Assembly (NCBI RefSeq): GCF_001870905.1
Contig: NZ_LNDC01000101.1
Location: 1-64,000, forward strand
Origin: Geitlerinema sp. PCC 9228
Lineage (GTDB): Bacteria; Cyanobacteriota; Cyanobacteriia; Cyanobacteriales; PCC-9228
Direction: 5' to 3'
DNA: 64,000 nucleotides
In this document: in pieces, positions 1-64,000 of the stretch
How positions within the stretch are numbered: position 1 is the first letter of the stretch
How the letters are laid out: every line of letters begins with the position of its first letter
Translations under genes and position numbers: made by a program
Notes under the pieces: model-generated
The model's input: only the letters and a program-made list of their open reading frames with translations
The model's database searches: none
What the model was told of the DNA's origin: nothing

Positions 1-465
1 CGAGAACAATCCCTACCTCCCTCCCATCCTGACCTCGCTACCAACTACAACAATCTCGCAGAGTTGTACCGAACCCAAGGCAAATACGACGATGCCGAAC
101 CTCTCCATCTTAAAGCTGTTCAAATCTACGAACAATCCCTACCTCCCTCCCATCCTCACCTCGCTACCAGCTACCACAATCTCGCAGCGTTGTACTATCT
201 CCAAGGCAAACTTGATGATGCCGAACCTCTCTATCTTAAAGCTATTCAAATCTGGGAACAATCCCTACCTCCCTCCCATCACAGCCTCGCTACCAGCTAC
301 AACAATCTCGCAGGGTTGTACTATCTCCAAGGCAAATACGACGATGCCGAACCTCTGTTTTTAAAAGCTTGGCAAATTCTAGAAGAAAAATTGGGTGCGG
401 AACATCCCCATACGCTCGCTGCCAAAGGAAATTACGAAATTGTGCAACAACGGCGCAAACAGTAA
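1..465 (+). CDS. C-terminal part of a kinesin-light-chain-type TPR protein (5' truncated by window edge)
   Basis: The reading frame is open from the first base, so the gene begins upstream of the window. It encodes about 154 residues made of 42-residue tetratricopeptide units of the kinesin-light-chain kind, with the recurring core LATSYNNLA followed by YYLQGKYDDAEPL. Three near-identical units are visible, then a final unit that diverges into a basic tail ending in RRKQ. In cyanobacteria such arrays usually form the C-terminal half of NB-ARC or CHAT proteins and act as protein-binding scaffolds. The effector domain, if any, lies outside the window, so its role cannot be given. Confidence is high for the TPR call and low for function. 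Confidence 0.85.
   Translation, partial: REQSLPPSHPDLATNYNNLAELYRTQGKYDDAEPLHLKAVQIYEQSLPPSHPHLATSYHNLAALYYLQGKLDDAEPLYLKAIQIWEQSLPPSHHSLATSYNNLAGLYYLQGKYDDAEPLFLKAWQILEEKLGAEHPHTLAAKGNYEIVQQRRKQ
4..381 (+). repeat. 126-bp tandem repeats inside the TPR gene
   Basis: Three copies, starting near 4, 130 and 256, are almost identical at the DNA level and encode one 42-residue TPR each. The low number of silent differences points to recent duplication or homogenisation of the units rather than ancient divergence. Copy number may vary between strains. Confidence 0.85.
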
Positions 466-630
466 AAATAACCAACAATCCAGACTGGAAAAACGATCGC
501 ACAGCTGCTGTCAATATCCCAACACAAGTGTAAAATCTTCTAAAACCAGAACAGTTCTTTCGTTTGTGGCACAATCGGGGAAAAGCAATGCTTCGGTGCA
601 GCTCAGCACTAACCCAACTTCAAAACAACC

Positions 631-2889
631 ATGCAAACAGGCACGCAACCGATTGTTCGCGATTTGGTGATGGTGGGTGGCGGTCACAGCCATGCGATCG
701 CTTTAAAATTGTGGGGAACCCATCCCATACCAGGCGTACGAGTAACTTTACTGACCGATACGTCCCACACCCCCTATTCTGGCATGTTGCCTGGCTATGT
801 CGCTGGCTTTTATACTTACGACGAGTGCCACATCGACCTACACCAACTGGCGAATTTTGCCGGGGCGCACATGATTCGCGATCGCGCTGTTGGTCTGGAT
901 TTGCAGGAAAATCGGGTTTTGTGTGCCGAACATCCCCCCATTCGCTTCGATGTTCTGTCGTTGGATATTGACAGCACGCCCCAACAATCTACCATACCCG
1001 GTGCTGCGGAATACGCCATTCCGATTAAACCCGTCACGCAATTTTTGCAAGTTTGGCAGCAAATTACCGAAAGCATACAATCTGCCAGCGGCTTTGTCGA
1101 AACCTTGCCCTATCCCTTACGCTTGGCAATTGTGGGTGGTGGTGTCGGTGGGGTGGAACTGGCTTTATCCATGGATGCCTGTTTGCGAAGGTTGAAACAC
1201 CCGGCGGAGGTGCATTTGTTCCAGCGACGGCAGGAATTGGTTCCCCAACAAAACGCTGCTACCCGCCGTCGCTTGCATCGGTGGTTACAACACCGCCGCA
1301 TTCGAGTACACACATCAGCTACCATCAGCCAAATTACCAAACAAAGAAGAATTTATCAGCTGCAATGTCAGTCTGGGAAGTCCTGGCAGTGCGATCGCGT
1401 TTTTTGGGTAACCAATGCCAGCGCTCCCCCTTGGATTGCTGAGTCAGGATTGGATACCGACCGCGAAGGATTTGTTTTGGTGCGGGATACCCTGCAATCC
1501 GTTTCCCATCCCCAAGTATTTGCTGCCGGCGATATTGCCACCATGCAACGCTACCCCCGACCCAAAGCCGGTGTCTTTGCGGTACGTCAGGGCAAACCCC
1601 TGTTCCAAAACCTCCAGCGAGCTTTGTTAGAAAAACCCCTGCAACCCTTTACCCCCCAAAAGAAATATCTGATTCTTATCGGTACAGGACAAGGAAAAGC
1701 CATTGCTTCCCGGGGCAGCTGTGCCTGGGGACCGTCTCCCTGGCTGTGGCATTGGAAAGACCGCATCGACCGCCAGTTTGTGGCCAGGTTCCAGAATCTT
1801 GCGGCAACCCAACCGCCTGTCCAATCCTCCAAAGCCTTTCCCTATACCGACAGTGGAAACGATGGCATTTCTCTGTCTTCTGCCTTTATCCAACGAGTGC
1901 TGGTGCGGGTAGAACGGGATGCTGCTATTTGGAAACCTCCGACCCAGCAGCAACGAACCATGGATCCTACTGCCGCTCGCAGCTGTAAAGTTTTTCAAGT
2001 TTCTTCGGAGTCTTCTATACTAGAAACTATAGATTACTTGTATGCGGTAGTGGGCGATGGGTTTCTTTTCGGGAAAATTGTTGCCCGGCACTGTCTCAGC
2101 CAACAGTGGGCAATGGGGGCTACACCGCAGCATGCCATGGCGATCGCGGTAGTTACTCACGGGAATGATTTAGTTACCGCAGAAAGTCTGTATCAACTGG
2201 TTAACGGTACCATTCAAGGTTTATCCCCTGTCCCTCTATTTGGCATTCAAGCCAGCAAAAGTCGGCGTATGGCTTTGGGATTAGCCATTCAGGGGAAAAT
2301 GCCTGGGGAAAATGTTGGGGTATCCAATCGCTTGTACCCAGAACAAACCATATTTGTCACCAAAGCTTTGGGGGTAGGAACGTTGCTGGCTGCCGATTGC
2401 CAGTTACAAGCCAAAGGACGGTGGGTGGAAACTGCGATCGCTTCCATGTTGCTTGCCAACGAGAATGCCGCTCTCTGCTTGCGGCAGCACGGGGCAACCG
2501 CTTGCGTATCCCTTGGGGAAGAGGGGTTGGCGGGTTATTTGTGGGAGTTGGTGCGGGTATCTCGCGTGGGGGTAGAGCTAATTTTAGGGACACTTCCCAG
2601 TTTGGAAGGTGCGATCGCTACTTTAGAAGCAGGCATTGTCAGTCCCCGCCACCAGGAAAATCAGAAAATAGCCCTACATCTGCGCAACGCCGACCGATTT
2701 ATGGGAGACCCCCAAACGGAACCGCAATATCATTTATTGTTCGATCCCCAAATTTCGGGAGGATTGCTGGCAGCTGTTCCTAACGAACGAGCCAATGCTT
2801 GCTTGCAGGCATTGTACGAGTTAGGATATACCGACAGTACCATGGTGGCTCAGGTGGTTGACCAGTCCCAGGGCATTCGATTGAAATAA
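631..2889 (+). CDS. NDH-like FAD/NAD(P) oxidoreductase fused to a degenerate SelD (AIR-synthase-fold) domain
   Basis: The 752-residue protein has the architecture of the cyanobacterial NDH-SelD fusion. Residues 1-380 are a two-dinucleotide-fold oxidoreductase: the FAD site is GGGHSHAIALK near residue 16, the NAD(P) site is VGGGVGGVELAL near 170, and AAGDIATM near 305 is the second FAD contact. Residues 400-752 align with selenide, water dikinase. The SelD catalytic signatures are missing. The Cys/Lys loop expected at about 405-415 reads DSGNDGISLSS; the DDAA motif is RDAA (about 429); the GGH(T/S) loop is FGIQASKSR (about 537); and the TD(V/I)TGFG motif is VSLGEEGLAG (about 626). DPQISGGLL (about 705) and TIDYL (about 466) remain. 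The oxidoreductase half is probably active. The SelD half is probably a pseudoenzyme and so should not simply be called selD. Confidence 0.85.
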   Translation: MQTGTQPIVRDLVMVGGGHSHAIALKLWGTHPIPGVRVTLLTDTSHTPYSGMLPGYVAGFYTYDECHIDLHQLANFAGAHMIRDRAVGLDLQENRVLCAEHPPIRFDVLSLDIDSTPQQSTIPGAAEYAIPIKPVTQFLQVWQQITESIQSASGFVETLPYPLRLAIVGGGVGGVELALSMDACLRRLKHPAEVHLFQRRQELVPQQNAATRRRLHRWLQHRRIRVHTSATISQITKQRRIYQLQCQSGKSWQCDRVFWVTNASAPPWIAESGLDTDREGFVLVRDTLQSVSHPQVFAAGDIATMQRYPRPKAGVFAVRQGKPLFQNLQRALLEKPLQPFTPQKKYLILIGTGQGKAIASRGSCAWGPSPWLWHWKDRIDRQFVARFQNLAATQPPVQSSKAFPYTDSGNDGISLSSAFIQRVLVRVERDAAIWKPPTQQQRTMDPTAARSCKVFQVSSESSILETIDYLYAVVGDGFLFGKIVARHCLSQQWAMGATPQHAMAIAVVTHGNDLVTAESLYQLVNGTIQGLSPVPLFGIQASKSRRMALGLAIQGKMPGENVGVSNRLYPEQTIFVTKALGVGTLLAADCQLQAKGRWVETAIASMLLANENAALCLRQHGATACVSLGEEGLAGYLWELVRVSRVGVELILGTLPSLEGAIATLEAGIVSPRHQENQKIALHLRNADRFMGDPQTEPQYHLLFDPQISGGLLAAVPNERANACLQALYELGYTDSTMVAQVVDQSQGIRLK

Positions 2890-2899
2890 ATCCAAAAAG

Positions 2900-3763
2900 T
2901 TAGGAAATGGAAATGAAAAAGACCCCCGTCACCATTAAAAGAGCGGCACTCATGCGAGTTTTAAATCCCGGTTCTGCAAAAAATAAATGTCCCCAAAGTA
3001 CGCCCCACAAAACGCTGGTGCGTTTGATAGAAATCACATTGACCACCGTAGTTAAGTTAATAGCACTCATTTGGCAAGTAACGGTGAGCGCGTTAAACAT
3101 CCCCACGGCAACCAGAAAAAAGCGCTGCGGCCAAATTTGCTGCCAGGAAATTTTTGATTTGAACCAAACAATGGGACTCAAGACCAGGGCAATATATCCG
3201 TAGGAAGCGATCGCCCAAAAAAGCGGCGAAGAATTTTGCACCCCCATCTTATCAAAATTGGCTGTCAAACTCCACAACAAAGCCACCCCCAGCATAAACC
3301 GCGGTCCGGCTTCCCGCAGCAAAGCTTGAAAAGGCACCAACCATCCTTCCTTTCTAACTTGAAAATTGAGCGTGTAGGTGCCCACCACCAAAAAAACCAC
3401 ACCAACCAGATCGAAAACCTGGGGAGATTCCCCCACAATCAACGGCGAAGTCACCAACAAAAACAGCGGGGTTAATGTTATCATAGGCAAGGATAGGGAC
3501 ATATCCGAACGTTGCAGAGCATGTAGGTACAGCAAGGTTGCCAAAACGTTCAAACTGCCACTAGCAAGCAAAGCCAACCCAAAGCGATCGCCGAGAGGAG
3601 GAATGGGAACCACCAAAAGCAAAGGGAGCAAAAAGAAAAACGTCAGCGCGGCAAACATCCAGGAGATAAAATAGCCGTCAAAAATGCGCAAGTTTCTCTT
3701 GCTAAAAACATCCTTCAGAGATTCCGAAAAAGCCGTACAATTGGCCAGCAAAAACCAAACCAT
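2900..3763 (-). CDS. EamA/DMT-family transporter
   Basis: A 287-residue polytopic inner-membrane protein with about ten hydrophobic segments arranged as two five-helix halves, as in the drug/metabolite transporter superfamily. The end of the first half carries the typical GVVFLVVGTYTLNF stretch, and the second half ends in a similar helix (ALLMVTGVFFISIS). The substrate cannot be read from sequence. The gene converges on the NDH/SelD-like gene with only ten bases between their stop codons and is divergent from the succinyl-CoA ligase-like gene. The ATG at 3763 lies just before the first hydrophobic helix (VWFLLANCTAF). Confidence 0.85.
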   Translation of the reverse strand: MVWFLLANCTAFSESLKDVFSKRNLRIFDGYFISWMFAALTFFFLLPLLLVVPIPPLGDRFGLALLASGSLNVLATLLYLHALQRSDMSLSLPMITLTPLFLLVTSPLIVGESPQVFDLVGVVFLVVGTYTLNFQVRKEGWLVPFQALLREAGPRFMLGVALLWSLTANFDKMGVQNSSPLFWAIASYGYIALVLSPIVWFKSKISWQQIWPQRFFLVAVGMFNALTVTCQMSAINLTTVVNVISIKRTSVLWGVLWGHLFFAEPGFKTRMSAALLMVTGVFFISIS

Positions 3764-3905
3764 AATGTAATTTTCTGTTTTTGTAAGTTATTCTACATGG
3801 ATGAGGGAATTTATCATTTATAAAGGGAAACGGCGATCCATGTAAAGGACGTTTCGTGTCAATACGCAAATATTTTTCCAACCTTGTTCAGGAATTGGGG
3901 CAGCA

Positions 3906-4838
3906 ATGATTCTTAATTCGGAAAACAAAGTTTTGATTCAGGGGATTGCCGACCCCCAGGGAACCACTCACGCCGCATTCATGCAAGCCTACGGAACCAA
4001 CGTGGTGGCTGGTGTTCATCCCGGTCAGGGAGGGCAAACTTTACATAACATTCCCGTTTTTGATATGGTAGAGCAAGCGATCGCGAGAGTGGGGGAACTA
4101 CACACCAGCATTATTTTCGTCTCCCCCTTCGATGCTGTGGATGCTGCCTTAGAAGCGATCGCGGCTGGGATTCGCCAGTTGGTTTTGGTCACCGAAGGCA
4201 TTCCCCCATTGGATATGGTGCGCCTGATTCGGCAAGCGGAAGTTACCGAAACCTCCATCATTGGACCCAGTTCCCCCGGCATCATCATTCCCGGTGAAGT
4301 TTTGCTGGGAACCCATCCCACCGAATTTTACACCCCCGGCAACATTGGCATCGTCTCCCGCAGCGATACCCTAACCTACGAAATCGCCGGCGAACTCACC
4401 CGACAAAAAATGGGGCAATCCATCGGCATCGGCATCGGTAGCGACACCATCGTCGGTTCATCCTTCCACCAATGGTTGCAAATTTTAGACGAAGACGATC
4501 GCACCGAAGTAATTATTTTAATTGGCGAAATTGGCGGTACCAGCGAAGAATCCGCAGCACAATACATCCGCGATACCATTGACAAACCCGTAGTCGCCTA
4601 TATTGCCGGTCGCTACGCACCCCAAGGGAAAACCATCGGTCACGCCGGCGCTGCCATTGCCGCACAAACTACCAGTTCTGACCCCTACGTCAACTTCTTC
4701 CCAGACGCCAACCGCGGCACCGCCGACACCAAACTGGCTGCCTTTCAGCAAGCGGAAATTCCCGTCGCCGAAACCCCCTCGCAAATTCCCCACCTGGTGA
4801 AAAAATTCCGCAAAAAAGGGGGTCGCCGCCAAAAATAA
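3906..4838 (+). CDS. Succinyl-CoA ligase alpha-like (SucD family) CoA-binding protein
   Basis: 310 residues aligning along their length with the SucD alpha subunit. Visible family features are the N-terminal CoA-binding Rossmann fold (VLIQGIADPQGT; GVHPGQGGQT), the conserved IVSRSDTLTYE loop, EIGGTSEESAA with the conserved Glu near 208, and the phosphohistidine GHAGAA with His246, the same number as in E. coli SucD. Between GHAGA and the downstream GTAD motif there are about 15 more residues than in E. coli. The alpha subunit normally pairs with SucC to make ATP and succinate from succinyl-CoA; no sucC is in the window. Citrate synthase lies 340 bases downstream beyond a tRNA, consistent with a TCA-cycle role. 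An unusual paralog is the main alternative. Confidence 0.8.
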   Translation: MILNSENKVLIQGIADPQGTTHAAFMQAYGTNVVAGVHPGQGGQTLHNIPVFDMVEQAIARVGELHTSIIFVSPFDAVDAALEAIAAGIRQLVLVTEGIPPLDMVRLIRQAEVTETSIIGPSSPGIIIPGEVLLGTHPTEFYTPGNIGIVSRSDTLTYEIAGELTRQKMGQSIGIGIGSDTIVGSSFHQWLQILDEDDRTEVIILIGEIGGTSEESAAQYIRDTIDKPVVAYIAGRYAPQGKTIGHAGAAIAAQTTSSDPYVNFFPDANRGTADTKLAAFQQAEIPVAETPSQIPHLVKKFRKKGGRRQK

Positions 4839-4922
4839 ACTTCCCGGCCCAGCCACTAGCCAAACCAGCAATTTCGTGTTACGATACCTTTCTGGAGCGG
4901 TTGGGAAAAACTCGATCGTCAA

Positions 4923-4995
4923 GGGCATGTAGCTCAGCGGATAGAGCACCAGATTCCGGTTCTGGGTGTCGGGGGTTCAAGTCCTCCCATGCCCG
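4923..4995 (+). tRNA. tRNA-Arg (anticodon CCG)
   Basis: A complete cloverleaf can be drawn. The 7-bp acceptor stem is GGGCATG with CATGCCC, the D stem is GCTC/GAGC, and the anticodon stem CCAGA/TCTGG encloses the loop TTCCGGT with anticodon CCG. The T loop is TTCAAGT on a 5-bp stem containing one G-T pair. The discriminator base is G and no CCA is encoded. A T-run follows directly and may end the transcript. The tRNA reads CGG codons. Confidence 0.95.
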
Positions 4996-5177
4996 TTTTT
5001 GATTGATTTTCTGCAGATCAAAAATTTCAAGCGATCGCAACTTGCCCCATTTTCTGCGATCGCGCTTTCCTCTATAGTAGAAAAACAAATACCGAACTTC
5101 CCAACCCAAATCGTGGAACTCGGTAGACCGTTCTTGCCATACAAACCAACTCGGCTACTGGAGACAAAAACGCCAAG

Positions 5178-6314
5178 ATGGAAGCAACCAACTTTAAACC
5201 TGGTTTAGAAGGAATTCCCGCAGCCAAATCCGAAATTTGCTACGTAGACGGCGAACAAGGCATTCTCCAATATCGCGGCATTCCCATCGAAGCACTCGCA
5301 GAACACAGCAGCTTCCTAGAAACCACTTACTTGCTAATCTGGGGAGACCTTCCCAACCAAAAAGAACTGGCTGACTTCGAATACCAAATTTACCACCACC
5401 GGCGGGTCAAATCCAAAATCCGCGACATGATGAAATGGTTTCCCGAAGCCGGTCATCCCATGGATGCCTTGCAAGCCGCCGCCGCCTCCCTGGGATTGTT
5501 CCATTCCCGCCGCGTCTTAGACGACCCGGAATACATCCGCAAAGCCGTGGTTCGCCTCATCGCCAAAATCCCCACCATGGTGGCAGCCTTCAAACTCATG
5601 CGTAAAGGCAACGACCCCATCACCCCCAGAGACGACCTCAATTACGCCGCCAACTTCCTCTACATGCTAACCGAACAAGAACCCGACCCCCTCGCTGCCA
5701 GGGTGTTTGACGTTTGTTTGATTCTCCATGCCGAACATGGCATGAACGCCTCTACCTTCTCTTCCCGGGTTACCGCCTCTACATTAACCGACCCCTATTC
5801 CGTCATTGCCTCTGCCGTGGGAACCTTAGCCGGTCCTTTGCATGGCGGCGCTAGCGAAGAAGTGGTGGATATGCTAGAAAAAATTGGCTCTTGCGACAAC
5901 GTAGAACCCTACATCGAACATCGCATCGCCAACGGTGAAAAAATCATGGGATTCGGTCATCGGGTCTATCGCGTGAAAGACCCCCGCGCCACCATTTTAC
6001 AGAACCTCGCCGACCAACTGTTTAATAAATTTGGTGCCGACCCAGTGTACGATATCGCCTTGGAAGTAGAACGGGTAACCACCGAAAAACTGGGGAACAA
6101 AGGCATTTATCCCAACGTAGAATTTTACTCCGGCATGGTCTTTCGACAATTGGGCATTCCCCGGGATATGTTTAGTACAATATTTGCGATCGCGCGAGTA
6201 GCCGGTTGGCTAGCACACTGGAAAGAACAGCTAGCGGTCAATCGCATTTACCGTCCCAAACAAGTATACACCGGCGGTCACCACGACCCGTACCTTCCCC
6301 TAGACCAACGATAA
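5178..6314 (+). CDS. gltA: Citrate synthase
   Basis: 378 residues, the usual length of the short bacterial citrate synthase, condensing oxaloacetate and acetyl-CoA in the cytosol. The two catalytic histidines are visible in GPLHGGA (His222) and GFGHRVY (His261). The third catalytic position, Asp in most citrate synthases (NVDFYSG), is Glu315 here (NVEFYSG); this may be a lineage trait. Other family blocks are RGIPIEALAE near the N-terminus and RVAGWLAHWKEQL near the C-terminus. The family also includes 2-methylcitrate synthases, but no prp genes are nearby. The next gene starts six bases after the stop, so the two may be co-transcribed. Confidence 0.93.
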   Translation: MEATNFKPGLEGIPAAKSEICYVDGEQGILQYRGIPIEALAEHSSFLETTYLLIWGDLPNQKELADFEYQIYHHRRVKSKIRDMMKWFPEAGHPMDALQAAAASLGLFHSRRVLDDPEYIRKAVVRLIAKIPTMVAAFKLMRKGNDPITPRDDLNYAANFLYMLTEQEPDPLAARVFDVCLILHAEHGMNASTFSSRVTASTLTDPYSVIASAVGTLAGPLHGGASEEVVDMLEKIGSCDNVEPYIEHRIANGEKIMGFGHRVYRVKDPRATILQNLADQLFNKFGADPVYDIALEVERVTTEKLGNKGIYPNVEFYSGMVFRQLGIPRDMFSTIFAIARVAGWLAHWKEQLAVNRIYRPKQVYTGGHHDPYLPLDQR

Positions 6315-6320
6315 GCGTTT

Positions 6321-7205
6321 ATGGCTTGGAAACCACAACCCCTAGCCAACCTGTTAGATAGCGACAGGCAAGCCGCAGCGATTTTCCTATTCCCAGCATT
6401 TTTGTTATTGGGAATCTTTGTCTTTTTCCCCATTGTTTACCTGTTCTACCTCAGTTTTACCACCGATAACTTCACCGTTACCGGAACCCGCTGGGTAGGA
6501 TGGCAAAACTACTGGCGGTTGCTGGTGACCCCAGAATTTGCCAAAGTAGTCGCCAATACGGTTTATTTCACCGTTGCCACAGTAATTCCCAGTTTGGTAA
6601 TTCCTTTGGGATTGGCAGCATTGCTCGATCGCAAGGTAGCATTACGGGGATGGCTGCGTACCGCCTATTTTATTCCTTCCATCACCTCCATGGTTGCCGT
6701 GGGGTTGGGATGGCGCTGGCTGTTTCAAAACGAAGGACCGGTGAATGCCCTGTTAGAATGGATGGGATTGCCATCTGTTTCCTGGTTGGGAAGTACGGTG
6801 TGGGCCATGCCGGTTATTATTTTATTAAGCACTTGGAAGCAGTTGGGATTTAATATGGTGGTATTCCTCGCTGGCTTGCAAGTGATTCCCCAACAACGCT
6901 ACGAAGCCGCCGAACTCGATGGCGCTGGGGAATGGCAAAAGTTCTGGCATGTTACGTTACCGGGGTTGCGACCGACGCTGGTGTTTGCCACCATTACCAC
7001 TGCTATTTTTACTTTACGCAGTTTCGAGCAAATTTATATTGTCACCGGCGGCGGTCCTTTAAATTCCACCAATATTTTGGTGTACTATGTTTACGAACAG
7101 GCATTTGCCCAGTTTGATTTTGGATATGCCGGGGCAGCGGCTACGGTATTATTGCTTGTAACTCTGATATTGGTTTATATCCAACTGCGCGTTTGGCGGG
7201 AGTAG
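6321..7205 (+). CDS. Carbohydrate ABC transporter permease (MalF/UgpA type)
   Basis: 294 residues with six predicted membrane helices, opening with the N-terminal helix AIFLFPAFLLLGIFVFFPIV. The cytoplasmic EAA loop that docks the ATPase is clear (YEAAELDGAGEWQKFWHVTL followed by PG). This is one of the two permeases of a sugar importer; the second permease, binding protein and ATPase are not in the window. It lies directly behind gltA and eight bases ahead of sucrose-phosphate phosphatase, which hints at sucrose or another compatible solute as substrate, but that is inference only. Confidence 0.87.
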   Translation: MAWKPQPLANLLDSDRQAAAIFLFPAFLLLGIFVFFPIVYLFYLSFTTDNFTVTGTRWVGWQNYWRLLVTPEFAKVVANTVYFTVATVIPSLVIPLGLAALLDRKVALRGWLRTAYFIPSITSMVAVGLGWRWLFQNEGPVNALLEWMGLPSVSWLGSTVWAMPVIILLSTWKQLGFNMVVFLAGLQVIPQQRYEAAELDGAGEWQKFWHVTLPGLRPTLVFATITTAIFTLRSFEQIYIVTGGGPLNSTNILVYYVYEQAFAQFDFGYAGAAATVLLLVTLILVYIQLRVWRE

Positions 7206-7212
7206 AACCTTT

Positions 7213-7959
7213 ATGGTTGCTTTTTTACTGGTTACGGATTTAGACAATACCTTGGTTGGCGACCGAGAAGCAACAAACGAGTTAAACCAAATTTTGCAGC
7301 AACATCGCCAAAACCACGGGAGTAAGTTGGTTTATGCCAGCGGTCGTTCCCGCCATCTGTTTCGACAGCTACAACAAGAACAGTCTTTGTTGGAACCGGA
7401 TATATTTGTGGGTTCGGTGGGAACGGATATGTACTATCCTAGCAGCAACCAAAGCGAACCGGAATGGCAGGAAAAATTGCGCAGCCACTGGCACCGAGAT
7501 CGAGTTTTATCCATAGCGGCGCATTTTGCAGATTTAACGCCGCAACCCGATAGCGAACAGGGAGAGTTTAAGGTTAGCTACTATATTACCCAACCGGCGG
7601 CGCAGGAGGTACTTCCCCGTTTGGAACAATTGCTGCAAGAAGCAGGTTTGGATATACGGTTGGTTTACAGTAGCGATCGCGATTTGGATATTTTACCACG
7701 GCAAGGAAATAAAGGCACGGCGATGGCGTTTGTGCGTCGCAAGTTGGGATTTTCCCCAGAGAATACCATTGTTTGCGGCGATTCGGGAAACGATATTGGT
7801 TTGTTTGAATCGGGTATCGAACGGGGTATTATTGTCGGCAATGCGCGGGAGGAGTTGTTACAGTGGCATGAGAAAAATCCCAACCCCCATCGCTATTTAG
7901 CGAAAGCGGCTTGCGCTGGCGGAATTTTGGAAGGATTGCGCTATTTTGGATTTATTTGA
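7213..7959 (+). CDS. Sucrose-6-phosphate phosphatase-like HAD hydrolase (SPP)
   Basis: 248 residues with all HAD motifs of the sucrose-phosphatase/Cof subgroup: motif I DLDNTLVG at residues 9-16 with the nucleophile and acid/base Asp, motif II ASGRS near 43, a motif III Lys in GNKGTA, and motif IV CGDSGND near 194. The GSVGTDMYY stretch after motif II is typical of SPP. The enzyme would release sucrose from sucrose-6-phosphate in the cytosol, the last step in making a cyanobacterial compatible solute. The closely packed upstream sugar permease and downstream ruvA suggest one transcript. A related mannosyl- or glucosylglycerate phosphatase is the main alternative. Confidence 0.88.
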   Translation: MVAFLLVTDLDNTLVGDREATNELNQILQQHRQNHGSKLVYASGRSRHLFRQLQQEQSLLEPDIFVGSVGTDMYYPSSNQSEPEWQEKLRSHWHRDRVLSIAAHFADLTPQPDSEQGEFKVSYYITQPAAQEVLPRLEQLLQEAGLDIRLVYSSDRDLDILPRQGNKGTAMAFVRRKLGFSPENTIVCGDSGNDIGLFESGIERGIIVGNAREELLQWHEKNPNPHRYLAKAACAGGILEGLRYFGFI

Positions 7960-7968
7960 ATTGCGGCG

Positions 7969-8589
7969 ATGATTGGTTCGGTTCGGGGATATGTAACCCA
8001 CATTAGCAAAAGCCAGCAGCGGGTGATGGTGTTGTTGGATGTAGGTGGGGTAGGATATGAAGTGCAAGTTCCTTCCCATTTGGTGGAGGAACTGCCATCG
8101 GAAAATACAGAGGTACAGGTTTTTACCCATTTACAGGTTAGCGACGATCGCTTGATTTTGTATGGGTTTGGTTCCCTTTCGGAGAGGGAATTGTTTCGCC
8201 AGTTGGTGAAGGTGAATGGGATTGGCGCGCAATTAGCGATCGCGTTGTTGGATACGTTGGGATTTTCCCAATTATTGCAAGCTATTGTAACCGAAAATAC
8301 GCGCTTGTTGGTACAAACGCCAGGGGTGGGCAAGAAAACTGCCGAACGCATTGCCTTAGAATTAAAAAGTAAGTTGGCGCAGTGGCGAGAAGAGTCGGGG
8401 GTTAGCATTTCTCCCACGGCGGGATTGTCGGCGCAGTTGCAGGAAGAGGTGGAAATGACCTTGCTGGCTTTGGGATATACTGCCAACGAGGTGATGGATG
8501 CTTTTCAAAATTTGAGCCAAAATAAAGAAGTAGCAGATAGTAGCGATGTGGAAGATTGGATTCGGGCTGCGATCGCCTATTTAAGCTGA
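7969..8589 (+). CDS. ruvA: Holliday junction branch migration protein RuvA
   Basis: 206 residues with the standard RuvA order: an N-terminal OB-fold (MIGSVRGYVTHI; GVGYEVQVPSH), two helix-hairpin-helix motifs (VNGIGAQLAIALLDTLG and TPGVGKKTAERIALELK), a linker, and a C-terminal domain III (ALLALGYT-type stretch) that contacts RuvB. RuvA tetramers hold the four-way junction while RuvB drives migration. The start nine bases after the phosphatase stop suggests translation from the same message. No ruvB or ruvC is present here. Confidence 0.95.
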   Translation: MIGSVRGYVTHISKSQQRVMVLLDVGGVGYEVQVPSHLVEELPSENTEVQVFTHLQVSDDRLILYGFGSLSERELFRQLVKVNGIGAQLAIALLDTLGFSQLLQAIVTENTRLLVQTPGVGKKTAERIALELKSKLAQWREESGVSISPTAGLSAQLQEEVEMTLLALGYTANEVMDAFQNLSQNKEVADSSDVEDWIRAAIAYLS

Positions 8590-8616
8590 CCTCCTCGTGC
8601 AAAAAATTCCTCCATC

Positions 8617-8646
8617 CTAGGGAGCAAGCCACCCTTCCTTGCCCTA
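8617..8646 (+). other. Imperfect stem-loop between ruvA and rpsO
   Basis: CCTAGGG and CCCTAGG (with CAAG/CTTG extending the stem past a bulged A) can pair across a short loop. No T-run follows, so it is not a classical terminator. It may be an RNA-processing site, a mRNA 3' end for ruvA, or part of an rpsO leader; S15 genes are often autoregulated through leader structures. Confidence 0.4.
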
Positions 8647-8653
8647 GGAAATA

Positions 8654-8662
8654 TGCTATGAT
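8654..8662 (+). promoter_or_regulatory. Possible extended -10 promoter for rpsO
   Basis: TGCTATGAT matches an extended -10 element (TGn followed by TATGAT) about 33 bases before the rpsO ATG. No good -35 hexamer stands at the right distance, so confidence is modest. Confidence 0.4.
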
Positions 8663-8694
8663 AGCCAATTGCTGCATTCAAAAACCGACATCTT

Positions 8695-8964
8695 ATGACC
8701 CTAACCAAAGAGCGCAAACAAGAGATTATCTCTGAATTCCAAGTACACGAAACCGACACCGGTTCTTCCGACTTGCAAGTCGCGGTTTTGACGGCGAGAA
8801 TCGAACGTCTCAGCCAACACATGCAACAACATAAAAAAGACTACGCTTCCCGCAGAGGATTGATGAAACTAATCGGTCAGCGCAAGCGTTTGTTGAAATA
8901 CATTCGTCGCCAAGACCCCCAACACTACCAACAACTCATCCAACGCTTGGGAATCCGCGGTTAA
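8695..8964 (+). CDS. rpsO: 30S ribosomal protein S15
   Basis: 89 residues, the exact usual length of S15, a primary 16S rRNA-binding protein of the small subunit platform. The family blocks HETDTGSSDLQVAVLTARI, HKKDYASRRGL and LLKYIRRQDPQHY are all present. It has its own upstream signals (possible extended -10 at 8654) and is followed 66 bases later by the PAM68 gene on the same strand. Confidence 0.97.
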   Translation: MTLTKERKQEIISEFQVHETDTGSSDLQVAVLTARIERLSQHMQQHKKDYASRRGLMKLIGQRKRLLKYIRRQDPQHYQQLIQRLGIRG

Positions 8965-9030
8965 GCAAGAACCTTCTTTCCTTCTTCCCACTTTCCGATT
9001 TCCTCAAACCTTCGTTTCAGCGAGCGACTT

Positions 9031-9552
9031 ATGGCTTCCGAACCCAAACGCAACTCCATCCCCTTTGAACCCAGGCAGCGTTCCAAAAAAAATAAGAAAA
9101 GCCAACCGGCTAGCGATGGCCAACCCAGCACCAGCAAGCCATCCCAAAAGGATAATAGCACGAACAGCCCCCCAAAAGAGGAAACTGCCAGTTCCCAACC
9201 CACCCATACCAATCGCAAAGCCGACCGCGCCATTCCCCAAGTGGTCAGCCGGCGGATGATTCGGCGGATGGGGGTTTTCTCTGGCGTTCCCATGGTGGTT
9301 GGTATGCTGGTCCTCATCTCCAGCTACTTCATCACCACCCAGGTGGTAGAATTGCCCCACAGTGCTGTCATTTTGGTTAGCATGGCGTTTCTGGGGATGA
9401 GCGTTGTGGGTCTTTCCTACGGCGTCATTTCAGCTTCCTGGGACGAACAAATGGCGGGAAGCTTGCTGGGATGGCAGGAATTTACCACCAATTTCCGGCG
9501 ACTGCGGCAAGCCTGGCGTTCGCATTCCCAAAATTCCACCCAAAACGATTAG
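9031..9552 (+). CDS. PAM68-family photosystem II assembly protein
   Basis: 173 residues. The first 75 are hydrophilic, rich in Lys, Ser and Pro, and probably disordered on the cytosolic side. The PAM68 domain begins at VSRRMIRRMGVFSGVPM and contains two membrane helices (VVGMLVLISSYFI; SAVILVSMAFLGMSVVGLS), then the conserved SASWDE and GSLLGWQEF blocks. The plant and cyanobacterial proteins sit in thylakoids and help assemble the PSII reaction centre and CP47. The ATG at 9031 opens the only long frame. Confidence 0.88.
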   Translation: MASEPKRNSIPFEPRQRSKKNKKSQPASDGQPSTSKPSQKDNSTNSPPKEETASSQPTHTNRKADRAIPQVVSRRMIRRMGVFSGVPMVVGMLVLISSYFITTQVVELPHSAVILVSMAFLGMSVVGLSYGVISASWDEQMAGSLLGWQEFTTNFRRLRQAWRSHSQNSTQND

Positions 9553-9607
9553 CATACAAATAGCACGCTATGTTCAAAAATAACGATCCAGCGAAGGTGG
9601 TCAAACT

Positions 9608-10666
9608 ATGATTGTGGTTACCAGAGTCGGAACGCCAGAAGCAGAAATCAATCGCATTAGCGAAGAATTCCGCAGCTGGGGATTGACTCCAGAAAAAATC
9701 GTCGGGCGGTATAAAGTGGTAATTGGGTTGGTAGGCGATACCGCCGATTTAAACCCGGAACGCATGGAAGAAATTAGTCCGTGGATTGAAAGTGTGGTGC
9801 GGGTGGAACAACCTTTCAAACGCGCCAGCCGCGAGTTTCGCCACGGAGAAGCCAGCGAGGTCTGGGTGAATACGCCGAATGGCAAGGTTCCTTTTGGCGA
9901 AAACCATCCCATTGTAACCGTAGCCGGACCTTGTTCGGTGGAAGATGAAACGTCCATCGTGCAAACGGCGTTGCGGGTGAAAGCGGCAGGAGCGAAATTT
10001 TTACGCGGCGGGGCCTACAAACCCCGCACTTCTCCCTATTCGTTTCAAGGTCACGGAGAAAGTGCGTTGGACCTGCTGGCAGAAGCGAGAAGAGCCAGCG
10101 GTTTGGGAATTATTACCGAAGTCATGGACTCGGAAGATATTGAGAAGGTAGCACAAGTGGCTGATGTCTTGCAGGTGGGAGCGCGCAACATGCAAAATTT
10201 CTCCCTCCTGAAGAAAATTGGCGCTCAATCGAAACCAATTCTGCTCAAGCGCGGCATGTCGGCTACCATTGAAGAATGGTTGATGGCGGCTGAGTATATT
10301 TTATCGGCTGGCAACAACCAAATTATTTTATGCGAGCGCGGGATTCGTACCTTCGATCGCAAGTATACACGCAATATGTTGGATTTGGCAGCGGTTCCCG
10401 TGTTGCGCAGTTTAACCCACTTACCCATTATGGTAGACCCCAGCCACGGTACGGGATGGTCTTCCTACGTTCCAGCTATGAGCAAAGCTGCAGTAGCCGC
10501 AGGAACCGATGCGTTGATGGTGGAAGTGCATCCCAACCCGTCGAAGGCACTTTCCGACGGACCGCAATCGCTGACTCTGGAAGGCTTTGAGCAACTGATG
10601 CAGGAACTGGCGGTTTTGGGAAAAACCTTCAATCGCTGGGAAGAGGAAACGCCGGTAACGGCCTAG
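9608..10666 (+). CDS. aroF: 3-deoxy-7-phosphoheptulonate (DAHP) synthase, type I with N-terminal ferredoxin-like domain
   Basis: 352 residues. Residues 1-90 form the small ACT/ferredoxin-like regulatory domain found in the Thermotoga-type enzyme ([16 protein letters not shown]), and residues 105-345 are the TIM barrel that condenses phosphoenolpyruvate with erythrose-4-phosphate to begin the shikimate pathway. Visible signatures are [25 protein letters not shown], and the metal-site segment [12 protein letters not shown] Shine-Dalgarno-like AAGGTGG precedes the ATG. The N-terminal domain in this subgroup mediates feedback control by aromatic amino acids. A hairpin with a short T-run follows the gene. 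Confidence 0.94.
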
Positions 10667-10692
10667 GGATGGCATTGAGGATTTGAATGTTT

Positions 10693-10729
10693 GGGATGGG
10701 AAATTGATTTTGGCTTTCCTATCCCTTTT
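10693..10729 (+). terminator. Rho-independent terminator after the DAHP synthase gene
   Basis: GGGATGGGAAA (10693-10703) pairs with TTTCCTATCCC (10715-10725), 11 pairs with one G-T, followed by TTTT. The right arm overlaps the stop codon of the convergent leftward gene at 10719, so the signal is squeezed between the two gene ends. Confidence 0.75.
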
Positions 10730-11819
10730 CTATATGTTGTTCCTGCTGGCTGCGATCGCTATTTCCTTGGGATTGGTAGCGGATTTCTTGCAATTCTTGA
10801 ATTTGTGTTTTTACATGCATAAGCAGCTGGTCCAACGCTGGTAGGTTTTCTAGGTCGTTGGGACTGAGGGAAGGGATAGAACGCGCTTGGTTGCGGATTT
10901 CTGTAACTTTTAATTGTAGCTGTCGTGCGAGGTTTAATGCGTCTTGACTGAGCTGGTCGAGCTTGCGTTGCTTATGAAATTTTAAGGCAGCTCCCCGTAA
11001 AACTTGCAAAGTGGCCCTTTCGCCATACTCGCCTGGGGTCAAGCGTAAAATGAGCAAAATTTGACTTTGGTTGTACGTCCGTTCGATTTCCACCTGTTTG
11101 TTTTTGTTGACGGGAATCAACGGTAAGCCGTACATTAATTTCAGTTCCTTGACGATTGCCTGAAATCGGGAGGGGTCTAAATCTTCTAAAATGGATTTGA
11201 CGACGCCGCTTTCACTCCAGAGGATGCGGCAGTTGGTTTCGTTGCGGTCGAAGTACAACCGACCAATACCTCCCAACAAGACCCTGGCTAGCAACTCCTG
11301 CAATAGTTGTTTGGGTTCGAGGGTAGCCAGTAGTTCGATGGGGGTGGATAGGTGGTAGGCTTCGATATGAAGTTTCGGGGGTTGTTGGTCCCGTATGGGT
11401 TGCGACATAGGGGATTTCGATGGCTGTTTTGGCGAATGGGATGGTTCAGCCGATTGTTGTTGGTGTTTTTGTTTGCCAGTGACTTTGGCTAGGGAAGCAA
11501 TGAGCTTCGCCTGTTTGCTGGGGGTTTTTTGCTGGTTGCGGGATTTGAGGTAGGCGGATAGGGTTTCCTGGTGAACTTCCGAGGAAATCGGCCGCGATAC
11601 CAACGAGCAATGTAGATATCCTAGCATTTTCCGTATGTAGTCTAAAGCCCCTCGATCGGAAACATCTACCATTCCTAAGTTCAAACGGCTACCTTCTAAT
11701 GATAGGGGTAAGACGCGGTGGTACAAACAGACCTCAAAAGGTAGGACGCTATCAATTAATTCAAACACTTGTTCTTTATTCATGGATATCGAGGAGGATG
11801 CTTGTATAGGTGTTTTCAT
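10719..11819 (-). CDS. PilB/GspE N-terminal-domain protein lacking the ATPase motor
   Basis: 366 residues. Residues 15-110 resemble the N-terminal domain of type II secretion/type IV pilus ATPases (INKE-like start, LPLSLEGSRLNLGMVDVSD, IRKMLGYLHCSLV). A Gln/Ser/Lys/Pro-rich linker (about 115-150) follows, then a second domain (160-300) like the segment before the PilB core (QELLARVLLGGIGRLYFDRN; RLTPGEYGERATLQVLRG). No Walker A, Walker B or Asp/His boxes are visible, so it is not a motor. A helical tail follows. An alternative start is Met13. It may be a pilus accessory or c-di-GMP-responsive factor; this is inference. Confidence 0.7.
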   Translation of the reverse strand: MKTPIQASSSISMNKEQVFELIDSVLPFEVCLYHRVLPLSLEGSRLNLGMVDVSDRGALDYIRKMLGYLHCSLVSRPISSEVHQETLSAYLKSRNQQKTPSKQAKLIASLAKVTGKQKHQQQSAEPSHSPKQPSKSPMSQPIRDQQPPKLHIEAYHLSTPIELLATLEPKQLLQELLARVLLGGIGRLYFDRNETNCRILWSESGVVKSILEDLDPSRFQAIVKELKLMYGLPLIPVNKNKQVEIERTYNQSQILLILRLTPGEYGERATLQVLRGAALKFHKQRKLDQLSQDALNLARQLQLKVTEIRNQARSIPSLSPNDLENLPALDQLLMHVKTQIQELQEIRYQSQGNSDRSQQEQHIEKG

Positions 11820-12385
11820 GGAACTTTACGACCGACCGAGAGCATACAAGAGAATATAAATATTTATATAGAGGAATCCCTCTTGATGTCCTTTATAGCA
11901 TCTCAGTTCTACAACTGACCTATCCATAACTTGATTCCTTCGATCTCGTGGAAACCACGGAAGAAACTGCGATCGTGACAACGAACCTTGTTACCATCCC
12001 TAATATATATACAGCGATCGCTGCCTCCAATCGGGAAATTTATCTGTTCGTAGCCACCAAAAATTGATTTTTTCAGCTATAGCGATCGCACAAGATTCGG
12101 TCACGCGGAAAGAGAAATGGCAAGCGTTCTCCCTATTTCCCTATTGGCCACAGATTAATAGAACTGATATATGCTTCCAATCGCTCGAGGCATTCCTGAT
12201 TGCCTGCCAAACAGCGATCGCTCTCAAAACGGCAGATGCCACGCTTGAATAGAAAAACTTTTGCAACTGCGCAATCCCCCCGATGGCACCGTCAAAAAAG
12301 CAAGGTCTGATGGCTTCTATTCCCTTATCTAAGGGACAGGCATAATGGCGGCCTGTTTGGGATGGCGGAACCGATTTCCTCTACC
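11820..12385 (+). other. Gene-free stretch, possible non-coding RNA region
   Basis: About 560 bases without a convincing coding frame, lying between two leftward genes (the PilB-N-like gene and apcD). It ends at a plus-strand terminator-like hairpin that no plus-strand gene explains. AT-rich patches near 11858 and 12002 could be promoter parts but none is a clean sigma-70 match. It carries several GCGATCGC palindromes. Confidence 0.4.
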
Positions 12386-12413
12386 TGTTATTGTACTAGA
12401 ATAACATTTTTTT
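12386..12413 (+). terminator. Orphan Rho-independent terminator
   Basis: TGTTATT and AATAACA form a perfect 7-bp stem around a 7-base loop and are followed by seven T residues on the plus strand. No rightward gene precedes it within the window's previous 1.7 kb except the DAHP synthase gene, which has its own terminator. It therefore suggests a short independent plus-strand transcript. Confidence 0.6.
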
Positions 12414-12455
12414 GCAGGGAGCATGTAGGTATGCAGTTGGGTTGGCAAGCGTCAG

Positions 12456-12483
12456 AAAAAAAACTCCAGCTACGCAGCTGGAG
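12456..12483 (-). terminator. Rho-independent terminator of apcD
   Basis: On the minus strand CTCCAGCT and AGCTGGAG form a perfect 8-bp stem with a 4-base loop, followed by eight T residues. It stands 55 bases past the apcD stop codon. Confidence 0.88.
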
Positions 12484-12538
12484 ATCCTATCAGGGAAAAA
12501 CATAAAAAATATAAGGCTCGAAAAAAGGCAAGAATTTT

Positions 12539-13042
12539 CTATCCGGCCATGTACTGAATGATATAATCGAAATAAGGTGCTGTCGCTTCGGCATCTTCCA
12601 CACTTAGAAGTGCCAAAGAAGCTTCCTTGAGAGAACGCATGGCCTCTACCATGCCAGGCATGGGAACGTCGAGGGAATTGTACATTTCCCGTACGCCTAC
12701 CAAGCCAATTTTTTCAATCACTTCGGTGTCGCCAGCGAGAACGCCGTAGGTCACCAAACGCAGGTACCAGCGAAAATCCCGCAGGCATTGGTTGCGTTCG
12801 CGGTTGCCGTAGGCGTTGCCGCCGGGAGAAATAAAATCAGGACGTTTTTGCCAGAGTCTTTTACTAGCTTCGTCTACGATTTTCTTTTCGCTTTCGGCGA
12901 GGGTGGAAGCAATGCGCATCCGTTGTTCGCCAGTTTGCAAAAAAGCTCTGATATTATTGAGTTCCCCGCTAGAAGGATAGCGGAGTTCGTCGTCGGCTTT
13001 GAGAATTACCTGTTCAACTACACTAGACATAGGAGTAGCCAC
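12539..13042 (-). CDS. apcD: Allophycocyanin alpha-B subunit (phycobilisome terminal emitter)
   Basis: 167 residues of the phycobiliprotein fold. The N-terminal [20 protein letters not shown] and the block [19 protein letters not shown] distinguish ApcD from ApcA. The bilin attachment Cys sits in [18 protein letters not shown] near residue 88, and the end [15 protein letters not shown] is typical. ApcD replaces an alpha subunit in core trimers, absorbs at longer wavelength and passes energy mainly toward photosystem I. The gene stands alone, away from apcABC as usual, has a strong terminator, and is divergent from the rRNA methyltransferase gene. Confidence 0.93.
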
Positions 13043-13126
13043 TCTGCCTAAAAAATAACACTCTGTAGTTTATCGAGTTTGTGGTACACAAAGAAAGGGA
13101 GTTTGTGCTTGTCTACAAATTTCTCA

Positions 13127-14521
13127 ATGAAATCCCAGACATGGAACAACCACGACCACCGTTGGCAACCAGGTCAGCAAGTAGAAATACTCATTACCGA
13201 CGTGGCTGACAGCGGTGATGGGGTTGGTAGGGTCAACCAACAAGTGGTGTTCGTTCCCCAGACCGTAACTGGCGATCGCGTATGGGTCCGTTTGGTCCAA
13301 ATCAAACGCCAGTACATGCGGGGCAAACTACTACAAATTCTATCACCTTCTCCCCATCGCGTGCGTCCGAGCTGCATTGTGGCGGATAAATGCGGTGGCT
13401 GCCAGTGGCAACATATTGCCTATTCCCACCAGCTAGAAATCAAGCAACACCAAGTCGTTCAAACCTTACAACGCATTGGCAAATTGACCGATCCACCGGT
13501 TGACCCCATTCTTCCCACCGAACCATCCCTGCACTATCGCAACAAAGCTACCTATCCTTTAGAAATGTCTTCCACCGGACAAATCAAAGCCGGCTACTAC
13601 CGTCAAGGCAGCCACAAAGTGGTCAATATCAACCAATGTCCCATTCAAGATTCGGGTTTGGACCCCCTATTAGCCGGGATCAAACAAGATATTCAAAAAC
13701 TGGGATGGCAAATTTACGAGGAAAAGCAGCATCAAGGGGAGATTCGTTACTTATCCGTGCGCGTTGGTAGCCGTACGGGGGAAATCCTATTAACCCTGGT
13801 AGTTACCCATACTGCCCTTAAAAATTTAGAAAAACAAGCCAATCTCTGGATGCAGCAATACCCCAACCTGGTTGGCGTGTGCGCAAATATCAACAAAAAA
13901 CGCACCAATACCATTTTGGGCAAGCATACGGATACAATTGCCGGACGTTCCTACTTACAAGAAATCTTTGCCGGCTACCGCTACAACTTGCGCAGCGATA
14001 CCTTTTTCCAGGTCAACACCGCCACCGCCGAAGCCTTGCTGCAAGAAATGGAAAAAACCCTGCCTGCTTCTGCCGAGTTGCTGGTGGATGCCTACTGCGG
14101 CGTGGGAACCTTTACCCTTCCCCTGTCGCAACGGGTTCAACGCGCGATCGCGATCGAAATGCAACCGGAAGCCATCGAACTCGCCAAACAAAACGCCGCC
14201 CAAAACCACTTGACAAATATCGAATTTTATGATTCAAAGGTAGAAGCTTTACTGCCCCAACTGCAGCAAACGCCAGACATTGTCTTGCTAGACCCGCCGC
14301 GCAAAGGCTGCGATCGCAGTGTCATCGAAACGCTACGCCAAATCCAACCCACCCACATCGTCTACGTCAGCTGTAAAGTGGCTACCCTAGCGCGAGATTT
14401 GCAACTTTTGTGTCAAGATGGAATTTATCGCCTGCAACGGGTACAGCCGGCTGACTTCTTTCCACAAACCTCTCATGTAGAATGCGCGGCTTTTCTCGTC
14501 AAAAATACCGCATCGCCATAA
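13127..14521 (+). CDS. rlmD: 23S rRNA (uracil-5-)-methyltransferase, RlmD/RlmCD family
   Basis: 464 residues. An N-terminal TRAM domain (PGQQVEILITDVADSGDGVG) precedes an iron-sulfur motif CIVADKCGGCQWQH, a fourth Cys candidate in NQCPIQ, and the SAM-dependent methyltransferase core: VDAYCGVGTFTLPL, LLDPPRKGCD, and the catalytic Cys in YVSCKVATLARDL. The enzyme makes 5-methyluridine in 23S rRNA through a covalent Cys adduct. The frame is open upstream to a TTG at 13079, but the ATG at 13127 fits the family start better. Exact target uridine cannot be read from sequence. Confidence 0.9.
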   Translation: MKSQTWNNHDHRWQPGQQVEILITDVADSGDGVGRVNQQVVFVPQTVTGDRVWVRLVQIKRQYMRGKLLQILSPSPHRVRPSCIVADKCGGCQWQHIAYSHQLEIKQHQVVQTLQRIGKLTDPPVDPILPTEPSLHYRNKATYPLEMSSTGQIKAGYYRQGSHKVVNINQCPIQDSGLDPLLAGIKQDIQKLGWQIYEEKQHQGEIRYLSVRVGSRTGEILLTLVVTHTALKNLEKQANLWMQQYPNLVGVCANINKKRTNTILGKHTDTIAGRSYLQEIFAGYRYNLRSDTFFQVNTATAEALLQEMEKTLPASAELLVDAYCGVGTFTLPLSQRVQRAIAIEMQPEAIELAKQNAAQNHLTNIEFYDSKVEALLPQLQQTPDIVLLDPPRKGCDRSVIETLRQIQPTHIVYVSCKVATLARDLQLLCQDGIYRLQRVQPADFFPQTSHVECAAFLVKNTASP

Positions 14522-14638
14522 ACAATCCAAAATTACAGCGATCGCAGGCTTGTCCACTCTAATACTAGCTTGTCACGGGCATCGGGAGAAAAGAAAATTT
14601 GTTTGTACGAGCGTTTTCCAACCGAGGGGGATAGAAGA

Positions 14639-15430
14639 ATGCCAACCGGTGTCGTTTTCGGGGTTGTGTTGCTGGCCTTGGCTGGCCTATTATTTTGGTG
14701 GCAACAAAAACAAAAACATCAGTTTCACCACCTGCAAGCCGCCAAACCGGTAAGTGTTGCCGAACTAGACAAACTTGCCAAACGCGCTGATGTAGAACCC
14801 GGCGAATGGCGTCACTACGTCAAAGTTCGGGGAATGATTCGCTGCCACCAACCCTTGCGTTGCGAACTGAAACAACAAAAGTGCGTTTACTATACCATGA
14901 CCGTACGTCGGGAGTACGAGGAAACCATCCCCCACAGCCATAGCAACGGCGAAAAAAACGAAAAACTCCAACGCCAATCGGAAATTGTCACTACCCGAGA
15001 ACAAGCAACCCCCTTTTCCCTGCAAGACAATACCGGCGAAATTGCGGTTGACCCGGAAGGGGCAGAGATCGATCGTGTTAAAATTCTAGAAGAATTCCGT
15101 CCCGAACAGGTCAGCGGCATTCTCTCCTTCGGCCAATTTCGCCTCACCGTACCGGAAATTCCCGAAAACCAGCGTACCATTGGCTATCGCTATACAGAAT
15201 ATATTCTCCCTATCTACCGCCAAGTTTTGGTGGTTGGCGAAGCTTGTCAAACGGAAAATGGCTGGCAGCTACGAAAACCCAGCGAACCCGATAAGCAATA
15301 TTGGATTACCCTCAAAACCGAACCGGAACTAACAGGAGTTGCGGGACAAAATGCTAAAATATTTTTCTATACTGCGATCGCGTGTGCCATAGCCGGCATT
15401 GTTTCCATCGTACTGGCATTGATGTTGTAA
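14639..15430 (+). CDS. GIDE-domain membrane protein (annotated as E3 ubiquitin ligase-like in the family)
   Basis: 263 residues from the ATG at 14639, which follows a GAGGGGG Shine-Dalgarno; a TTG at 14570 would add an unlikely leader. An N-terminal membrane helix (GVVFGVVLLALAGLLFWW) and a C-terminal one (FFYTAIACAIAGIVSIVLALML) flank a soluble GIDE domain with the blocks VKVRGMIRCHQPLRCELK, CVYYTMTVRREYEE and EYILPIYRQVLVVGEA. The domain is named after mitochondrial MULAN/GIDE, but no RING finger is present here, so ligase activity is not expected. Function in cyanobacteria is unknown. DUF1232 follows 13 bases later. Confidence 0.82.
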   Translation: MPTGVVFGVVLLALAGLLFWWQQKQKHQFHHLQAAKPVSVAELDKLAKRADVEPGEWRHYVKVRGMIRCHQPLRCELKQQKCVYYTMTVRREYEETIPHSHSNGEKNEKLQRQSEIVTTREQATPFSLQDNTGEIAVDPEGAEIDRVKILEEFRPEQVSGILSFGQFRLTVPEIPENQRTIGYRYTEYILPIYRQVLVVGEACQTENGWQLRKPSEPDKQYWITLKTEPELTGVAGQNAKIFFYTAIACAIAGIVSIVLALML

Positions 15431-15443
15431 CGCCAACCAACCT

Positions 15444-15761
15444 ATGCAAGCCTTCAACAAGTGGTATCGCCAACTGCTACGCCATCCCAAATACCGCTGG
15501 TGGGTGATTTTGGGAACCCTGGTTTATTTTTTTAGTCCGATTGACTTATCTCCAGACTTGCTACCGCTTTTGGGTCAAATCGACGACGTGTTGTTGCTGG
15601 TTTTGTTGGGTTCGGGTTTGTGGAATTGGCTGCAAGATAGCCTCAAACATGCCGCTGTCAATCATCATAATGGGGAAGAATCTGCCAGCAACCAAACAGT
15701 TTCGGGAAATTCCCAAAATCCCGTTACCATCGATGTGGACGCTACCGAACTCGACCGCTAA
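15444..15761 (+). CDS. DUF1232 (YkvA-like) small membrane protein
   Basis: 105 residues. The DUF1232 core is clear: HPKYRWWVILGTLVYFFSPI followed by DLSPDLLPLLGQIDD, then a helix VLLLVLLGSGLWNWL. The tail is hydrophilic. The family is widespread and uncharacterised; the arrangement suggests a hairpin membrane protein. It lies between the GIDE gene and the large membrane protein gene on one strand with gaps of 13 and about 20 bases, so the three may be an operon. Confidence 0.85.
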   Translation: MQAFNKWYRQLLRHPKYRWWVILGTLVYFFSPIDLSPDLLPLLGQIDDVLLLVLLGSGLWNWLQDSLKHAAVNHHNGEESASNQTVSGNSQNPVTIDVDATELDR

Positions 15762-15781
15762 AATTGGATCGCTATCAACTT

Positions 15782-17503
15782 ATGGAGAAATCTTGGGTCT
15801 ATCGCTGGCTGTTTGCTTCCCCAAATTCTCGGGGAGGTATTTTTTGGTTGGGTCTTAGCATTGCCGTGGCAGTGGTTTACGGCATCTTGGGATATACAGA
15901 AGCGTTCCCAGATACCTACGTGGTTCAAGACGATGCCAGGCAACACGTATTTTGGATGCAACGCTGGCTAGACCCGGAATTATTTCCCAACGATGTCATT
16001 GCCGATTATTTTCAATCGGTGGCACCTTCGGGATATAGTAAATTCTATCAAGGGTTTGTCTATCTTTTCGGCGTTGACCCCTTTCTCCTCAATAAATTAT
16101 TACCGTTAATCTTAGCAGCGATCGCTACCTTCTATGCCTTTCGCTTCACCTGTGAGATGTTCCCCATTCCTTTAGCGGGATTTTTGGGAACATTACTGCT
16201 AAATTTAAGTTTGTGGATGAAAGACGATATTTCCTCCGCCACCCCACGCGCCTTTGTTTATCCACTATTTCTCGCCTTTCTCTATTATTTTAGCCGGAAA
16301 GCGTTGTTTCCCTGTCTCATCGCGATCGCGTTAACGGGATTGTTCTACCCACAATATATTTTCGTCGAAGGCGGGATTATTACCCTGGCCATGCTGTTCT
16401 ACCGGCGATGGTATATATTTTACAGTACGGGATTGGCGGTGGTTTTGCTGGTTATTGCCGCTTACGCCTTCAAAAGCAGCGCATACGACCCCACCATATC
16501 TTTAGAATATGCCAAAAGTTTACCAGAATTTTGGGACGACGGACGCAGTGCTTTCTTCGACCGAGATTGGGTGGATTTTTGGATCAAGGATGGACGCAGC
16601 GGCTTTTTCCCGGAAGACATGCCAACGATGGTGTGGTTGTCGGTGTTGCTACCGGTTTTGTGGCAGTTTCCCAAATCCTTCCCCTTGGTTCAAAAGATGA
16701 CAAACAATGTCGCTATCTTGCCGCAGATAATTGTAGCTGGATTTGGATGGTTTTTTTTGGCCCATGCCTTGCTGTTTCGCCTGCATCTTCCCAACCGCTA
16801 TACGACCCATGGGTTGCGGATTGTGATGGCTTTGGCAGCGGGAATGGCGATCGCTATTTTAATCGATCGCATTTTTCAGTGGCAACGCAACCGACGCGGT
16901 GGGTGGCTGGTTGGCAAATATACGGTGGTTTTCTCCCTACTGGCAGCGATTGTGTTTCACTATCCTCTATTTTTGCAAGATTTACCGAAAATGGGATACG
17001 AAGTTGGCGAGGCTACCCAAGTTTATCGGTTTTTCCAGCAGCAACCCCGGGATATTACCATTGCTTCTATTGCAGAAGAAGCCAACAATCTCCCGTCGTT
17101 TAGCCAGCGGTCAATTTTGGTGGGTAGAGAATATGCTATTCCCTACCAGTTGGGATATTATCAACCATTTCGCCAAAAAGCGATCGCTACGGTGCAAGCG
17201 CAATATACAATGGAACTATCTACGCTGCAAACATTTATCCGCGATCGTCAGATTTCCTTTTGGCTGTTGCATCGTTCTGCATTTATCCCTGAATATATCG
17301 ACGACCACGAATGGTTGCAAGGATTTCTCACGGATGATTTCCCCGACGATGCTTTCGTTCAAACCGTCAAAACGGCGATGGCAAATTTAAAAACCGGGAA
17401 AATACCAGCGATCGCGCAGACAATTGATAAATGTTCTCAATTAGAAACCGATAGATTTTTCATTCTGGATGCTGGTTGTATCGCCAATCTAGAAACTGAT
17501 TAG
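15782..17503 (+). CDS. Large polytopic membrane protein, possibly GT-C-fold glycosyltransferase
   Basis: 573 residues from the ATG at 15782 (a TTG at 15764 is the alternative). About eleven hydrophobic helices occupy residues 20-400; a soluble tail of about 150 residues follows. The first external loop carries VVQDDARQHVFWMQRW; a paired-acid motif in the first loop is common in GT-C enzymes that use lipid-linked sugars. A second external loop has FWDDGRSAFFDRDWVDFWI. I do not recognise a named family. The closeness of the GIDE and DUF1232 genes gives no clear function. GT-C membership is a reasoned guess. Confidence 0.6.
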   Translation: MEKSWVYRWLFASPNSRGGIFWLGLSIAVAVVYGILGYTEAFPDTYVVQDDARQHVFWMQRWLDPELFPNDVIADYFQSVAPSGYSKFYQGFVYLFGVDPFLLNKLLPLILAAIATFYAFRFTCEMFPIPLAGFLGTLLLNLSLWMKDDISSATPRAFVYPLFLAFLYYFSRKALFPCLIAIALTGLFYPQYIFVEGGIITLAMLFYRRWYIFYSTGLAVVLLVIAAYAFKSSAYDPTISLEYAKSLPEFWDDGRSAFFDRDWVDFWIKDGRSGFFPEDMPTMVWLSVLLPVLWQFPKSFPLVQKMTNNVAILPQIIVAGFGWFFLAHALLFRLHLPNRYTTHGLRIVMALAAGMAIAILIDRIFQWQRNRRGGWLVGKYTVVFSLLAAIVFHYPLFLQDLPKMGYEVGEATQVYRFFQQQPRDITIASIAEEANNLPSFSQRSILVGREYAIPYQLGYYQPFRQKAIATVQAQYTMELSTLQTFIRDRQISFWLLHRSAFIPEYIDDHEWLQGFLTDDFPDDAFVQTVKTAMANLKTGKIPAIAQTIDKCSQLETDRFFILDAGCIANLETD

Positions 17504-17521
17504 GAAAAATAGATTTATATT

Positions 17522-17719
17522 CTATCGCTCCTTAAGTTTATCGTATACCATTTTAGCATTTGCGTCTGTATCTTTATTTTCTGCTGCTACCTTGACAATT
17601 TCTTTTTTCATTTCAGCTACCATCGTTGTTTGTGGAAAAGATTGACTTGACGTACAAGTAGCTGCTGCCTTCTCGTAAAAATATAGAACACCTTGCCAAT
17701 TCTGGCGGTGAAGTTCAAT
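17522..17719 (-). pseudogene. Remnant of a protein-coding gene (C-terminal fragment)
   Basis: On the minus strand 65 codons read as a sensible, charged protein end: ELHRQNWQGVLYFYEKAAAT, later MVAEMKKEIVKVAAENKD, ending AKMVYDKLKER before a TAG. There is no start codon at the beginning; a stop codon and then the repeat patch at 17741 interrupt it. The helical look resembles the tail of a TPR-type protein. It is probably the 3' end of a gene whose front was lost when the repeats arrived. A start at the internal ATG would leave only about 33 residues. Confidence 0.4.
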
Positions 17720-17740
17720 TTATACCATTAACGTTGCACA

Positions 17741-18360
17741 TGTCTATTTTAATTTTGTGGGTCCAGCGATCGCTTCTAATTTTGAAGTAGGATAATACCC
17801 ACCCTACAAATCCGCAAACAATTGCAAAATATTGTTAATAGTAGGGGAGTTGTCTATTTTAATTTTGTGGGTCAAGCGATCGCTTCTAATTTTATTTTAG
17901 TAGGGTGGGCATTGCCCACCCGACAAATTCGCTTCTAATTTTGAAGTAGGATAATACCCACCCTACAAATCTACAAATCCGCAAACAATTGCAAAATATT
18001 GTTAATAGTAGGGGAGTTGTCTATTTTAATTTTGTGGGTCCAGCGATCGCTTCTAATTTTATTTTAGTAGGGTGGGCATTGCCCACCCGACAAATTTGCT
18101 TTTCATTTAGAATTTCATTTAACCATGGTATTACCCACAAATCCGCAAACAATTGCAAAATATTATCAATAGTTCGCCAACATAACCAACCCCACTTACG
18201 AAGCGATCGCTTCTAATTTTATTTTAGTAGGGTGGGCAATGCCCACCCGACAAATTTGCTTTTCATTTAGAAGTTAATTTAACCATGGTATTACCCACAA
18301 ATCCGCAAACAATTGCAAAATATTATCAATAGTTCGCCAACATAACCAACCCCACTTACG
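17741..18360. repeat. Patch of nested and tandem non-coding repeats with 19-bp palindromes
   Basis: Several modules recur. TGTCTATTTTAATTTTGTGG occurs at 17741, 17851 and 18019. The palindrome GGGTGGGCATTGCCCACCC (or its A variant) occurs at 17903, 18070 and 18230. ATCCGCAAACAATTGCAAAA occurs four times, about 17810, 17978, 18141 and 18301. The last part is a near-perfect 160-bp tandem duplication (18041-18200 and 18201-18360). No coding frame is supported. The palindrome could fold as a stable RNA hairpin and looks like a REP/MITE-type element. Confidence 0.85.
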
Positions 18361-18385
18361 CAAGCAGGGTTGGCAACTTTTGAAT

Positions 18386-20629
18386 TTACGACCAAAGAAG
18401 GTAGCCTTCCCGACACAAGGGGAAGTATAATTTTTGACGCTGGGTACGATCGCTTTGTTGTTGAAACACCTGTTCTACCTCGCGATGGTCTTGAATGCCA
18501 TCAATAGCAATGACTCCCTGACAGTTGGGAGAAACGGCATCTATGGCTTGATCGTATTGTTCGCTGCTAGCTAAATTTCCCAGCATGGCAAAACAATATT
18601 TTCCTTTTTGAATGGTTTCCACCGGTAGCTGGTCTGTAGCCACCACTTCCACCACATCTTTGTAGGATGCCATGGTCTGCCAAAATGCCTCGGTAGATGT
18701 TTGCAGGGGAACAGCCACCAAACGGCGATCGCTTTGCCCATCAAATCTTTGTAATAGTCTAGCCAAAGCCTGGGTCAATTCGCCACCGTCAGCCCCCAAA
18801 TACAGCAAATTTCCCGACCATCCCTGCAAGCAATATTCCGCCACCCGGCTAACGCGGCTGGTTTGCGAATCCTGCTGAATCGTGGCAAAAATCCGCTGGC
18901 TGATATTCTTCACATGGGCATTATAGTAAGTATATTGGTGTTCCACCTGCGCCTGCAAGCGATCGCGTTCTTGGCGGGTTTGGCGCAACTGTTCCATCGC
19001 CTGTTCTAGGGTTTGTTCGGTTTCGTTGAGTTGTTCCTGGGATTGGTTCAAAACCGATTCCGTTTCTTGCAGTTGGGAATGGGTTTTTTCCAAATCTCCC
19101 AAAACTTCGTCAAATTGCGCCTGCGTTTGCGCCAACTCTTCCCGCGTCTCGTCGAGTTCCGATTTGGCTTGTTCCCAGTCGCTATGTTTCTTGCGCAACT
19201 GTTCCATCGCTTGCTCTAATGTCTCCTCGGTTTCGTGCAACTGTTCTTGCGATTGCATCAAAACCGATTCTGTTTCTTGCAAGCGTTCGCGATCGCGCAA
19301 TCTTTCCTGATAGTCGAGAGCCGTTTCCAGCTTTTCGCTAATTCGCGGCAGGTCTGGGTTGAGGTGTTGTCCTTGCCTGTAAACTTCTTCTGCTTTTTCG
19401 TAGGGATTAAATTCCACCAACGCATCGCCCAACTGAGCGTAGGCAGAAGGAAAATCTGGCGCTAGTTCTTTCGCATAAGCAAAATGCCCGATAGCCGCTT
19501 CAAATTTATTGAGTTTTTTCAAAGCTTGCGCCAGGTGAAAATGAACGCTTCCCTGCTGCCAATCCCAACGCAACGCCTCTTGATACGCCGCCACCGTTTC
19601 TTCCCAATTTTCTAATTTAGAATGGCATTTGCCCAAATTCTGAAACGAAGAAAAATTCGGCTGCAACTCGCAGGCGCGTTGGTAGGTTTCCACCGCTGCT
19701 TCCCACTGCTGCAGGTTTTGCAACGCTTTCCCCAAACGATGGTACGACCAAACGAAATCGGGTTGCAAGCGTGTGGCTTCCCGATAGGCATCGGCGGCAG
19801 CTTCCCACTGTTGCAGGTTGGCGAGGGCATCTCCTAAATTGTAATGTGCCCAAACCCACTCGGGTTGCAATTCTACTAATTGTTGGTAAGCTTGCACTGC
19901 TTCCTGCCAGTTTTGCTGGTTTTTATAAAATTCTGCTAGTTTTTGATAGGAGCGATGGTCTTTGGGATTTAACGCGATCGCTTGTTGGTAATGGGCAATG
20001 GCGTTGTCGGTGTCGCCCTGGGCTGCTAAAATTTCTGCTAAATTGTGGTGGGCTTCTGGGAGATTGGGATTTCTCTGCAAGGCATTTTCAAAACAAATCC
20101 GCGCCTTTTCCATATCCTGTTGCTGCAGCAGTTCTATTCCCAGGGTAAAATGGGTTTGCGCCGAGGCTTGCTTGGGTGCCAACAAAATTCCTTGCAGCCA
20201 GTATTGCCTTGCCTCTTTCGGCTTTTCCATTTGGTGGTAAATTTTGGCTAAATTGCGATAGGCACCAGCAAAATCCGGCTGCAAATCGATGGCACGGTGG
20301 TAACAAGCGATCGCTTGATGCCATAATTGATGTTTGGCGTACCAACTTCCCAAATTGGCGTGGGCAGGTGCGTAGTCTGGCTGGCATTCAATCGCCTTGG
20401 TATACCAATGTTTGGCTTCTTCTAGATTATCTTGGGCCGAGACAACGTTCCCCAAGGTTTTGTAGGCTGGGGCAAAATCGGATTGAATTTTCAACGCCTG
20501 TTCGCAAGCGGTTCTGGCTTCTTCCAACTTTCCCTGCGACAGGTAAAATTCTGCCCTTTCCTGAAAATAGGTGGCGCTTTCTTGGGGATTGGCTTCTGGC
20601 ATGGATGATGGGGCTGTGGATACAGTCAT
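18386..20629 (-). CDS. TPR protein with coiled coil and C-terminal methyltransferase-like domain
   Basis: 747 residues. Residues 20-430 hold about twelve 34-residue TPR units (for example AIACYHRAIDLQPDFAGAYR). Residues 440-560 are a Glu/Gln-rich coiled coil built from an internal duplication (LQETESVL.QSQEQL.ETE). Residues 575-747 look like a Rossmann-fold methyltransferase or its relative: NLLYLGADGGELTQAL resembles a SAM-binding loop and VIAIDGIQDHREVEQVF a later strand. TPR plus sugar-modifying or methylating domains are common in cyanobacterial surface glycan synthesis. The GT61-type gene ends 48 bases upstream on the same strand, so they are probably co-transcribed. Confidence 0.75.
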   Translation of the reverse strand: MTVSTAPSSMPEANPQESATYFQERAEFYLSQGKLEEARTACEQALKIQSDFAPAYKTLGNVVSAQDNLEEAKHWYTKAIECQPDYAPAHANLGSWYAKHQLWHQAIACYHRAIDLQPDFAGAYRNLAKIYHQMEKPKEARQYWLQGILLAPKQASAQTHFTLGIELLQQQDMEKARICFENALQRNPNLPEAHHNLAEILAAQGDTDNAIAHYQQAIALNPKDHRSYQKLAEFYKNQQNWQEAVQAYQQLVELQPEWVWAHYNLGDALANLQQWEAAADAYREATRLQPDFVWSYHRLGKALQNLQQWEAAVETYQRACELQPNFSSFQNLGKCHSKLENWEETVAAYQEALRWDWQQGSVHFHLAQALKKLNKFEAAIGHFAYAKELAPDFPSAYAQLGDALVEFNPYEKAEEVYRQGQHLNPDLPRISEKLETALDYQERLRDRERLQETESVLMQSQEQLHETEETLEQAMEQLRKKHSDWEQAKSELDETREELAQTQAQFDEVLGDLEKTHSQLQETESVLNQSQEQLNETEQTLEQAMEQLRQTRQERDRLQAQVEHQYTYYNAHVKNISQRIFATIQQDSQTSRVSRVAEYCLQGWSGNLLYLGADGGELTQALARLLQRFDGQSDRRLVAVPLQTSTEAFWQTMASYKDVVEVVATDQLPVETIQKGKYCFAMLGNLASSEQYDQAIDAVSPNCQGVIAIDGIQDHREVEQVFQQQSDRTQRQKLYFPLCREGYLLWS

Positions 20630-20677
20630 AATTTACAATTTTTTTCGTACAAAAACAACAATATAGGTAGATGGGAT

Positions 20678-23422
20678 TTATGGCTGCAAGCCAGACACCT
20701 GTAGCATCTGTCGCAGCGTATCTGGTTCTATCAGGATATCTTCTCTGAGGACACTTTGATACATTAACTGTCGCAATTGGGGGCAGCGAAATTCTTTTCC
20801 CGGCAGATAGTAATGCTGCAAGCCTAGCTGCTGGCTGATGACCCAGTAGTAATGGCGGATGTAGTTGGGGGATACCAGTTCGATGACTTTGGTTCCCTGC
20901 CGGCAAAAAGCCAAATTGGTCAAACCGCCGCCGTGGGGTGCTACAATGGCTTCAGCTTGGGCAAATAGCGTTGCTTGTTCGGCAACCGATCGCCCTTCTA
21001 AGGTTATCGAAACAAATCCCAACGGTTTTAAAATTTCCATGACTTCTTTTTCGTTGAGGATTTTGCGGTATTTGGCTTGCTGGCGACTTATGTAGATGCG
21101 TTTGGGCATTTTTGGGGTTGGCTGGCTAATAAAGGTACGACGCAAAAAAGCCAGCGATCGCTTGGTTGCCCATCCCAAAGAACTTACGAAAGAGGGAACT
21201 AGCAATTCTTGGGCTTGGATGTGTGGGTATCGATCGGCGGTGAGAACTTTTTTTGCCGGGATGCCTACTTTTTCTAGGGTTTCCCGCTGGAAGGGTTGGT
21301 TAATTTTATTGGTCAGCAGCCAATCAAAGGACCAACCACTCTGGCGTAGCAGTTCCAAACGCGGTAGAATATCGACCATCCAGTGAAAGTAGGTATGCCC
21401 CGACAATCCGGCAACGACGGCAACCGTACCGTTGATGGTTTCTAATGGTGGCAAGCTGTTTTGGCGAAAAATTTCGTGTCGGGTGCGATCGCGTTTTGTA
21501 CATCCCGGCAGTTCTCCGGGATAGCTGCGGGAAAGGTCGTCTAACAATAAATTATCTGGCGTGATGGTGGCAATGGCTTTACAAACCATCCAGGAGTTTT
21601 TTTGTGGTGATATCCAAGTTCGCCCTTGGGGGATTTTAGCGATGAATAAATCGGTTTCTCCCTGCTGTAATTTTTCCGAGGCACTGAGCTTGTAAATGCC
21701 GGGAAAAATCTTGGTTCTTCCTAATTCGCGCCCCAAACGCCCCAGACAGGATTGGCAGTTCACCCCCATGCAGGCATCGGTGGTTTTTGATGGCGGTGCG
21801 GGGGGATTGACGGTGGCGGTTTGCCAATGCTGGTAGCAGCCTTCGTATCCTTGCTTTTGCAGCCATTCGGCGGTACAGCGGTGAACGGCGAAGGGAATGG
21901 CAGGGTCGCGGTGGCTGGCAGATTGGGTGGGTAGGGGAGAGGCAAGGCAGGTTTCGTGGTGCGATCGCAAGTTGCCCTGTTGGTAGGTAGCGATCGCGGC
22001 ATCGAGAAAGCCTTGGGCTGCTAAAATATGACCCAGGTGGCAGCATAATTGGGGATGGGTGGCATCGTATAGCAATCCCATGCGGTAGGCAGCGATCGCA
22101 CCAGCCAATCGTTTTTGATATACTAGGGCATCCCCCAACCCCGCGTACAAATCTGGATGGGCTGGTTGCAGTTGCAGTGCGGTTTGGTAGTAGGCTTCCC
22201 CAACGGTATACCAGCCGTAGCTGACCATCGCCCGGGCTAGGTGTTGGTAAATTTGAACGAGAATTTCTTGGGCGTTTTCTTGGTTATTTTGCGATTTATC
22301 TTGCCAGGAAGCCAGCATTTGCGTGCATTTCCATTTGGCAAATTCCAAATCGTCTTGGGGGATAAGGTTTCGATTGTTATGGCAGTAAGCTTGAATGGTT
22401 TTCTTTTCTCGCGCGGCAATTTGTTGCCAGCATTCGAGGGCGCGTTCTGGCTTACCGGTGTTTAACCAAGAAATGGCGCAGTTGTCGTAGGTGGCGATGT
22501 CTTCCGGGTCAAGAGCGATCGCTTTTTGAAAGTTGGCAATGGCTTGTTGGTGCCAGCCTTGTCGTTGGAGAATTTTGCCTAAGTTCCGATAGGCGGTTGC
22601 TTTTTCTGGTTGCAGTTCGGTAACCCGGCGATAGGCAGCGGCAGCTTCTCCCAAATATCGCGATCGCTGTATCTTATCCGCTGCTGCCCAACTCTCCAGT
22701 GCTTTCCCCAAATTTTGATATAAAGATGCGCGTTCGGCTTGACTGGTCGATTCGGCAGGTTGTTTGAATTGTAGTGCTGTTTGGAAAGTGCGAACGGCTT
22801 CTGGGTATTTTTCTAACTGAATCCAGGCACAGCCTAAATTATTATAAGCATTTATATGATCTGGTTGCCAGCGAATCACTTGCTGGTAGCTGTGGGTGGC
22901 TGCCTCAGTCAAACCGCTATCTTGCAGGCAAACCCCTAGGTTGTAGTGGATAGCGACGTAGAGGGCAACCGGCAACGACTCATGGCTGCCTTTCAGAATT
23001 TGGCGGTACTGTTGGCAAGCAGCGGTGATATTTCCTTGCTGCTGTAAAAGATGGGCAATATTGTAGCGAACTTCTTGCCAGTTTGGATATTGTTGGAGTA
23101 TCTTATTGTAGGTAGAGATGGCGGGGGCAATCTCACCAGCTTCGCCATACAGCCAAGCCAAATCCAGTTGGCAATCCACCCAATCCGGTTGAATTTGCAA
23201 AGCCTGTCGGTAAGAAGCAATAGCTGGCGCAATTTTTCCTTCTCCCTCGTAAGCTTTGCCCAACATGCGATACGCACTGGCGATTTCTTCTACATCCACA
23301 TGCGTGGGAATCTTGTTTTGGCTGTAAAATTGAATAAAATGCTGGCACTGGCGAATGACATCAGCCCATCGATGCTTTTCTAAGTCTATTGCCACTTTTG
23401 ACAGCATTGCTGACTGTTGCAT
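20678..23422 (-). CDS. TPR protein fused to a GT61-family (DUF563) glycosyltransferase
   Basis: 914 residues. Residues 20-510 are TPR units of the O-GlcNAc-transferase kind (HINAYNNLGCAWIQLEKYPE is one). Residues 590-900 are a DUF563/GT61 domain: HTYFHWMVDILPRLELL, a donor-site region RIYISRQQAKYRKILNE, and the late motif EAIVAPHGGGLTNLAFC followed by KVIELVSPN. GT61 enzymes transfer xylose, arabinose or GlcNAc to glycans or proteins. The TPR part probably chooses the acceptor. A cluster of Cys residues (CMGVNCQSCLG, about 550) lies before the catalytic domain and is unexplained. The two RTX genes upstream could encode acceptors, which is speculation. Confidence 0.85.
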   Translation of the reverse strand: MQQSAMLSKVAIDLEKHRWADVIRQCQHFIQFYSQNKIPTHVDVEEIASAYRMLGKAYEGEGKIAPAIASYRQALQIQPDWVDCQLDLAWLYGEAGEIAPAISTYNKILQQYPNWQEVRYNIAHLLQQQGNITAACQQYRQILKGSHESLPVALYVAIHYNLGVCLQDSGLTEAATHSYQQVIRWQPDHINAYNNLGCAWIQLEKYPEAVRTFQTALQFKQPAESTSQAERASLYQNLGKALESWAAADKIQRSRYLGEAAAAYRRVTELQPEKATAYRNLGKILQRQGWHQQAIANFQKAIALDPEDIATYDNCAISWLNTGKPERALECWQQIAAREKKTIQAYCHNNRNLIPQDDLEFAKWKCTQMLASWQDKSQNNQENAQEILVQIYQHLARAMVSYGWYTVGEAYYQTALQLQPAHPDLYAGLGDALVYQKRLAGAIAAYRMGLLYDATHPQLCCHLGHILAAQGFLDAAIATYQQGNLRSHHETCLASPLPTQSASHRDPAIPFAVHRCTAEWLQKQGYEGCYQHWQTATVNPPAPPSKTTDACMGVNCQSCLGRLGRELGRTKIFPGIYKLSASEKLQQGETDLFIAKIPQGRTWISPQKNSWMVCKAIATITPDNLLLDDLSRSYPGELPGCTKRDRTRHEIFRQNSLPPLETINGTVAVVAGLSGHTYFHWMVDILPRLELLRQSGWSFDWLLTNKINQPFQRETLEKVGIPAKKVLTADRYPHIQAQELLVPSFVSSLGWATKRSLAFLRRTFISQPTPKMPKRIYISRQQAKYRKILNEKEVMEILKPLGFVSITLEGRSVAEQATLFAQAEAIVAPHGGGLTNLAFCRQGTKVIELVSPNYIRHYYWVISQQLGLQHYYLPGKEFRCPQLRQLMYQSVLREDILIEPDTLRQMLQVSGLQP

Positions 23423-23478
23423 GAAGGTTTTGATGGTTTGCGTTGTTAATTGTTAATCTTTTTCAACAAGCGATCGAC

Positions 23479-23507
23479 AAAAAAGGGCAGTTTCACTGCT
23501 GCCCTTT
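23479..23507 (-). terminator. Rho-independent terminator of the first RTX gene
   Basis: AAAGGGCAG and CTGCCCTTT form a perfect 9-bp stem around an 8-base loop; on the minus strand a T-run continues after the stem. It stands 40 bases past the stop of the leftward RTX gene and so separates it from the GT61 gene. Confidence 0.85.
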
Positions 23508-23546
23508 GCGACAAATCTCTTCTCTTCGACCAACTCCTGTCAAACC

Positions 23547-24539
23547 TTAGAAGAATTCGAAATCGGTATTTTCGAGGTCTGGTTCGCCTTCTAGGTAAGC
23601 AACGTTGCGTAGGTCTCCGGAATCGGCAGTAGGATTGTGGTAAACCTGTCCAGATTCGGTATCGTAGACAATCTTGGCTTCGTTGTCATCGATATCCGCA
23701 TCGGAAGCACCAGCAACCGTAGCAAATTCTGCAGCCGGCAAGGTGTCGCCAGGGTTGAGGTCGTCATCAGCTTGGGCGTCGATATACAATTTGTCGGTGC
23801 CGGAGGTGAAGTCGGTCACGGTATCCACTTCGTCAAAGCGGATTTCATTACCTTCACTATCCGTACTGGTGTAGTATTGGAATGCAAAGGTGTCGGCACC
23901 TTGACCACCGGTGATGCTGTCAGCACCCAGGTCGCCAGAAATGAAGTCATTGCCATCTCCACCGCTGATGGTATCGGCTTGTTGACCGCCAAAGATGGTG
24001 TCGCTACCGCTACCAGCGTTGATGGTGTCGTTGTCTTGACCGCCAAATACGAGGTCATTACCGCCACCGCTGTTGATGTTGTCGTTTCCTTGGAAAGCAA
24101 AAATGGTGTCGTTACCAGCACCCGTGGTCACCGCATCGTCACCGACACCAGCATTGATGAAGTTACTGCCGCTATTATCGGTAATTTGGTCGTTTCCTTG
24201 ACCGCCCCAAATTGTATCGTTACCGACACCACCATCGACGGTATCGTTACCTTGCCCGGTATTGACGATATCGTTTCCTGCACCGCCAAAAACGGAGTCA
24301 TCGCCAGTACCGGTAGCCACGGTGTCGCTTCCGTCAGAAGCACCGACAGTGTCTTCGTCGCTGGAACTTAACCCCTGGGGCGTACCACCACCAGAGGCCA
24401 ATCTATCGCCGCCGGTACTTCCGGCAATTCTCTGGGCACCGGCACCCACTTGAATGTCCAGATCAAAACCGCCCTGGGCGTTTTGCGTACCATCTGTATC
24501 TGCAGTTTGCGTTGGATTTGCTGGAAGAATGTCTGACAT
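23547..24539 (-). CDS. RTX-type calcium-binding repeat protein (paralog 1)
   Basis: 330 residues, acidic, without a Sec signal peptide. Residues 75-225 hold about a dozen glycine/aspartate nonapeptides of the GGxGxDxux kind (GGAGNDIVNTGQGNDTVDGG), which fold as a calcium beta-roll. The C-terminal 100 residues (DFTSGTDKLYIDAQ; NPGDTLPAAEFATVAGASDA; YLEGEPDLENTDFEFF) are shared with the next RTX protein and probably carry the type I secretion signal. The start has a good Shine-Dalgarno (AGGAGAG) eight bases upstream. No type I exporter genes are in the window. A surface or S-layer-like role is plausible. Confidence 0.88.
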   Translation of the reverse strand: MSDILPANPTQTADTDGTQNAQGGFDLDIQVGAGAQRIAGSTGGDRLASGGGTPQGLSSSDEDTVGASDGSDTVATGTGDDSVFGGAGNDIVNTGQGNDTVDGGVGNDTIWGGQGNDQITDNSGSNFINAGVGDDAVTTGAGNDTIFAFQGNDNINSGGGNDLVFGGQDNDTINAGSGSDTIFGGQQADTISGGDGNDFISGDLGADSITGGQGADTFAFQYYTSTDSEGNEIRFDEVDTVTDFTSGTDKLYIDAQADDDLNPGDTLPAAEFATVAGASDADIDDNEAKIVYDTESGQVYHNPTADSGDLRNVAYLEGEPDLENTDFEFF

Positions 24540-25098
24540 AGGGCTCTCCTCGCTACTAGGTTGTACGTCTGAGTATACCGCTGCTGCTTTGAAGCTTATT
24601 GTTTTAATTGCTATGGGAACGCTTTTTATGCCTGTTTATGCCTGCATGGTTGCTGGTTATCTAGCTTTATAACTGTAACCAGTACGCATACAGATGCACA
24701 AGCTAGTTCGTTCGCTCATCTAAACGTTACAGTAGGCGCCACGCGAAGCTTATCACTTTTTTAGGAAACAAACAACCCTGATATGCTAGCAAAATTTAGA
24801 TTTTGCCGGAAAAAGCGAAGTTTGCGCGTGGTTTTGCCACTACTGAGTTAAGGTAACATACTTTTACCCCAAGTTTGCTGCCCAAATACTTCTTAAGCGG
24901 TAATTTGGATTGGCTCTATTATACCCACAGTGTCGCCTAAATCTTACTTTAGGTTCCCCATCTTTTCCCATTTTCTGCAAAAATTGAGATTTAATTTTTT
25001 TATCCCCTTGGGTCGGGGATTCTCACTTGATGCTTTTCCCGCCCCATATAGGATTTTGAGGGGGATTGGGGAAGGAAATTATGTAACGAAAAATACAA
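24540..25098. other. Intergenic region between the RTX genes
   Basis: About 560 bases with no supportable gene. A short stem ATCCCC/GGGGAT near 25002-25020 follows a T-run on the plus strand, the wrong order for a terminator. It should contain the promoter of the leftward RTX gene at 24539, but I see no unambiguous hexamers. Confidence 0.5.
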
Positions 25099-25129
25099 GA
25101 AAAAGGGGATAGCGTATGTCTACCCCCTT
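25099..25129 (-). terminator. Probable terminator of the second RTX gene
   Basis: On the minus strand AAGGGGGTAG pairs with CTATCCCCTT (one mismatch) around a 7-base loop, followed by TTTC and further T residues. It lies 54 bases past the RTX stop codon. Confidence 0.65.
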
Positions 25130-25182
25130 GACAAAATGACAATTGTTTGCTCGCAAAACTTGGGTTGGGATGTGGGAAAACC

Positions 25183-26088
25183 TTAAAGGAATTCAAAGTC
25201 CGTATTATTAAGATCGGGTTCTCCTTCTAGATAGGCAACTTCTTCCAAGTCGCCGCTTTGGTTGCTGGGGTTGTAGTAAACCGAACCGGATTCTTGGTCG
25301 TAAACCACTTTGGCTTCGTTGGCGTCGATGTCGGCGTCGCTGGCACCGCTGACGGTGGAAAATTCGCTGGCAGGTAGGGTATCGCCAGGATTGAAGCCTG
25401 GATCGGCATTGGCGTCAATGGCAATTTTGTCCGTACCGGGTTCAAAATCGGTGATGGTATCCACACCGGCAAAGGCTTCGCTGTCGCCATACCAGTTGAA
25501 GGCAAACGTATCGGAACCGGCACCACCGGTGAGGGTACCGCTGCCTCTATCTTCCGATAGAAAGTCGTTGCCAGCACCACCAGAAAGGGAGTCGGCATCG
25601 CGACCGCCGTATAGGCTATCGTTGCCGCTGCCACCGTCTAAGGTGTCGTTGCCTTGGTTGCCAAAGGCAATATCGGTGTCTAACCCGCCGCGAATGGAGT
25701 CGTTGCCGAAGTTGCCGATGAGAATATTGTTGCCGGCATTATCGCTGATAATGTCGTCCCCTTGACCGCCGAAAATAATATCGTTGCCAAAGCCGTCTTC
25801 GAGGGTGTCGCTGCCTTGACCGCCGTTCATTAGGTCGTTGCCGTCACCACCAGCAATGGAGTCGTTGCCGGCACCGGTGGCTACCACGTCGTCGCCTTGG
25901 GCGGCAGATACAATATCAATGCTGTTGTTGCTAAAGTTGTTAAAGGAAATGCGATCGCTATTGAAGGTTCCCGCTACGCGATGGGGTCCGGTAGGGGAAG
26001 CTTGAATATCCAGTTCGATATCTTTCCCCCCACTGGCATTACTTGTCCCCGTGTTGGGGTCGTTCAAATTGACCAAGACTTCTGACAT
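25183..26088 (-). CDS. RTX-type calcium-binding repeat protein (paralog 2)
   Basis: 301 residues, organised like its neighbour: a short N-terminal region with DIELDIQASPTGPHRVAGTF, about ten nonapeptides (GGDGNDLMNGGQGSDTLEDG), and a C-terminal domain with NPGDTLPASEFSTVSGASDA and YLEGEPDLNNTDFEFL. The N-terminal block matches the DLDIQVGAGAQRIAGST block of paralog 1, so the pair arose by whole-gene duplication followed by change in the repeat number. AGGAGG stands seven bases before the ATG. Secretion by a type I system without a cleaved signal is expected. Confidence 0.88.
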   Translation of the reverse strand: MSEVLVNLNDPNTGTSNASGGKDIELDIQASPTGPHRVAGTFNSDRISFNNFSNNSIDIVSAAQGDDVVATGAGNDSIAGGDGNDLMNGGQGSDTLEDGFGNDIIFGGQGDDIISDNAGNNILIGNFGNDSIRGGLDTDIAFGNQGNDTLDGGSGNDSLYGGRDADSLSGGAGNDFLSEDRGSGTLTGGAGSDTFAFNWYGDSEAFAGVDTITDFEPGTDKIAIDANADPGFNPGDTLPASEFSTVSGASDADIDANEAKVVYDQESGSVYYNPSNQSGDLEEVAYLEGEPDLNNTDFEFL

Positions 26089-26167
26089 AAATCCTCCTCG
26101 CTGCTGCTATGCTGCTGCTATCGTGTGTCTTTGTTGGTCTTATGGCTGTAGCCAGTTGATGTTGTAG

Positions 26168-27070
26168 ATGGTTGATTTTCAGGGAGAACTCGCTGCTCTG
26201 AGTGCGGCGGCTTTTTGGGCGATCGCGTCTTTGGTATACGCCCGGTTGGGACAGCAAATCGCCCCGTTGCTGCTAAATTTGTATAAAGGATTGGTCGCGA
26301 TCGCTCTGTTGCTGTTCACCCTGATGCTGCGGGGAGTTCCGTTTTGGGATCTATCCCCTTTTCCCTTTCTCTGGCTGTCTCTCAGCGGTGTTGTTGGCAT
26401 TGGTTTGGGGGATACAGCCTTTTTCAATGCCTTAAATGCCCTCGGACCCAGGCGTGCTTTGCTCCTAGAAACCCTGGCACCACCCCTGAGCGCGATTCTC
26501 GCTTTCATTTTTCTAGGAGAAAGGCTAAATATCCGGACTTGGACGGGAATTTTCTTGACCATCCTCGGCGTAGCGTGGGTCATTAGCGAACGCACCCCTA
26601 GCAGCCATCAAGCTCCCCATCGGTGGCGGTGGGGGATTGGTTATGGCTTGTTGGCAACGGTGGCACAAGCAGTGGGTGCCGTCCTGTCGCGAATGGCTCT
26701 CAACGAAACCGCTGTTTCCCCGCTGGTGAGTGCTTCTATTCGTTTGGTAGCGGGCGTTTTGACGATTTTGCCCCTGCTGTGGCTGGCCCGACCACCTAGC
26801 CATTTATTGTGGAAACCCCTACAATCGGTAAAGGCTGGTTTGGCAGTTGTGCTGGCGGCGTTTTTTAGTACCTATTTGGGGATTTGGCTGCAGCAAACTT
26901 CCCTGAAACTAGCACCGGCGGGCATTGCCCAAACGTTAAGCGCCACCAGTCCTTTGTTTGTTTTGCCTCTGGCTGCTTGGATGGGCGATCGCGTGAGCCT
27001 GCGTGCTATTTTAGGGGCGTTGGTGGCGATCGCAGGAATTGGCTTGTTGTTTGTCAGTCGATCGGGTTGA
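26168..27070 (+). CDS. EamA-family (DMT) membrane transporter
   Basis: 300 residues with ten predicted helices in two EamA halves. The first half ends with APPLSAILAFIFLGERLNIR and the second with ATSPLFVLPLAAWMGDRVSL, the conserved pair of Pro-rich helices followed by a (G)ER/DR turn. Members export or import amino acids and other metabolites; no substrate can be assigned. It is more typical of the EamA/RhaT type than the transporter at 2900. It is divergent from the second RTX gene. Confidence 0.87.
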   Translation: MVDFQGELAALSAAAFWAIASLVYARLGQQIAPLLLNLYKGLVAIALLLFTLMLRGVPFWDLSPFPFLWLSLSGVVGIGLGDTAFFNALNALGPRRALLLETLAPPLSAILAFIFLGERLNIRTWTGIFLTILGVAWVISERTPSSHQAPHRWRWGIGYGLLATVAQAVGAVLSRMALNETAVSPLVSASIRLVAGVLTILPLLWLARPPSHLLWKPLQSVKAGLAVVLAAFFSTYLGIWLQQTSLKLAPAGIAQTLSATSPLFVLPLAAWMGDRVSLRAILGALVAIAGIGLLFVSRSG

Positions 27071-27169
27071 TTCAGAAGAACCTGATTATGGGGGTGACCG
27101 TTGCTGCTGGCTATCTTTTCCCAAACTTGCCAACTATACCTCGCACAACCATAACGACTGTTTCCTGGA

Positions 27170-27198
27170 TTGGACACGACAAGGCGTGGTATTATAAT
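27170..27198 (+). promoter_or_regulatory. Sigma-70-type promoter before the PAS kinase gene
   Basis: TTGGAC (27170-27175), a 17-base spacer and a perfect TATAAT (27193-27198). Transcription would start near 27205 and leave a leader of about 150 bases before the kinase start. This is the cleanest promoter match I see in the window. Confidence 0.75.
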
Positions 27199-27358
27199 AG
27201 TTCTTTAGGTTTTTGCAGGACAGTCTGAGATGGGAAGCTGGTTTTGATTGCCCAGGGCAGATACGGTTTCTGGAATGCCCCTGTAAAATCCAACAAGTTC
27301 GCAAGACCCATCCAAATCACCCCGAAAACACCAACCATCCTTGCTGAGAAGCCAACCC

Positions 27359-28903
27359 ATGTCCGGGCCAAACCAAAGTTCTAGCTACACGCAAATTCCC
27401 AGCGGCATGAATACGACATCTTTGAAGGTTCTTTTACTGGAAGATTGTCCGCATACAGCAGCCACGCTCAACCAGATGCCGCAGCATCTCGTTTCTGTTT
27501 CCCTACAGATACACCATGTAGAACGGGGGGAAGCCGCTTTAGAGGCCTGGAAGCACCAGTCCTTTGATGTTCTATTAGCAAACTTGGCTGGATGGTATGC
27601 AATGGATCGCGATCGCAGGTTGTCCCTGCCCACGGTTTTGTTGGTGGATCCTCAGGAAGAACCAACGGCTTTGCAGCAGCTACAGCAAGGGGTTCAAGCC
27701 TATTTGGTGAAAGAACAACTGCATGCGACGGCGTTGGTACAAACTCTACAACAAGCGGTGGTTCGATTTCGCTACCAGCAACCGCTACAAGCCAGCGAAC
27801 ACCGCTTGCGATCGCTATTTGATGCGTTGTCTCCCTACGTGGCTTTGCTGAAACCCAACGGCGAGATTGTGGAAATGAACCAAACTGCCCTAAATATGGC
27901 AGGGCAAACCCCAGAGTCCGTACGGGGAAAACCATTGTGGGAATTACCCAGATGGCAATATGCCGCTGTGACCCAGCAAGAACTACAAAATGCGATCGCT
28001 ACCGCCAGCCAAGGAAATCCCGTACGCTACGAAGTGGAACTGGACAAAATTACCCAAACGACGATTACTCTAGATGTCACCCTCAAACCCCTGCCAGAAC
28101 CCAATAGTCAAGTGCAATTTTTGCTGTTAGAAGCACAAGATATTACCGAACGCAAGCAGGCAGAAACCCAAATGCAGGAAGCGTTGAAGCGAGAACGGGA
28201 AGTGGGAGAACTAAAAACCCAATTTGTTTCCATGGTTTCCCACGAATTTCGCAATCCCCTCACCAGCATTACCATGTCGGCGAAATTGTTGCGTAGTTAT
28301 AGCGATCGCGCCACCGAAGAACAAAAACAAAGCTATATCAAACGCATTTTAGACTCTGCCAATCGCATGGGAGAGTTAATCGAAGATATCCTGCTGCTAG
28401 GCAAAGCCGAACTGGGTAAAATCGAAAGAAGCCCCGAATATTTGAACCTAGAAAGCTACTGCCAGGAACTGGTAGAAGAAATGCGACTGGCAGACAGCCA
28501 AAAACACGAAATTGTCTTCACCTGCAAGCAGCAAGACAGCCAAAACCAACAATTTTATACCGACAAAGCCGCCTTGCGACACATTCTGGTAAACTTGCTT
28601 TCCAACGCTCTCAAATATTCCCAAGAAGGTTCTACCATTTTCTTGGATTTACAAATCCAGGCGCAACAGGCAGTTTTCCAAGTGCGAGATTTTGGCATTG
28701 GCATTCCCCCCGAAGCCCAATCTCGCCTGTTTGAGCGTTTTTACCGCGCCAACAACGTCGGCAAGCTTCCCGGTACTGGTTTGGGACTCGCGATCGCGCA
28801 ACGATATGTAGAACTTTTACGAGGACAAATTCAAGTATACAGCGAAGTGAACGTCGGTACCACCTTTTCCGTGGTCATTCCTTCTATCTCCCAGGAAAAA
28901 TAG
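27359..28903 (+). CDS. PAS sensor histidine kinase with an N-terminal pseudo-receiver domain
   Basis: 514 residues from the ATG at 27359; the ATG at 27407 and a TTG at 27341 are alternatives. The N-terminal 120 residues have the receiver fold (VLLLEDCPHTAATL) but the phospho-acceptor segment reads FDVLLANLAGW, with Asn where Asp is expected, so it is probably not phosphorylated. A PAS domain follows (LFDALSPYVALLKPNGEIVE), then a HisKA domain with MVSHEFRNPLTSI and an HATPase_c with NLLSNALKYS, RDFGIGIPPE and TGLGLAIAQRY. The kinase core looks active. No partner response regulator is adjacent. A MITE-like G-rich array begins 13 bases after the stop codon. Confidence 0.9.
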   Translation: MSGPNQSSSYTQIPSGMNTTSLKVLLLEDCPHTAATLNQMPQHLVSVSLQIHHVERGEAALEAWKHQSFDVLLANLAGWYAMDRDRRLSLPTVLLVDPQEEPTALQQLQQGVQAYLVKEQLHATALVQTLQQAVVRFRYQQPLQASEHRLRSLFDALSPYVALLKPNGEIVEMNQTALNMAGQTPESVRGKPLWELPRWQYAAVTQQELQNAIATASQGNPVRYEVELDKITQTTITLDVTLKPLPEPNSQVQFLLLEAQDITERKQAETQMQEALKREREVGELKTQFVSMVSHEFRNPLTSITMSAKLLRSYSDRATEEQKQSYIKRILDSANRMGELIEDILLLGKAELGKIERSPEYLNLESYCQELVEEMRLADSQKHEIVFTCKQQDSQNQQFYTDKAALRHILVNLLSNALKYSQEGSTIFLDLQIQAQQAVFQVRDFGIGIPPEAQSRLFERFYRANNVGKLPGTGLGLAIAQRYVELLRGQIQVYSEVNVGTTFSVVIPSISQEK

Positions 28904-28915
28904 TCAAACCAGGCG

Positions 28916-29310
28916 TGGGGAGGAGGGGGAGGAGTGGGAGGAGGGGGAGGAGTGGGAGGAGGGGGAGGAGTGGGAGGAGTGGGAGGAGTGGGAGGAGGGA
29001 AAAAACATCAAGAAGTTTTCGCCTTAGCCTGGGGGATTTATCGGGTTTTTGCAGTACGGATTTGGTATGAAATCTGCTTGAATAGAATTCGATTGCCCTC
29101 AACCCCCCAGCTGCGATGTCCTGAACTCCGACCTTGGGTCGCCGCGCACTGAATTTGCGGGGGACTACAGGGGATTCTTCCCCATAAGTCTATAGCCGAA
29201 TTTCATATCATCCGCACTGCGAAGACCCCCTCTTCCCCCTCTTCCCCCTCCTCCCACTCCTCCCCCTCCTCTACCTAAAATGTGGTCTAGACACATCGGA
29301 TTTGCTATCA
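28916..29310. repeat. Two inverted MITE-like elements with G-rich minisatellite arrays
   Basis: The left element has a G-rich array (28916-28999, units GGAGGAGTG or GGAGGAGGG), a conserved middle block (AAGAAGTTTTCGCCTTAGCC) and the end GTACGGATTTGGTATGA (29054-29070). The right element is in the opposite orientation: read on the minus strand it begins TGATAGCAAATCCGATGTG at 29310, then has a similar array (complement of 29226-29272) and a degenerate end near 29203-29222. The 85-130 bases between contain nothing recognisable. A related element is at 40202. The arrays could form G-quadruplexes. Confidence 0.75.
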
Positions 29311-30018
29311 CTTCGGACCGCAATTCTCTTGGTCCAACGCTTGTAGAGCCGCCTGCAAATCTTTGTTGATTTGTTTAGATGCTGATTTAAGACGATCGCT
29401 TTGATAGTAACTAGCCACATCGATGGGATCGCCAACTTTTACGCGAACCCCGCAACGCCAGCGAACTGGCAAACAGCCGTAACGAATGCTGATGGGATAA
29501 ATTTTGGTGTTGAGGGTGGGGTCTAAATCTTGTGCGTATAAGGCAAGCCGACCCAAACCGGGTTTGATGGGGTGAACTTGGTTGTCGTGAAAAATGCCCC
29601 CTTCGCCAAAAATCACCATCATTTGCCTGTCGCACAGTAGGTCAATACCGTGACGCAGGCTGGAAATTCTGGGGCGCAAAACGTCTACAGAAAATCCTCC
29701 CAATCGTCTGACGAACCAACCTTGAATCCCCGTTACTTCGGTGGCAGTAACCATAAACCGCAAATCCCGTCCGCTGACACCGCGTCCAGCCGCTAGGGAT
29801 ACCAATAAAGGATCCCAACGGGAACGATGGGTAGGTGCTAAAATTGCGGCACCATCAGTAGGAATCTTGTCTTTGCCGACAACTTCAATAGAACCGAAAT
29901 AAGAAGGTAAAACAATATGTTCTCCCAGGGGATACAGCATCGACATCAACCAAGGAGAAACTTGGGATGTTACGTTTTGAGAAGCGATCGCGTGGGATTG
30001 AGAAAGTAGTAAATTCAT
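29308..30018 (-). CDS. 1-acyl-glycerol-3-phosphate acyltransferase (PlsC-like)
   Basis: 236 residues from the ATG at 30018; a TTG at 30048 is less likely. The acyltransferase motifs are HRSRWDP (the HX4D catalytic pair, near residue 60), GWFVRRLGGFSVD (block II), and FGEGGIFHDNQVHPIKPGLG (block III, with GEGG in place of the more usual PEGT). The family adds the second acyl chain to lysophosphatidic acid in membrane lipid synthesis, though block III divergence allows other acceptors. The TGA stop codon is part of the end of the neighbouring MITE-like element, so the C-terminus may have been altered by that insertion. Confidence 0.85.
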   Translation of the reverse strand: MNLLLSQSHAIASQNVTSQVSPWLMSMLYPLGEHIVLPSYFGSIEVVGKDKIPTDGAAILAPTHRSRWDPLLVSLAAGRGVSGRDLRFMVTATEVTGIQGWFVRRLGGFSVDVLRPRISSLRHGIDLLCDRQMMVIFGEGGIFHDNQVHPIKPGLGRLALYAQDLDPTLNTKIYPISIRYGCLPVRWRCGVRVKVGDPIDVASYYQSDRLKSASKQINKDLQAALQALDQENCGPK

Positions 30019-30048
30019 GATTATAGATTTTGGTTTGATTTTCCACAA

Positions 30049-30373
30049 TTCTACTGGCTATTTATTAGCTTACTAGGTCGTTTCTGGTTGGTAACGATTT
30101 AGCAGACAGTTTGTTAAGCGTCCTCGTGGCGGCGGATAGACTGGACAACAGAGGATGGGAAAATCAAGCGTGTGGCTAGAGAACAATTTTTCTTGGGTGA
30201 ATTGCGTAATTTTACCTAAGTATATTACTTATATCACCCAAAATACGTAGGTATTAGCATGGATCTTTTTATAGGCTATACGGATGGCGAAAAAATATAA
30301 TTTTTTTTATAATAGCAGCCATATCGCAATGAAGAAAAACGAATAAAAACCTATAGATTCTAGCGATCTACCC
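30049..30373. other. Divergent promoter region
   Basis: 325 bases between the leftward acyltransferase gene and the rightward giant kinase gene. A TATAAT at 30308-30313, 60 bases before the kinase ATG, is a plausible -10 box, but the -35 position is poor. No gene or repeat is visible. Confidence 0.4.
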
Positions 30374-33300
30374 ATGTCTAGCATACCGTTCGCAGAAGTT
30401 GATATAGAACCAGCTATTCTCCGCAATCCCCTCGTTGTGAGTAGCCATACATCTGTGGGGGAAGTTCTGACCTATATGACTCAGAACCGGAGCCGTTGTG
30501 CCATACCCACAATCCTAAATGCTGGTAACAGCAGCGATTCTCTGTTGCTAACCAACGACCAAGATACTTGCGTGTTGGTGATGGCAGGCGATCGCTTGGC
30601 AGGTATTTTCAGCGAACGAGATGCTATTCGCCTCAGTGCTCAAGGGGAGCTACAGCCAGATATTCCCATTTCCCAAGTTATGTCATCCCCTGTGGTTACC
30701 ATTCGGGAATCAGAGCTGAGTAACTGGCTGACAGCGATTGACTATTTACAAAAGCACCAAATTCGCCATTTACCGATCGTTGACCGTAACGAAAACTTGG
30801 TAGGATTGCTCACCCAACAGAGTTTGCAGCAGCTCATCCGTCCCATTGATTTGCTGCGGTGGCGTACGGCGGGGGAAATCATGAACGTAGACATGGTGTG
30901 CGCCACTCCAGAAAAGTCGCTTTTGCATCTAGTGCAGTTAATGGCACAACATCGGGTAAGCTGCATAGTCATCGTCGCTCCTTATAAAGAAAAACAAGAT
31001 AAAAAATATCCTATAGGTATTGTTACAGAAGGAGATATCGTTCAATTTCAAGTTTTGGGATTGGATTTAGCAACTGTCTTCGCGCAGACGGTGATGAGTA
31101 CGCCAGTTTTTACCGGACAGGCATCAGAGGATTTGTGGTCGGTTTGTAAGACCATGCAACAACGTCGGATTCGTCGCCTGGTTGTTGTGGGAGAGTTGGG
31201 GGAACTGCAGGGAATTGTTACTTATACAAATTTATTGCAAATTGTCAATCCCCTAGAACTATACAAGATGGTGGATTGGCTGCAGCAACGGGTATCGAAT
31301 TTGGAGGCGGAAAACCTGAAGCTGCTAGAAAACCGCAATGCCGAGTTACAGGAGCAAGTTAAAGAACGAACGACCCAATTGCAAGCTCAGGCTATCCGAG
31401 AATCTGCGATCGCTTCCATTTCCAAACGCATTCAAGGGTCGGTAAACTTACAAGAGATATTGGCAAGTACCCTAACTGAGGTTCGTACTAGTTTGTCCTG
31501 CGATCGCGTGTTGGTGTACCGCTTGCATAGCGATGGTACGGGAACCACCCTCGCCAGTTCGGTAACCACATCCCAACAACCGTTTTCCCCAGCCGATTTC
31601 CATCCTCCCCTACAAGACAGCTACTGGCAAGGACGGTATTGGTCCGTTGGCAGTGGGGAAATAGCGGACTTATCTACCGCCACGCGGGAACATTTCCAAA
31701 AATGGCAGATTGAAGCCAATGTGGTTCTCCCGATTTTGCTCCATCCCCAGGATACTTATGAAAACAGTCCGTTTTTGTGGGGATTGCTGGTAGTACATCA
31801 GTGCGAACGAAATCGCGAGTGGCAACAAGAAGAAGTTCTCTTTTTGGAAGAAGTTGCCAGCCAGCTAGCGGTGGCGATTCGCCAAGCCAATACCTACCAA
31901 GAATTGCACCAGGAACTTGCTATTCGCCAGCAAACGGAACGACAATTGCGACAGGAAAATGCCGAACGCCGACGTACGGAACAACTTTTAGAAGAATTAC
32001 TCGAAAGTCAAGAAAAGCTGGTTGGCAAGGAGTTTGAGGAAACTCTGGCAGGGCAACCGCAATTGGTGAAAAAGTTATATACCAGTTACCTGCAATCTCA
32101 AGCTGTTTTGGCATCGGTTACCGATGTTTTGCTGGTGGTGGAAAAACATGGTGATGTGTGGAACCTAACCATTCCCCTAACCGAGGTCAACAATGAATGC
32201 ACCAATTCTTGGACCAACGCCACTATCGATACCATTTATGGCGATGACGAACGCTTTTGGGAGTCTATTGAAGCAACGTTCCACGATCGCCGAGTTCATG
32301 TATTGGAGTATTCTATAGAACCAGACTCCAGTGGGGAACCGGTTTGGCTGGAAGCACGGATTGCTCCGGTATTTGGCAATCAAGTTTTGTGGGTAGCTAG
32401 AGATATTACCCAACGCAAACAAGCGCAACTGTCCCTACAACAAGAACGCGATCGCTTGCAAGCTAGGGAAATTGAACTGCAAGGGATTTTCGATCTGGCA
32501 TCGGTGGGAATTATCAAAGCCGATGCCGCCAGTGGATGCTTGCTCAAAGTCAATCAGAAGTTTTGCGAATTTTTAGATTTCATGGGATTGCAGGTGCTGC
32601 AAAATAAATTGAGAGAGATTTTTGCCGTGCAAAATTGCGATCGCGATCGCCAGGACAATTCAACAGACCAACAAATCTTAGAACTCGCTTTCGACCGCAA
32701 CCAGGAAACCGAACAAAGCCATCCCCTGTGGATTCAAATGACGGTGTCTACCATTCACAAGTCCGATGGCACCCCCGATTACCATATTGCTATTTTGCAG
32801 GATATTAGCGATCGCAAACAGGCCCAAACCGAACTGCAAGCCTCCCGAGACATGCTGCAATTGGTTCTCGACACCATTCCCCAACGGGTCTTTTGGAAAA
32901 ATTGCCAATCGCGGATACTGGGATGCAACCGGAACTTAGTCGAAGATTTGGGTTTACCGCCAGAAGAGATTGTAGGGAAACGCGATCGCGATTTGATTCC
33001 CAACCACCAAATTGCCGAGGGATACGTTCGAGACGACCGGGAGGTCATTGCCACCGGAGAACCAAAGTACCGGCGTCAGGAAACCTTGGAAACCTCTGAT
33101 GGTCGCGTCATTTATCTAGAAACCAACAAAGTCCCCATGCGAGATTTGCAAGGGCAGATCGTGGGATTGTTGGGAACCTACGAAGATGTGACCGACCGGG
33201 TACAAGCAGAAATTGCCCTGAAAAACAGCGAAGCCAACCTGAAAGATTTTCTCGACCAAGCAAAAGATTTGATTCAAATGGTATCCATTGACGGTCAAAA

Positions 33301-35926
33301 CTTCCTATACGTTAATCCAGCTTGGCAGAAAACCATGGGGTATACCCAAGCAGAAGCGACAACCATGACCTTTTTGGATGTGGTCCATCCCAAACATGCT
33401 TCTTTGTGCCGTCAAATTTTTGAGAGTTTTCAGCAAGGTCACTGCCAATCGATTCCCTACGTAGAAGTAACCTTTGTGACCAAAGAAGGCAGAGAAATCT
33501 TACTAGAAGGAAGCATTAACGTGCGTTGGGAAAACGGCCAACCAGCCGTCACCCGTGCCATTTTCCGGGATGTGACGGAACGACGTGCCGCCGAAAAGGC
33601 TCTCTCTAAGCTTTCCGAACGCTTGCAACTGGCGGTGAAATCGGCTGGGATTGGGATTTGGGAATGGGATTTGACTAGCGATCGCCTTTCCTGGGACCAG
33701 TATATGTTTGAATTGTACGATATTTCCCCATCCAGCCAACATCTTTGCTACCAAACTTGGGCCAATAGCCTCCATCCCGAAGACCGCCAGCGAGCAGAAA
33801 ACGAACTCCAACAGGCTTTGCAAGGCGAACGGGAGTTCGACACCGAGTTTCGGATCGTTCAAAACAGCGGTGAGGTTCGTTTTATCAAAGCTCACGCACT
33901 CGTGCAGTTCGGAAAATCCAATGTGCCCCAACGTATAATTGGTGTGAATTTTGATATTAGCGATCGCAAACGAGCCGAAGCCAATCTCCAACAATCGGAA
34001 CAAGACCTGCGGACAATTTTTAACTACGCTTACGATGCCATTTTAATCCAAGACTTCGACGGTACCATATTGGATGTCAACGATCGCGGTTTGGAAATTT
34101 TTGGCAGTACCCGCGATCGCTTGATTAATTCTCATGTCAAGGATATATCGGCACCGGATATGCCATTGACAGACGTTCCAGCTATCCTGCAAAAAGTGCA
34201 AGCGGGAGCCTCTTTACGTTTTGAATGGAAAGACAAACGCTTGGATAACCATCGGCATTTTCATGTGGAGGTAGCTTTACGCAAGGCAAACTTAGGCGGT
34301 CGCGACCTGTGTATTGCTGCAGTTCGAGATATTAGCGATCGCAAACTTTGGGAAGCCACCCTCAAACGTCAGTTGGCTGCCATGGAAGCCGCTGTAGACG
34401 GCATTGCCATCTTAGATAACGAAACCTACACCTATCTCAATCAAGCACATGTAGAACTTTTTGGTTACGAACGTGCCCAAGAGCTCATTGGCAAAACCTG
34501 GAAAGCCTTGTATCCCCCAGCAGAAATTGAACGTATCGAACAAGAAGTCATACCAGAGTTGATACAAAATAGAGTGTGGCAGGGAGAAACATTGGGTTTG
34601 CGTCGGGATGGAAGTATATTCCATTTAGGTATTTCCCTAACCCTACTGGACGACCAAACCAGAATTTGCGTGTGTCAGGATATCAGCGATCGCAAACGCT
34701 ACGAAGAAAACTTGCGAAAAAGCAATCAGGAACTCGAACGTGCCACCCGCCTCAAAGACGAATTTCTCGCCAACATGAGCCACGAACTGCGAACCCCCTT
34801 AAATTCTATCTTAGGCATGGCAGAAGGATTGCAAGAGCAAATCTTTGGTTCCCTCAACGAACGCCAAATGAACGCCATAGCCACCATTGAAAAAAGTGGT
34901 CGCTATCTTTTAGAACTGATTAACGACATTCTAGATCTGTCCAAAATCGAATCCGGCAAACTGGAACTACATCTCGAAGAAGTTTCAATTGCCAATATCT
35001 GCGATACCAGCTTGGTTTTTGTGGGACAAATGTCTCATAAGAAAAACATTCAACTCCATAAAAACATACCCGATAATTTGGGTACCATCAATGCAGACAA
35101 TCGCCGATTGCGACAAATTTTAATCAATCTACTAACCAATGCGGTGAAATTTACCCCGGAAGGCGGCAGCGTCACCCTAGAAGTGAGCCAAATTGGTCCC
35201 CAAGAGCAGAATCAACCAGGCAAACTTACCTTTTCTATCGTCGATACCGGCATTGGCATTTCCCCAGAAGACCAAAATAGATTGTTTGAAGAATTCCTAC
35301 AAATCGACAGCCGTCTCAACCGCAAACACAACGGTACCGGTTTGGGATTGTCTCTGGTACGTCGTCTGACAGAGTTGCATGGGGGAAATATTAGCGTCGA
35401 TAGCGAAGTTGGCAAGGGTAGCCGCTTTACCGTCACCTTGCCTTACGAACAGCCAGCAACCAATTTCCAGCCAACTTCCCCAACAACCATGCCGAAACCA
35501 TCTACAACCGCCGCCGAACCCCCTGCATCCAGTGAGACAACAGAGGTTCCAGCCAAAGCATTCGTTTTACTGGCAGAAGACAACGAAGCCAATATCAGCA
35601 CCATGTCTAGCTATTTAAACTTGCGTGGCTATCAGGTTTTGGTAGCCAAAAACGGTCAACAAGCCGTAGAAATGGCGATCGCACAGCAGCCAGACTGTAT
35701 TTTGATGGATATTCAAATGCCAGAGATGGATGGTTTGGAAGCCATGCGGCAAATTCGTAGCTACCCGCAACTAGTCCAAACGCCGATTATAGCACTGACT
35801 GCTCTGGCTATGGCAGGCGATCGCGAAAAATGCCTGGAAGCCGGTGCCAACGAATACATAGCCAAACCGGTACAACTCAAACAGCTAACCAATACCATCG
35901 ATTGGTATTTGCAGAAAATCCCATAA
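30374..35926 (+). CDS. Giant multi-sensor hybrid histidine kinase (4 CBS, GAF, about 7 PAS, HisKA, HATPase, REC)
   Basis: 1850 residues. Residues 15-300 are four CBS motifs, two Bateman pairs (for example AGIFSERDAIRLSA), which bind adenine nucleotides. A coiled linker leads to a GAF domain (345-515) related to phytochrome GAFs; it keeps ANVVLPILL but lacks the Cys that would attach a bilin. About seven PAS domains fill 560-1450. HisKA has ANMSHELRTPLNSI near 1470, HATPase_c has NLLTNAVKFTPEGG and TGLGLSLVRRL, and a C-terminal receiver (1735-1850) has DCILMDIQMPEMDG with the phospho-acceptor Asp. No membrane helices are visible, so it is cytosolic. The C-terminal third is closely similar to the downstream kinase. 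Confidence 0.93.
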   Translation: MSSIPFAEVDIEPAILRNPLVVSSHTSVGEVLTYMTQNRSRCAIPTILNAGNSSDSLLLTNDQDTCVLVMAGDRLAGIFSERDAIRLSAQGELQPDIPISQVMSSPVVTIRESELSNWLTAIDYLQKHQIRHLPIVDRNENLVGLLTQQSLQQLIRPIDLLRWRTAGEIMNVDMVCATPEKSLLHLVQLMAQHRVSCIVIVAPYKEKQDKKYPIGIVTEGDIVQFQVLGLDLATVFAQTVMSTPVFTGQASEDLWSVCKTMQQRRIRRLVVVGELGELQGIVTYTNLLQIVNPLELYKMVDWLQQRVSNLEAENLKLLENRNAELQEQVKERTTQLQAQAIRESAIASISKRIQGSVNLQEILASTLTEVRTSLSCDRVLVYRLHSDGTGTTLASSVTTSQQPFSPADFHPPLQDSYWQGRYWSVGSGEIADLSTATREHFQKWQIEANVVLPILLHPQDTYENSPFLWGLLVVHQCERNREWQQEEVLFLEEVASQLAVAIRQANTYQELHQELAIRQQTERQLRQENAERRRTEQLLEELLESQEKLVGKEFEETLAGQPQLVKKLYTSYLQSQAVLASVTDVLLVVEKHGDVWNLTIPLTEVNNECTNSWTNATIDTIYGDDERFWESIEATFHDRRVHVLEYSIEPDSSGEPVWLEARIAPVFGNQVLWVARDITQRKQAQLSLQQERDRLQAREIELQGIFDLASVGIIKADAASGCLLKVNQKFCEFLDFMGLQVLQNKLREIFAVQNCDRDRQDNSTDQQILELAFDRNQETEQSHPLWIQMTVSTIHKSDGTPDYHIAILQDISDRKQAQTELQASRDMLQLVLDTIPQRVFWKNCQSRILGCNRNLVEDLGLPPEEIVGKRDRDLIPNHQIAEGYVRDDREVIATGEPKYRRQETLETSDGRVIYLETNKVPMRDLQGQIVGLLGTYEDVTDRVQAEIALKNSEANLKDFLDQAKDLIQMVSIDGQNFLYVNPAWQKTMGYTQAEATTMTFLDVVHPKHASLCRQIFESFQQGHCQSIPYVEVTFVTKEGREILLEGSINVRWENGQPAVTRAIFRDVTERRAAEKALSKLSERLQLAVKSAGIGIWEWDLTSDRLSWDQYMFELYDISPSSQHLCYQTWANSLHPEDRQRAENELQQALQGEREFDTEFRIVQNSGEVRFIKAHALVQFGKSNVPQRIIGVNFDISDRKRAEANLQQSEQDLRTIFNYAYDAILIQDFDGTILDVNDRGLEIFGSTRDRLINSHVKDISAPDMPLTDVPAILQKVQAGASLRFEWKDKRLDNHRHFHVEVALRKANLGGRDLCIAAVRDISDRKLWEATLKRQLAAMEAAVDGIAILDNETYTYLNQAHVELFGYERAQELIGKTWKALYPPAEIERIEQEVIPELIQNRVWQGETLGLRRDGSIFHLGISLTLLDDQTRICVCQDISDRKRYEENLRKSNQELERATRLKDEFLANMSHELRTPLNSILGMAEGLQEQIFGSLNERQMNAIATIEKSGRYLLELINDILDLSKIESGKLELHLEEVSIANICDTSLVFVGQMSHKKNIQLHKNIPDNLGTINADNRRLRQILINLLTNAVKFTPEGGSVTLEVSQIGPQEQNQPGKLTFSIVDTGIGISPEDQNRLFEEFLQIDSRLNRKHNGTGLGLSLVRRLTELHGGNISVDSEVGKGSRFTVTLPYEQPATNFQPTSPTTMPKPSTTAAEPPASSETTEVPAKAFVLLAEDNEANISTMSSYLNLRGYQVLVAKNGQQAVEMAIAQQPDCILMDIQMPEMDGLEAMRQIRSYPQLVQTPIIALTALAMAGDREKCLEAGANEYIAKPVQLKQLTNTIDWYLQKIP

Positions 35927-36011
35927 AGTTTAAGTTTTAGAGTATTTTAATAAAACGAAATATATTTGTAATTTATCTTAACAAAATAAGGCATCTTGTT
36001 TGGGAACTCCT

Positions 36012-38933
36012 ATGTACCGCCGTCGCTTTCCATTCCAAAATACAATTTTATGGCAACGTCCCTGGCGTTCTATTTTGATCCTATCCCTGCTCACCCTAGC
36101 CGCCTTTGCTGGTAATTATTTGAGCGTTCCCCTCTTTTTTGGCGTGGATTTGCTGTTTGGCAGCATTTTTGTGTTTCTGGTCGCCGCCATTTACGGAATT
36201 GGCTGGGGAAGCTTGGTAGCATTGATTGCCAGCAGCTATACATGGCAGTTGTGGGGACATCCCTACGCCATCATTATTTTCACCCTAGAAGCCGTATGTG
36301 TGGGATGGTGTTGGCAACGGGGTCGCCGCAACTTAGCCTTGGTGGATGCTTTGTACTGGTTGCTACTGGGAATGCCGCTGGTGTGGTTGTTTTATAGCGT
36401 GGTTATGGGAATGGAGACCACAGCAGCGTTGTTAATTTTGCTCAAACAGCCAGTTAACGGTATTTTTAACGCCTTAATTGCCACTCAGATATTATATGCC
36501 ATTCCCTCTCATTGGAGAGCGATCGCAGCTTTTGACAATCGCAACAACAATCGCTATTGGCAGAGTCGAGAAATCTCCTTTCAGGAAATCTTTTCCAGTG
36601 TCTTGGTTACCTCCGTCGTCTTAACAGTATTTTGTATCACCGTCTGGCAAGGACGTGCCACCCTCCCCAAAATAGAACAAAACGTCTACAATCGCCTGAG
36701 CCAGGTTTCCACCGACCTCCTAGAAACCGTCCGTTTGTGGCACCAACCCCACCAGCAACTCCTACAGGCAATCGCCGATACCGCAGCCTCCCACCGAATC
36801 AATAGCACACCAGTTCGGTCGCAAGTTCAACTATCCCACCAAGCATTTCCCGATTTTCTGAAAATCTATGTCACCGACGCCAACGGCAGAGCAACCATCT
36901 CAGTACCAGCTACCAACGAACGTGGGGAAACCATCATCGGTCAAAACTTTTCTGGTGAGAGCTCTTTCCAACAAGTCCGACAAACCAAAACCCCACAAAT
37001 CAGCGAAGTTCATCAAGATGCTGCCAACCAAACCCCCCATTTTGGGACAGCGATTCCCATCGTAACAAGCGATCGCTTTGCAGGAATGGTCTACGGTTCC
37101 ATCAGTATAGACACCTTAGAAGAAATTCTCAAAAACGTAACCCAAAACCAGAACAACCAAAGAACAACCAGTTCCACATCGCCGCAACTACACAACATAG
37201 AAATCCTATTGTTAGGAAAAGAAAACCAACCCCTAGCCAGCAACAGCTCCCAAGAACCCTTACAACCTTGGCAACCCACCAGAAAACAGCGACAAGTCCA
37301 CCGAGAACTTTACCAACAGTTCCCCGAACAAGACAATTTACCAGCCATGAAACAGTGGCGGCAATCTCGGTATATTTTACAAACACCAACAGTGGAAACG
37401 TTGCCTTGGAAATTCGTAGTACAAACGCCAGCATCTTCCGCCGTTGAAAACCTGCAAATCGTGTACATTCAACACCTAGCAGTCGTATTGGTGTGTGCAG
37501 CCGTCTCCTTACTCATAGCACCTTTAGCCAGCCGCAAACTAGTAGCTTCCTTAGACCAACTAGCAGAACTTACCCAAGATTTGCCAGAAAAACTATTTCA
37601 ACAGAGAACTATTTACTGGGACCAGTCCGACATTCGGGAAGTGAACTCCCTAATAGCCAACTTTCGACAAACGTCGGCGAGTTTGAGCAGTAAAATTTGG
37701 GAGATAGAACGAGCCAAAGTCACCTTAGAAGAACGAGTTACAGAACGCACCCAAGAACTATCCCACCTAAACGAACGCCTGCAGGATCGCATTCAAGAAG
37801 TGCAAGAATCAAAGGCTGCCTTGTTGGAAAGCGAAAAACGGTTTCGGCTGGTTGTGGAATACGCACCCATTGGCGTTGCGATGGTGGATAACACAGGAAC
37901 CCCTTTATTTGTCAATACTTGTTTGAGCAAAATGTTGGGCTATAGCAAAGAAGAATTGTGCCAAATGGATTTCACCCAGTTTACCTATAAAGAAGACATT
38001 GACTTGGATGTCCAACTTTATCAAGGGTTAATGGGTGGTCTGCGCGATAGCTATACCTTAGACAAACGATTTATCAACAAAACAGGGGAACTCATTTGGG
38101 GGGATTTGACTGTAGCTGCCGTACGTCGGGAAGAAGAAAATGCCACCTTTGCCGTAGCGATGGTGCGAGATGTAACCGAACGTCACCTGGCGGAACAAAA
38201 ACTGCGGGAACTTTCCGACCGTCTGGAGTTGGCTTTGCAAGCCGGTAAAATTGGTGTTTGGGAGTGGGATGTTACCAATGACATATTGTTTTGGGACGAT
38301 CGCATGTACGAATTGTTTGATATTCCCCCTTCGGTGCAACCGTTGAGCTATCAAACGTTTATCTCCCGGGTGCATCCCGACGACCGTTCCTACGTAGAGA
38401 CCACCTTACAAAACGCGATCGCTAATAGAGAAAAATTTGACTGCGAGTTTCGCATTGTACTCGACGACGGCACAATTCGTTTTATCAAAGGCGACAGCAT
38501 CGTTCGCTATGGGGAAAACCACAACGAACCCACCAGAACAATTGGGATTAACTGGGATTTAAGCGATCGCAAACACACCGAAGAACAACTGCGGCAGACC
38601 AACCGGGAACTCGAACGTGCCACCCGCCTCAAAGATGAGTTTCTGGCAAATATGAGCCACGAACTGCGAACTCCCCTCAACTCCATTTTGGGGATGTGCG
38701 AAGGATTACAAGAAGAGGTCTTTGGCACCCTCACCGACAAACAGCATAAATCTCTAACCACCATCGAACGCAGCGGCAAACATCTACTGGACTTAATTAA
38801 CGAAATTTTAGATTTATCCAAAATCGAATCGGGAAAACTAGAACTAGAGATTCAGGAGGTATCCTTATACGACATTTGCCAAAGCAGCTTAACCTTTGTA
38901 CGCCAGATGGCATACAAAAAAATATCCATCTGA
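36012..38933 (+). CDS. N-terminal part of a frameshifted membrane hybrid histidine kinase
   Basis: 973 residues from the ATG at 36012 (a TTG at 36000 is possible). About seven helices in residues 15-180 resemble a MASE-type sensor; another helix is at 190-215. A periplasmic Cache-like region (220-470), a helix near 480-500 and a HAMP-like linker follow. Two PAS domains occupy about 610-850 (VVEYAPIGVAMVDNTGTPLF; LQAGKIGVWEWDVTNDILF), then HisKA with ANMSHELRTPLNSI. The frame then runs into TGA at 38931 just after an A7 run (38916-38922). The HATPase and receivers continue in the next frame. Restoring one A joins both parts into a protein of about 1396 residues, so this is one gene. Confidence 0.88.
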   Translation: MYRRRFPFQNTILWQRPWRSILILSLLTLAAFAGNYLSVPLFFGVDLLFGSIFVFLVAAIYGIGWGSLVALIASSYTWQLWGHPYAIIIFTLEAVCVGWCWQRGRRNLALVDALYWLLLGMPLVWLFYSVVMGMETTAALLILLKQPVNGIFNALIATQILYAIPSHWRAIAAFDNRNNNRYWQSREISFQEIFSSVLVTSVVLTVFCITVWQGRATLPKIEQNVYNRLSQVSTDLLETVRLWHQPHQQLLQAIADTAASHRINSTPVRSQVQLSHQAFPDFLKIYVTDANGRATISVPATNERGETIIGQNFSGESSFQQVRQTKTPQISEVHQDAANQTPHFGTAIPIVTSDRFAGMVYGSISIDTLEEILKNVTQNQNNQRTTSSTSPQLHNIEILLLGKENQPLASNSSQEPLQPWQPTRKQRQVHRELYQQFPEQDNLPAMKQWRQSRYILQTPTVETLPWKFVVQTPASSAVENLQIVYIQHLAVVLVCAAVSLLIAPLASRKLVASLDQLAELTQDLPEKLFQQRTIYWDQSDIREVNSLIANFRQTSASLSSKIWEIERAKVTLEERVTERTQELSHLNERLQDRIQEVQESKAALLESEKRFRLVVEYAPIGVAMVDNTGTPLFVNTCLSKMLGYSKEELCQMDFTQFTYKEDIDLDVQLYQGLMGGLRDSYTLDKRFINKTGELIWGDLTVAAVRREEENATFAVAMVRDVTERHLAEQKLRELSDRLELALQAGKIGVWEWDVTNDILFWDDRMYELFDIPPSVQPLSYQTFISRVHPDDRSYVETTLQNAIANREKFDCEFRIVLDDGTIRFIKGDSIVRYGENHNEPTRTIGINWDLSDRKHTEEQLRQTNRELERATRLKDEFLANMSHELRTPLNSILGMCEGLQEEVFGTLTDKQHKSLTTIERSGKHLLDLINEILDLSKIESGKLELEIQEVSLYDICQSSLTFVRQMAYKKISI

Positions 38934-40201
38934 GCCAGCAAGTTCCCCAAAACATTGGCACCATCAGCGTTGACGAACGCCGGTTGCGGCAAATCTTGAT
39001 TAACCTACTTACCAACGCCGTGAAATTTACCCCCAACGGTGGCAGCGTTACCCTAGAAGTCATGCGACAACCACCCACCAACAGCGATTCCTGCGGCTAC
39101 GTTTCCCTGTCGGTGGTTGATACCGGCATTGGCATTCACCCAAACAACCTTAACAAGCTTTTTCAGGAGTTTGTACAAATTGACAGCAACCTCAACCGTC
39201 GCTACGGCGGTACGGGTTTGGGATTGTCGCTGGTACGTCGCCTGACGGAATTACACGGGGGAACGGTAACTGTAGACAGCGAACTCGGGGAAGGTACTCG
39301 CTTTACAGTACATTTGCCTTACGGAAACTGTTCGCTGGAACTGTCACCCACAACAGAAGAACCAGAAGCTGGCAAAGCAATTTCTACTCCCAACAACCGC
39401 CAAGTGTTACTGGTAGAAGATTCTACCCCGGCAGCCGACCACTTAACCCGCTATTTGCGGGAGATGGAATTGCAAGTGCATCGCTTGTCGGGAACCGAAG
39501 ATGTGCTACAAGTGGCATTGCAGGTGCAACCCAGTTTGATTGTTTTGGATATTCAACTGCCGCAGCGATCGGGTTGGGAAATTTTACAGCAGCTCAAAGA
39601 TAGCGAGGAAACCCAGAAAATCCCGGTTTTGGTGGTTTCGGTGGTAGACGATCGCTGCTGGGGATTGGCTTTGGGAGCTTCGGAATATTTGGTGAAGCCA
39701 GTGAACCGCAACCAATTCCAAACTGCATTGGCGAAGTTACGATTTTACAAACCTACTGCTCAAACGAATGGAAATGCGGCTGTTGCTACACCAGAAACAC
39801 CTGACGAATCTCAATCATCCCAACCGGTGATTTTGCTGGCGGAAGATGATTATGCCAACGTGAGTACGATTTCTAGTTATTTGGAGTTTCGCGGTTACCA
39901 ACTGCTGGTGGCTAGCGATGGCAAGGAGGCGTTGGCGATGGCTGCCGAACGCCACCCGGATTTGATTTTGATGGATGTGCAAATGCCTGATATGGATGGT
40001 TTGGAGGCAACCCGTCGCATTCGAGCAAATCCCACCATTGCTTCCATTCCTATTGTGGCTTTGACGGCACTGGCTATGTCTGGCGATCGCGAAAAATGTC
40101 TGGAAGCTGGTGCCAATGAATATATAGCCAAACCAGTTCGTTTAAAACAACTCTCGGAAACCATTCGGATGTTGCTGGCAAAATCTGCTGATTCTCGCTA
40201 G
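38876..40201 (+). CDS. C-terminal part of the frameshifted kinase: HATPase_c and two receiver domains
   Basis: The frame begins at an ATG at 38876 that overlaps the first part, but its meaningful content starts at about 38923 with NIHLSQQVPQNIGTISVDER, which matches KNIQLHKNIPDNLGTINADN in the upstream giant kinase. It encodes HATPase_c (NLLTNAVKFTPNGG; VVDTGIGIH; TGLGLSLVRRL), a first receiver (VLLVEDSTPAADHL; LIVLDIQLPQRSG) and a second receiver (VILLAEDDYANVS; LILMDVQMPDMDG). Both receivers keep their acceptor Asp. No Shine-Dalgarno precedes 38876, so independent translation is unlikely. The TAG stop directly abuts a MITE-like element at 40202. Confidence 0.85.
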   Translation: MPKQLNLCTPDGIQKNIHLSQQVPQNIGTISVDERRLRQILINLLTNAVKFTPNGGSVTLEVMRQPPTNSDSCGYVSLSVVDTGIGIHPNNLNKLFQEFVQIDSNLNRRYGGTGLGLSLVRRLTELHGGTVTVDSELGEGTRFTVHLPYGNCSLELSPTTEEPEAGKAISTPNNRQVLLVEDSTPAADHLTRYLREMELQVHRLSGTEDVLQVALQVQPSLIVLDIQLPQRSGWEILQQLKDSEETQKIPVLVVSVVDDRCWGLALGASEYLVKPVNRNQFQTALAKLRFYKPTAQTNGNAAVATPETPDESQSSQPVILLAEDDYANVSTISSYLEFRGYQLLVASDGKEALAMAAERHPDLILMDVQMPDMDGLEATRRIRANPTIASIPIVALTALAMSGDREKCLEAGANEYIAKPVRLKQLSETIRMLLAKSADSR

Positions 40202-40362
40202 TGATATCAAATCCGATGCGTACAAATTACATTTGAGGGGGAGGAGTGGGAGGAGGGGGAGGAGTGGGAGGAGTGGGAGGAGGGGGAGGAGGGGGAAACT
40301 ATAAGAAGTTTTCGCCTTAGCCTGGGGGTTTATCTGGTCTTTGCAGTACGGATTTGGTATGA
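40202..40362 (+). repeat. MITE-like element with terminal inverted repeats and G-rich array
   Basis: The left end TGATATCAAATCCGATGCG and the right end GTACGGATTTGGTATGA (40346-40362) are imperfect inverted repeats sharing CAAATCCG. Between them lie a G-rich array (about 40236-40296; GGAGGAGTG or GGAGGAGGG units) and the block AAGAAGTTTTCGCCTTAGCC also present at 29010. No coding capacity is evident, so it would need a transposase in trans. From 40363 to 40687 I see no further gene or repeat. Confidence 0.75.
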
Positions 40363-40687
40363 GGATCCATAGCAGGGAGCCAACTCTGGAATTGGTTCTT
40401 CCAAAGCAAGGAAGTTTGTTATAGATTTTCAAATATTCCTTGATTTTTACAAATTAACGATAAAATTTATTGGGGAGGTGGGAAAACTTTTATTATGTAG
40501 AGTATCCTTTCTGAGTAGACACGTTCAAATTGGCAGAGTTCTTTTCCCATACGGGGAACTGCGATCGCTAGATTTTTTTAGCAGGAAACAATTTCCTCGT
40601 AAAAAAATTGTTGTTTCCATGAAAATGCTTCTCACCAACCAACCAGGCAAGTATATCTAGATAGCCATTGGGAGATTAAGGTGACTC

Positions 40688-41809
40688 ATGCAACCATCTG
40701 TTTTAATTGTTGATGACGAACCAGACAATTTTGATATTATCGAAACGCTATTGCACGAGCAAGATTACCAACTCTATTATGCACCGAGCGGTGAAAAAAC
40801 TCTGGCTCTTTTAGAAAATTTTCAGCCGGATACGATTTTGTTGGATATCATGATGCCGGATATGGATGGCATGGAAATTTGCCAAAAAATTAGAGCCAAT
40901 CCCAAATGGGAAGCCATTCCGGTGATTGTGGTAACGGCTTTGAGTGCTAAAGAAGATTTGGCTCGTTGTTTTGCTGCCGGTGCGGATGATTTTATTAGCA
41001 AACCGGTGAATGGCATCGAACTGCGAGCCAGGGTGGCTTCCATGTTGCGTATCAAACAACAACGCGATCGCTTGCAAGGATTGCTAGAATTTCTGCAACA
41101 AAATTTACAATATTTACGCAGTTGTATTGCTTACAGTTTGCCCCATGAATTTAACACGCCGATGAATGGGATTTTGGGTTCTGTTGATTTGTTAATTGAT
41201 GGTTATGAAGATATCGACACAGAAGAACGTCAAGAGTTACTCCAACTCATGAAAGGTTCGGCGGAGCGCATGAATGGGTTAATTCAAAATTTCCTGACCT
41301 ACGCACGTTTGGAGCTAACCAAAACCGATTTGGAGCAATTAGAAAAGACTCGTAAAACACGCTACGAAACACCAACCCTATCAGCGATCGCAGGGGTAGC
41401 AAAACATGAAGCCAAACAAGCCAATCGTGGGGAAGATTTGGTTTGCGAAGTAGAAGAAGCCACCCTATCGATCGCAGCTTTTGACTTGCAGAAATTTACA
41501 GAAACATTGGTCAGCAATGCCTTGAAATTTTCCTCACCGGGAACGCCAGTACGGGTTATCGGTCAATTCATGAATGGTATGTTTCAAATTTCAGTAATCG
41601 ACCGAGGAACTGGTATGACCCCCGAACAAATCAAAAGCATTGGTGCCTATGTCAAGTTCGATCGCTCCCGCAACCAACAACAGGGAATGGGATTGGGATT
41701 GGCTATAGCCAAAACCATTGCCGAAATTTACGGCAAAGACTTTCAAATTCACAGCGACCCCAACGGAGGAACCACTGTGCAGGTTTTGTTCCCTTTCGTT
41801 AACATTTAA
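40688..41809 (+). CDS. Response regulator-histidine kinase (REC-HisKA-HATPase)
   Basis: 373 residues, soluble. The receiver (1-120) has VLIVDDEPDN, DTILLDIMMPDMDG with the acceptor Asp, and ISKPVNG. The HisKA-like segment has SLPHEFNTPMNGILG, with the His in a less usual context than SHELRTP. HATPase_c follows with VSNALKFSSPG, VIDRGTGMTPEQ and MGLGLAIAKTI. Such REC-first kinases are usually driven by an upstream kinase. AAGGTGA stands just before the ATG. It ends 39 bases before a REC-GGDEF-EAL gene whose receiver is very similar, so the two probably form one operon and one pathway. Confidence 0.92.
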   Translation: MQPSVLIVDDEPDNFDIIETLLHEQDYQLYYAPSGEKTLALLENFQPDTILLDIMMPDMDGMEICQKIRANPKWEAIPVIVVTALSAKEDLARCFAAGADDFISKPVNGIELRARVASMLRIKQQRDRLQGLLEFLQQNLQYLRSCIAYSLPHEFNTPMNGILGSVDLLIDGYEDIDTEERQELLQLMKGSAERMNGLIQNFLTYARLELTKTDLEQLEKTRKTRYETPTLSAIAGVAKHEAKQANRGEDLVCEVEEATLSIAAFDLQKFTETLVSNALKFSSPGTPVRVIGQFMNGMFQISVIDRGTGMTPEQIKSIGAYVKFDRSRNQQQGMGLGLAIAKTIAEIYGKDFQIHSDPNGGTTVQVLFPFVNI

Positions 41810-41848
41810 GGGATTTCCACATTGAGAAAATATTCAAAAATCAACATT

Positions 41849-43627
41849 ATGAGCGAACAACCAACCAATCCAGCTTCTATTTTAGTCGTAGATGATGAAG
41901 TAAATGGTTTTGATGTTATCGAAACTTTACTATTTGACCAAGGCTATCAATTATACTACGCACCCAGCGGCGAAAAGGCACTAGAATTTCTGCAAACCTG
42001 TCAGCCGGATGTCATTTTATTGGATGTCATGATGCCAGAAATGGATGGGATGGAAGTTTGTCGGCGGGTTAAAGCGGGTTACGACGGACAGTACATTCCC
42101 ATTATTATGGTAACGGCTTTAACAGCGAAAGAAAATTTAGCTCAATGTTTGCAAGCCGGTGCTGATGATTTTGTTGGCAAGCCAATCAATGGTTTGGAAT
42201 TGCGTGCCAGAGTTGCTTCCATGCTGCGGATTCGCCAGCAACATAAAAATATCGAGCAATTGTGCTTGCAATTACAGAGTAACAATCAAAACTTAGAAGC
42301 AGAAGTTGCCGAACGCACCAAACAATTACAGCAACGCATTCACTACGATCCCCTCACGGGATTTCCCAGTCGCACTTCTTTACTAGAAACCTTGGAAAGG
42401 GAACTCAGCCATTGTCAAAAATATAATCAGTCTTTGGCGTTGCTGTATATTGACTGCGACGAGTTTAATTTAATTAATAGTTCTTTGGGATATGAAATCG
42501 GCGATCGCATTTTGGTAGCTATTAGCGAGCGTTTATCCAGCTATCTAAAATCGGAAGATCGGTTGTTCCGGACCGGGGAAGATGAATTTTGCATTTTACT
42601 CAAATCCATAAAAGATACCAAGGAACTCTCAGAAACAGCCGCCGATATTCTGCAACTTTTTGAAGAATCTTTTGTGGTAGAGAGCTACGAAACCTTTATT
42701 AGCGTTTCCATAGGCATTTCCCTTACCAATGCCGAGTATCAAAATCCCCAAGACATGGTGCGGGATGCCGATACTGCCATGTACAAAGCCAAAACCAAAG
42801 GACCGGGAACCTATCGGATTTTTGACCAAGAATTAAAAAACGCGATCGGCAAACGTTTGTCTTTAGAAAACGACCTCCGCCGAGCTTTAGAAAGGAAAGA
42901 ATTTATTGTCTACTACCAACCAATTATTAACTTAAAAACCGAACAAATTTGCGGTTTTGAAGCACTAATTCGCTGGCAACATCCGCAGCGAGGAATGGTA
43001 TCTCCAGGAGAATTTATTCCCTGTTTGGAAGATACGGGATTCATCGTACCCGTTGGTTTGGAAGTCATGCAACAAGCCTGCCAGCAACTAAAAACATGGC
43101 AGGAACAAGGTGCCACCGACTTGGAAATGAGCGTAAATTTATCCGTACGGCAATTTTCCCACCCTACTTTGCTAGAAGACCTACATCGGATTATTCAAAC
43201 CAACAATATCCATCCTTCGGATTTAAAACTAGAAATCACCGAAAGTGCGATCGTAGATAATCCCGATGCTACGGTAACTTCTATTCAAAAAATGCGCCAA
43301 GCACAAATCAAACTTGCCATCGATGATTTTGGAACGGGATATTCTTCTTTGAGCTACTTGCAGAAATTTCCGGTAGACAATTTAAAAGTCGATCGCAGCT
43401 TCGTCAAGAGTATCAGCGAAAACCACAGAAATTACTACATCCTGCAAGAAATTGTAAAATTGGGACAAGCCTTGGGAATGACGGTAACGGCAGAAGGCAT
43501 AGAAACGGAAACCCAAATGAGGCAACTACAAAATTTAGGCTGCGAATACGCTCAAGGATATTTCTTCGCCAAACCCATGAGTGGAGAAGAAGCTACGCAG
43601 TTGCTGAGAGAAAAAATAGCAGTTTAG
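41849..43627 (+). CDS. Response regulator with GGDEF and EAL domains (probable c-di-GMP phosphodiesterase)
   Basis: 592 residues from the ATG at 41849; an in-frame TTG at 41822 is less likely. The receiver has ILVVDDEVNG, VILLDVMMPEMDG and the same FVGKPINGLELRARVASML end as the neighbouring kinase. The GGDEF domain (170-335) opens with YDPLTGFPSR, but the signature is RTGEDEF (Glu at the second Gly), so cyclase activity is doubtful. The EAL domain (345-590) keeps FEALIRWQHP, EITESAIVDNP, IDDFGTGYSSL, LKVDRSF and TAEGIETE, all needed for metal binding and hydrolysis. I expect a phosphorylation-controlled phosphodiesterase lowering c-di-GMP. Confidence 0.92.
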   Translation: MSEQPTNPASILVVDDEVNGFDVIETLLFDQGYQLYYAPSGEKALEFLQTCQPDVILLDVMMPEMDGMEVCRRVKAGYDGQYIPIIMVTALTAKENLAQCLQAGADDFVGKPINGLELRARVASMLRIRQQHKNIEQLCLQLQSNNQNLEAEVAERTKQLQQRIHYDPLTGFPSRTSLLETLERELSHCQKYNQSLALLYIDCDEFNLINSSLGYEIGDRILVAISERLSSYLKSEDRLFRTGEDEFCILLKSIKDTKELSETAADILQLFEESFVVESYETFISVSIGISLTNAEYQNPQDMVRDADTAMYKAKTKGPGTYRIFDQELKNAIGKRLSLENDLRRALERKEFIVYYQPIINLKTEQICGFEALIRWQHPQRGMVSPGEFIPCLEDTGFIVPVGLEVMQQACQQLKTWQEQGATDLEMSVNLSVRQFSHPTLLEDLHRIIQTNNIHPSDLKLEITESAIVDNPDATVTSIQKMRQAQIKLAIDDFGTGYSSLSYLQKFPVDNLKVDRSFVKSISENHRNYYILQEIVKLGQALGMTVTAEGIETETQMRQLQNLGCEYAQGYFFAKPMSGEEATQLLREKIAV

Positions 43628-43683
43628 AAAAGGTATCTTATCCCCATTCCTGAAAAGCATGCAATTGATAGTCGAGGTATTTA

Positions 43684-43764
43684 TGTAGGGACGTTTGGCG
43701 AAACGCCCCTACCAGGGAAATTGGAAAATCCCAAACAATCGTCATTTTTCAGAAATGGGATGAT
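43684..43764. repeat. Copy of a dispersed GTAGGGGCG-type palindromic repeat
   Basis: The core is GTAGGGACG...CGCCCCTACC with a following tail GAAATTGGAAAATCCCAAAC and TTTTTCAGAAATGGGATGAT. Two further copies with the same tail lie at about 50107 and 50239. Non-coding and hairpin-forming. Confidence 0.7.
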
Positions 43765-43780
43765 GCGGTACCTGTCAATT

Positions 43781-44605
43781 CTATCGTTCGCTGCGGCGGC
43801 GAGTTAGAAACCACGTACCTGCCACCAAAGCCAAACCAGCCATGGATGTGGGTTCCGGTACCGGTTCTATAGGCTCGACAGCACCAACCATCGCCACCAT
43901 GTCGTTGTAGTCGCGGTCGGAGTTTTCTACCAGCAAATCTTCAAAGGCTACGATAAATTGGTTATCGTTGAACAAACCAGCTTCGTAGTTGGGAAGTTGC
44001 ATTTGGGTTTGATTGTTGCCTTGATAGATAACCGCTTGCGGCGAACCGTTGGGATTGAGGGAATCGTCGGAGTAGTAGGTGGCGTTTTCTGCGGCTACAT
44101 TTAGGAAAAATCCAAATTGATTGCCGAATCCTTTTTTGGTGGTGATTTCTACCTCGGAGTTGGAGGAGACGGCATCCCAAATCTTCAGATCGCCGTTTTC
44201 CAAAAAGCTAAAGAAAGACTGACTGCTTGAGGTGGCGTTGCCGTCAAACAAAACGGCTTTTTCCCCAGTTTTGGCACTGTAAATACCAAATTGGTTTGTA
44301 GAAGCGTAGTCGGCAACTTCTGCCATCAAAGTAGAACTAGAATTGCCAATGGCGGTACTGGTAAAGAGATCGTATGGGGTTTGGTCTTGTTTGGTATCAA
44401 TATTGGGACCAGAAACGGTCATGCCATCTAAGATGTTTTGTAGGGAGTGTTCTTCTCCATCCCAGGAATGGCCGAAACTGACCGGACGCATGTTGGCTGC
44501 CAAACTGGGGTCCATGCCGACAGACAAACTGCCGAAAAACGCGATCGCCATCCCTGCGGTAGGGAAGAGACGTTTGCGAAACTTGCGAAAATTGGTTGCG
44601 AACAT
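43781..44605 (-). CDS. Secreted DUF4114 protein with PEP-CTERM sorting tail
   Basis: 274 residues starting at the ATG at 44605, which follows GAGG; an upstream frame to 44659 is open. A signal peptide (GMAIAFFGSLSVGMDPSLAA) precedes a beta-rich domain. The DUF4114 signature DRDYNDMVAMVG is near residue 235. The tail PVPEPTSMAGLALVAGTWFL followed by TRRRSER is a textbook PEP-CTERM motif: VPEP, membrane helix, Arg cluster. Such proteins are exported and processed by exosortase and are linked to exopolysaccharide. The exosortase gene is elsewhere. The giant S8 protein at 56442 carries two related DUF4114-like regions. Confidence 0.88.
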   Translation of the reverse strand: MFATNFRKFRKRLFPTAGMAIAFFGSLSVGMDPSLAANMRPVSFGHSWDGEEHSLQNILDGMTVSGPNIDTKQDQTPYDLFTSTAIGNSSSTLMAEVADYASTNQFGIYSAKTGEKAVLFDGNATSSSQSFFSFLENGDLKIWDAVSSNSEVEITTKKGFGNQFGFFLNVAAENATYYSDDSLNPNGSPQAVIYQGNNQTQMQLPNYEAGLFNDNQFIVAFEDLLVENSDRDYNDMVAMVGAVEPIEPVPEPTSMAGLALVAGTWFLTRRRSER

Positions 44606-44772
44606 AAGCGATATACCTCGTATGGATAATTTCTCGTTGTCAAAAGCAGCAGCGAGCAACCTTTCAATTTGGTTTGGTGGTAATTTTTTATGGCAGTTGC
44701 TCCACCGATAGCTGCTTTTCTAAGGTTCTCTCTGGGGGAAAAAGCCAAAATTACGTGAATTTACGGATTTTT

Positions 44773-45063
44773 TTACAAATCTTCATAGTTTTCCGGTAAG
44801 GGTTCTACCACCATTTCTATTCCCGAACGACCAATGCCGATGACTCTTTGCCCTACTTGCATCACCACATTTTGGCAACAACGTGCCGGATACCAAGAAC
44901 CGCGAAAGTAGACCCTGCCTGGCTTGCCGAGGGCGATCGCTTCTTCCACAATGGCTTCTCCTTGATAGCGATCGTCCGCTTTGATTTGACCGTTGGGTAA
45001 GTATACCGGCGGGGAGGTTGGCGAAGAAAACCAACGGAACCAACATTGCTTGAACCACTTCAT
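44773..45063 (-). CDS. Short NfeD-like (C-terminal OB-fold) protein
   Basis: 96 residues. The second half (GEAIVEEAIALGKPGRVYFR; VVMQVGQRVIGIGRSGIEMV) matches the OB-fold end of NfeD proteins, which partner membrane proteases and flotillins. The usual membrane helices are absent; only a short Trp/Phe-rich start (MKWFKQCWFRWF) might touch the membrane. GGAGG lies seven bases before the ATG. No stomatin/flotillin gene is adjacent. The call is based on pattern only. Confidence 0.6.
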   Translation of the reverse strand: MKWFKQCWFRWFSSPTSPPVYLPNGQIKADDRYQGEAIVEEAIALGKPGRVYFRGSWYPARCCQNVVMQVGQRVIGIGRSGIEMVVEPLPENYEDL

Positions 45064-45624
45064 TGTCTTGCCTCCAAACCATAGCGATCGCGAAAATTGT
45101 CTGGGTTGGCGAAAAGCCGTACAGGATTTGCTAGAATCGAGTTAGCAAACCCACCCAGTTAGCGAGTTTTCATCGTTCCCTTTACCCCTCTATCTAGGAA
45201 AATAGCCTAACTTTTACGGAGCGATGGGCGAAATTTTAAAAAAATTGAGATTTGATAACTCGGGGAAATTCTTCTTCATGGGTGGTTACAAACTTGGGAA
45301 GCCAGATTATTTGGCAATCGAAAAATAATTCGGGTTCCATGTAAATGGCAATGCAAGTAGATACGCGATCGCAGTGTGGTTTTTTTGATTGCCGGTTGGC
45401 AGTTCCAGCAGGAGCAGCCAAAGTTCTGTCATTTCCTGCCATCACGGATTCTCCCGGAAGAGTTTTAAATTAAATTTTTAAATTTTCCGTAAAAATCTGC
45501 TTGGGCACCTGATAGATAAGTAAAGGCGATGGTAAAAACCTGAGGGGAAGCACCCCCTGGTTGGTTTGCTCGCTTGCAAAAGTTACGTTGGTCGCACTCG
45601 CTGTGAGGAGCCGAAAACCCAGAT
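45064..45624. other. Upstream region of the sigma/CHAT operon
   Basis: About 560 bases without a supportable gene. A 69-codon minus-strand frame at 45236-45445 has no Shine-Dalgarno or recognisable family. A purine-rich GAGGAG at 45605 may serve as the ribosome site for the sigma-like gene although its spacing is long (14 bases). No clear promoter match; an alternative sigma factor often controls its own promoter, which could lie here. Confidence 0.45.
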
Positions 45625-46368
45625 ATGCAGAGCCGTCAAAACCGTTTCCTTGATGAGGAACTCCAACAACTCGCGATCGCAGCTCAAAACCACCCACCCA
45701 AAAGTCCCCAGCGACGAAAATATTTGAGACACTTGATTGAAAAAACTCAAATGTCGGGTCGGCTGCGACGGCGTTTTCCCTATCAGGATGTTCCCTTCGC
45801 AGAAGAGATCTACCACGAAGCTTTGCAAGACCTGTGGACCTTTGTCTCTCAGAACATCGAACAATATGACCCCCAACGAGGTCCGTTGATTCGATGGTTC
45901 AACTACCTTTTAGCAAAACGCTTTTTCCCCAGAGCTATTTCCCGCGTGATAGAACGCAACCAACAGAAAATCGGTCAGCTAACCATTTACTTTGAATCTT
46001 TGGAAACAGTTAGTTATAACGGGGAAGACAACTATGGAGATGAACTTCAACCCAGCAAGAAAAGTAAGCGACTCCTGGAGGCGATCCAAAAGAACCGACC
46101 CTTACTATCCGAGATGGTGAAAGAATGCCTGTATGTAGATCCCGATCGCATCTTTACCGACAAACACGTAAAGCACTGTCCCCAAGCCAATTTCCGCAAC
46201 ATTGCCCTGTGGCGATTGGAAGGGAGAAAGTGGCAGGAAATCGCCAACGAACTGGGAATTCAGATATCCACCCTCAGCGATTTTTACCAACGTGCCATGC
46301 CGAAAATGTCCTTTCGCATCCGGCAGTATTTGCAAAACTGGGATTTTTATAGCGATTGGCATAAGTAA
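45625..46368 (+). CDS. Sigma-70-family RNA polymerase sigma-like factor
   Basis: 247 residues. Residues 55-115 resemble sigma region 2 (EEIYHEALQDLWTFVSQNIE; RGPLIRWFNYLLAKRF), and residues 195-235 form a region-4-type helix-turn-helix (ALWRLEGRKWQEIANELGIQ; ISTLSDFYQRAMPKM). Region 2 is divergent and lacks an obvious -10-recognition block, so it belongs with the ECF-like cyanobacterial sigma factors or a relative. It is the first gene of a rightward set (DUF1822, CHAT-TPR, DUF928-like) with short gaps. It probably regulates them or envelope genes; no anti-sigma of known type is adjacent, which makes the DUF1822 protein a candidate partner. Confidence 0.75.
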   Translation: MQSRQNRFLDEELQQLAIAAQNHPPKSPQRRKYLRHLIEKTQMSGRLRRRFPYQDVPFAEEIYHEALQDLWTFVSQNIEQYDPQRGPLIRWFNYLLAKRFFPRAISRVIERNQQKIGQLTIYFESLETVSYNGEDNYGDELQPSKKSKRLLEAIQKNRPLLSEMVKECLYVDPDRIFTDKHVKHCPQANFRNIALWRLEGRKWQEIANELGIQISTLSDFYQRAMPKMSFRIRQYLQNWDFYSDWHK

Positions 46369-46430
46369 TTTTGTATCCATGGTTCCTCGAAAAAGTGTAC
46401 TTGTTGAAAATGAATAATGAGAGTTTTCCT

Positions 46431-47423
46431 ATGAAACCATTACCAGAATCTCTACCCTTTACCGTACATTTAACCAGCCAAATGCACCAGCAGGCTTGGC
46501 AATTAGCAGCAGAAGTTTCGGATGCAGAAAAACGCCAACAAATATATTTCAATTTGTTAGCCGTACAAGCAGTCAATTTCTACTGCAAGTGCATCGATAT
46601 TCCCACCGCTCAAAATTCCCGAGACAGCCAAGATGCCATCTGCCAAATCTTACTTGATGTTGCCGATTTACAGCTAGAAAATCTGGGAAAAATTGAATGC
46701 CGTCCGATTTTACCCAACGAGGCAGCAGTGCGCGTTCCGGCAGAGGTTTGGGAAAATCGAATTGGTTACATTGCCGTCCGTTTGGATGCCTCTTTACGGG
46801 AAGCCAGTTTGATTGGTTTCTTGCCAAATGCCGATCGCGAGGAAATTCCGATCGAACAGTGGGAATCTTTGGATGATTTTTTAGATTGTCTGGAAGAGTT
46901 GGAACGGCAAGCAGAGATGCAGCCAGAAGATAGTTCACCCAGCAAACCACCAGTAAAATTAAGTAAATGGCTGCAAAATATTTTTGATGTTGGTTGGGAA
47001 ACGGTAGAAAATTTGTTGGACCCGCAAGTTTTAGAGCCTTCTTTCCAATTTCGCCATGCCAAAACTGAGGTGGAAACGGAAACCTCTGTGGTAGATCGTT
47101 CCGCATCTGGGATTGTGCGTGGTAAAGTGTTACAGCTCGATGCTGGCAGCGACGCGACCAACATTGCTTTGCTGGTTTGGTTGCAGGCAACCTCAGACCA
47201 TCGCATGGATGTGCGCGTGGAAATTCACGGAACCCAAGGAAATTTTTATTTGCCGAAAGATTTGCATGTTAGTATTTTAGATGAGAGTTTGGCGACGGTG
47301 ATGCAGGCAGAAGCAAGAAGTACGCGCAAACTGGAATTTGAATTTACTGGTGATTTTGGAGATCGATTTTACGTACGTACTGCTTGGAAAGGAGCAGCTG
47401 CTGTGGAAGCCTTTATCATTTAA
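46431..47423 (+). CDS. DUF1822 family protein
   Basis: 330 residues from the ATG at 46431, which has GAGAG upstream; the frame is open to a TTG at 46371 and another ATG at 46410. The DUF1822 hallmark is an N-terminal region with QQIYFNLLAVQAVNFYCKCI and later VGYIAVRLDASLREASLIGF-like text (here IGYIAVRLDASLREASLIGF). The C-terminal 100 residues (IALLVWLQATSDHRMDVRVE; FEFTGDFGDRFYVRTAW) form a probable beta-sandwich. The family is almost restricted to cyanobacteria and has no known function. It stands between the sigma-like factor and the CHAT gene. No membrane segment is visible. Confidence 0.85.
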   Translation: MKPLPESLPFTVHLTSQMHQQAWQLAAEVSDAEKRQQIYFNLLAVQAVNFYCKCIDIPTAQNSRDSQDAICQILLDVADLQLENLGKIECRPILPNEAAVRVPAEVWENRIGYIAVRLDASLREASLIGFLPNADREEIPIEQWESLDDFLDCLEELERQAEMQPEDSSPSKPPVKLSKWLQNIFDVGWETVENLLDPQVLEPSFQFRHAKTEVETETSVVDRSASGIVRGKVLQLDAGSDATNIALLVWLQATSDHRMDVRVEIHGTQGNFYLPKDLHVSILDESLATVMQAEARSTRKLEFEFTGDFGDRFYVRTAWKGAAAVEAFII

Positions 47424-47456
47424 GATAGTTTCTTTCGGTTTTGTGAGGGCTTTTTT

Positions 47457-49289
47457 ATGCACAATACAGAAAAATTGGTGGTTTTGGAACTGTTTGGCGA
47501 TTTGCCACAGCGGGGATTTGAGGTAACCTTGGAAATTAGCAACGAAGGCGATCGCGCCAGTGCCAAATTTTTCGGCAAGCTACCTGCCAATCACAACTTA
47601 GCTGATTTCATCTACTACCACTGGGAACAAGAATATCGACCTTTGGGAATTCCTGGGAACTATCGGGTTTTAGAAGCCAAAAAAATCCGCCACTACGGTT
47701 CCATTCAAAGCTGTAAAGAATCGGCCCATCGATTGCGCGATCGCTTTTTAAGCTGGTTGCAAGCAGAAGAATTTCAACATCTAGACACGCGACTGCGGGA
47801 ATTTTTATCGCCAGAAGATAGCATTCGATTTTTAATCCGCAGTAACGATGCTAGTTTGTACAAATTGCCTTGGCAAGAGTGGGATTTTTTCCAACGCTAT
47901 CCCTATGCAGGATATTCGTTTAGCGATACGCAATTTAGCAATAGTCAAAAATCGCCAGCCGCATCGACAGCAGCCAAAGTTCGCATTTTAGTAATTCTCG
48001 GTCACGACGAGGGAATTGATATCAAACGCGATCGGCAATTGTTTGACGAACTTCCCAACGCGGATGTTACTTTTCTAAGGCAACCCAAACGCCAAGAAAT
48101 CGGCGATCGCTTGTGGGAACAACCCTGGGATATTATCTTTTTTGCCGGTCACGGTAGCAGCGAAGGAGACACCGGCAAAATTTATATCAATCCCGAGGAT
48201 AGTTTGGACATTGCCGAACTGTGGCATGGTTTGCGAAAAGCGGTCAAGCAAGGATTGCAAGTGGCTATTTTTAATTCTTGCGACGGGTTGGCTTTACCGC
48301 AACAACTCGACGACCCAAGTATTCCGCAAATGATTGTCATGCGGGATATGATTCCCGACCAAGTGGCCCATCAATTTTTAAAATATTTTCTCCAATCATT
48401 TTCAGAAGGCAATTCGTTCTATTTGGCAACGCGGGAAGCAAAAGAAAGGCTCAAAGGTTTAGAAGATGAGTTACCCTGTGCCAGTTGGTTGCCGGTAATT
48501 TTCCAAAATCCCACCGCCACACCACCCACCTGGGAAAGTTTGGTCGGTTCTTCATCTACAAAATCGACTCCCATCGCACCTCCCAAGCCAAATAAGCGAA
48601 ACAAGCGAATTTTGGGATCTATTTTGGGGGGAGTTGGTTTGCTTGTTGGAACTATTACTGCCTCTATGGGGTTGTCTTATGTGTTTCAAGTGAAAGCAAT
48701 TCAAAAATATGAAGCAGACGAGAAAAAAACTGCCAAAACATATCTAAAACTGGCCTTATTTTTTAATCCAAGAAACGATGCTGCCCAAGGCTTAAGAGGG
48801 AATTTATATGAAGATTACGCCTATGCTGTAGATCGAGCGATTAGAAAATATCAAGAAGTGTTAGACCAGAGCGATAACCCGGTTGCTTGTAATAATTTGG
48901 CTAGGTTATATATTAGAAAAGGTTCTTTTCAACAAGCTGAACATCTCCTGTACGCTTATTGCATGCATTTAACAGACAAAGATTCTCCTGGTCGCCTTTA
49001 CATTCACAAAAATTTAGGTTGGTCTTTTTGGGAACAGGGAGAATACCAGCAAGCGGAAAATCAACTTCGACAAGCCATGCATATCGATCGGGAACATGTG
49101 GAAGATAGCAATGCGGGAGTATACTGTTTGTTAGCTCAAATCATGGAAAAAGAAGGGAAGACTTCTCAGGAAACCATGGATTTTTGGCACCTTTGCCAAG
49201 AATATGCCGACCCAGATATTCCAGAAGAAAGAAAATGGCAACAACAAGCTCGCGAAATACTTGCTTGGGAGGATTCTAATGATAAATGA
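47457..49289 (+). CDS. CHAT (caspase-like) protease with membrane helix and C-terminal TPR region
   Basis: 610 residues. After an N-terminal region of about 150 residues of unknown type, the CHAT domain (175-360) keeps the catalytic dyad: His232 in FFAGHGSSEGD and Cys275 in IFNSCDGLALP. A basic stretch (KPNKRNKR) precedes one membrane helix (ILGSILGGVGLLVGTITASM, about 385-405). TPR-like units (425-595) follow. With no signal peptide and positive residues before the helix, I predict CHAT in the cytosol and TPRs outside. GAGGG stands before the ATG. The gene overlaps the DUF928-like start by 11 bases. Role: a proteolytic switch, by analogy with TPR-CHAT proteases; inferred. Confidence 0.85.
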   Translation: MHNTEKLVVLELFGDLPQRGFEVTLEISNEGDRASAKFFGKLPANHNLADFIYYHWEQEYRPLGIPGNYRVLEAKKIRHYGSIQSCKESAHRLRDRFLSWLQAEEFQHLDTRLREFLSPEDSIRFLIRSNDASLYKLPWQEWDFFQRYPYAGYSFSDTQFSNSQKSPAASTAAKVRILVILGHDEGIDIKRDRQLFDELPNADVTFLRQPKRQEIGDRLWEQPWDIIFFAGHGSSEGDTGKIYINPEDSLDIAELWHGLRKAVKQGLQVAIFNSCDGLALPQQLDDPSIPQMIVMRDMIPDQVAHQFLKYFLQSFSEGNSFYLATREAKERLKGLEDELPCASWLPVIFQNPTATPPTWESLVGSSSTKSTPIAPPKPNKRNKRILGSILGGVGLLVGTITASMGLSYVFQVKAIQKYEADEKKTAKTYLKLALFFNPRNDAAQGLRGNLYEDYAYAVDRAIRKYQEVLDQSDNPVACNNLARLYIRKGSFQQAEHLLYAYCMHLTDKDSPGRLYIHKNLGWSFWEQGEYQQAENQLRQAMHIDREHVEDSNAGVYCLLAQIMEKEGKTSQETMDFWHLCQEYADPDIPEERKWQQQAREILAWEDSNDK

Positions 49290-50004
49290 TAAATTATTTC
49301 TTCGTTGTGGGTATAGTGCGGTTTTCCTTTGGGGAATTTTACTCAATTTCTCTCCAAGTGCGATCGCAGAAACTCGCTTGTTTCCAGAATCCATACAAAC
49401 CGCATCGCTCAACCAATGGTTAATAGCAGAAACTTGCGATAAAGATGAAGGATGCTATCGCGACCCACCGGAAAGTGCGGATGTTCCCCATATTATTGCT
49501 CCTACCTTTAGAACCAGCGTTTACAGCTTGCAACCAACTCTGTTATGGCGACCGGTTCTTGGGGTGAGCTACTATACTTTATATATTGAAGGCATTTCTT
49601 CAGATTTTCAATGGGAAGACGTCGTTGGTGGTCAAGATTATTGGAAAGCGTATGACGGATCTCCTTTGCAACCAGGAAATCGATACCGATTCTATATTGA
49701 AGCTAGCAACGGCAAATCTTCTCGCAAAATTCAATTTTTTGTCTTATCGGAAGAAAAAAGACAGCAAATAGAAACGGATATCGAACAGGTCAAACAAAAC
49801 GTAACTGGAGAAGTCGAACAAACCATCGCGATCGCGCAAATGTTGGTCGATCGATACCAATTAAAATTTGAGGCAATCGATCGCTTAGAAGGCTTACTTG
49901 CTAGCGGTATTAACAATCCCCAAGCTTGTAACTTATTAGGAAATTTATATCAAGAAATGGGACTCACAGATATGGCTGGTAGTGTTTGCGATCGCACCAA
50001 TTAA
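49279..50004 (+). CDS. Secreted DUF928-like protein
   Basis: 241 residues from the ATG at 49279 (GGGAGGA five bases before it). The first 26 residues form a signal peptide (SAVFLWGILLNFSPSAIAET). The middle resembles DUF928 (PTLLWRPVLGVSYYTLYIEG: the 'wysPAv' type region; YRFYIEASNGKS), a fibronectin-like beta domain, and the C-terminal 70 residues are helical (GLLASGINNPQACNLLGNLYQ), TPR-like. DUF928 proteins accompany CHAT/TPR genes in cyanobacteria and have no proven role. Translation is likely coupled to the CHAT gene through the overlap ATGATAAATGA. Confidence 0.75.
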   Translation: MINDKLFLRCGYSAVFLWGILLNFSPSAIAETRLFPESIQTASLNQWLIAETCDKDEGCYRDPPESADVPHIIAPTFRTSVYSLQPTLLWRPVLGVSYYTLYIEGISSDFQWEDVVGGQDYWKAYDGSPLQPGNRYRFYIEASNGKSSRKIQFFVLSEEKRQQIETDIEQVKQNVTGEVEQTIAIAQMLVDRYQLKFEAIDRLEGLLASGINNPQACNLLGNLYQEMGLTDMAGSVCDRTN

Positions 50005-50035
50005 AAGTATAGAATCTTAGGAGATTTGTTTCTAT

Positions 50036-50330
50036 AGGGGGCAATTCTTGTATTGCCCCTAGTACCATTTTCTGAAAATTTTACCAGAAATAATCGGGAT
50101 ATTTTTTGTAGGGGCGATCGCGCGTTGCGCCTTCCCGAAGGATACTACCAGAGAAACTGGAAAATCCCAAAAAATCATTGTTTTTCAGAAATGATACCAT
50201 TTCCTTCATAGTCTGCAAGAGATAATAGGGGCATTTTTGTAGGGGCGCAACGCGTGAGCGCCCCTACCAGTGCAATTGGGACATTCCAGACAATCATTGT
50301 TTTTTAGAAATGGTATGATATCAGGAATTT
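50036..50330. repeat. Palindromic repeat patch between the two convergent CHAT operons
   Basis: Three hairpin units: GGGGCAAT/ATTGCCCC at 50038-50059; GTAGGGGCG at 50107 with a degenerate right arm; and GTAGGGGCG paired with CGCCCCTACC at about 50239-50269. The last two share the tail ATCATTGTTTTTCAGAAATG-like sequence with the copy at 43684. The patch lies where both operons end and could act as a two-way transcription or mRNA-decay barrier. Confidence 0.75.
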
Positions 50331-50348
50331 AGTAAACCAAAAACCTCC

Positions 50349-52895
50349 CTACAACCAATTGCCAACCAAAACAAAGGGTGCCCAAAAGTGGGGTCTGGTA
50401 TATTCTTCTCCATATTCTCCTTTTAGTAAAGCCACTTGAGCTTGTTGTAAAAGCCTAGCCTTGCTTGTACTTTCATTTTCCTGCAATGTCGTTTTTAAAG
50501 AACGATAAAAGTGTTCCATAAGATTAACCGTGGACCTATCATTAACCACCCAAGAACTAGCAATAATACTACGTGCTCTTGCTTGCAATGCCGTTCCCGC
50601 CATGCCTAGCGTAGTGCGATCGTTTCCTTGAGCTGTTTGACAAGCACTGAGAACAAGCAACTCAATGTCGTTCAATCGAGTGGGGTCATTGATGCGTAGG
50701 AGGCGACCCAAATCTTCAATTTTGATTTTCCCATCCCAGGCAAAAATAAACGTATTCTCTGCTTGAGAAGAAAACTTACCGTGGGTGGCTATGTGTACAA
50801 TCGGGAAAAAGGAATTATTCACCTTCTCATTCAGATTGTTGGTGGTAAAATCCTGATTGAGCAAGGGCTCTGTTTGTCTGGGAAACTGGGACTCTATATT
50901 TTGTATTTCTTCTTTTACGTAAGGCAAATCGTTCCAATTATCATTTTCTAAATTGGAAAAGTTACTGCGACCGTTGCCTAAAATATGTAAATTATCCCAA
51001 GTAATTCGCTGGGGTTCTAACAACCTCAAACTGGGAGTAACAGAAATGGGGTATTTTTCAATAAAATATTTTTCTCCATCGTGAAGAGCTGCCACTGGCA
51101 AATCTTGCAATACACTATCCAAAACAAAAACAAGCGTTTTTACTTTTGTCTGGCTGGCAGCAATTTTTTCATCGGCTTCTTGGAAAAACCATTGATAAGT
51201 TCCTTGCAAAATACTCTGTGCTTGTTCGTTGAAAGTACCGCCTTTTCTGGGAGGTTGTGCCAAAAATCCCTTGAGAAATTCTATATCATCAAGCAAACTC
51301 GATGGCGATCGCTCGTAGTGGTACAAAGGTTCTTCGGGTAAATCCAGAATAACCTCTACCCGTTGCGGTGATTCTCGATTGGGTAAAACCATTGCATAGA
51401 AAACACCGGCATGGGGGTCTATCTTCTCTAACTCAACCTCTTTGAGTTCGGCACATCGGTCTCGAAAGAAATCATTTAACTCGGCAACTTGCAAAGCATC
51501 AATGACTTGGCGAGCTTGTTCGAGGCGTTTTTCCCCGGGAGATTCTTCCTTTAACAGCAAATCGACCAATTCTCGGTAAACCGGTTCGATTTCTTCGCGA
51601 AAATTAAATTGAACGTCTTCATTGAGAATCGCCAAATCTTGACGAATATCCTGTAGAGAATTATAAGCAGCTGTATAAGCTTCGATCGCTTTTTTGCGAT
51701 TACCTTGTAGAATTTGCAATCTCCCCTGTTGCCACTGCCAATGATAAGCAATATCCCAAGCTTGCCTTGACTGAGCAAGACTCATGGCTCGATTGGTTAA
51801 CTCTTCAGCATCAGACCATTGCTTCTGAAGTTCGTAAAGTTGCCCTAAATATCCCAAAGCATAGGAAAACAACCGAGGATTTCTAATTTCTTTACCATGA
51901 CCTTTAGCATTTTGAGCAGCGATGGATATTAATTTGGCAATTTCTTGCCAGGATGCCAACACATCGTTTTTTTGAAACTGGGATTGGGAGTGACTGCAAC
52001 GGCGAACAATGGGAGGTTGGTAGATATTGCCTTCTTCACCAACAGCCACTGTATTATCCGTTTGCAGTTTCAAACAAGTGAGGGTGCGAGCAAAATCGAT
52101 TCTAGCTGCGATCGCGCGATCGCTTGTAGGAGATAACGCTTCCAACTGATTGCGAACCGTTTGTTGCAAGTTTTTCACTTGGCTGGAAGTTATCGCGTTT
52201 TGCCTATCAAATTCCGTCGGTTTTTCAGCAAAGAGATTCAACAGATTGAGTCTGGCTTGTAGGTAAATTAGATGATTTTTCTGGGTTGCCGTTTCTTGCA
52301 AAGCCTGCTGGTAATTGGCAACTGCCTGTTGATAGGTATTTTGTGCGTCATCAATGTTCTCTAAAGAAAGTTCTCGAAAAGCGATCGCGCGTCGTGTATT
52401 TCCCAAACTTACCCAATTGGCAGCAATTTCTTTTTGCCAATCCATGGTTTGGCTTTTTCCCAAACTGTATTGCAAAATTTGTTCTGAATTATTCAACGCA
52501 CCAGTGACTCGTAAAAGGTCGCCTAAAGTTCTCCAAGCTTCCAGTTCCGTTCGCGATAGATTTTTAGTAAAATAATTTGGAAGTTGTTCGCTAGCTTCGT
52601 CGCGTAAAATTGCATTAAAAAGGTCAAAGTCAATTTGCAAAGCCGCCATCAGTTTTTTGGTTGCATAATGGTAGTGACCTCTGGCTTGCAAATCTCGTAC
52701 TTCTTGCAATGTTGGTTGGGTAGAATTTTCCCGATCGGCGATCGCGGTTATCACTGAATTGTTAAACTGAGGAAGATGCGCGATCGCTTGCGATGAACCA
52801 TATCGAACCGCAGGTGGCACACAAATACACAACAGTGCCGTCACGAAACTCAAAACCAGCCATTTCCCGCGATGCATCCATTTTGGCTTTGCCAT
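50349..52895 (-). CDS. Exported TPR-CHAT (caspase-like) protein
   Basis: 848 residues. A signal peptide or anchor (VLSFVTALLCICVPPAVRYG) is followed by helical TPR-like units over about 55-470 and a C-terminal CHAT domain (560-848). The caspase-type dyad is present: His705 in VHIATHGKF and Cys752 in VLSACQTAQGND. Conserved CHAT landmarks include GMAGTALQARARSIIASSW and WAPFVLVGNW at the end. It would act in the periplasm or outer compartment. AGGAGA stands before the ATG, and the exoprotein gene ends only 15 bases upstream, so they share a transcript. Possible job: processing or surveillance of that exoprotein. Confidence 0.9.
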   Translation of the reverse strand: MAKPKWMHRGKWLVLSFVTALLCICVPPAVRYGSSQAIAHLPQFNNSVITAIADRENSTQPTLQEVRDLQARGHYHYATKKLMAALQIDFDLFNAILRDEASEQLPNYFTKNLSRTELEAWRTLGDLLRVTGALNNSEQILQYSLGKSQTMDWQKEIAANWVSLGNTRRAIAFRELSLENIDDAQNTYQQAVANYQQALQETATQKNHLIYLQARLNLLNLFAEKPTEFDRQNAITSSQVKNLQQTVRNQLEALSPTSDRAIAARIDFARTLTCLKLQTDNTVAVGEEGNIYQPPIVRRCSHSQSQFQKNDVLASWQEIAKLISIAAQNAKGHGKEIRNPRLFSYALGYLGQLYELQKQWSDAEELTNRAMSLAQSRQAWDIAYHWQWQQGRLQILQGNRKKAIEAYTAAYNSLQDIRQDLAILNEDVQFNFREEIEPVYRELVDLLLKEESPGEKRLEQARQVIDALQVAELNDFFRDRCAELKEVELEKIDPHAGVFYAMVLPNRESPQRVEVILDLPEEPLYHYERSPSSLLDDIEFLKGFLAQPPRKGGTFNEQAQSILQGTYQWFFQEADEKIAASQTKVKTLVFVLDSVLQDLPVAALHDGEKYFIEKYPISVTPSLRLLEPQRITWDNLHILGNGRSNFSNLENDNWNDLPYVKEEIQNIESQFPRQTEPLLNQDFTTNNLNEKVNNSFFPIVHIATHGKFSSQAENTFIFAWDGKIKIEDLGRLLRINDPTRLNDIELLVLSACQTAQGNDRTTLGMAGTALQARARSIIASSWVVNDRSTVNLMEHFYRSLKTTLQENESTSKARLLQQAQVALLKGEYGEEYTRPHFWAPFVLVGNWL

Positions 52896-52910
52896 TGGCT
52901 TCTCCTTTCA

Positions 52911-55607
52911 TTAGCGATCGGAATTTTCTTCGCTGTCAGTGCTGCAATCTGGTCGTTCCAAGCGCAACCAATACCCGTAAGGAATTATATGACGGGGATT
53001 TATCACCAGTTCTACCGTACCATCGTCCCGTCGCACCCAACCTTGTGCCTCTTGGATTTTGGCTGAAGTTGTCGCTGCCATCTCCTGGTTGATGCTTTCT
53101 CTGGGAGTCGGCGGCAAACCACCCCGTCTGGCATTGACAAACTCCGTTTCCTGACCGGCGATTTTGCAAGGATTTGCTGGCACGTCTGGCAGTGGCGGTA
53201 CGGTGGGTAGGACCAACCCTTGCGTGGGATCGAACTCTGGCGTATTAATTTCCACAATACCGCTAAATTTGGGTCCAAGTTCGGAGGAAGCAGTAATATC
53301 GCTTTGGGGAGTTTGTTGGTTGCGAAATTCCGTACCGTAAATTCCTTGGGTATTGATAACGACCCGACCACCAAAATTATTCACAGCATCGGCAGTAATA
53401 TCGCTGTTTTCCAACGCTACTAACGTATCGGTATCTACTTCAATGTTGCCGCCTTGAGAATCCCCTTGAGCGTCGGTGTTGATACGGCTAATTTCTCGCA
53501 AGCGCAAGTCGCTACTGTCGAGCATAATATTACCGCGATCGCCAGATATGGTTGTGGCTTCCAAAATCCCTTGTTCTAAATGCAGTTCGTCGGCGTTGAC
53601 AATCAAATTTCCAGCATTGCCAATGTTCGATGCTTCTATTGCCGGGATTTCTGCATTTTCTCGCGGTTGCGTACCGCTTACCGAAACTTTACCGCCATTG
53701 CGAATGCTCAAACGTTCGGTTGCAATTTCTAGATTTCCTGCCGGACCTACATTTTGCGTTTGAGTAAACAAACCGCTAGAAGTATTTTGCAGATTGGTTC
53801 CTTCAACCTCTAAAAGTTCCTCAACGCGAATGAAGGCTTTTCCTCCCTCTCCTTCGCTAGCAGCGATCGCAGAAACTTGTCCTCCTCCCAGAATACTCAT
53901 ACGTTCTGCATTAATTTCTAGAGTACCGCCTTTTCCCGAACCTAAGGTAGCACTGGATAGCAAAGCACTATTTGTGACGAGCAGTTGTTCTGTGTCAATA
54001 GTCAAATTGCCACTCTTTCCAGAAGCTTCTGTTTGAGTAAAAATACCACTAGGAACATCGCGATCGCTTCTCCCCGATACTTGTACGAGTTCAGAAGCAC
54101 GAACGTGAAGGTCACCAGCATTGCCACTTGCAAGAGTTATCGTACTAACCTGAGCGCCACCTTGTGCCAACATCCGCTGGGTGTGGATAGTAATATTACC
54201 GCCATTGCCTTTAGAGTTGGCTTCAGCATTAGAAAATAAGCCGCTAGAAAACCGCGACTGTATAGCGGTTCCAGTTAGTTCTATAGAGTTCGCATCTATG
54301 GTAATATCGCCGCTTTCCCCTAAACCAGAAGTTGCCGTTGTTATTTGCGCACCTTCGCGCAAAATCAACCGATTGGCACGAACGTTAATATGGCCACCAC
54401 CACTTACATTATTTGTATTAGCAAAAAAACCACTTCCGGAAGCCAAAGCTTCACTTATTAAATAACCTTGTAGTGCAATCGTACCTTCAGCACGTACAGT
54501 TATATTACCTGCTTGTCCTTGGCTGTTACCTAAAGCAGAAACTGATACTTGTCCGCCATTTTGAAAGGTGAGGTTGTTAACTTCTATCTCAACATCACCG
54601 GCATTTCCCGATCCTTCTGTTTCAGCCAGAATGCCGCTAGGAAACTGACCGTTGGCAGTGGTGCCGCGCAATTCTAGCGTTTCCGTAGCATCCACTGTTA
54701 CAGTTCCACCCGATCCGGGACCACGATTCGTCGCTTGAATCAGAGAACCATCAGTTATTTCTAAATTACGACCTGATAGGTGAATGGCACCGCCATCCGC
54801 ACCACTGGTTTCAATTGCGCTCCCTTGAGCAATATTGATATCGAGAAAGCCGTTTGTGCGTTCGTAGCTAACTCCCCACCCATTAGCCAGCCTATCCAAA
54901 CCAACCGTCGTTTGACTGGCTACACTACCCAACTCAATACGCCCTTCTGGTGCTACTATAGCTGTGCCGGCTTCTAGGGAAATATTTCCTCCCAACAAAC
55001 CAATTGTTTGCGTAGGAGACACTTGTAATAAAGAACTTTGAGCTTGAATGTTGCCTGGATTCTTGCCGTATTGCAAACCAACGGGTACGCTTACTGTTAG
55101 CAATGGTTTTGAATGCGTTTCCTGAGCGCGAAACTGAGTACCATCTGCAAAATGAATGCTTTCTGCAGTGCTAGCCAAAAAAGAACCGCCAATATTGAGG
55201 CGAGCGTTTGGACCAAAGGAAATGCCATTGGGATTGAGCAAAACCAGACTGGCGGCATGGTTGGCACTTAAAACACCATTAATATTAGAAACAGAGTCGC
55301 CGGTAATACGGCTAAAAATTGTGCGTATTTGTGGTTGGTTTTGAAAAATGGCTGTGGTTCCAGCTGGAACGGAGAACGTTTCAAAACTGTGAAATAAATG
55401 TTGGCCTGCTTGCGTTCCTCCTTCAATAGAGATGGTATTCTCTTGTGTAGTTACGGTAGACGGTTGAGATAAAGTTGTATCTGGAACCACTTGTGCGATG
55501 CTACAAGTTGGAAAGAAACCAATTACAGTGACAGCGCTACAAGATAACCCTGCAATCAAAGAGGTTCTATATGTATGTAGCCGATCGCTGATGGTCGTAA
55601 AAAGCAT
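52911..55607 (-). CDS. Filamentous hemagglutinin-type exoprotein (two-partner secretion)
   Basis: 898 residues from the ATG at 55607, chosen because it gives a signal peptide (LIAGLSCSAVTVIGFFPTCS); the frame is open to 55685. The TPS (haemagg_act) domain has HSFETFSVPAGTTAIFQNQP, NINGVLSANHAASLVLLNPN and GISFGPNARLNIGGSFLAST. A long beta-helix of similar units (GNAGDLHVRASELVQV; GGTLEINAERMSILGGGQ) fills 200-790. The C-terminal region has NPCKIAGQE..F and RRGGLPPTPRE, common in cyanobacterial members. It should be secreted through a TpsB barrel, which is not in the window. It is probably an adhesin or surface fibre. Confidence 0.9.
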   Translation of the reverse strand: MLFTTISDRLHTYRTSLIAGLSCSAVTVIGFFPTCSIAQVVPDTTLSQPSTVTTQENTISIEGGTQAGQHLFHSFETFSVPAGTTAIFQNQPQIRTIFSRITGDSVSNINGVLSANHAASLVLLNPNGISFGPNARLNIGGSFLASTAESIHFADGTQFRAQETHSKPLLTVSVPVGLQYGKNPGNIQAQSSLLQVSPTQTIGLLGGNISLEAGTAIVAPEGRIELGSVASQTTVGLDRLANGWGVSYERTNGFLDINIAQGSAIETSGADGGAIHLSGRNLEITDGSLIQATNRGPGSGGTVTVDATETLELRGTTANGQFPSGILAETEGSGNAGDVEIEVNNLTFQNGGQVSVSALGNSQGQAGNITVRAEGTIALQGYLISEALASGSGFFANTNNVSGGGHINVRANRLILREGAQITTATSGLGESGDITIDANSIELTGTAIQSRFSSGLFSNAEANSKGNGGNITIHTQRMLAQGGAQVSTITLASGNAGDLHVRASELVQVSGRSDRDVPSGIFTQTEASGKSGNLTIDTEQLLVTNSALLSSATLGSGKGGTLEINAERMSILGGGQVSAIAASEGEGGKAFIRVEELLEVEGTNLQNTSSGLFTQTQNVGPAGNLEIATERLSIRNGGKVSVSGTQPRENAEIPAIEASNIGNAGNLIVNADELHLEQGILEATTISGDRGNIMLDSSDLRLREISRINTDAQGDSQGGNIEVDTDTLVALENSDITADAVNNFGGRVVINTQGIYGTEFRNQQTPQSDITASSELGPKFSGIVEINTPEFDPTQGLVLPTVPPLPDVPANPCKIAGQETEFVNARRGGLPPTPRESINQEMAATTSAKIQEAQGWVRRDDGTVELVINPRHIIPYGYWLRLERPDCSTDSEENSDR

Positions 55608-55767
55608 TCTGGGATATCGATGTCTATACGAAAATGTTATTTGTGTTTGTAGGAACACAGATGCTTGGCTGGCACCAAACCACATTAAGGATAAATGAAT
55701 TAAGCAAATAAATCAAGAACCGCAATTTATATCTATATAGAGGCGATTCGCGAATCGCCTCTACAGC

Positions 55768-56379
55768 TTAGGACATGGTTTCTCGAAAGCGAGATTTGAT
55801 AAAGCATCCCATCGCGATCGCGCCTAACACGAAAACTCCTAGTAGAGAAGAGGATTCGGGGATATCTTGAGAAGAAGCAGGTTCCGAGTTTTGGAAATTG
55901 ACACTTTCAATACTGGTTATTTCATATTCGCTATTCGCAAACAAACCATGTAAAACACTATCATCGTAAACCGGATTGTCACTTTCAAAACGTGAAACCA
56001 ATCCTACTCGCTCGAATAGAGAAGAAAATTCCTCGTGCGGTTCTAAAGCTAATGTAACGTAGCTGCTAGAATTAACTTCACTGGAATCGACCGGAACTAA
56101 AACCGGACCACTATTATCGCTCTCTGATGAAAGCAGCTTGAACCAATTCAGATCCTCGGGGTCTTGTTCCATAAACCAGTTAAAGCTTTCATCGACGTCG
56201 ATGCCCCACCAACCGGTAGCAGGAGTAGCTACCCATCCCCAAATGCCATCAAGAGAGGTGGTTTCGTTGTTACTTGTAGAAGCTAGAGACAGCGAAAAAC
56301 CTCGCATGGAATGAATCTCTGATTGGTGAACTCTTAGTTCGCGGGTGTTGACTCTTGCTAAGCTGTGTAGTTGTGCCAT
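55768..56379 (-). CDS. Small protein with PEP-CTERM-like tail
   Basis: 203 residues from the ATG at 56379, which has GGAGGT nine bases upstream; a TTG at 56418 would add a hydrophobic leader MFFLLFVIGG. The body (WGWVATPATGWWGIDVDESF; NWFKLLSSESDNSGPVLVPV) is not a family I recognise. The end IPESSSLLGVFVLGAIAMGC followed by FIKSRFRETMS resembles a PEP-CTERM tail: Pro-Glu motif, helix, basic end. The missing signal peptide from the best start is odd for such a tail. It lies 62 bases behind the giant S8 gene and before the exoprotein gene, probably in one transcript. Confidence 0.6.
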   Translation of the reverse strand: MAQLHSLARVNTRELRVHQSEIHSMRGFSLSLASTSNNETTSLDGIWGWVATPATGWWGIDVDESFNWFMEQDPEDLNWFKLLSSESDNSGPVLVPVDSSEVNSSSYVTLALEPHEEFSSLFERVGLVSRFESDNPVYDDSVLHGLFANSEYEITSIESVNFQNSEPASSQDIPESSSLLGVFVLGAIAMGCFIKSRFRETMS

Positions 56380-56441
56380 TTGAGTTGAACCTCCAATAAC
56401 AAATAACAAAAAGAACAAAAATCGTTTGGTTTGCTAGTTTT

Positions 56442-59400
56442 TTAGCGGAAATACATCGTCCAGGCATCATTTTTGCCTTGATGCGTTCCACCAAAATTAC
56501 TCAACGTATCTCCTGCCAAGAAAAGACCAGCACTACTCATAGCCAAATCTTGTGCTTTCTCGGTATTGGCAGTGCCGGCTTGTTCCCACCATTGCAAAGC
56601 ACCATCGTGGTTGTATCGAGCGATAAACACATCTTCTTTCCCGGCGGGTGTATCGGCAACTTGACCTCGGGTATGACCGGTTAAGTAAACATTACCCAAC
56701 TCATCCGCCGCTACACCGGTAGCGCGATCGCTTTCTGGGGTACCCAAAATACGCCTCCAATTTAAATTGCCATCAGCCTGAAACTGAGCGACCCATGCAT
56801 CGCCTTTACCAAAATAAGTTCCTCCTAAATCCGAGCGATCGCCATGAATAGCCCCCCACCAAGCGTCATAGTCGGCCATCCAATCGTCATTATCGCCATC
56901 AAAGGTTTCTCCCATCCAGCCTTTGGTACTACCTGACAGGTAGATATCGCTATGAGCGTTGGCACTAATGCTTTGCGACTCATCCCAAGCCACAGTTCCT
57001 AATTGCTTGGTCCATTGTTGGTTGCCATTGATATCGTACTTGGAAATCCAAGCATCCGTATCATCTGCCTGGCTATCGGCTAGTTGCTTTTTCTCATTGG
57101 CAAGGGATGCCAACTGACCTTCCGTTTGTCCGGTGAGGTAGACAGAACCATTGCCATCTAAAGTAATGTCATTGGCTTCATCCCAAGCCTTGCTGCCTAA
57201 CTGCCGTACCCAAGTTTGGTTGCCGTTGGTGTCGTATTTTGCCAGCCAAGCATCCGCCGAACTACCTGGATTTTCCGCCGCTAGATTGCCATAGGTATAG
57301 CCACTGATGTAAGCTTGACCGCTGGCATCCACTGCAATGCTATTGCTAGAGAGTTCGTATAGGGAACCAGACTTATCGTAAATCGACGTATCTAACTCTC
57401 GTTTCCACTGGAGATTCCCCCCATTGTCGTACTTAGCAATCCAAGCGTGGCGTCCGGAACTGTCAGCTGCCAAGTTGCCATCCGTCCAACCAGTAGCATA
57501 AATATTGCCAGCAGCATCTACATCAACATCTGTGGCTTCGTCAAAACCAGAACTTCCCAACTGTTGTTGCCATTGCAAGTTTTGATTGGCATCGTACTTA
57601 GCCACAAACGCATCCCAACTACCGGCATTATTCCCGGCTAGGTCGCCAGAGGTACGACCAGCTACGTAGGAGTTGCCAGCATCATCTGCTGCTATGCCGT
57701 TGTTATATTCCCTTTCGGAACTACCGAGTTGCGTTTTCCCTTTTTGCGAGGGAATTTCATTATCGTAAACGTATACGCTGTCATTAAAATGGTCTACAGC
57801 ATAGTTGGGCTTTTCTCTAATGAAGGGTTCTATATACTCAGTAATTTCTATTTCATTGTCATCGATGGGGTCGATCTGAATTTTATAAGTATCTTCACCA
57901 GCAGGAATCGTTATGGGATTGTCAACTTTTTGATAATCCGTACCATCATTTTCTGTAAAATGCCGCCAAGAATCGTTAAACCACAAATCGACTTCTAAAG
58001 GTTCGCTGAGATCGCCACTGCGAGTGATGGTAAATTCGCCCGGATCGCCATACTCAGAAGCTTTGTTGTCTGTAGCTTCCAGCGAAACGGTATTTTTGTC
58101 ATCGTTGTCCCAAATAGTTATAGGGATGGTGGGGTTCTCGCCCAGGGTATATGAAGGATGTGGCTCTGCTTTAAATTTTAAGGTTTCTTCTCCTTCTACT
58201 TCATCATCATCAATGGGATAAAAAGATAAGTAATTCTCTTGCTTGTGAGCTGGTAGTGTCATTTGTCCGGATAGTTCTTGAAAGTCTTTCCCATTTTCCG
58301 CTTCTCCAGGAAATGAATAGTAAAAGGTAATATCTTCTTCCAAACTGCCAGTCCTTCGAATCAAGAAATGCTCTGCATTTCCAGCTTCTGATGTATAAGC
58401 GTCTGTATGGTAAATATGGGGTTGGCCAGTCCACCAATCACCTAGAAAATGAAGTTGCGGCGGTTCGTTATCCCAAATGGTGACCACATCCATGTTGTCT
58501 GCCCCAATTTCATAGCCATCTTTTTCTTCTAGCTTCAATCTGACTGTTTCCGGCCATTCTGGTTCTCCGTCTTCTAGAGGTTGGATGGGTAGCGTTACAG
58601 AAGATTCCCCTTGGGGAATGGTAATGCTTTTTTCATCGATGGTCTTGTAATCCGTTCCATTGCTAGCTTGGGGACGAGACCAGTGATGTTCCCCTTCGAT
58701 GGTGTAATTCACCGTCAAGGGATTGTGGGTATTGCCGGTACGACTAAAGGTAAACTCACCAGGATCTCCTCCTTCGTTTGCATCCGCATCGGTGGCTTCT
58801 ATAGTCACTGTCGGTTTGCTGCCATACAGATTTAACTGCCACGAGTTCCAGGTTCCATCTTCCTTAAAAGAGTTCTGAGACACCTCGTCTGCAACTCGCA
58901 ACTCCCATTCTCCCTGAGAAGTTTCTCCCCAGTGCGAGGCACTCGTAAATATCCACTTGTTGTAATCTTCTGCTGTCGATGAATTGGGGGTGGCTAGTAA
59001 CGATTCCGTTTCTATGGTTTCTCCCGTTTCTGGATCGGTGTAAGTATGTACCAAAGAAACTTCTAAATCACCTTTGACAGGATGGGAAGCATCAAACATC
59101 ACTTCCGCCGATTCCACAGTGATGTCTTCTTCCATCTGGATGCTATCGTTGAGTTGCTGTCCGTTGTTTGAAATCGTTTGGTTTGGGTGCCTTCCTCCAG
59201 AAGACAGCTTCACTTCCGTACCTACAGGAGTCCAGTCTTGAGCCGCTTCTACGGCAGCTTCGGCATCAATCACCCCAAACCCATAACCGGGATGGAACTG
59301 GTAGCCACCACCGTTGGTTATCCAACCGCTATCTGTTTGCTCTGGGTTGCTGGCTTCTGGTTGCTGGGCAGTTTCAATTAGAATATGCTGTACGTCGCGC

Positions 59401-62400
59401 CAGGTGAGGTCAGGATTGGCATCTAGGATAAGCGAACCAATGCCCGACACTAAGGCGGCAGCGGAAGAAGTGCCACCCGACTGCATGGTATAGTCTCCAT
59501 CTTGGTAATCTGTTTCCGTACCTCCCGGATTGCGTCCCTCACTACCCATCAAGTCAGTGGTGGTGATTGCAGAGTTTAAAGCTTTTTCGATGTCGTCAAA
59601 TTGGGAATTCAACAGCCTATCGGAAGGGGCAGATAACAAAACTGGCGTGCCCATTTCGCTATAATTGGCTCGACTGCCGGTATTATCCACAGCTCCCACA
59701 GCGATGGTGTGGCGGGAATTAGCAAAGGCATTGTAGTTGACACCACCCATGGCCAAACCATCGTTACCAGCACCGAAGACATAAACGTTGCCAGCACCAT
59801 CTCGTCCCTGATTCGCTCCTGTTTCCAATCGATACTCTGCCAGAGGCGAACTCCAGAATGAATTGTTTGGTTTCCAACTGTTGTTGTAAATATCAATGTC
59901 GTTGTTTAGGTAAGATAAGGCATCGGCGATTTGCCAACCGGTGACGGAGTCCTCTCCTGTCAGCCGCAATCCAGCTAGAGAAGCATCCGGTGCGGCACCG
60001 CTACCGCCAATACCATTTCCTCCTGAAGCGGCAGCAATGCCAGCCATAGCGGTCCCGTGAGCTGTTTGGGTAGTTGAATCAGTGTTGTCTGTCTCTGGTG
60101 CCGGATTGTTGTCGTAGGTTCCATCTTGGGTTTCGTTAAAATCCCGACTTAGGTCAGCGCGGTAGTTCTCTTGCAAATCGGGATGGTCGTGTTGGATGCC
60201 GTTATCCACCATGCCGATGGTGGTTTCTTTTCCGGTAACCCCCCGATCCCAAACTTGGGAAACGTTGGTTTCTTCTAAATGCCATTGATTTTTATACAGG
60301 GGATCGTCTTGAGGGGATAGGGATTCCAATTCAGTGGCTACCAGGGGATAGGCAAAATCTATGCCTTGCAAATCCGCCAACCGGTTTTGAATCTGTTCTG
60401 GGGAAAGTTGTTCGGGGAAATGCCAGACGTAGGTGTTGGGAATATGTCCGGTGGCTCCCCAATCTTCTGCTTCAAATAGACGAGCTAATTGGGCTGAAGA
60501 ATAGTTAGAATCAAGACCGACCACCCATTTTTCGGCTTGAGCTAATGCTTCTGGTTGGTGGCTCTCTAAGTCTTGAGAACGCTCAATGGCAAATTTCACT
60601 CGGTCGGACAAACGATCTTGAATGGAACCATCGCTGCCTTCGCGGTTGACGTAATGGACTAGAGACTCACCGCGTTGGGTATCTGTCCAATCGGCATCTG
60701 GTTGCACCAAATCTTCGTAGAGAGCTGTTTCGCCTGTAGCTCCCTGAATTTGGAAGATGAGGTCGTTGTAGTCGCCGTCAAATTTGGAATTTTCCACGGG
60801 AATATCTTCAATGGCAAAGGTATTGCCTTTTCCAGTGATGTCGGCGATTTGTCCAATTTGCGATTGTCCATCTTCGTTGAGGCTGGGTAAGGAAACAATG
60901 GGACGTTGTTTGTCATTCCATGAGGAACTGTCTAAAGCTTCGTTTAATGTGCCATCCGGAACCAGAACCACACCAAATTGTTCTCCCGATTCCATCTCGA
61001 AGGTTTTAATGCCTTGATAGTCGCCTTCACTGCGGTCTTTTTCTCCCAGGGTACCGGTAAACCTGGCTCCTTCTTGACGATCTTCGATAACGACATGACC
61101 TTCACTAGAGTTACTGGCGGCTCGTCGTACGGCTTCTCGCAAGAAGGCTTCTTCTCCCTGCTGTTGGAAGTTCTCCATGCCTTCTAGGTTAAAGATACCG
61201 AGTTCGCTTTCGTAGGAACCAGCATCAAATAGATAGTCAAAGGTAACTTGACCTTGTTCGCCTACTTCAAAGACCCCCGATTCCAGGCTGAATGGCTGGG
61301 AATTTTGGGCATTGCTATTTTCGTTATTTTCTGACTGTTGGCTGTTGCTTTCTTGAGAAGTTTCTACGGATTTTTCTGTTTGGCGATCGCTATTTGGAGA
61401 ATTTTGATTGTCATTGGTGGGTTGGTCGTTGTTTTCCGTTCCCTGGGAAGAAGTGGAATCAGATGATTCTGTTACCTCGTTTTCGGAAGCACCGCGATCG
61501 CTATTCTGTTTTGTTTGAGGTGAAACATCCGATTCCGAATCAGAAGTTTCCGTTAGCTCGGTTTCAGAAGAACCGCGATCGCTATTTGGAGAATTTTGAT
61601 TGTCATTGGTGGGTTGTTCGTTATTTTCCGTTCCCTGGGAAGAATTGGAATCAGATGATTCTGTTACCTCGTTTTTGGAAGCACCGCGATCGCTATTGGG
61701 AGAATTTTGATTGTCACTGGTGGGTTGTTCGTTGTTTTCCGTTCCCTGGGAAGAATTGGAATCAGACGCTTCTGTTAGCTCGGTTTCGGAAGCACCGCGA
61801 TCGCTATTGGGAGAATTTTGATTGTCATTGGTGGGTTGGTCGTTGTTTTCCGTTCCCTGGGAAGAATCGGAATCAGAAGCTTCTGTTACTTCAGTTTCGG
61901 AAGCACCGCGATCGCTATTTTCTTGACTTTGCTCGTTGCTACCATCGCTTGGGTTCTTATCTTCTGCTACAAGTTCGGATTCACTGGAATTCGTTGTATT
62001 TTCCCGAGCATAACTCATTAACTCGCTGGCAGAATCCAACTCCCGCCAATCTTCCTCTTGGTCGATTAATTTATCCAAAGATTCGGCTTCACCGACAGCT
62101 CCCTGAATTTGAAAAATGAAATCGTTATAATCGCTATCGAACCAGTTATGATTTTCTGGTAAATCTTCCATGGCAAAGGTGTTGCCATCGCCGGTAACAT
62201 CGGCAATTTGGGTTAAGTGAAATCGATCGTCGGGATTGGCTGTGGCAAGGGAAAATAGAGGACGTTGGTTGCCATTCATGCTGGGATTTTCAGCAACTTC
62301 TTCGATGCTGCCTTTCGGAACCAGCATCACCGCAAATTTATCCCCCGATTCCATTTCAAAGGTTTGAATGCCGGGATAGTCTCCCTGGTTGCGATCGCTT

Positions 62401-63296
62401 TCTCCCAACTCGCCGGAAAACCTCGCTCCCTCACTGCGATCGCGGATGACCACATGTCCTTGTGTAGAATGGCTAGTGGCACGTTTGGCAGCTTCTTCGA
62501 TAAAAGCTTGTTCTCCCTGCTGCCAAAATTCCTCCATTCCCTGGAGGCTAAAAATCCCTACCTCACCTTCGTAACTACCACCGTCAAACAGGTAGTCAAC
62601 GCTCACTTGACCGCCACTGCCAACTTCAAATGTACCGGAGGTAAACTCAAACTGGTTGTCTGTAGCGTTTTCTTCGTTGGAAGAATTATTGCTTTGAGAT
62701 GCTTCCGTCTGACCGTCGTTATTTGCGGTTTCTGGTTGTTGCTGGGATTGGGAATTGGTTACAGATGGTTCCGTGGTATCTTCCCCATCGCTTTGGCTAT
62801 CGTTTTCTCCAGAAGAGCGATCGCTACTTGTGTCGTTGGATGTCTTACCGTCGTTGCTACTGGTATCTACCTGAGAGGAAGAGCTATTTTCCACATTTTC
62901 CGTTGGCTGGGAATCGGCATTGGTGGAAGATACTGATTCGCTGTCTACCTCAGTTGGCGAATCGTCAGTATTTCCCCCATTGGTTATGGCATCGTCGCTG
63001 GTGTCTGCCGTTTCCGATTCTCCCGTTAGCGGGTCTTTACCATCTGTAGAAGGTTCTAACTCCGTATTGCTGCTATCCACTTCCGGATTGTTGCTACCCA
63101 AGATGACCTTTGCTTGTTCGTCATCTTCGTTCGACCATTGTTGGATTTCATCGCTGGAACTTGCTGCCTCTTCTCCCGAGACACCTGTATCGTCTGGGGA
63201 ATTGCCATCCAACAATTGCTGCGAATCGTTTTTTAGATTGTCTTCCGGGGAAAGACCGGCAGTTGTATTGCCTTCATCAATTGGTAAATCGCTCAC
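56442..63296 (-). CDS. Giant subtilisin-like (S8) multidomain protein
   Basis: 2284 residues from the GTG at 63296, which follows AGGAG by seven bases; the open frame reaches a TTG at 63434 but that leader is implausible. Order: acidic Ser/Asp/Asn-rich start (1-195); DUF4114-like region (200-390, DSDYNDFIFQIQG); Ser/Asn/Glu-rich repeats (460-640); second DUF4114-like region (665-860, DGDYNDLIFQIQG); prodomain-like segment (900-1000); S8 protease (1015-1330) with Asp in VDNGIQHDHPDL (about 1031), His in HGTAMAGIAAA (about 1080), Ser in GGTSSAAALVSG (about 1277); P/proprotein-convertase domain (1362-1497); three Calx-beta-like domains (1498-1848); SBBP-type beta-propeller repeats (1858-2280). 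No Sec signal is visible. Confidence 0.92.
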   Translation of the reverse strand: MSDLPIDEGNTTAGLSPEDNLKNDSQQLLDGNSPDDTGVSGEEAASSSDEIQQWSNEDDEQAKVILGSNNPEVDSSNTELEPSTDGKDPLTGESETADTSDDAITNGGNTDDSPTEVDSESVSSTNADSQPTENVENSSSSQVDTSSNDGKTSNDTSSDRSSGENDSQSDGEDTTEPSVTNSQSQQQPETANNDGQTEASQSNNSSNEENATDNQFEFTSGTFEVGSGGQVSVDYLFDGGSYEGEVGIFSLQGMEEFWQQGEQAFIEEAAKRATSHSTQGHVVIRDRSEGARFSGELGESDRNQGDYPGIQTFEMESGDKFAVMLVPKGSIEEVAENPSMNGNQRPLFSLATANPDDRFHLTQIADVTGDGNTFAMEDLPENHNWFDSDYNDFIFQIQGAVGEAESLDKLIDQEEDWRELDSASELMSYARENTTNSSESELVAEDKNPSDGSNEQSQENSDRGASETEVTEASDSDSSQGTENNDQPTNDNQNSPNSDRGASETELTEASDSNSSQGTENNEQPTSDNQNSPNSDRGASKNEVTESSDSNSSQGTENNEQPTNDNQNSPNSDRGSSETELTETSDSESDVSPQTKQNSDRGASENEVTESSDSTSSQGTENNDQPTNDNQNSPNSDRQTEKSVETSQESNSQQSENNENSNAQNSQPFSLESGVFEVGEQGQVTFDYLFDAGSYESELGIFNLEGMENFQQQGEEAFLREAVRRAASNSSEGHVVIEDRQEGARFTGTLGEKDRSEGDYQGIKTFEMESGEQFGVVLVPDGTLNEALDSSSWNDKQRPIVSLPSLNEDGQSQIGQIADITGKGNTFAIEDIPVENSKFDGDYNDLIFQIQGATGETALYEDLVQPDADWTDTQRGESLVHYVNREGSDGSIQDRLSDRVKFAIERSQDLESHQPEALAQAEKWVVGLDSNYSSAQLARLFEAEDWGATGHIPNTYVWHFPEQLSPEQIQNRLADLQGIDFAYPLVATELESLSPQDDPLYKNQWHLEETNVSQVWDRGVTGKETTIGMVDNGIQHDHPDLQENYRADLSRDFNETQDGTYDNNPAPETDNTDSTTQTAHGTAMAGIAAASGGNGIGGSGAAPDASLAGLRLTGEDSVTGWQIADALSYLNNDIDIYNNSWKPNNSFWSSPLAEYRLETGANQGRDGAGNVYVFGAGNDGLAMGGVNYNAFANSRHTIAVGAVDNTGSRANYSEMGTPVLLSAPSDRLLNSQFDDIEKALNSAITTTDLMGSEGRNPGGTETDYQDGDYTMQSGGTSSAAALVSGIGSLILDANPDLTWRDVQHILIETAQQPEASNPEQTDSGWITNGGGYQFHPGYGFGVIDAEAAVEAAQDWTPVGTEVKLSSGGRHPNQTISNNGQQLNDSIQMEEDITVESAEVMFDASHPVKGDLEVSLVHTYTDPETGETIETESLLATPNSSTAEDYNKWIFTSASHWGETSQGEWELRVADEVSQNSFKEDGTWNSWQLNLYGSKPTVTIEATDADANEGGDPGEFTFSRTGNTHNPLTVNYTIEGEHHWSRPQASNGTDYKTIDEKSITIPQGESSVTLPIQPLEDGEPEWPETVRLKLEEKDGYEIGADNMDVVTIWDNEPPQLHFLGDWWTGQPHIYHTDAYTSEAGNAEHFLIRRTGSLEEDITFYYSFPGEAENGKDFQELSGQMTLPAHKQENYLSFYPIDDDEVEGEETLKFKAEPHPSYTLGENPTIPITIWDNDDKNTVSLEATDNKASEYGDPGEFTITRSGDLSEPLEVDLWFNDSWRHFTENDGTDYQKVDNPITIPAGEDTYKIQIDPIDDNEIEITEYIEPFIREKPNYAVDHFNDSVYVYDNEIPSQKGKTQLGSSEREYNNGIAADDAGNSYVAGRTSGDLAGNNAGSWDAFVAKYDANQNLQWQQQLGSSGFDEATDVDVDAAGNIYATGWTDGNLAADSSGRHAWIAKYDNGGNLQWKRELDTSIYDKSGSLYELSSNSIAVDASGQAYISGYTYGNLAAENPGSSADAWLAKYDTNGNQTWVRQLGSKAWDEANDITLDGNGSVYLTGQTEGQLASLANEKKQLADSQADDTDAWISKYDINGNQQWTKQLGTVAWDESQSISANAHSDIYLSGSTKGWMGETFDGDNDDWMADYDAWWGAIHGDRSDLGGTYFGKGDAWVAQFQADGNLNWRRILGTPESDRATGVAADELGNVYLTGHTRGQVADTPAGKEDVFIARYNHDGALQWWEQAGTANTEKAQDLAMSSAGLFLAGDTLSNFGGTHQGKNDAWTMYFR
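61383..61915 (-). repeat. 111-bp tandem repeats with phased HIP1 sites in the S8 gene
   Basis: The units encode 37-residue Ser/Asn/Glu-rich segments (NSDRGASETELTEASDSNSS and so on). GCGATCGC occurs at 61383, 61494, 61575, 61686, 61797 and 61908, so spacing is exactly 111 bp except for one shortened 81-bp unit. The units are nearly identical in DNA. Confidence 0.88.
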
Positions 63297-64000
63297 TGGT
63301 AGACTCCTGGTTTTCGGTAGACAACACCCAAAGCGAGGGAGAGAACATCCCCATGGCTGGGAAAAGCGATCGCATCCTGGTTGCGAACCGGATCGATATC
63401 GATGTTTTCCGCCTCTATAAGATCTCTCAAGCAAATAGCGTCCGTTTTACGGAAATGGAACAATTTTTTTGAAAGAAATTTTCTATTTTCCAATAGACCA
63501 GCGGTTCGTTAACCCCTCGTTCGCCAGAATCTATTGGTTGGTACGTTGAAAACCCCTAGTTTTGACCTCTTTTGGCAGCAAATCGCTCCTTTTTACAAGG
63601 GGTTCTTGCCAGAATCGGCAGCAATCCCCATTATTGAAATCAAGAAAAACAAGCTCAGACTTGGACAATAAAAACTATAAAACGAAAAAACTTGTTTGAA
63701 AAGTAGTCATTGGTAACTTTGCAAAAACTTTAAAAACCGGTCGTTTTCGTAAATTTTTGCTAAAGGAGCAGAATCAAACAGCTGTTTTCTTGGGAGTATA
63801 AATTCCCAATTCCTTATATTGCAAGGGTTTTGGAGATTCTCCTAACGTCAGAGCGAGGAAATATTTTGTCGTTCTGTCGGTGCCTGGCAAGAGCTTCCAT
63901 TCCCTTCAGGGGGGTTCTGCTGGGAAAGGTTTACCAAGATAAAAATGATTTTTATATGATTTTGTTAATTTTTTAGAAGTTTTCCGTAAAAATAGGGGAT
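63297..64000. other. Upstream region of the S8 gene, no gene found
   Basis: About 700 bases with no supportable coding frame. It is AT-rich toward the window end and should include the leftward promoter of the S8 gene; I see no strong paired hexamers. The next gene must lie beyond the window. Confidence 0.5.

Follow-up and report, generated by a model that had tools for sequence, protein, structure and literature searches.

The four-gene set found in the window, as the whole analysed stretch of 64,000 nucleotides of Geitlerinema sp. PCC 9228 is called here, is real, conserved and biologically interesting. Gene-neighbourhood, sequence and structural-model analyses suggest that it might be a protease-gated sigma switch. 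In such a switch, an envelope signal would activate a cytosolic CHAT protease, the DUF1822 protein would be cut, and an ECF-like sigma factor would be released. We give this reading a probability of roughly 0.45. The layout described in the earlier note, four rightward genes with gaps of 62, 33 and -11 bases, was borne out by the coordinates in the ORF list, where all four ORFs lie on the + strand. The features are as follows.

45625..46368, + strand: gene 1, divergent ECF-like sigma factor, 247 aa (TIGR02937, AF2, Foldseek, gene order)
46431..47423, + strand: gene 2, DUF1822 protein (PF08852), proposed switch or adaptor, 330 aa (Pfam, AF2)
46458..46919, + strand: N-terminal alpha+beta domain of DUF1822, aa 10-163, proposed sigma partner (AF2)
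46920..47105, + strand: DUF1822 linker, aa 164-225 (low AF2 pLDDT, alignment conservation)
47052-47054, + strand: R208 codon, candidate P1 residue (linker conservation)
47112..47417, + strand: C-terminal beta-sandwich of DUF1822, aa 228-329, proposed EACC2-CHAT docking domain (AF2, neighbour counts)
47457..49289, + strand: gene 3, EACC2-like N-domain, CHAT protease, one TM segment and predicted periplasmic TPR, 610 aa (Pfam)
48150..48152, + strand: catalytic His232 codon of gene 3 (homologue alignment)
48279..48281, + strand: catalytic Cys275 codon of gene 3 (homologue alignment)
48609..48671, + strand: predicted TM segment of gene 3, from about aa 385 (hydrophobicity scan, sequence)
49279..50004, + strand: gene 4, secreted DUF928-like protein, 241 aa (slot equivalence, homologue L107)
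50349..52895, - strand: convergent CHAT-TPR protein of the secreted type, often found next to membrane-sensor versions
52911..55685, - strand: two-partner-secretion (TPS) adhesin-like protein (Pfam TPS, E 1.5e-61)

In the window, the TPS adhesin gene immediately precedes the convergent CHAT gene. A consensus scan of the four-gene operon for promoters and terminators gave no signal above shuffles. The genome as a whole contains 21 CHAT matches and five DUF1822 genes, four of which stand directly before an EACC2-CHAT gene.

The conservation of the gene order, on which the earlier note had made its proposal depend, was examined in 40 genomes of the same order (Cyanobacteriales). There were 101 homologues of gene 3 (EACC2-CHAT); 78 have a DUF1822 gene directly upstream on the same strand, and 23 have no adjacent DUF1822. 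The gene 1-type sigma genes are directly followed by DUF1822 in 51 of 57 cases. Where this type of sigma is absent, a longer sigma factor usually takes the upstream place, and several of these exceed the sigma cut-offs. Of the 78 DUF1822-EACC2-CHAT pairs whose upstream sequence was long enough, 63 are preceded by a recognisable sigma gene. The gene order is thus conserved, and an order and adjacency repeated across many genomes are not products of chance. The four-gene set belongs to a widespread cyanobacterial family and is no local curiosity.

The evolutionary distances of the three core proteins also covary. In 39 triads, the Spearman correlations were 0.53 between sigma and DUF1822, 0.62 between DUF1822 and EACC2-CHAT, and 0.40 between sigma and EACC2-CHAT; these exceed all of 1000 permutations (largest permuted value 0.37), and co-inheritance within an operon alone could give the same result. 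Five genomes contain both an orphan sigma-DUF1822 pair and an orphan EACC2-CHAT gene of the TPR type. This coincidence is suggestive of their belonging together, and is rated no higher because two pairs of these genomes are close relatives. In the trees of the orphan genes, the protease side was weakly supported (SH-aLRT 80-82), and the sigma and DUF1822 sides were unresolved.

Gene 1 had been called a transcription (sigma) factor in the earlier note. In the Pfam search, no family, sigma models included, was matched above its cut-off, and the match to TIGR02937 was weak (23.7 bits, below the cut-off of 42.9). A sub-threshold Pfam match to the Death family was treated as chance. The AF2 model (pLDDT 79, from 8 sequences; like that of gene 2, a single chain without PAE) contains two helical domains with a flexible or disordered linker between them: sigma2-like helices at aa 2-116, the linker at 117-155, and sigma4-like helices at 161-245. 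This is the layout that defines the ECF sigma factors, with sequence scores under the curated cut-offs. The best 50 Foldseek matches in the PDB were sigma factors and sigma-containing chains of transcription complexes, including E. coli sigmaE/RseA, AlgU/MucA, SigH, SigL, WhiG and SigA; each was weak (E 0.066 or worse), and none passed E 0.001. Because the model has two such domains and its PDB matches are nearly all sigma factors, gene 1 is accepted as ECF-like, and its description as a divergent ECF-like sigma factor holds at the level of the predicted structure.

Gene 2 matches Pfam DUF1822 along its whole length (E 2.2e-64). In its AF2 model (pLDDT 78.8, 11 sequences), an alpha+beta domain at the N-terminus (10-163) is separated by a flexible stretch from a beta-sandwich at the C-terminus (228-329), with pLDDT below 50 at 167-170 and 199-225. 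The protein lacks a TM segment; the protease is the membrane protein of the set. No Pfam TPR match was obtained for gene 2, and its moderate-confidence model contains no TPR array. None of the matches of the model to PDB folds passed E 0.001, and a PDB sequence search for relatives of DUF1822 and EACC2-CHAT returned nothing significant. The DUF1822 alignment shows conserved residues in and next to the linker. The position of R208 is Arg in 93% of the 69 filled rows of 98, in an LAFxFR context; this motif is present in 69 of 98 sequences and absent from about 30%, HEAT-type linkers among them. W189 in the linker helix is conserved at 95%, and the C-domain opens with a conserved R-x-K motif (R230 75%, K232 85%). 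R208 is hypothesized from this pattern as the candidate P1 residue of a CHAT cleavage, and R230/K232 might be an alternative candidate site.

Gene 3 contains a Pfam CHAT domain (PF12770) at residues 158-333 (32.7 bits, cut-off 24) and Pfam TPRs at about residues 458-546. His232 and Cys275 form the His/Cys dyad of the domain, and both are invariant (89 of 89 homologues). Together with a hydrophobic segment near residue 385, these results agree with the description of gene 3 as a membrane CHAT protease with an intact catalytic pair. Protease activity is predicted from these features. KRNKR precedes the TM segment, so the N-terminal part is predicted to lie inside by the positive-inside rule. The alignment is conserved across 15 members of the family, and the C-termini vary; these variable ends adjoin a constant module made up of EACC2 and CHAT. 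By Pfam, the C-termini of the homologues carry CHASE2 in 49 of 86 and nSTAND1-WD40 in 13 of 86 cases, and the counts differ slightly in a second sensor classification that used home-made profiles. A TPR C-terminus is found in the window protein and some other homologues. Judging from its layout and neighbours, gene 3 fits the EACC2-caspase of Kaur et al. 2021.

Gene 4 begins with a signal-peptide-like stretch, in agreement with the secreted nature proposed for it earlier. The DUF928 label stood less well: Pfam DUF928 (PF06051) was not matched, nor was any other family above its cut-off, and the profile-profile match to DUF928 was weak. However, 35 of the 45 genes at the same place in other loci match DUF928, and one homologue of gene 4 (L107) matches it weakly (E 0.0014, 18.9 bits, cut-off 26). 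The name DUF928-like is fair because of this shared slot and the L107 match, and gene 4 is at best a remote DUF928-like protein. A DUF928 gene comes directly after 35 of 51 membrane-sensor (CHASE2/TPR) versions compared with 3 of 38 others (p 5e-9), and the convergent secreted-type CHAT gene adjoins 25 of 51 CHASE2/TPR loci compared with 2 of 38 others (p 5e-6); these p-values and those below are optimistic, since rows within one genome or genus are not independent. As secreted partners track membrane sensors, these counts support an envelope signal for the window version.

The domain content of DUF1822 follows the type of protease. The DUF1822 genes were classed by Pfam coverage into those with the C-domain and those with the N-domain only. 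EACC2-CHAT directly follows 77 of 111 genes with the C-domain, compared with 0 of 16 N-domain-only genes (p 6e-8). The N-domain-only genes instead have a TPR-CHAT gene in the fetched neighbourhood (13 of 16, compared with 1 of 83 EACC2-CHAT loci; p 1e-12), and the sigma subfamily of gene 1 lies upstream of 6 of the 16 at a strict cut-off. A third DUF1822 variant of about 390 aa stands behind a sigma factor of 390-430 aa, and a caspase-C14 gene is nearby in 4 of 9 of its loci, compared with 0 of 83 EACC2-CHAT loci. Natural fusions were also found. In L102, a sigma factor is fused to the DUF1822 C-domain, and the gene ends 6 bases before EACC2-CHAT; an iterated search from its N-terminal part retrieved almost solely sigma genes that occupy this slot, some of them above the sigma cut-offs. 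The C-domain is also fused to the NB-ARC proteins L084, L132 and L133. L084 precedes an EACC2-CHAT gene; L132, which has an HTH match, and L133 stand without one. This matching of domains to proteases, together with the fusions, suggests that the N-domain might pair with sigma and the C-domain with EACC2-CHAT.

The proposed switch might operate as follows. The N-domain of DUF1822 would hold the ECF-like sigma factor, and its C-terminal beta-sandwich would dock on the EACC2-CHAT part of the membrane protein, as the domain and protease matching suggests. The periplasmic TPR sensor would perceive an envelope signal, probably with the secreted DUF928-like partner, and this signal would activate the cytosolic CHAT Cys protease. 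DUF1822 would then be cut in its linker, with R208 as the candidate P1 residue, and the freed sigma factor would transcribe its own regulon. From the genomic evidence, the sigma fusion included, we infer that DUF1822 may act as an anti-sigma factor. The switch put forward in the earlier note is thus favoured by the conserved order, the sigma-DUF1822 fusion, the domain and protease matching, the invariant His/Cys pair and the swappable sensors; its DUF928 component is retained as a remote resemblance. In a wider form, which we advance tentatively as a serious possibility, DUF1822 might define a cyanobacteria-wide class of protease-gated sigma switches. Its N-domain would hold sigma, the remainder would fit a clan-CD protease of one of three types (EACC2-CHAT, TPR-CHAT or caspase C14), and this one switch would serve sensors of the envelope (CHASE2, TPR) or of the cytosol (STAND-WD40).

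Other explanations should be considered. The constant EACC2 and CHAT module beside variable ends is also what might be seen if CHAT were an autopeptidase that cuts its own protein. The freed EACC2-CHAT or sensor fragment would then act, and DUF1822 would stay uncut and merely recruit or position the sigma factor. An autopeptidase is the sole published proposal for this group, which Kaur et al. 2021 (PMC8195603) made for the EACC2-caspase systems. However, it leaves unexplained why the domains of DUF1822 change with the type of protease, and why the C-domain occurs in fusions with sigma and with NB-ARC proteins, and we consider it unlikely.

The same genomic evidence would fit DUF1822 as a positive partner that anchors the sigma factor at either the membrane protease or RNA polymerase, with CHAT removing sigma or DUF1822 and so ending the response, because the direction of regulation is invisible in sequence. 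However, proteolysis activates in the CalpL/CalpT/CalpS system, which counts against such a role. Proteolysis also activates in the type III-E CRISPR CASP system, which has a like architecture (PMC10028731), and we consider a positive role of DUF1822 rather improbable. The activated CHAT might also cut many proteins in the manner of a metacaspase, as an executor of death or defence, with the sigma factor merely autoregulating or tuning the operon. Clan-CD proteases and the STAND-WD40 versions, including the nSTAND1-WD40 ends counted above, recall death and immunity systems (PMC8195603). But a PADLOC scan for defence models gave no match to the four window proteins, and CHASE2/TPR envelope sensors with secreted partners dominate, which makes an executor quite improbable. 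The protease-gated sigma switch is the reading preferred here.

The DUF1822 architecture, its matching to three types of protease, the natural fusion and the sensor-specific partners look new. To our knowledge, cyanobacterial genomes contain many CHAT proteases without known substrates. If DUF1822 is the substrate and also inhibits sigma, a common testable logic would extend to dozens of orphan proteases, sensors and ECF-like sigma factors. The CRISPR CASP circuit would then be one case within a broader theme of proteases that control sigma factors.

The set is not new in kind, since its core (EACC2-caspase, ECF sigma and DUF1822) was published in 2021 (PMC8195603). Kaur et al. (eLife) described a constant EACC2 and caspase protein with variable C-termini, found ECF sigma and DUF1822 in most EACC2-caspase neighbourhoods without TRADD-N, and suggested that the system is activated as an autopeptidase, with sigma as its output. 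The window likewise has adjacent DUF1822 and ECF sigma genes. DUF1822 was called a TPR protein in that work, whereas here it models as two non-TPR domains whose content follows the protease type; the window copy also differs in having a TM segment with TPRs and a DUF928-like neighbour.

In the type III-E CRISPR CASP system, Csx30 is the inhibitor of CASP-sigma and the target that Csx29, a TPR-CHAT protease, cuts (PMC10028731). The comparison with this system, drawn in the earlier note, is kept as an analogy of architecture: in both, a CHAT protease, a two-domain intermediate with a flexible linker and an ECF-like sigma are encoded together, and the window system may be analogous in logic and function. 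A sequence or fold link between DUF1822 and Csx30 was not obtained; the DUF1822 profile found no Csx30 chain in the PDB at E 5, and none was among the best 50 fold matches. The CASP system is an RNA-guided complex, whereas a membrane EACC2-CHAT with a periplasmic sensor is found here, and no CRISPR components (Cas7-11 etc.) were seen among the genes examined at the locus. The N-domain-only DUF1822 variants with TPR-CHAT are architecturally nearer to CASP than the window system. In the CalpL/CalpT/CalpS system, the Lon-SAVED protease of a type III CRISPR system cuts an inhibitor and frees a sigma factor. Similar cleavage is proposed here, although the protease (Lon) and the inhibitor are unrelated and the signal there is a nucleotide messenger. 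In the sigmaE-RseA-DegS pathway, an anti-sigma factor is proteolysed in response to an envelope signal (PMC10028731), as proposed here. The membrane protein is the anti-sigma factor in that pathway, whereas in the window it is the protease.

Among the compared genomes of the same order, a sigma-DUF1822 pair and an EACC2-CHAT protease gene of the window's TPR type, not adjoining each other, were found together in G003, G004, G008, G033, and G037 (loci L123-L125, L128, L129, L131, L145, and L172-L174). This coincidence is suggestive of a split system, in which the orphan partners are still paired.

The DUF1822 C-domain, modelled as a C-terminal beta-sandwich, also occurs at the end of NB-ARC ATPases:

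L084, 1062-3026: NB-ARC ATPase
L132, 4913-6859: NB-ARC ATPase, with a LuxR-type HTH match
L133, 4394-6331: NB-ARC ATPase

Inspection of the adjacent genes in L132 and L133 identified no EACC2-CHAT. An unnamed gene of ~400-425 aa recurs 3' of DUF1822 genes encoding only the N-domain (L038, 4889-6166, minus strand; L137, L160, and L163); the Pfam search gave no match for it.

Other genes of the window include:

36000-38933 and 38876-40201, plus strand: overlapping ORFs resembling a single hybrid histidine kinase
43781-44659, minus strand: DUF4114 protein (Pfam, above cut-off)
56442-63434, minus strand: ORF of 2330 aa, in which inspection by eye showed acidic repetitive segments and a region resembling a subtilase

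The kinase ORFs look like one gene split by a frameshift near 38900, which is either a sequencing error or a real break. The DUF4114 protein has a PEP-CTERM-like signal at its C-terminus, and its Pfam PEP-CTERM score is just under the cut-off.

A secreted-type CHAT-TPR gene and a TPS adhesin gene (50349-55685, minus strand) are convergent with the operon; the adhesin gene lies directly upstream of the CHAT-TPR gene. The 2330-aa ORF lies upstream of both, on the same strand. Neighbourhood comparison across loci showed that the convergent CHAT gene adjoins about half of the membrane-sensor versions, the EACC2-CHAT proteases with a C-terminal CHASE2 or TPR sensor.
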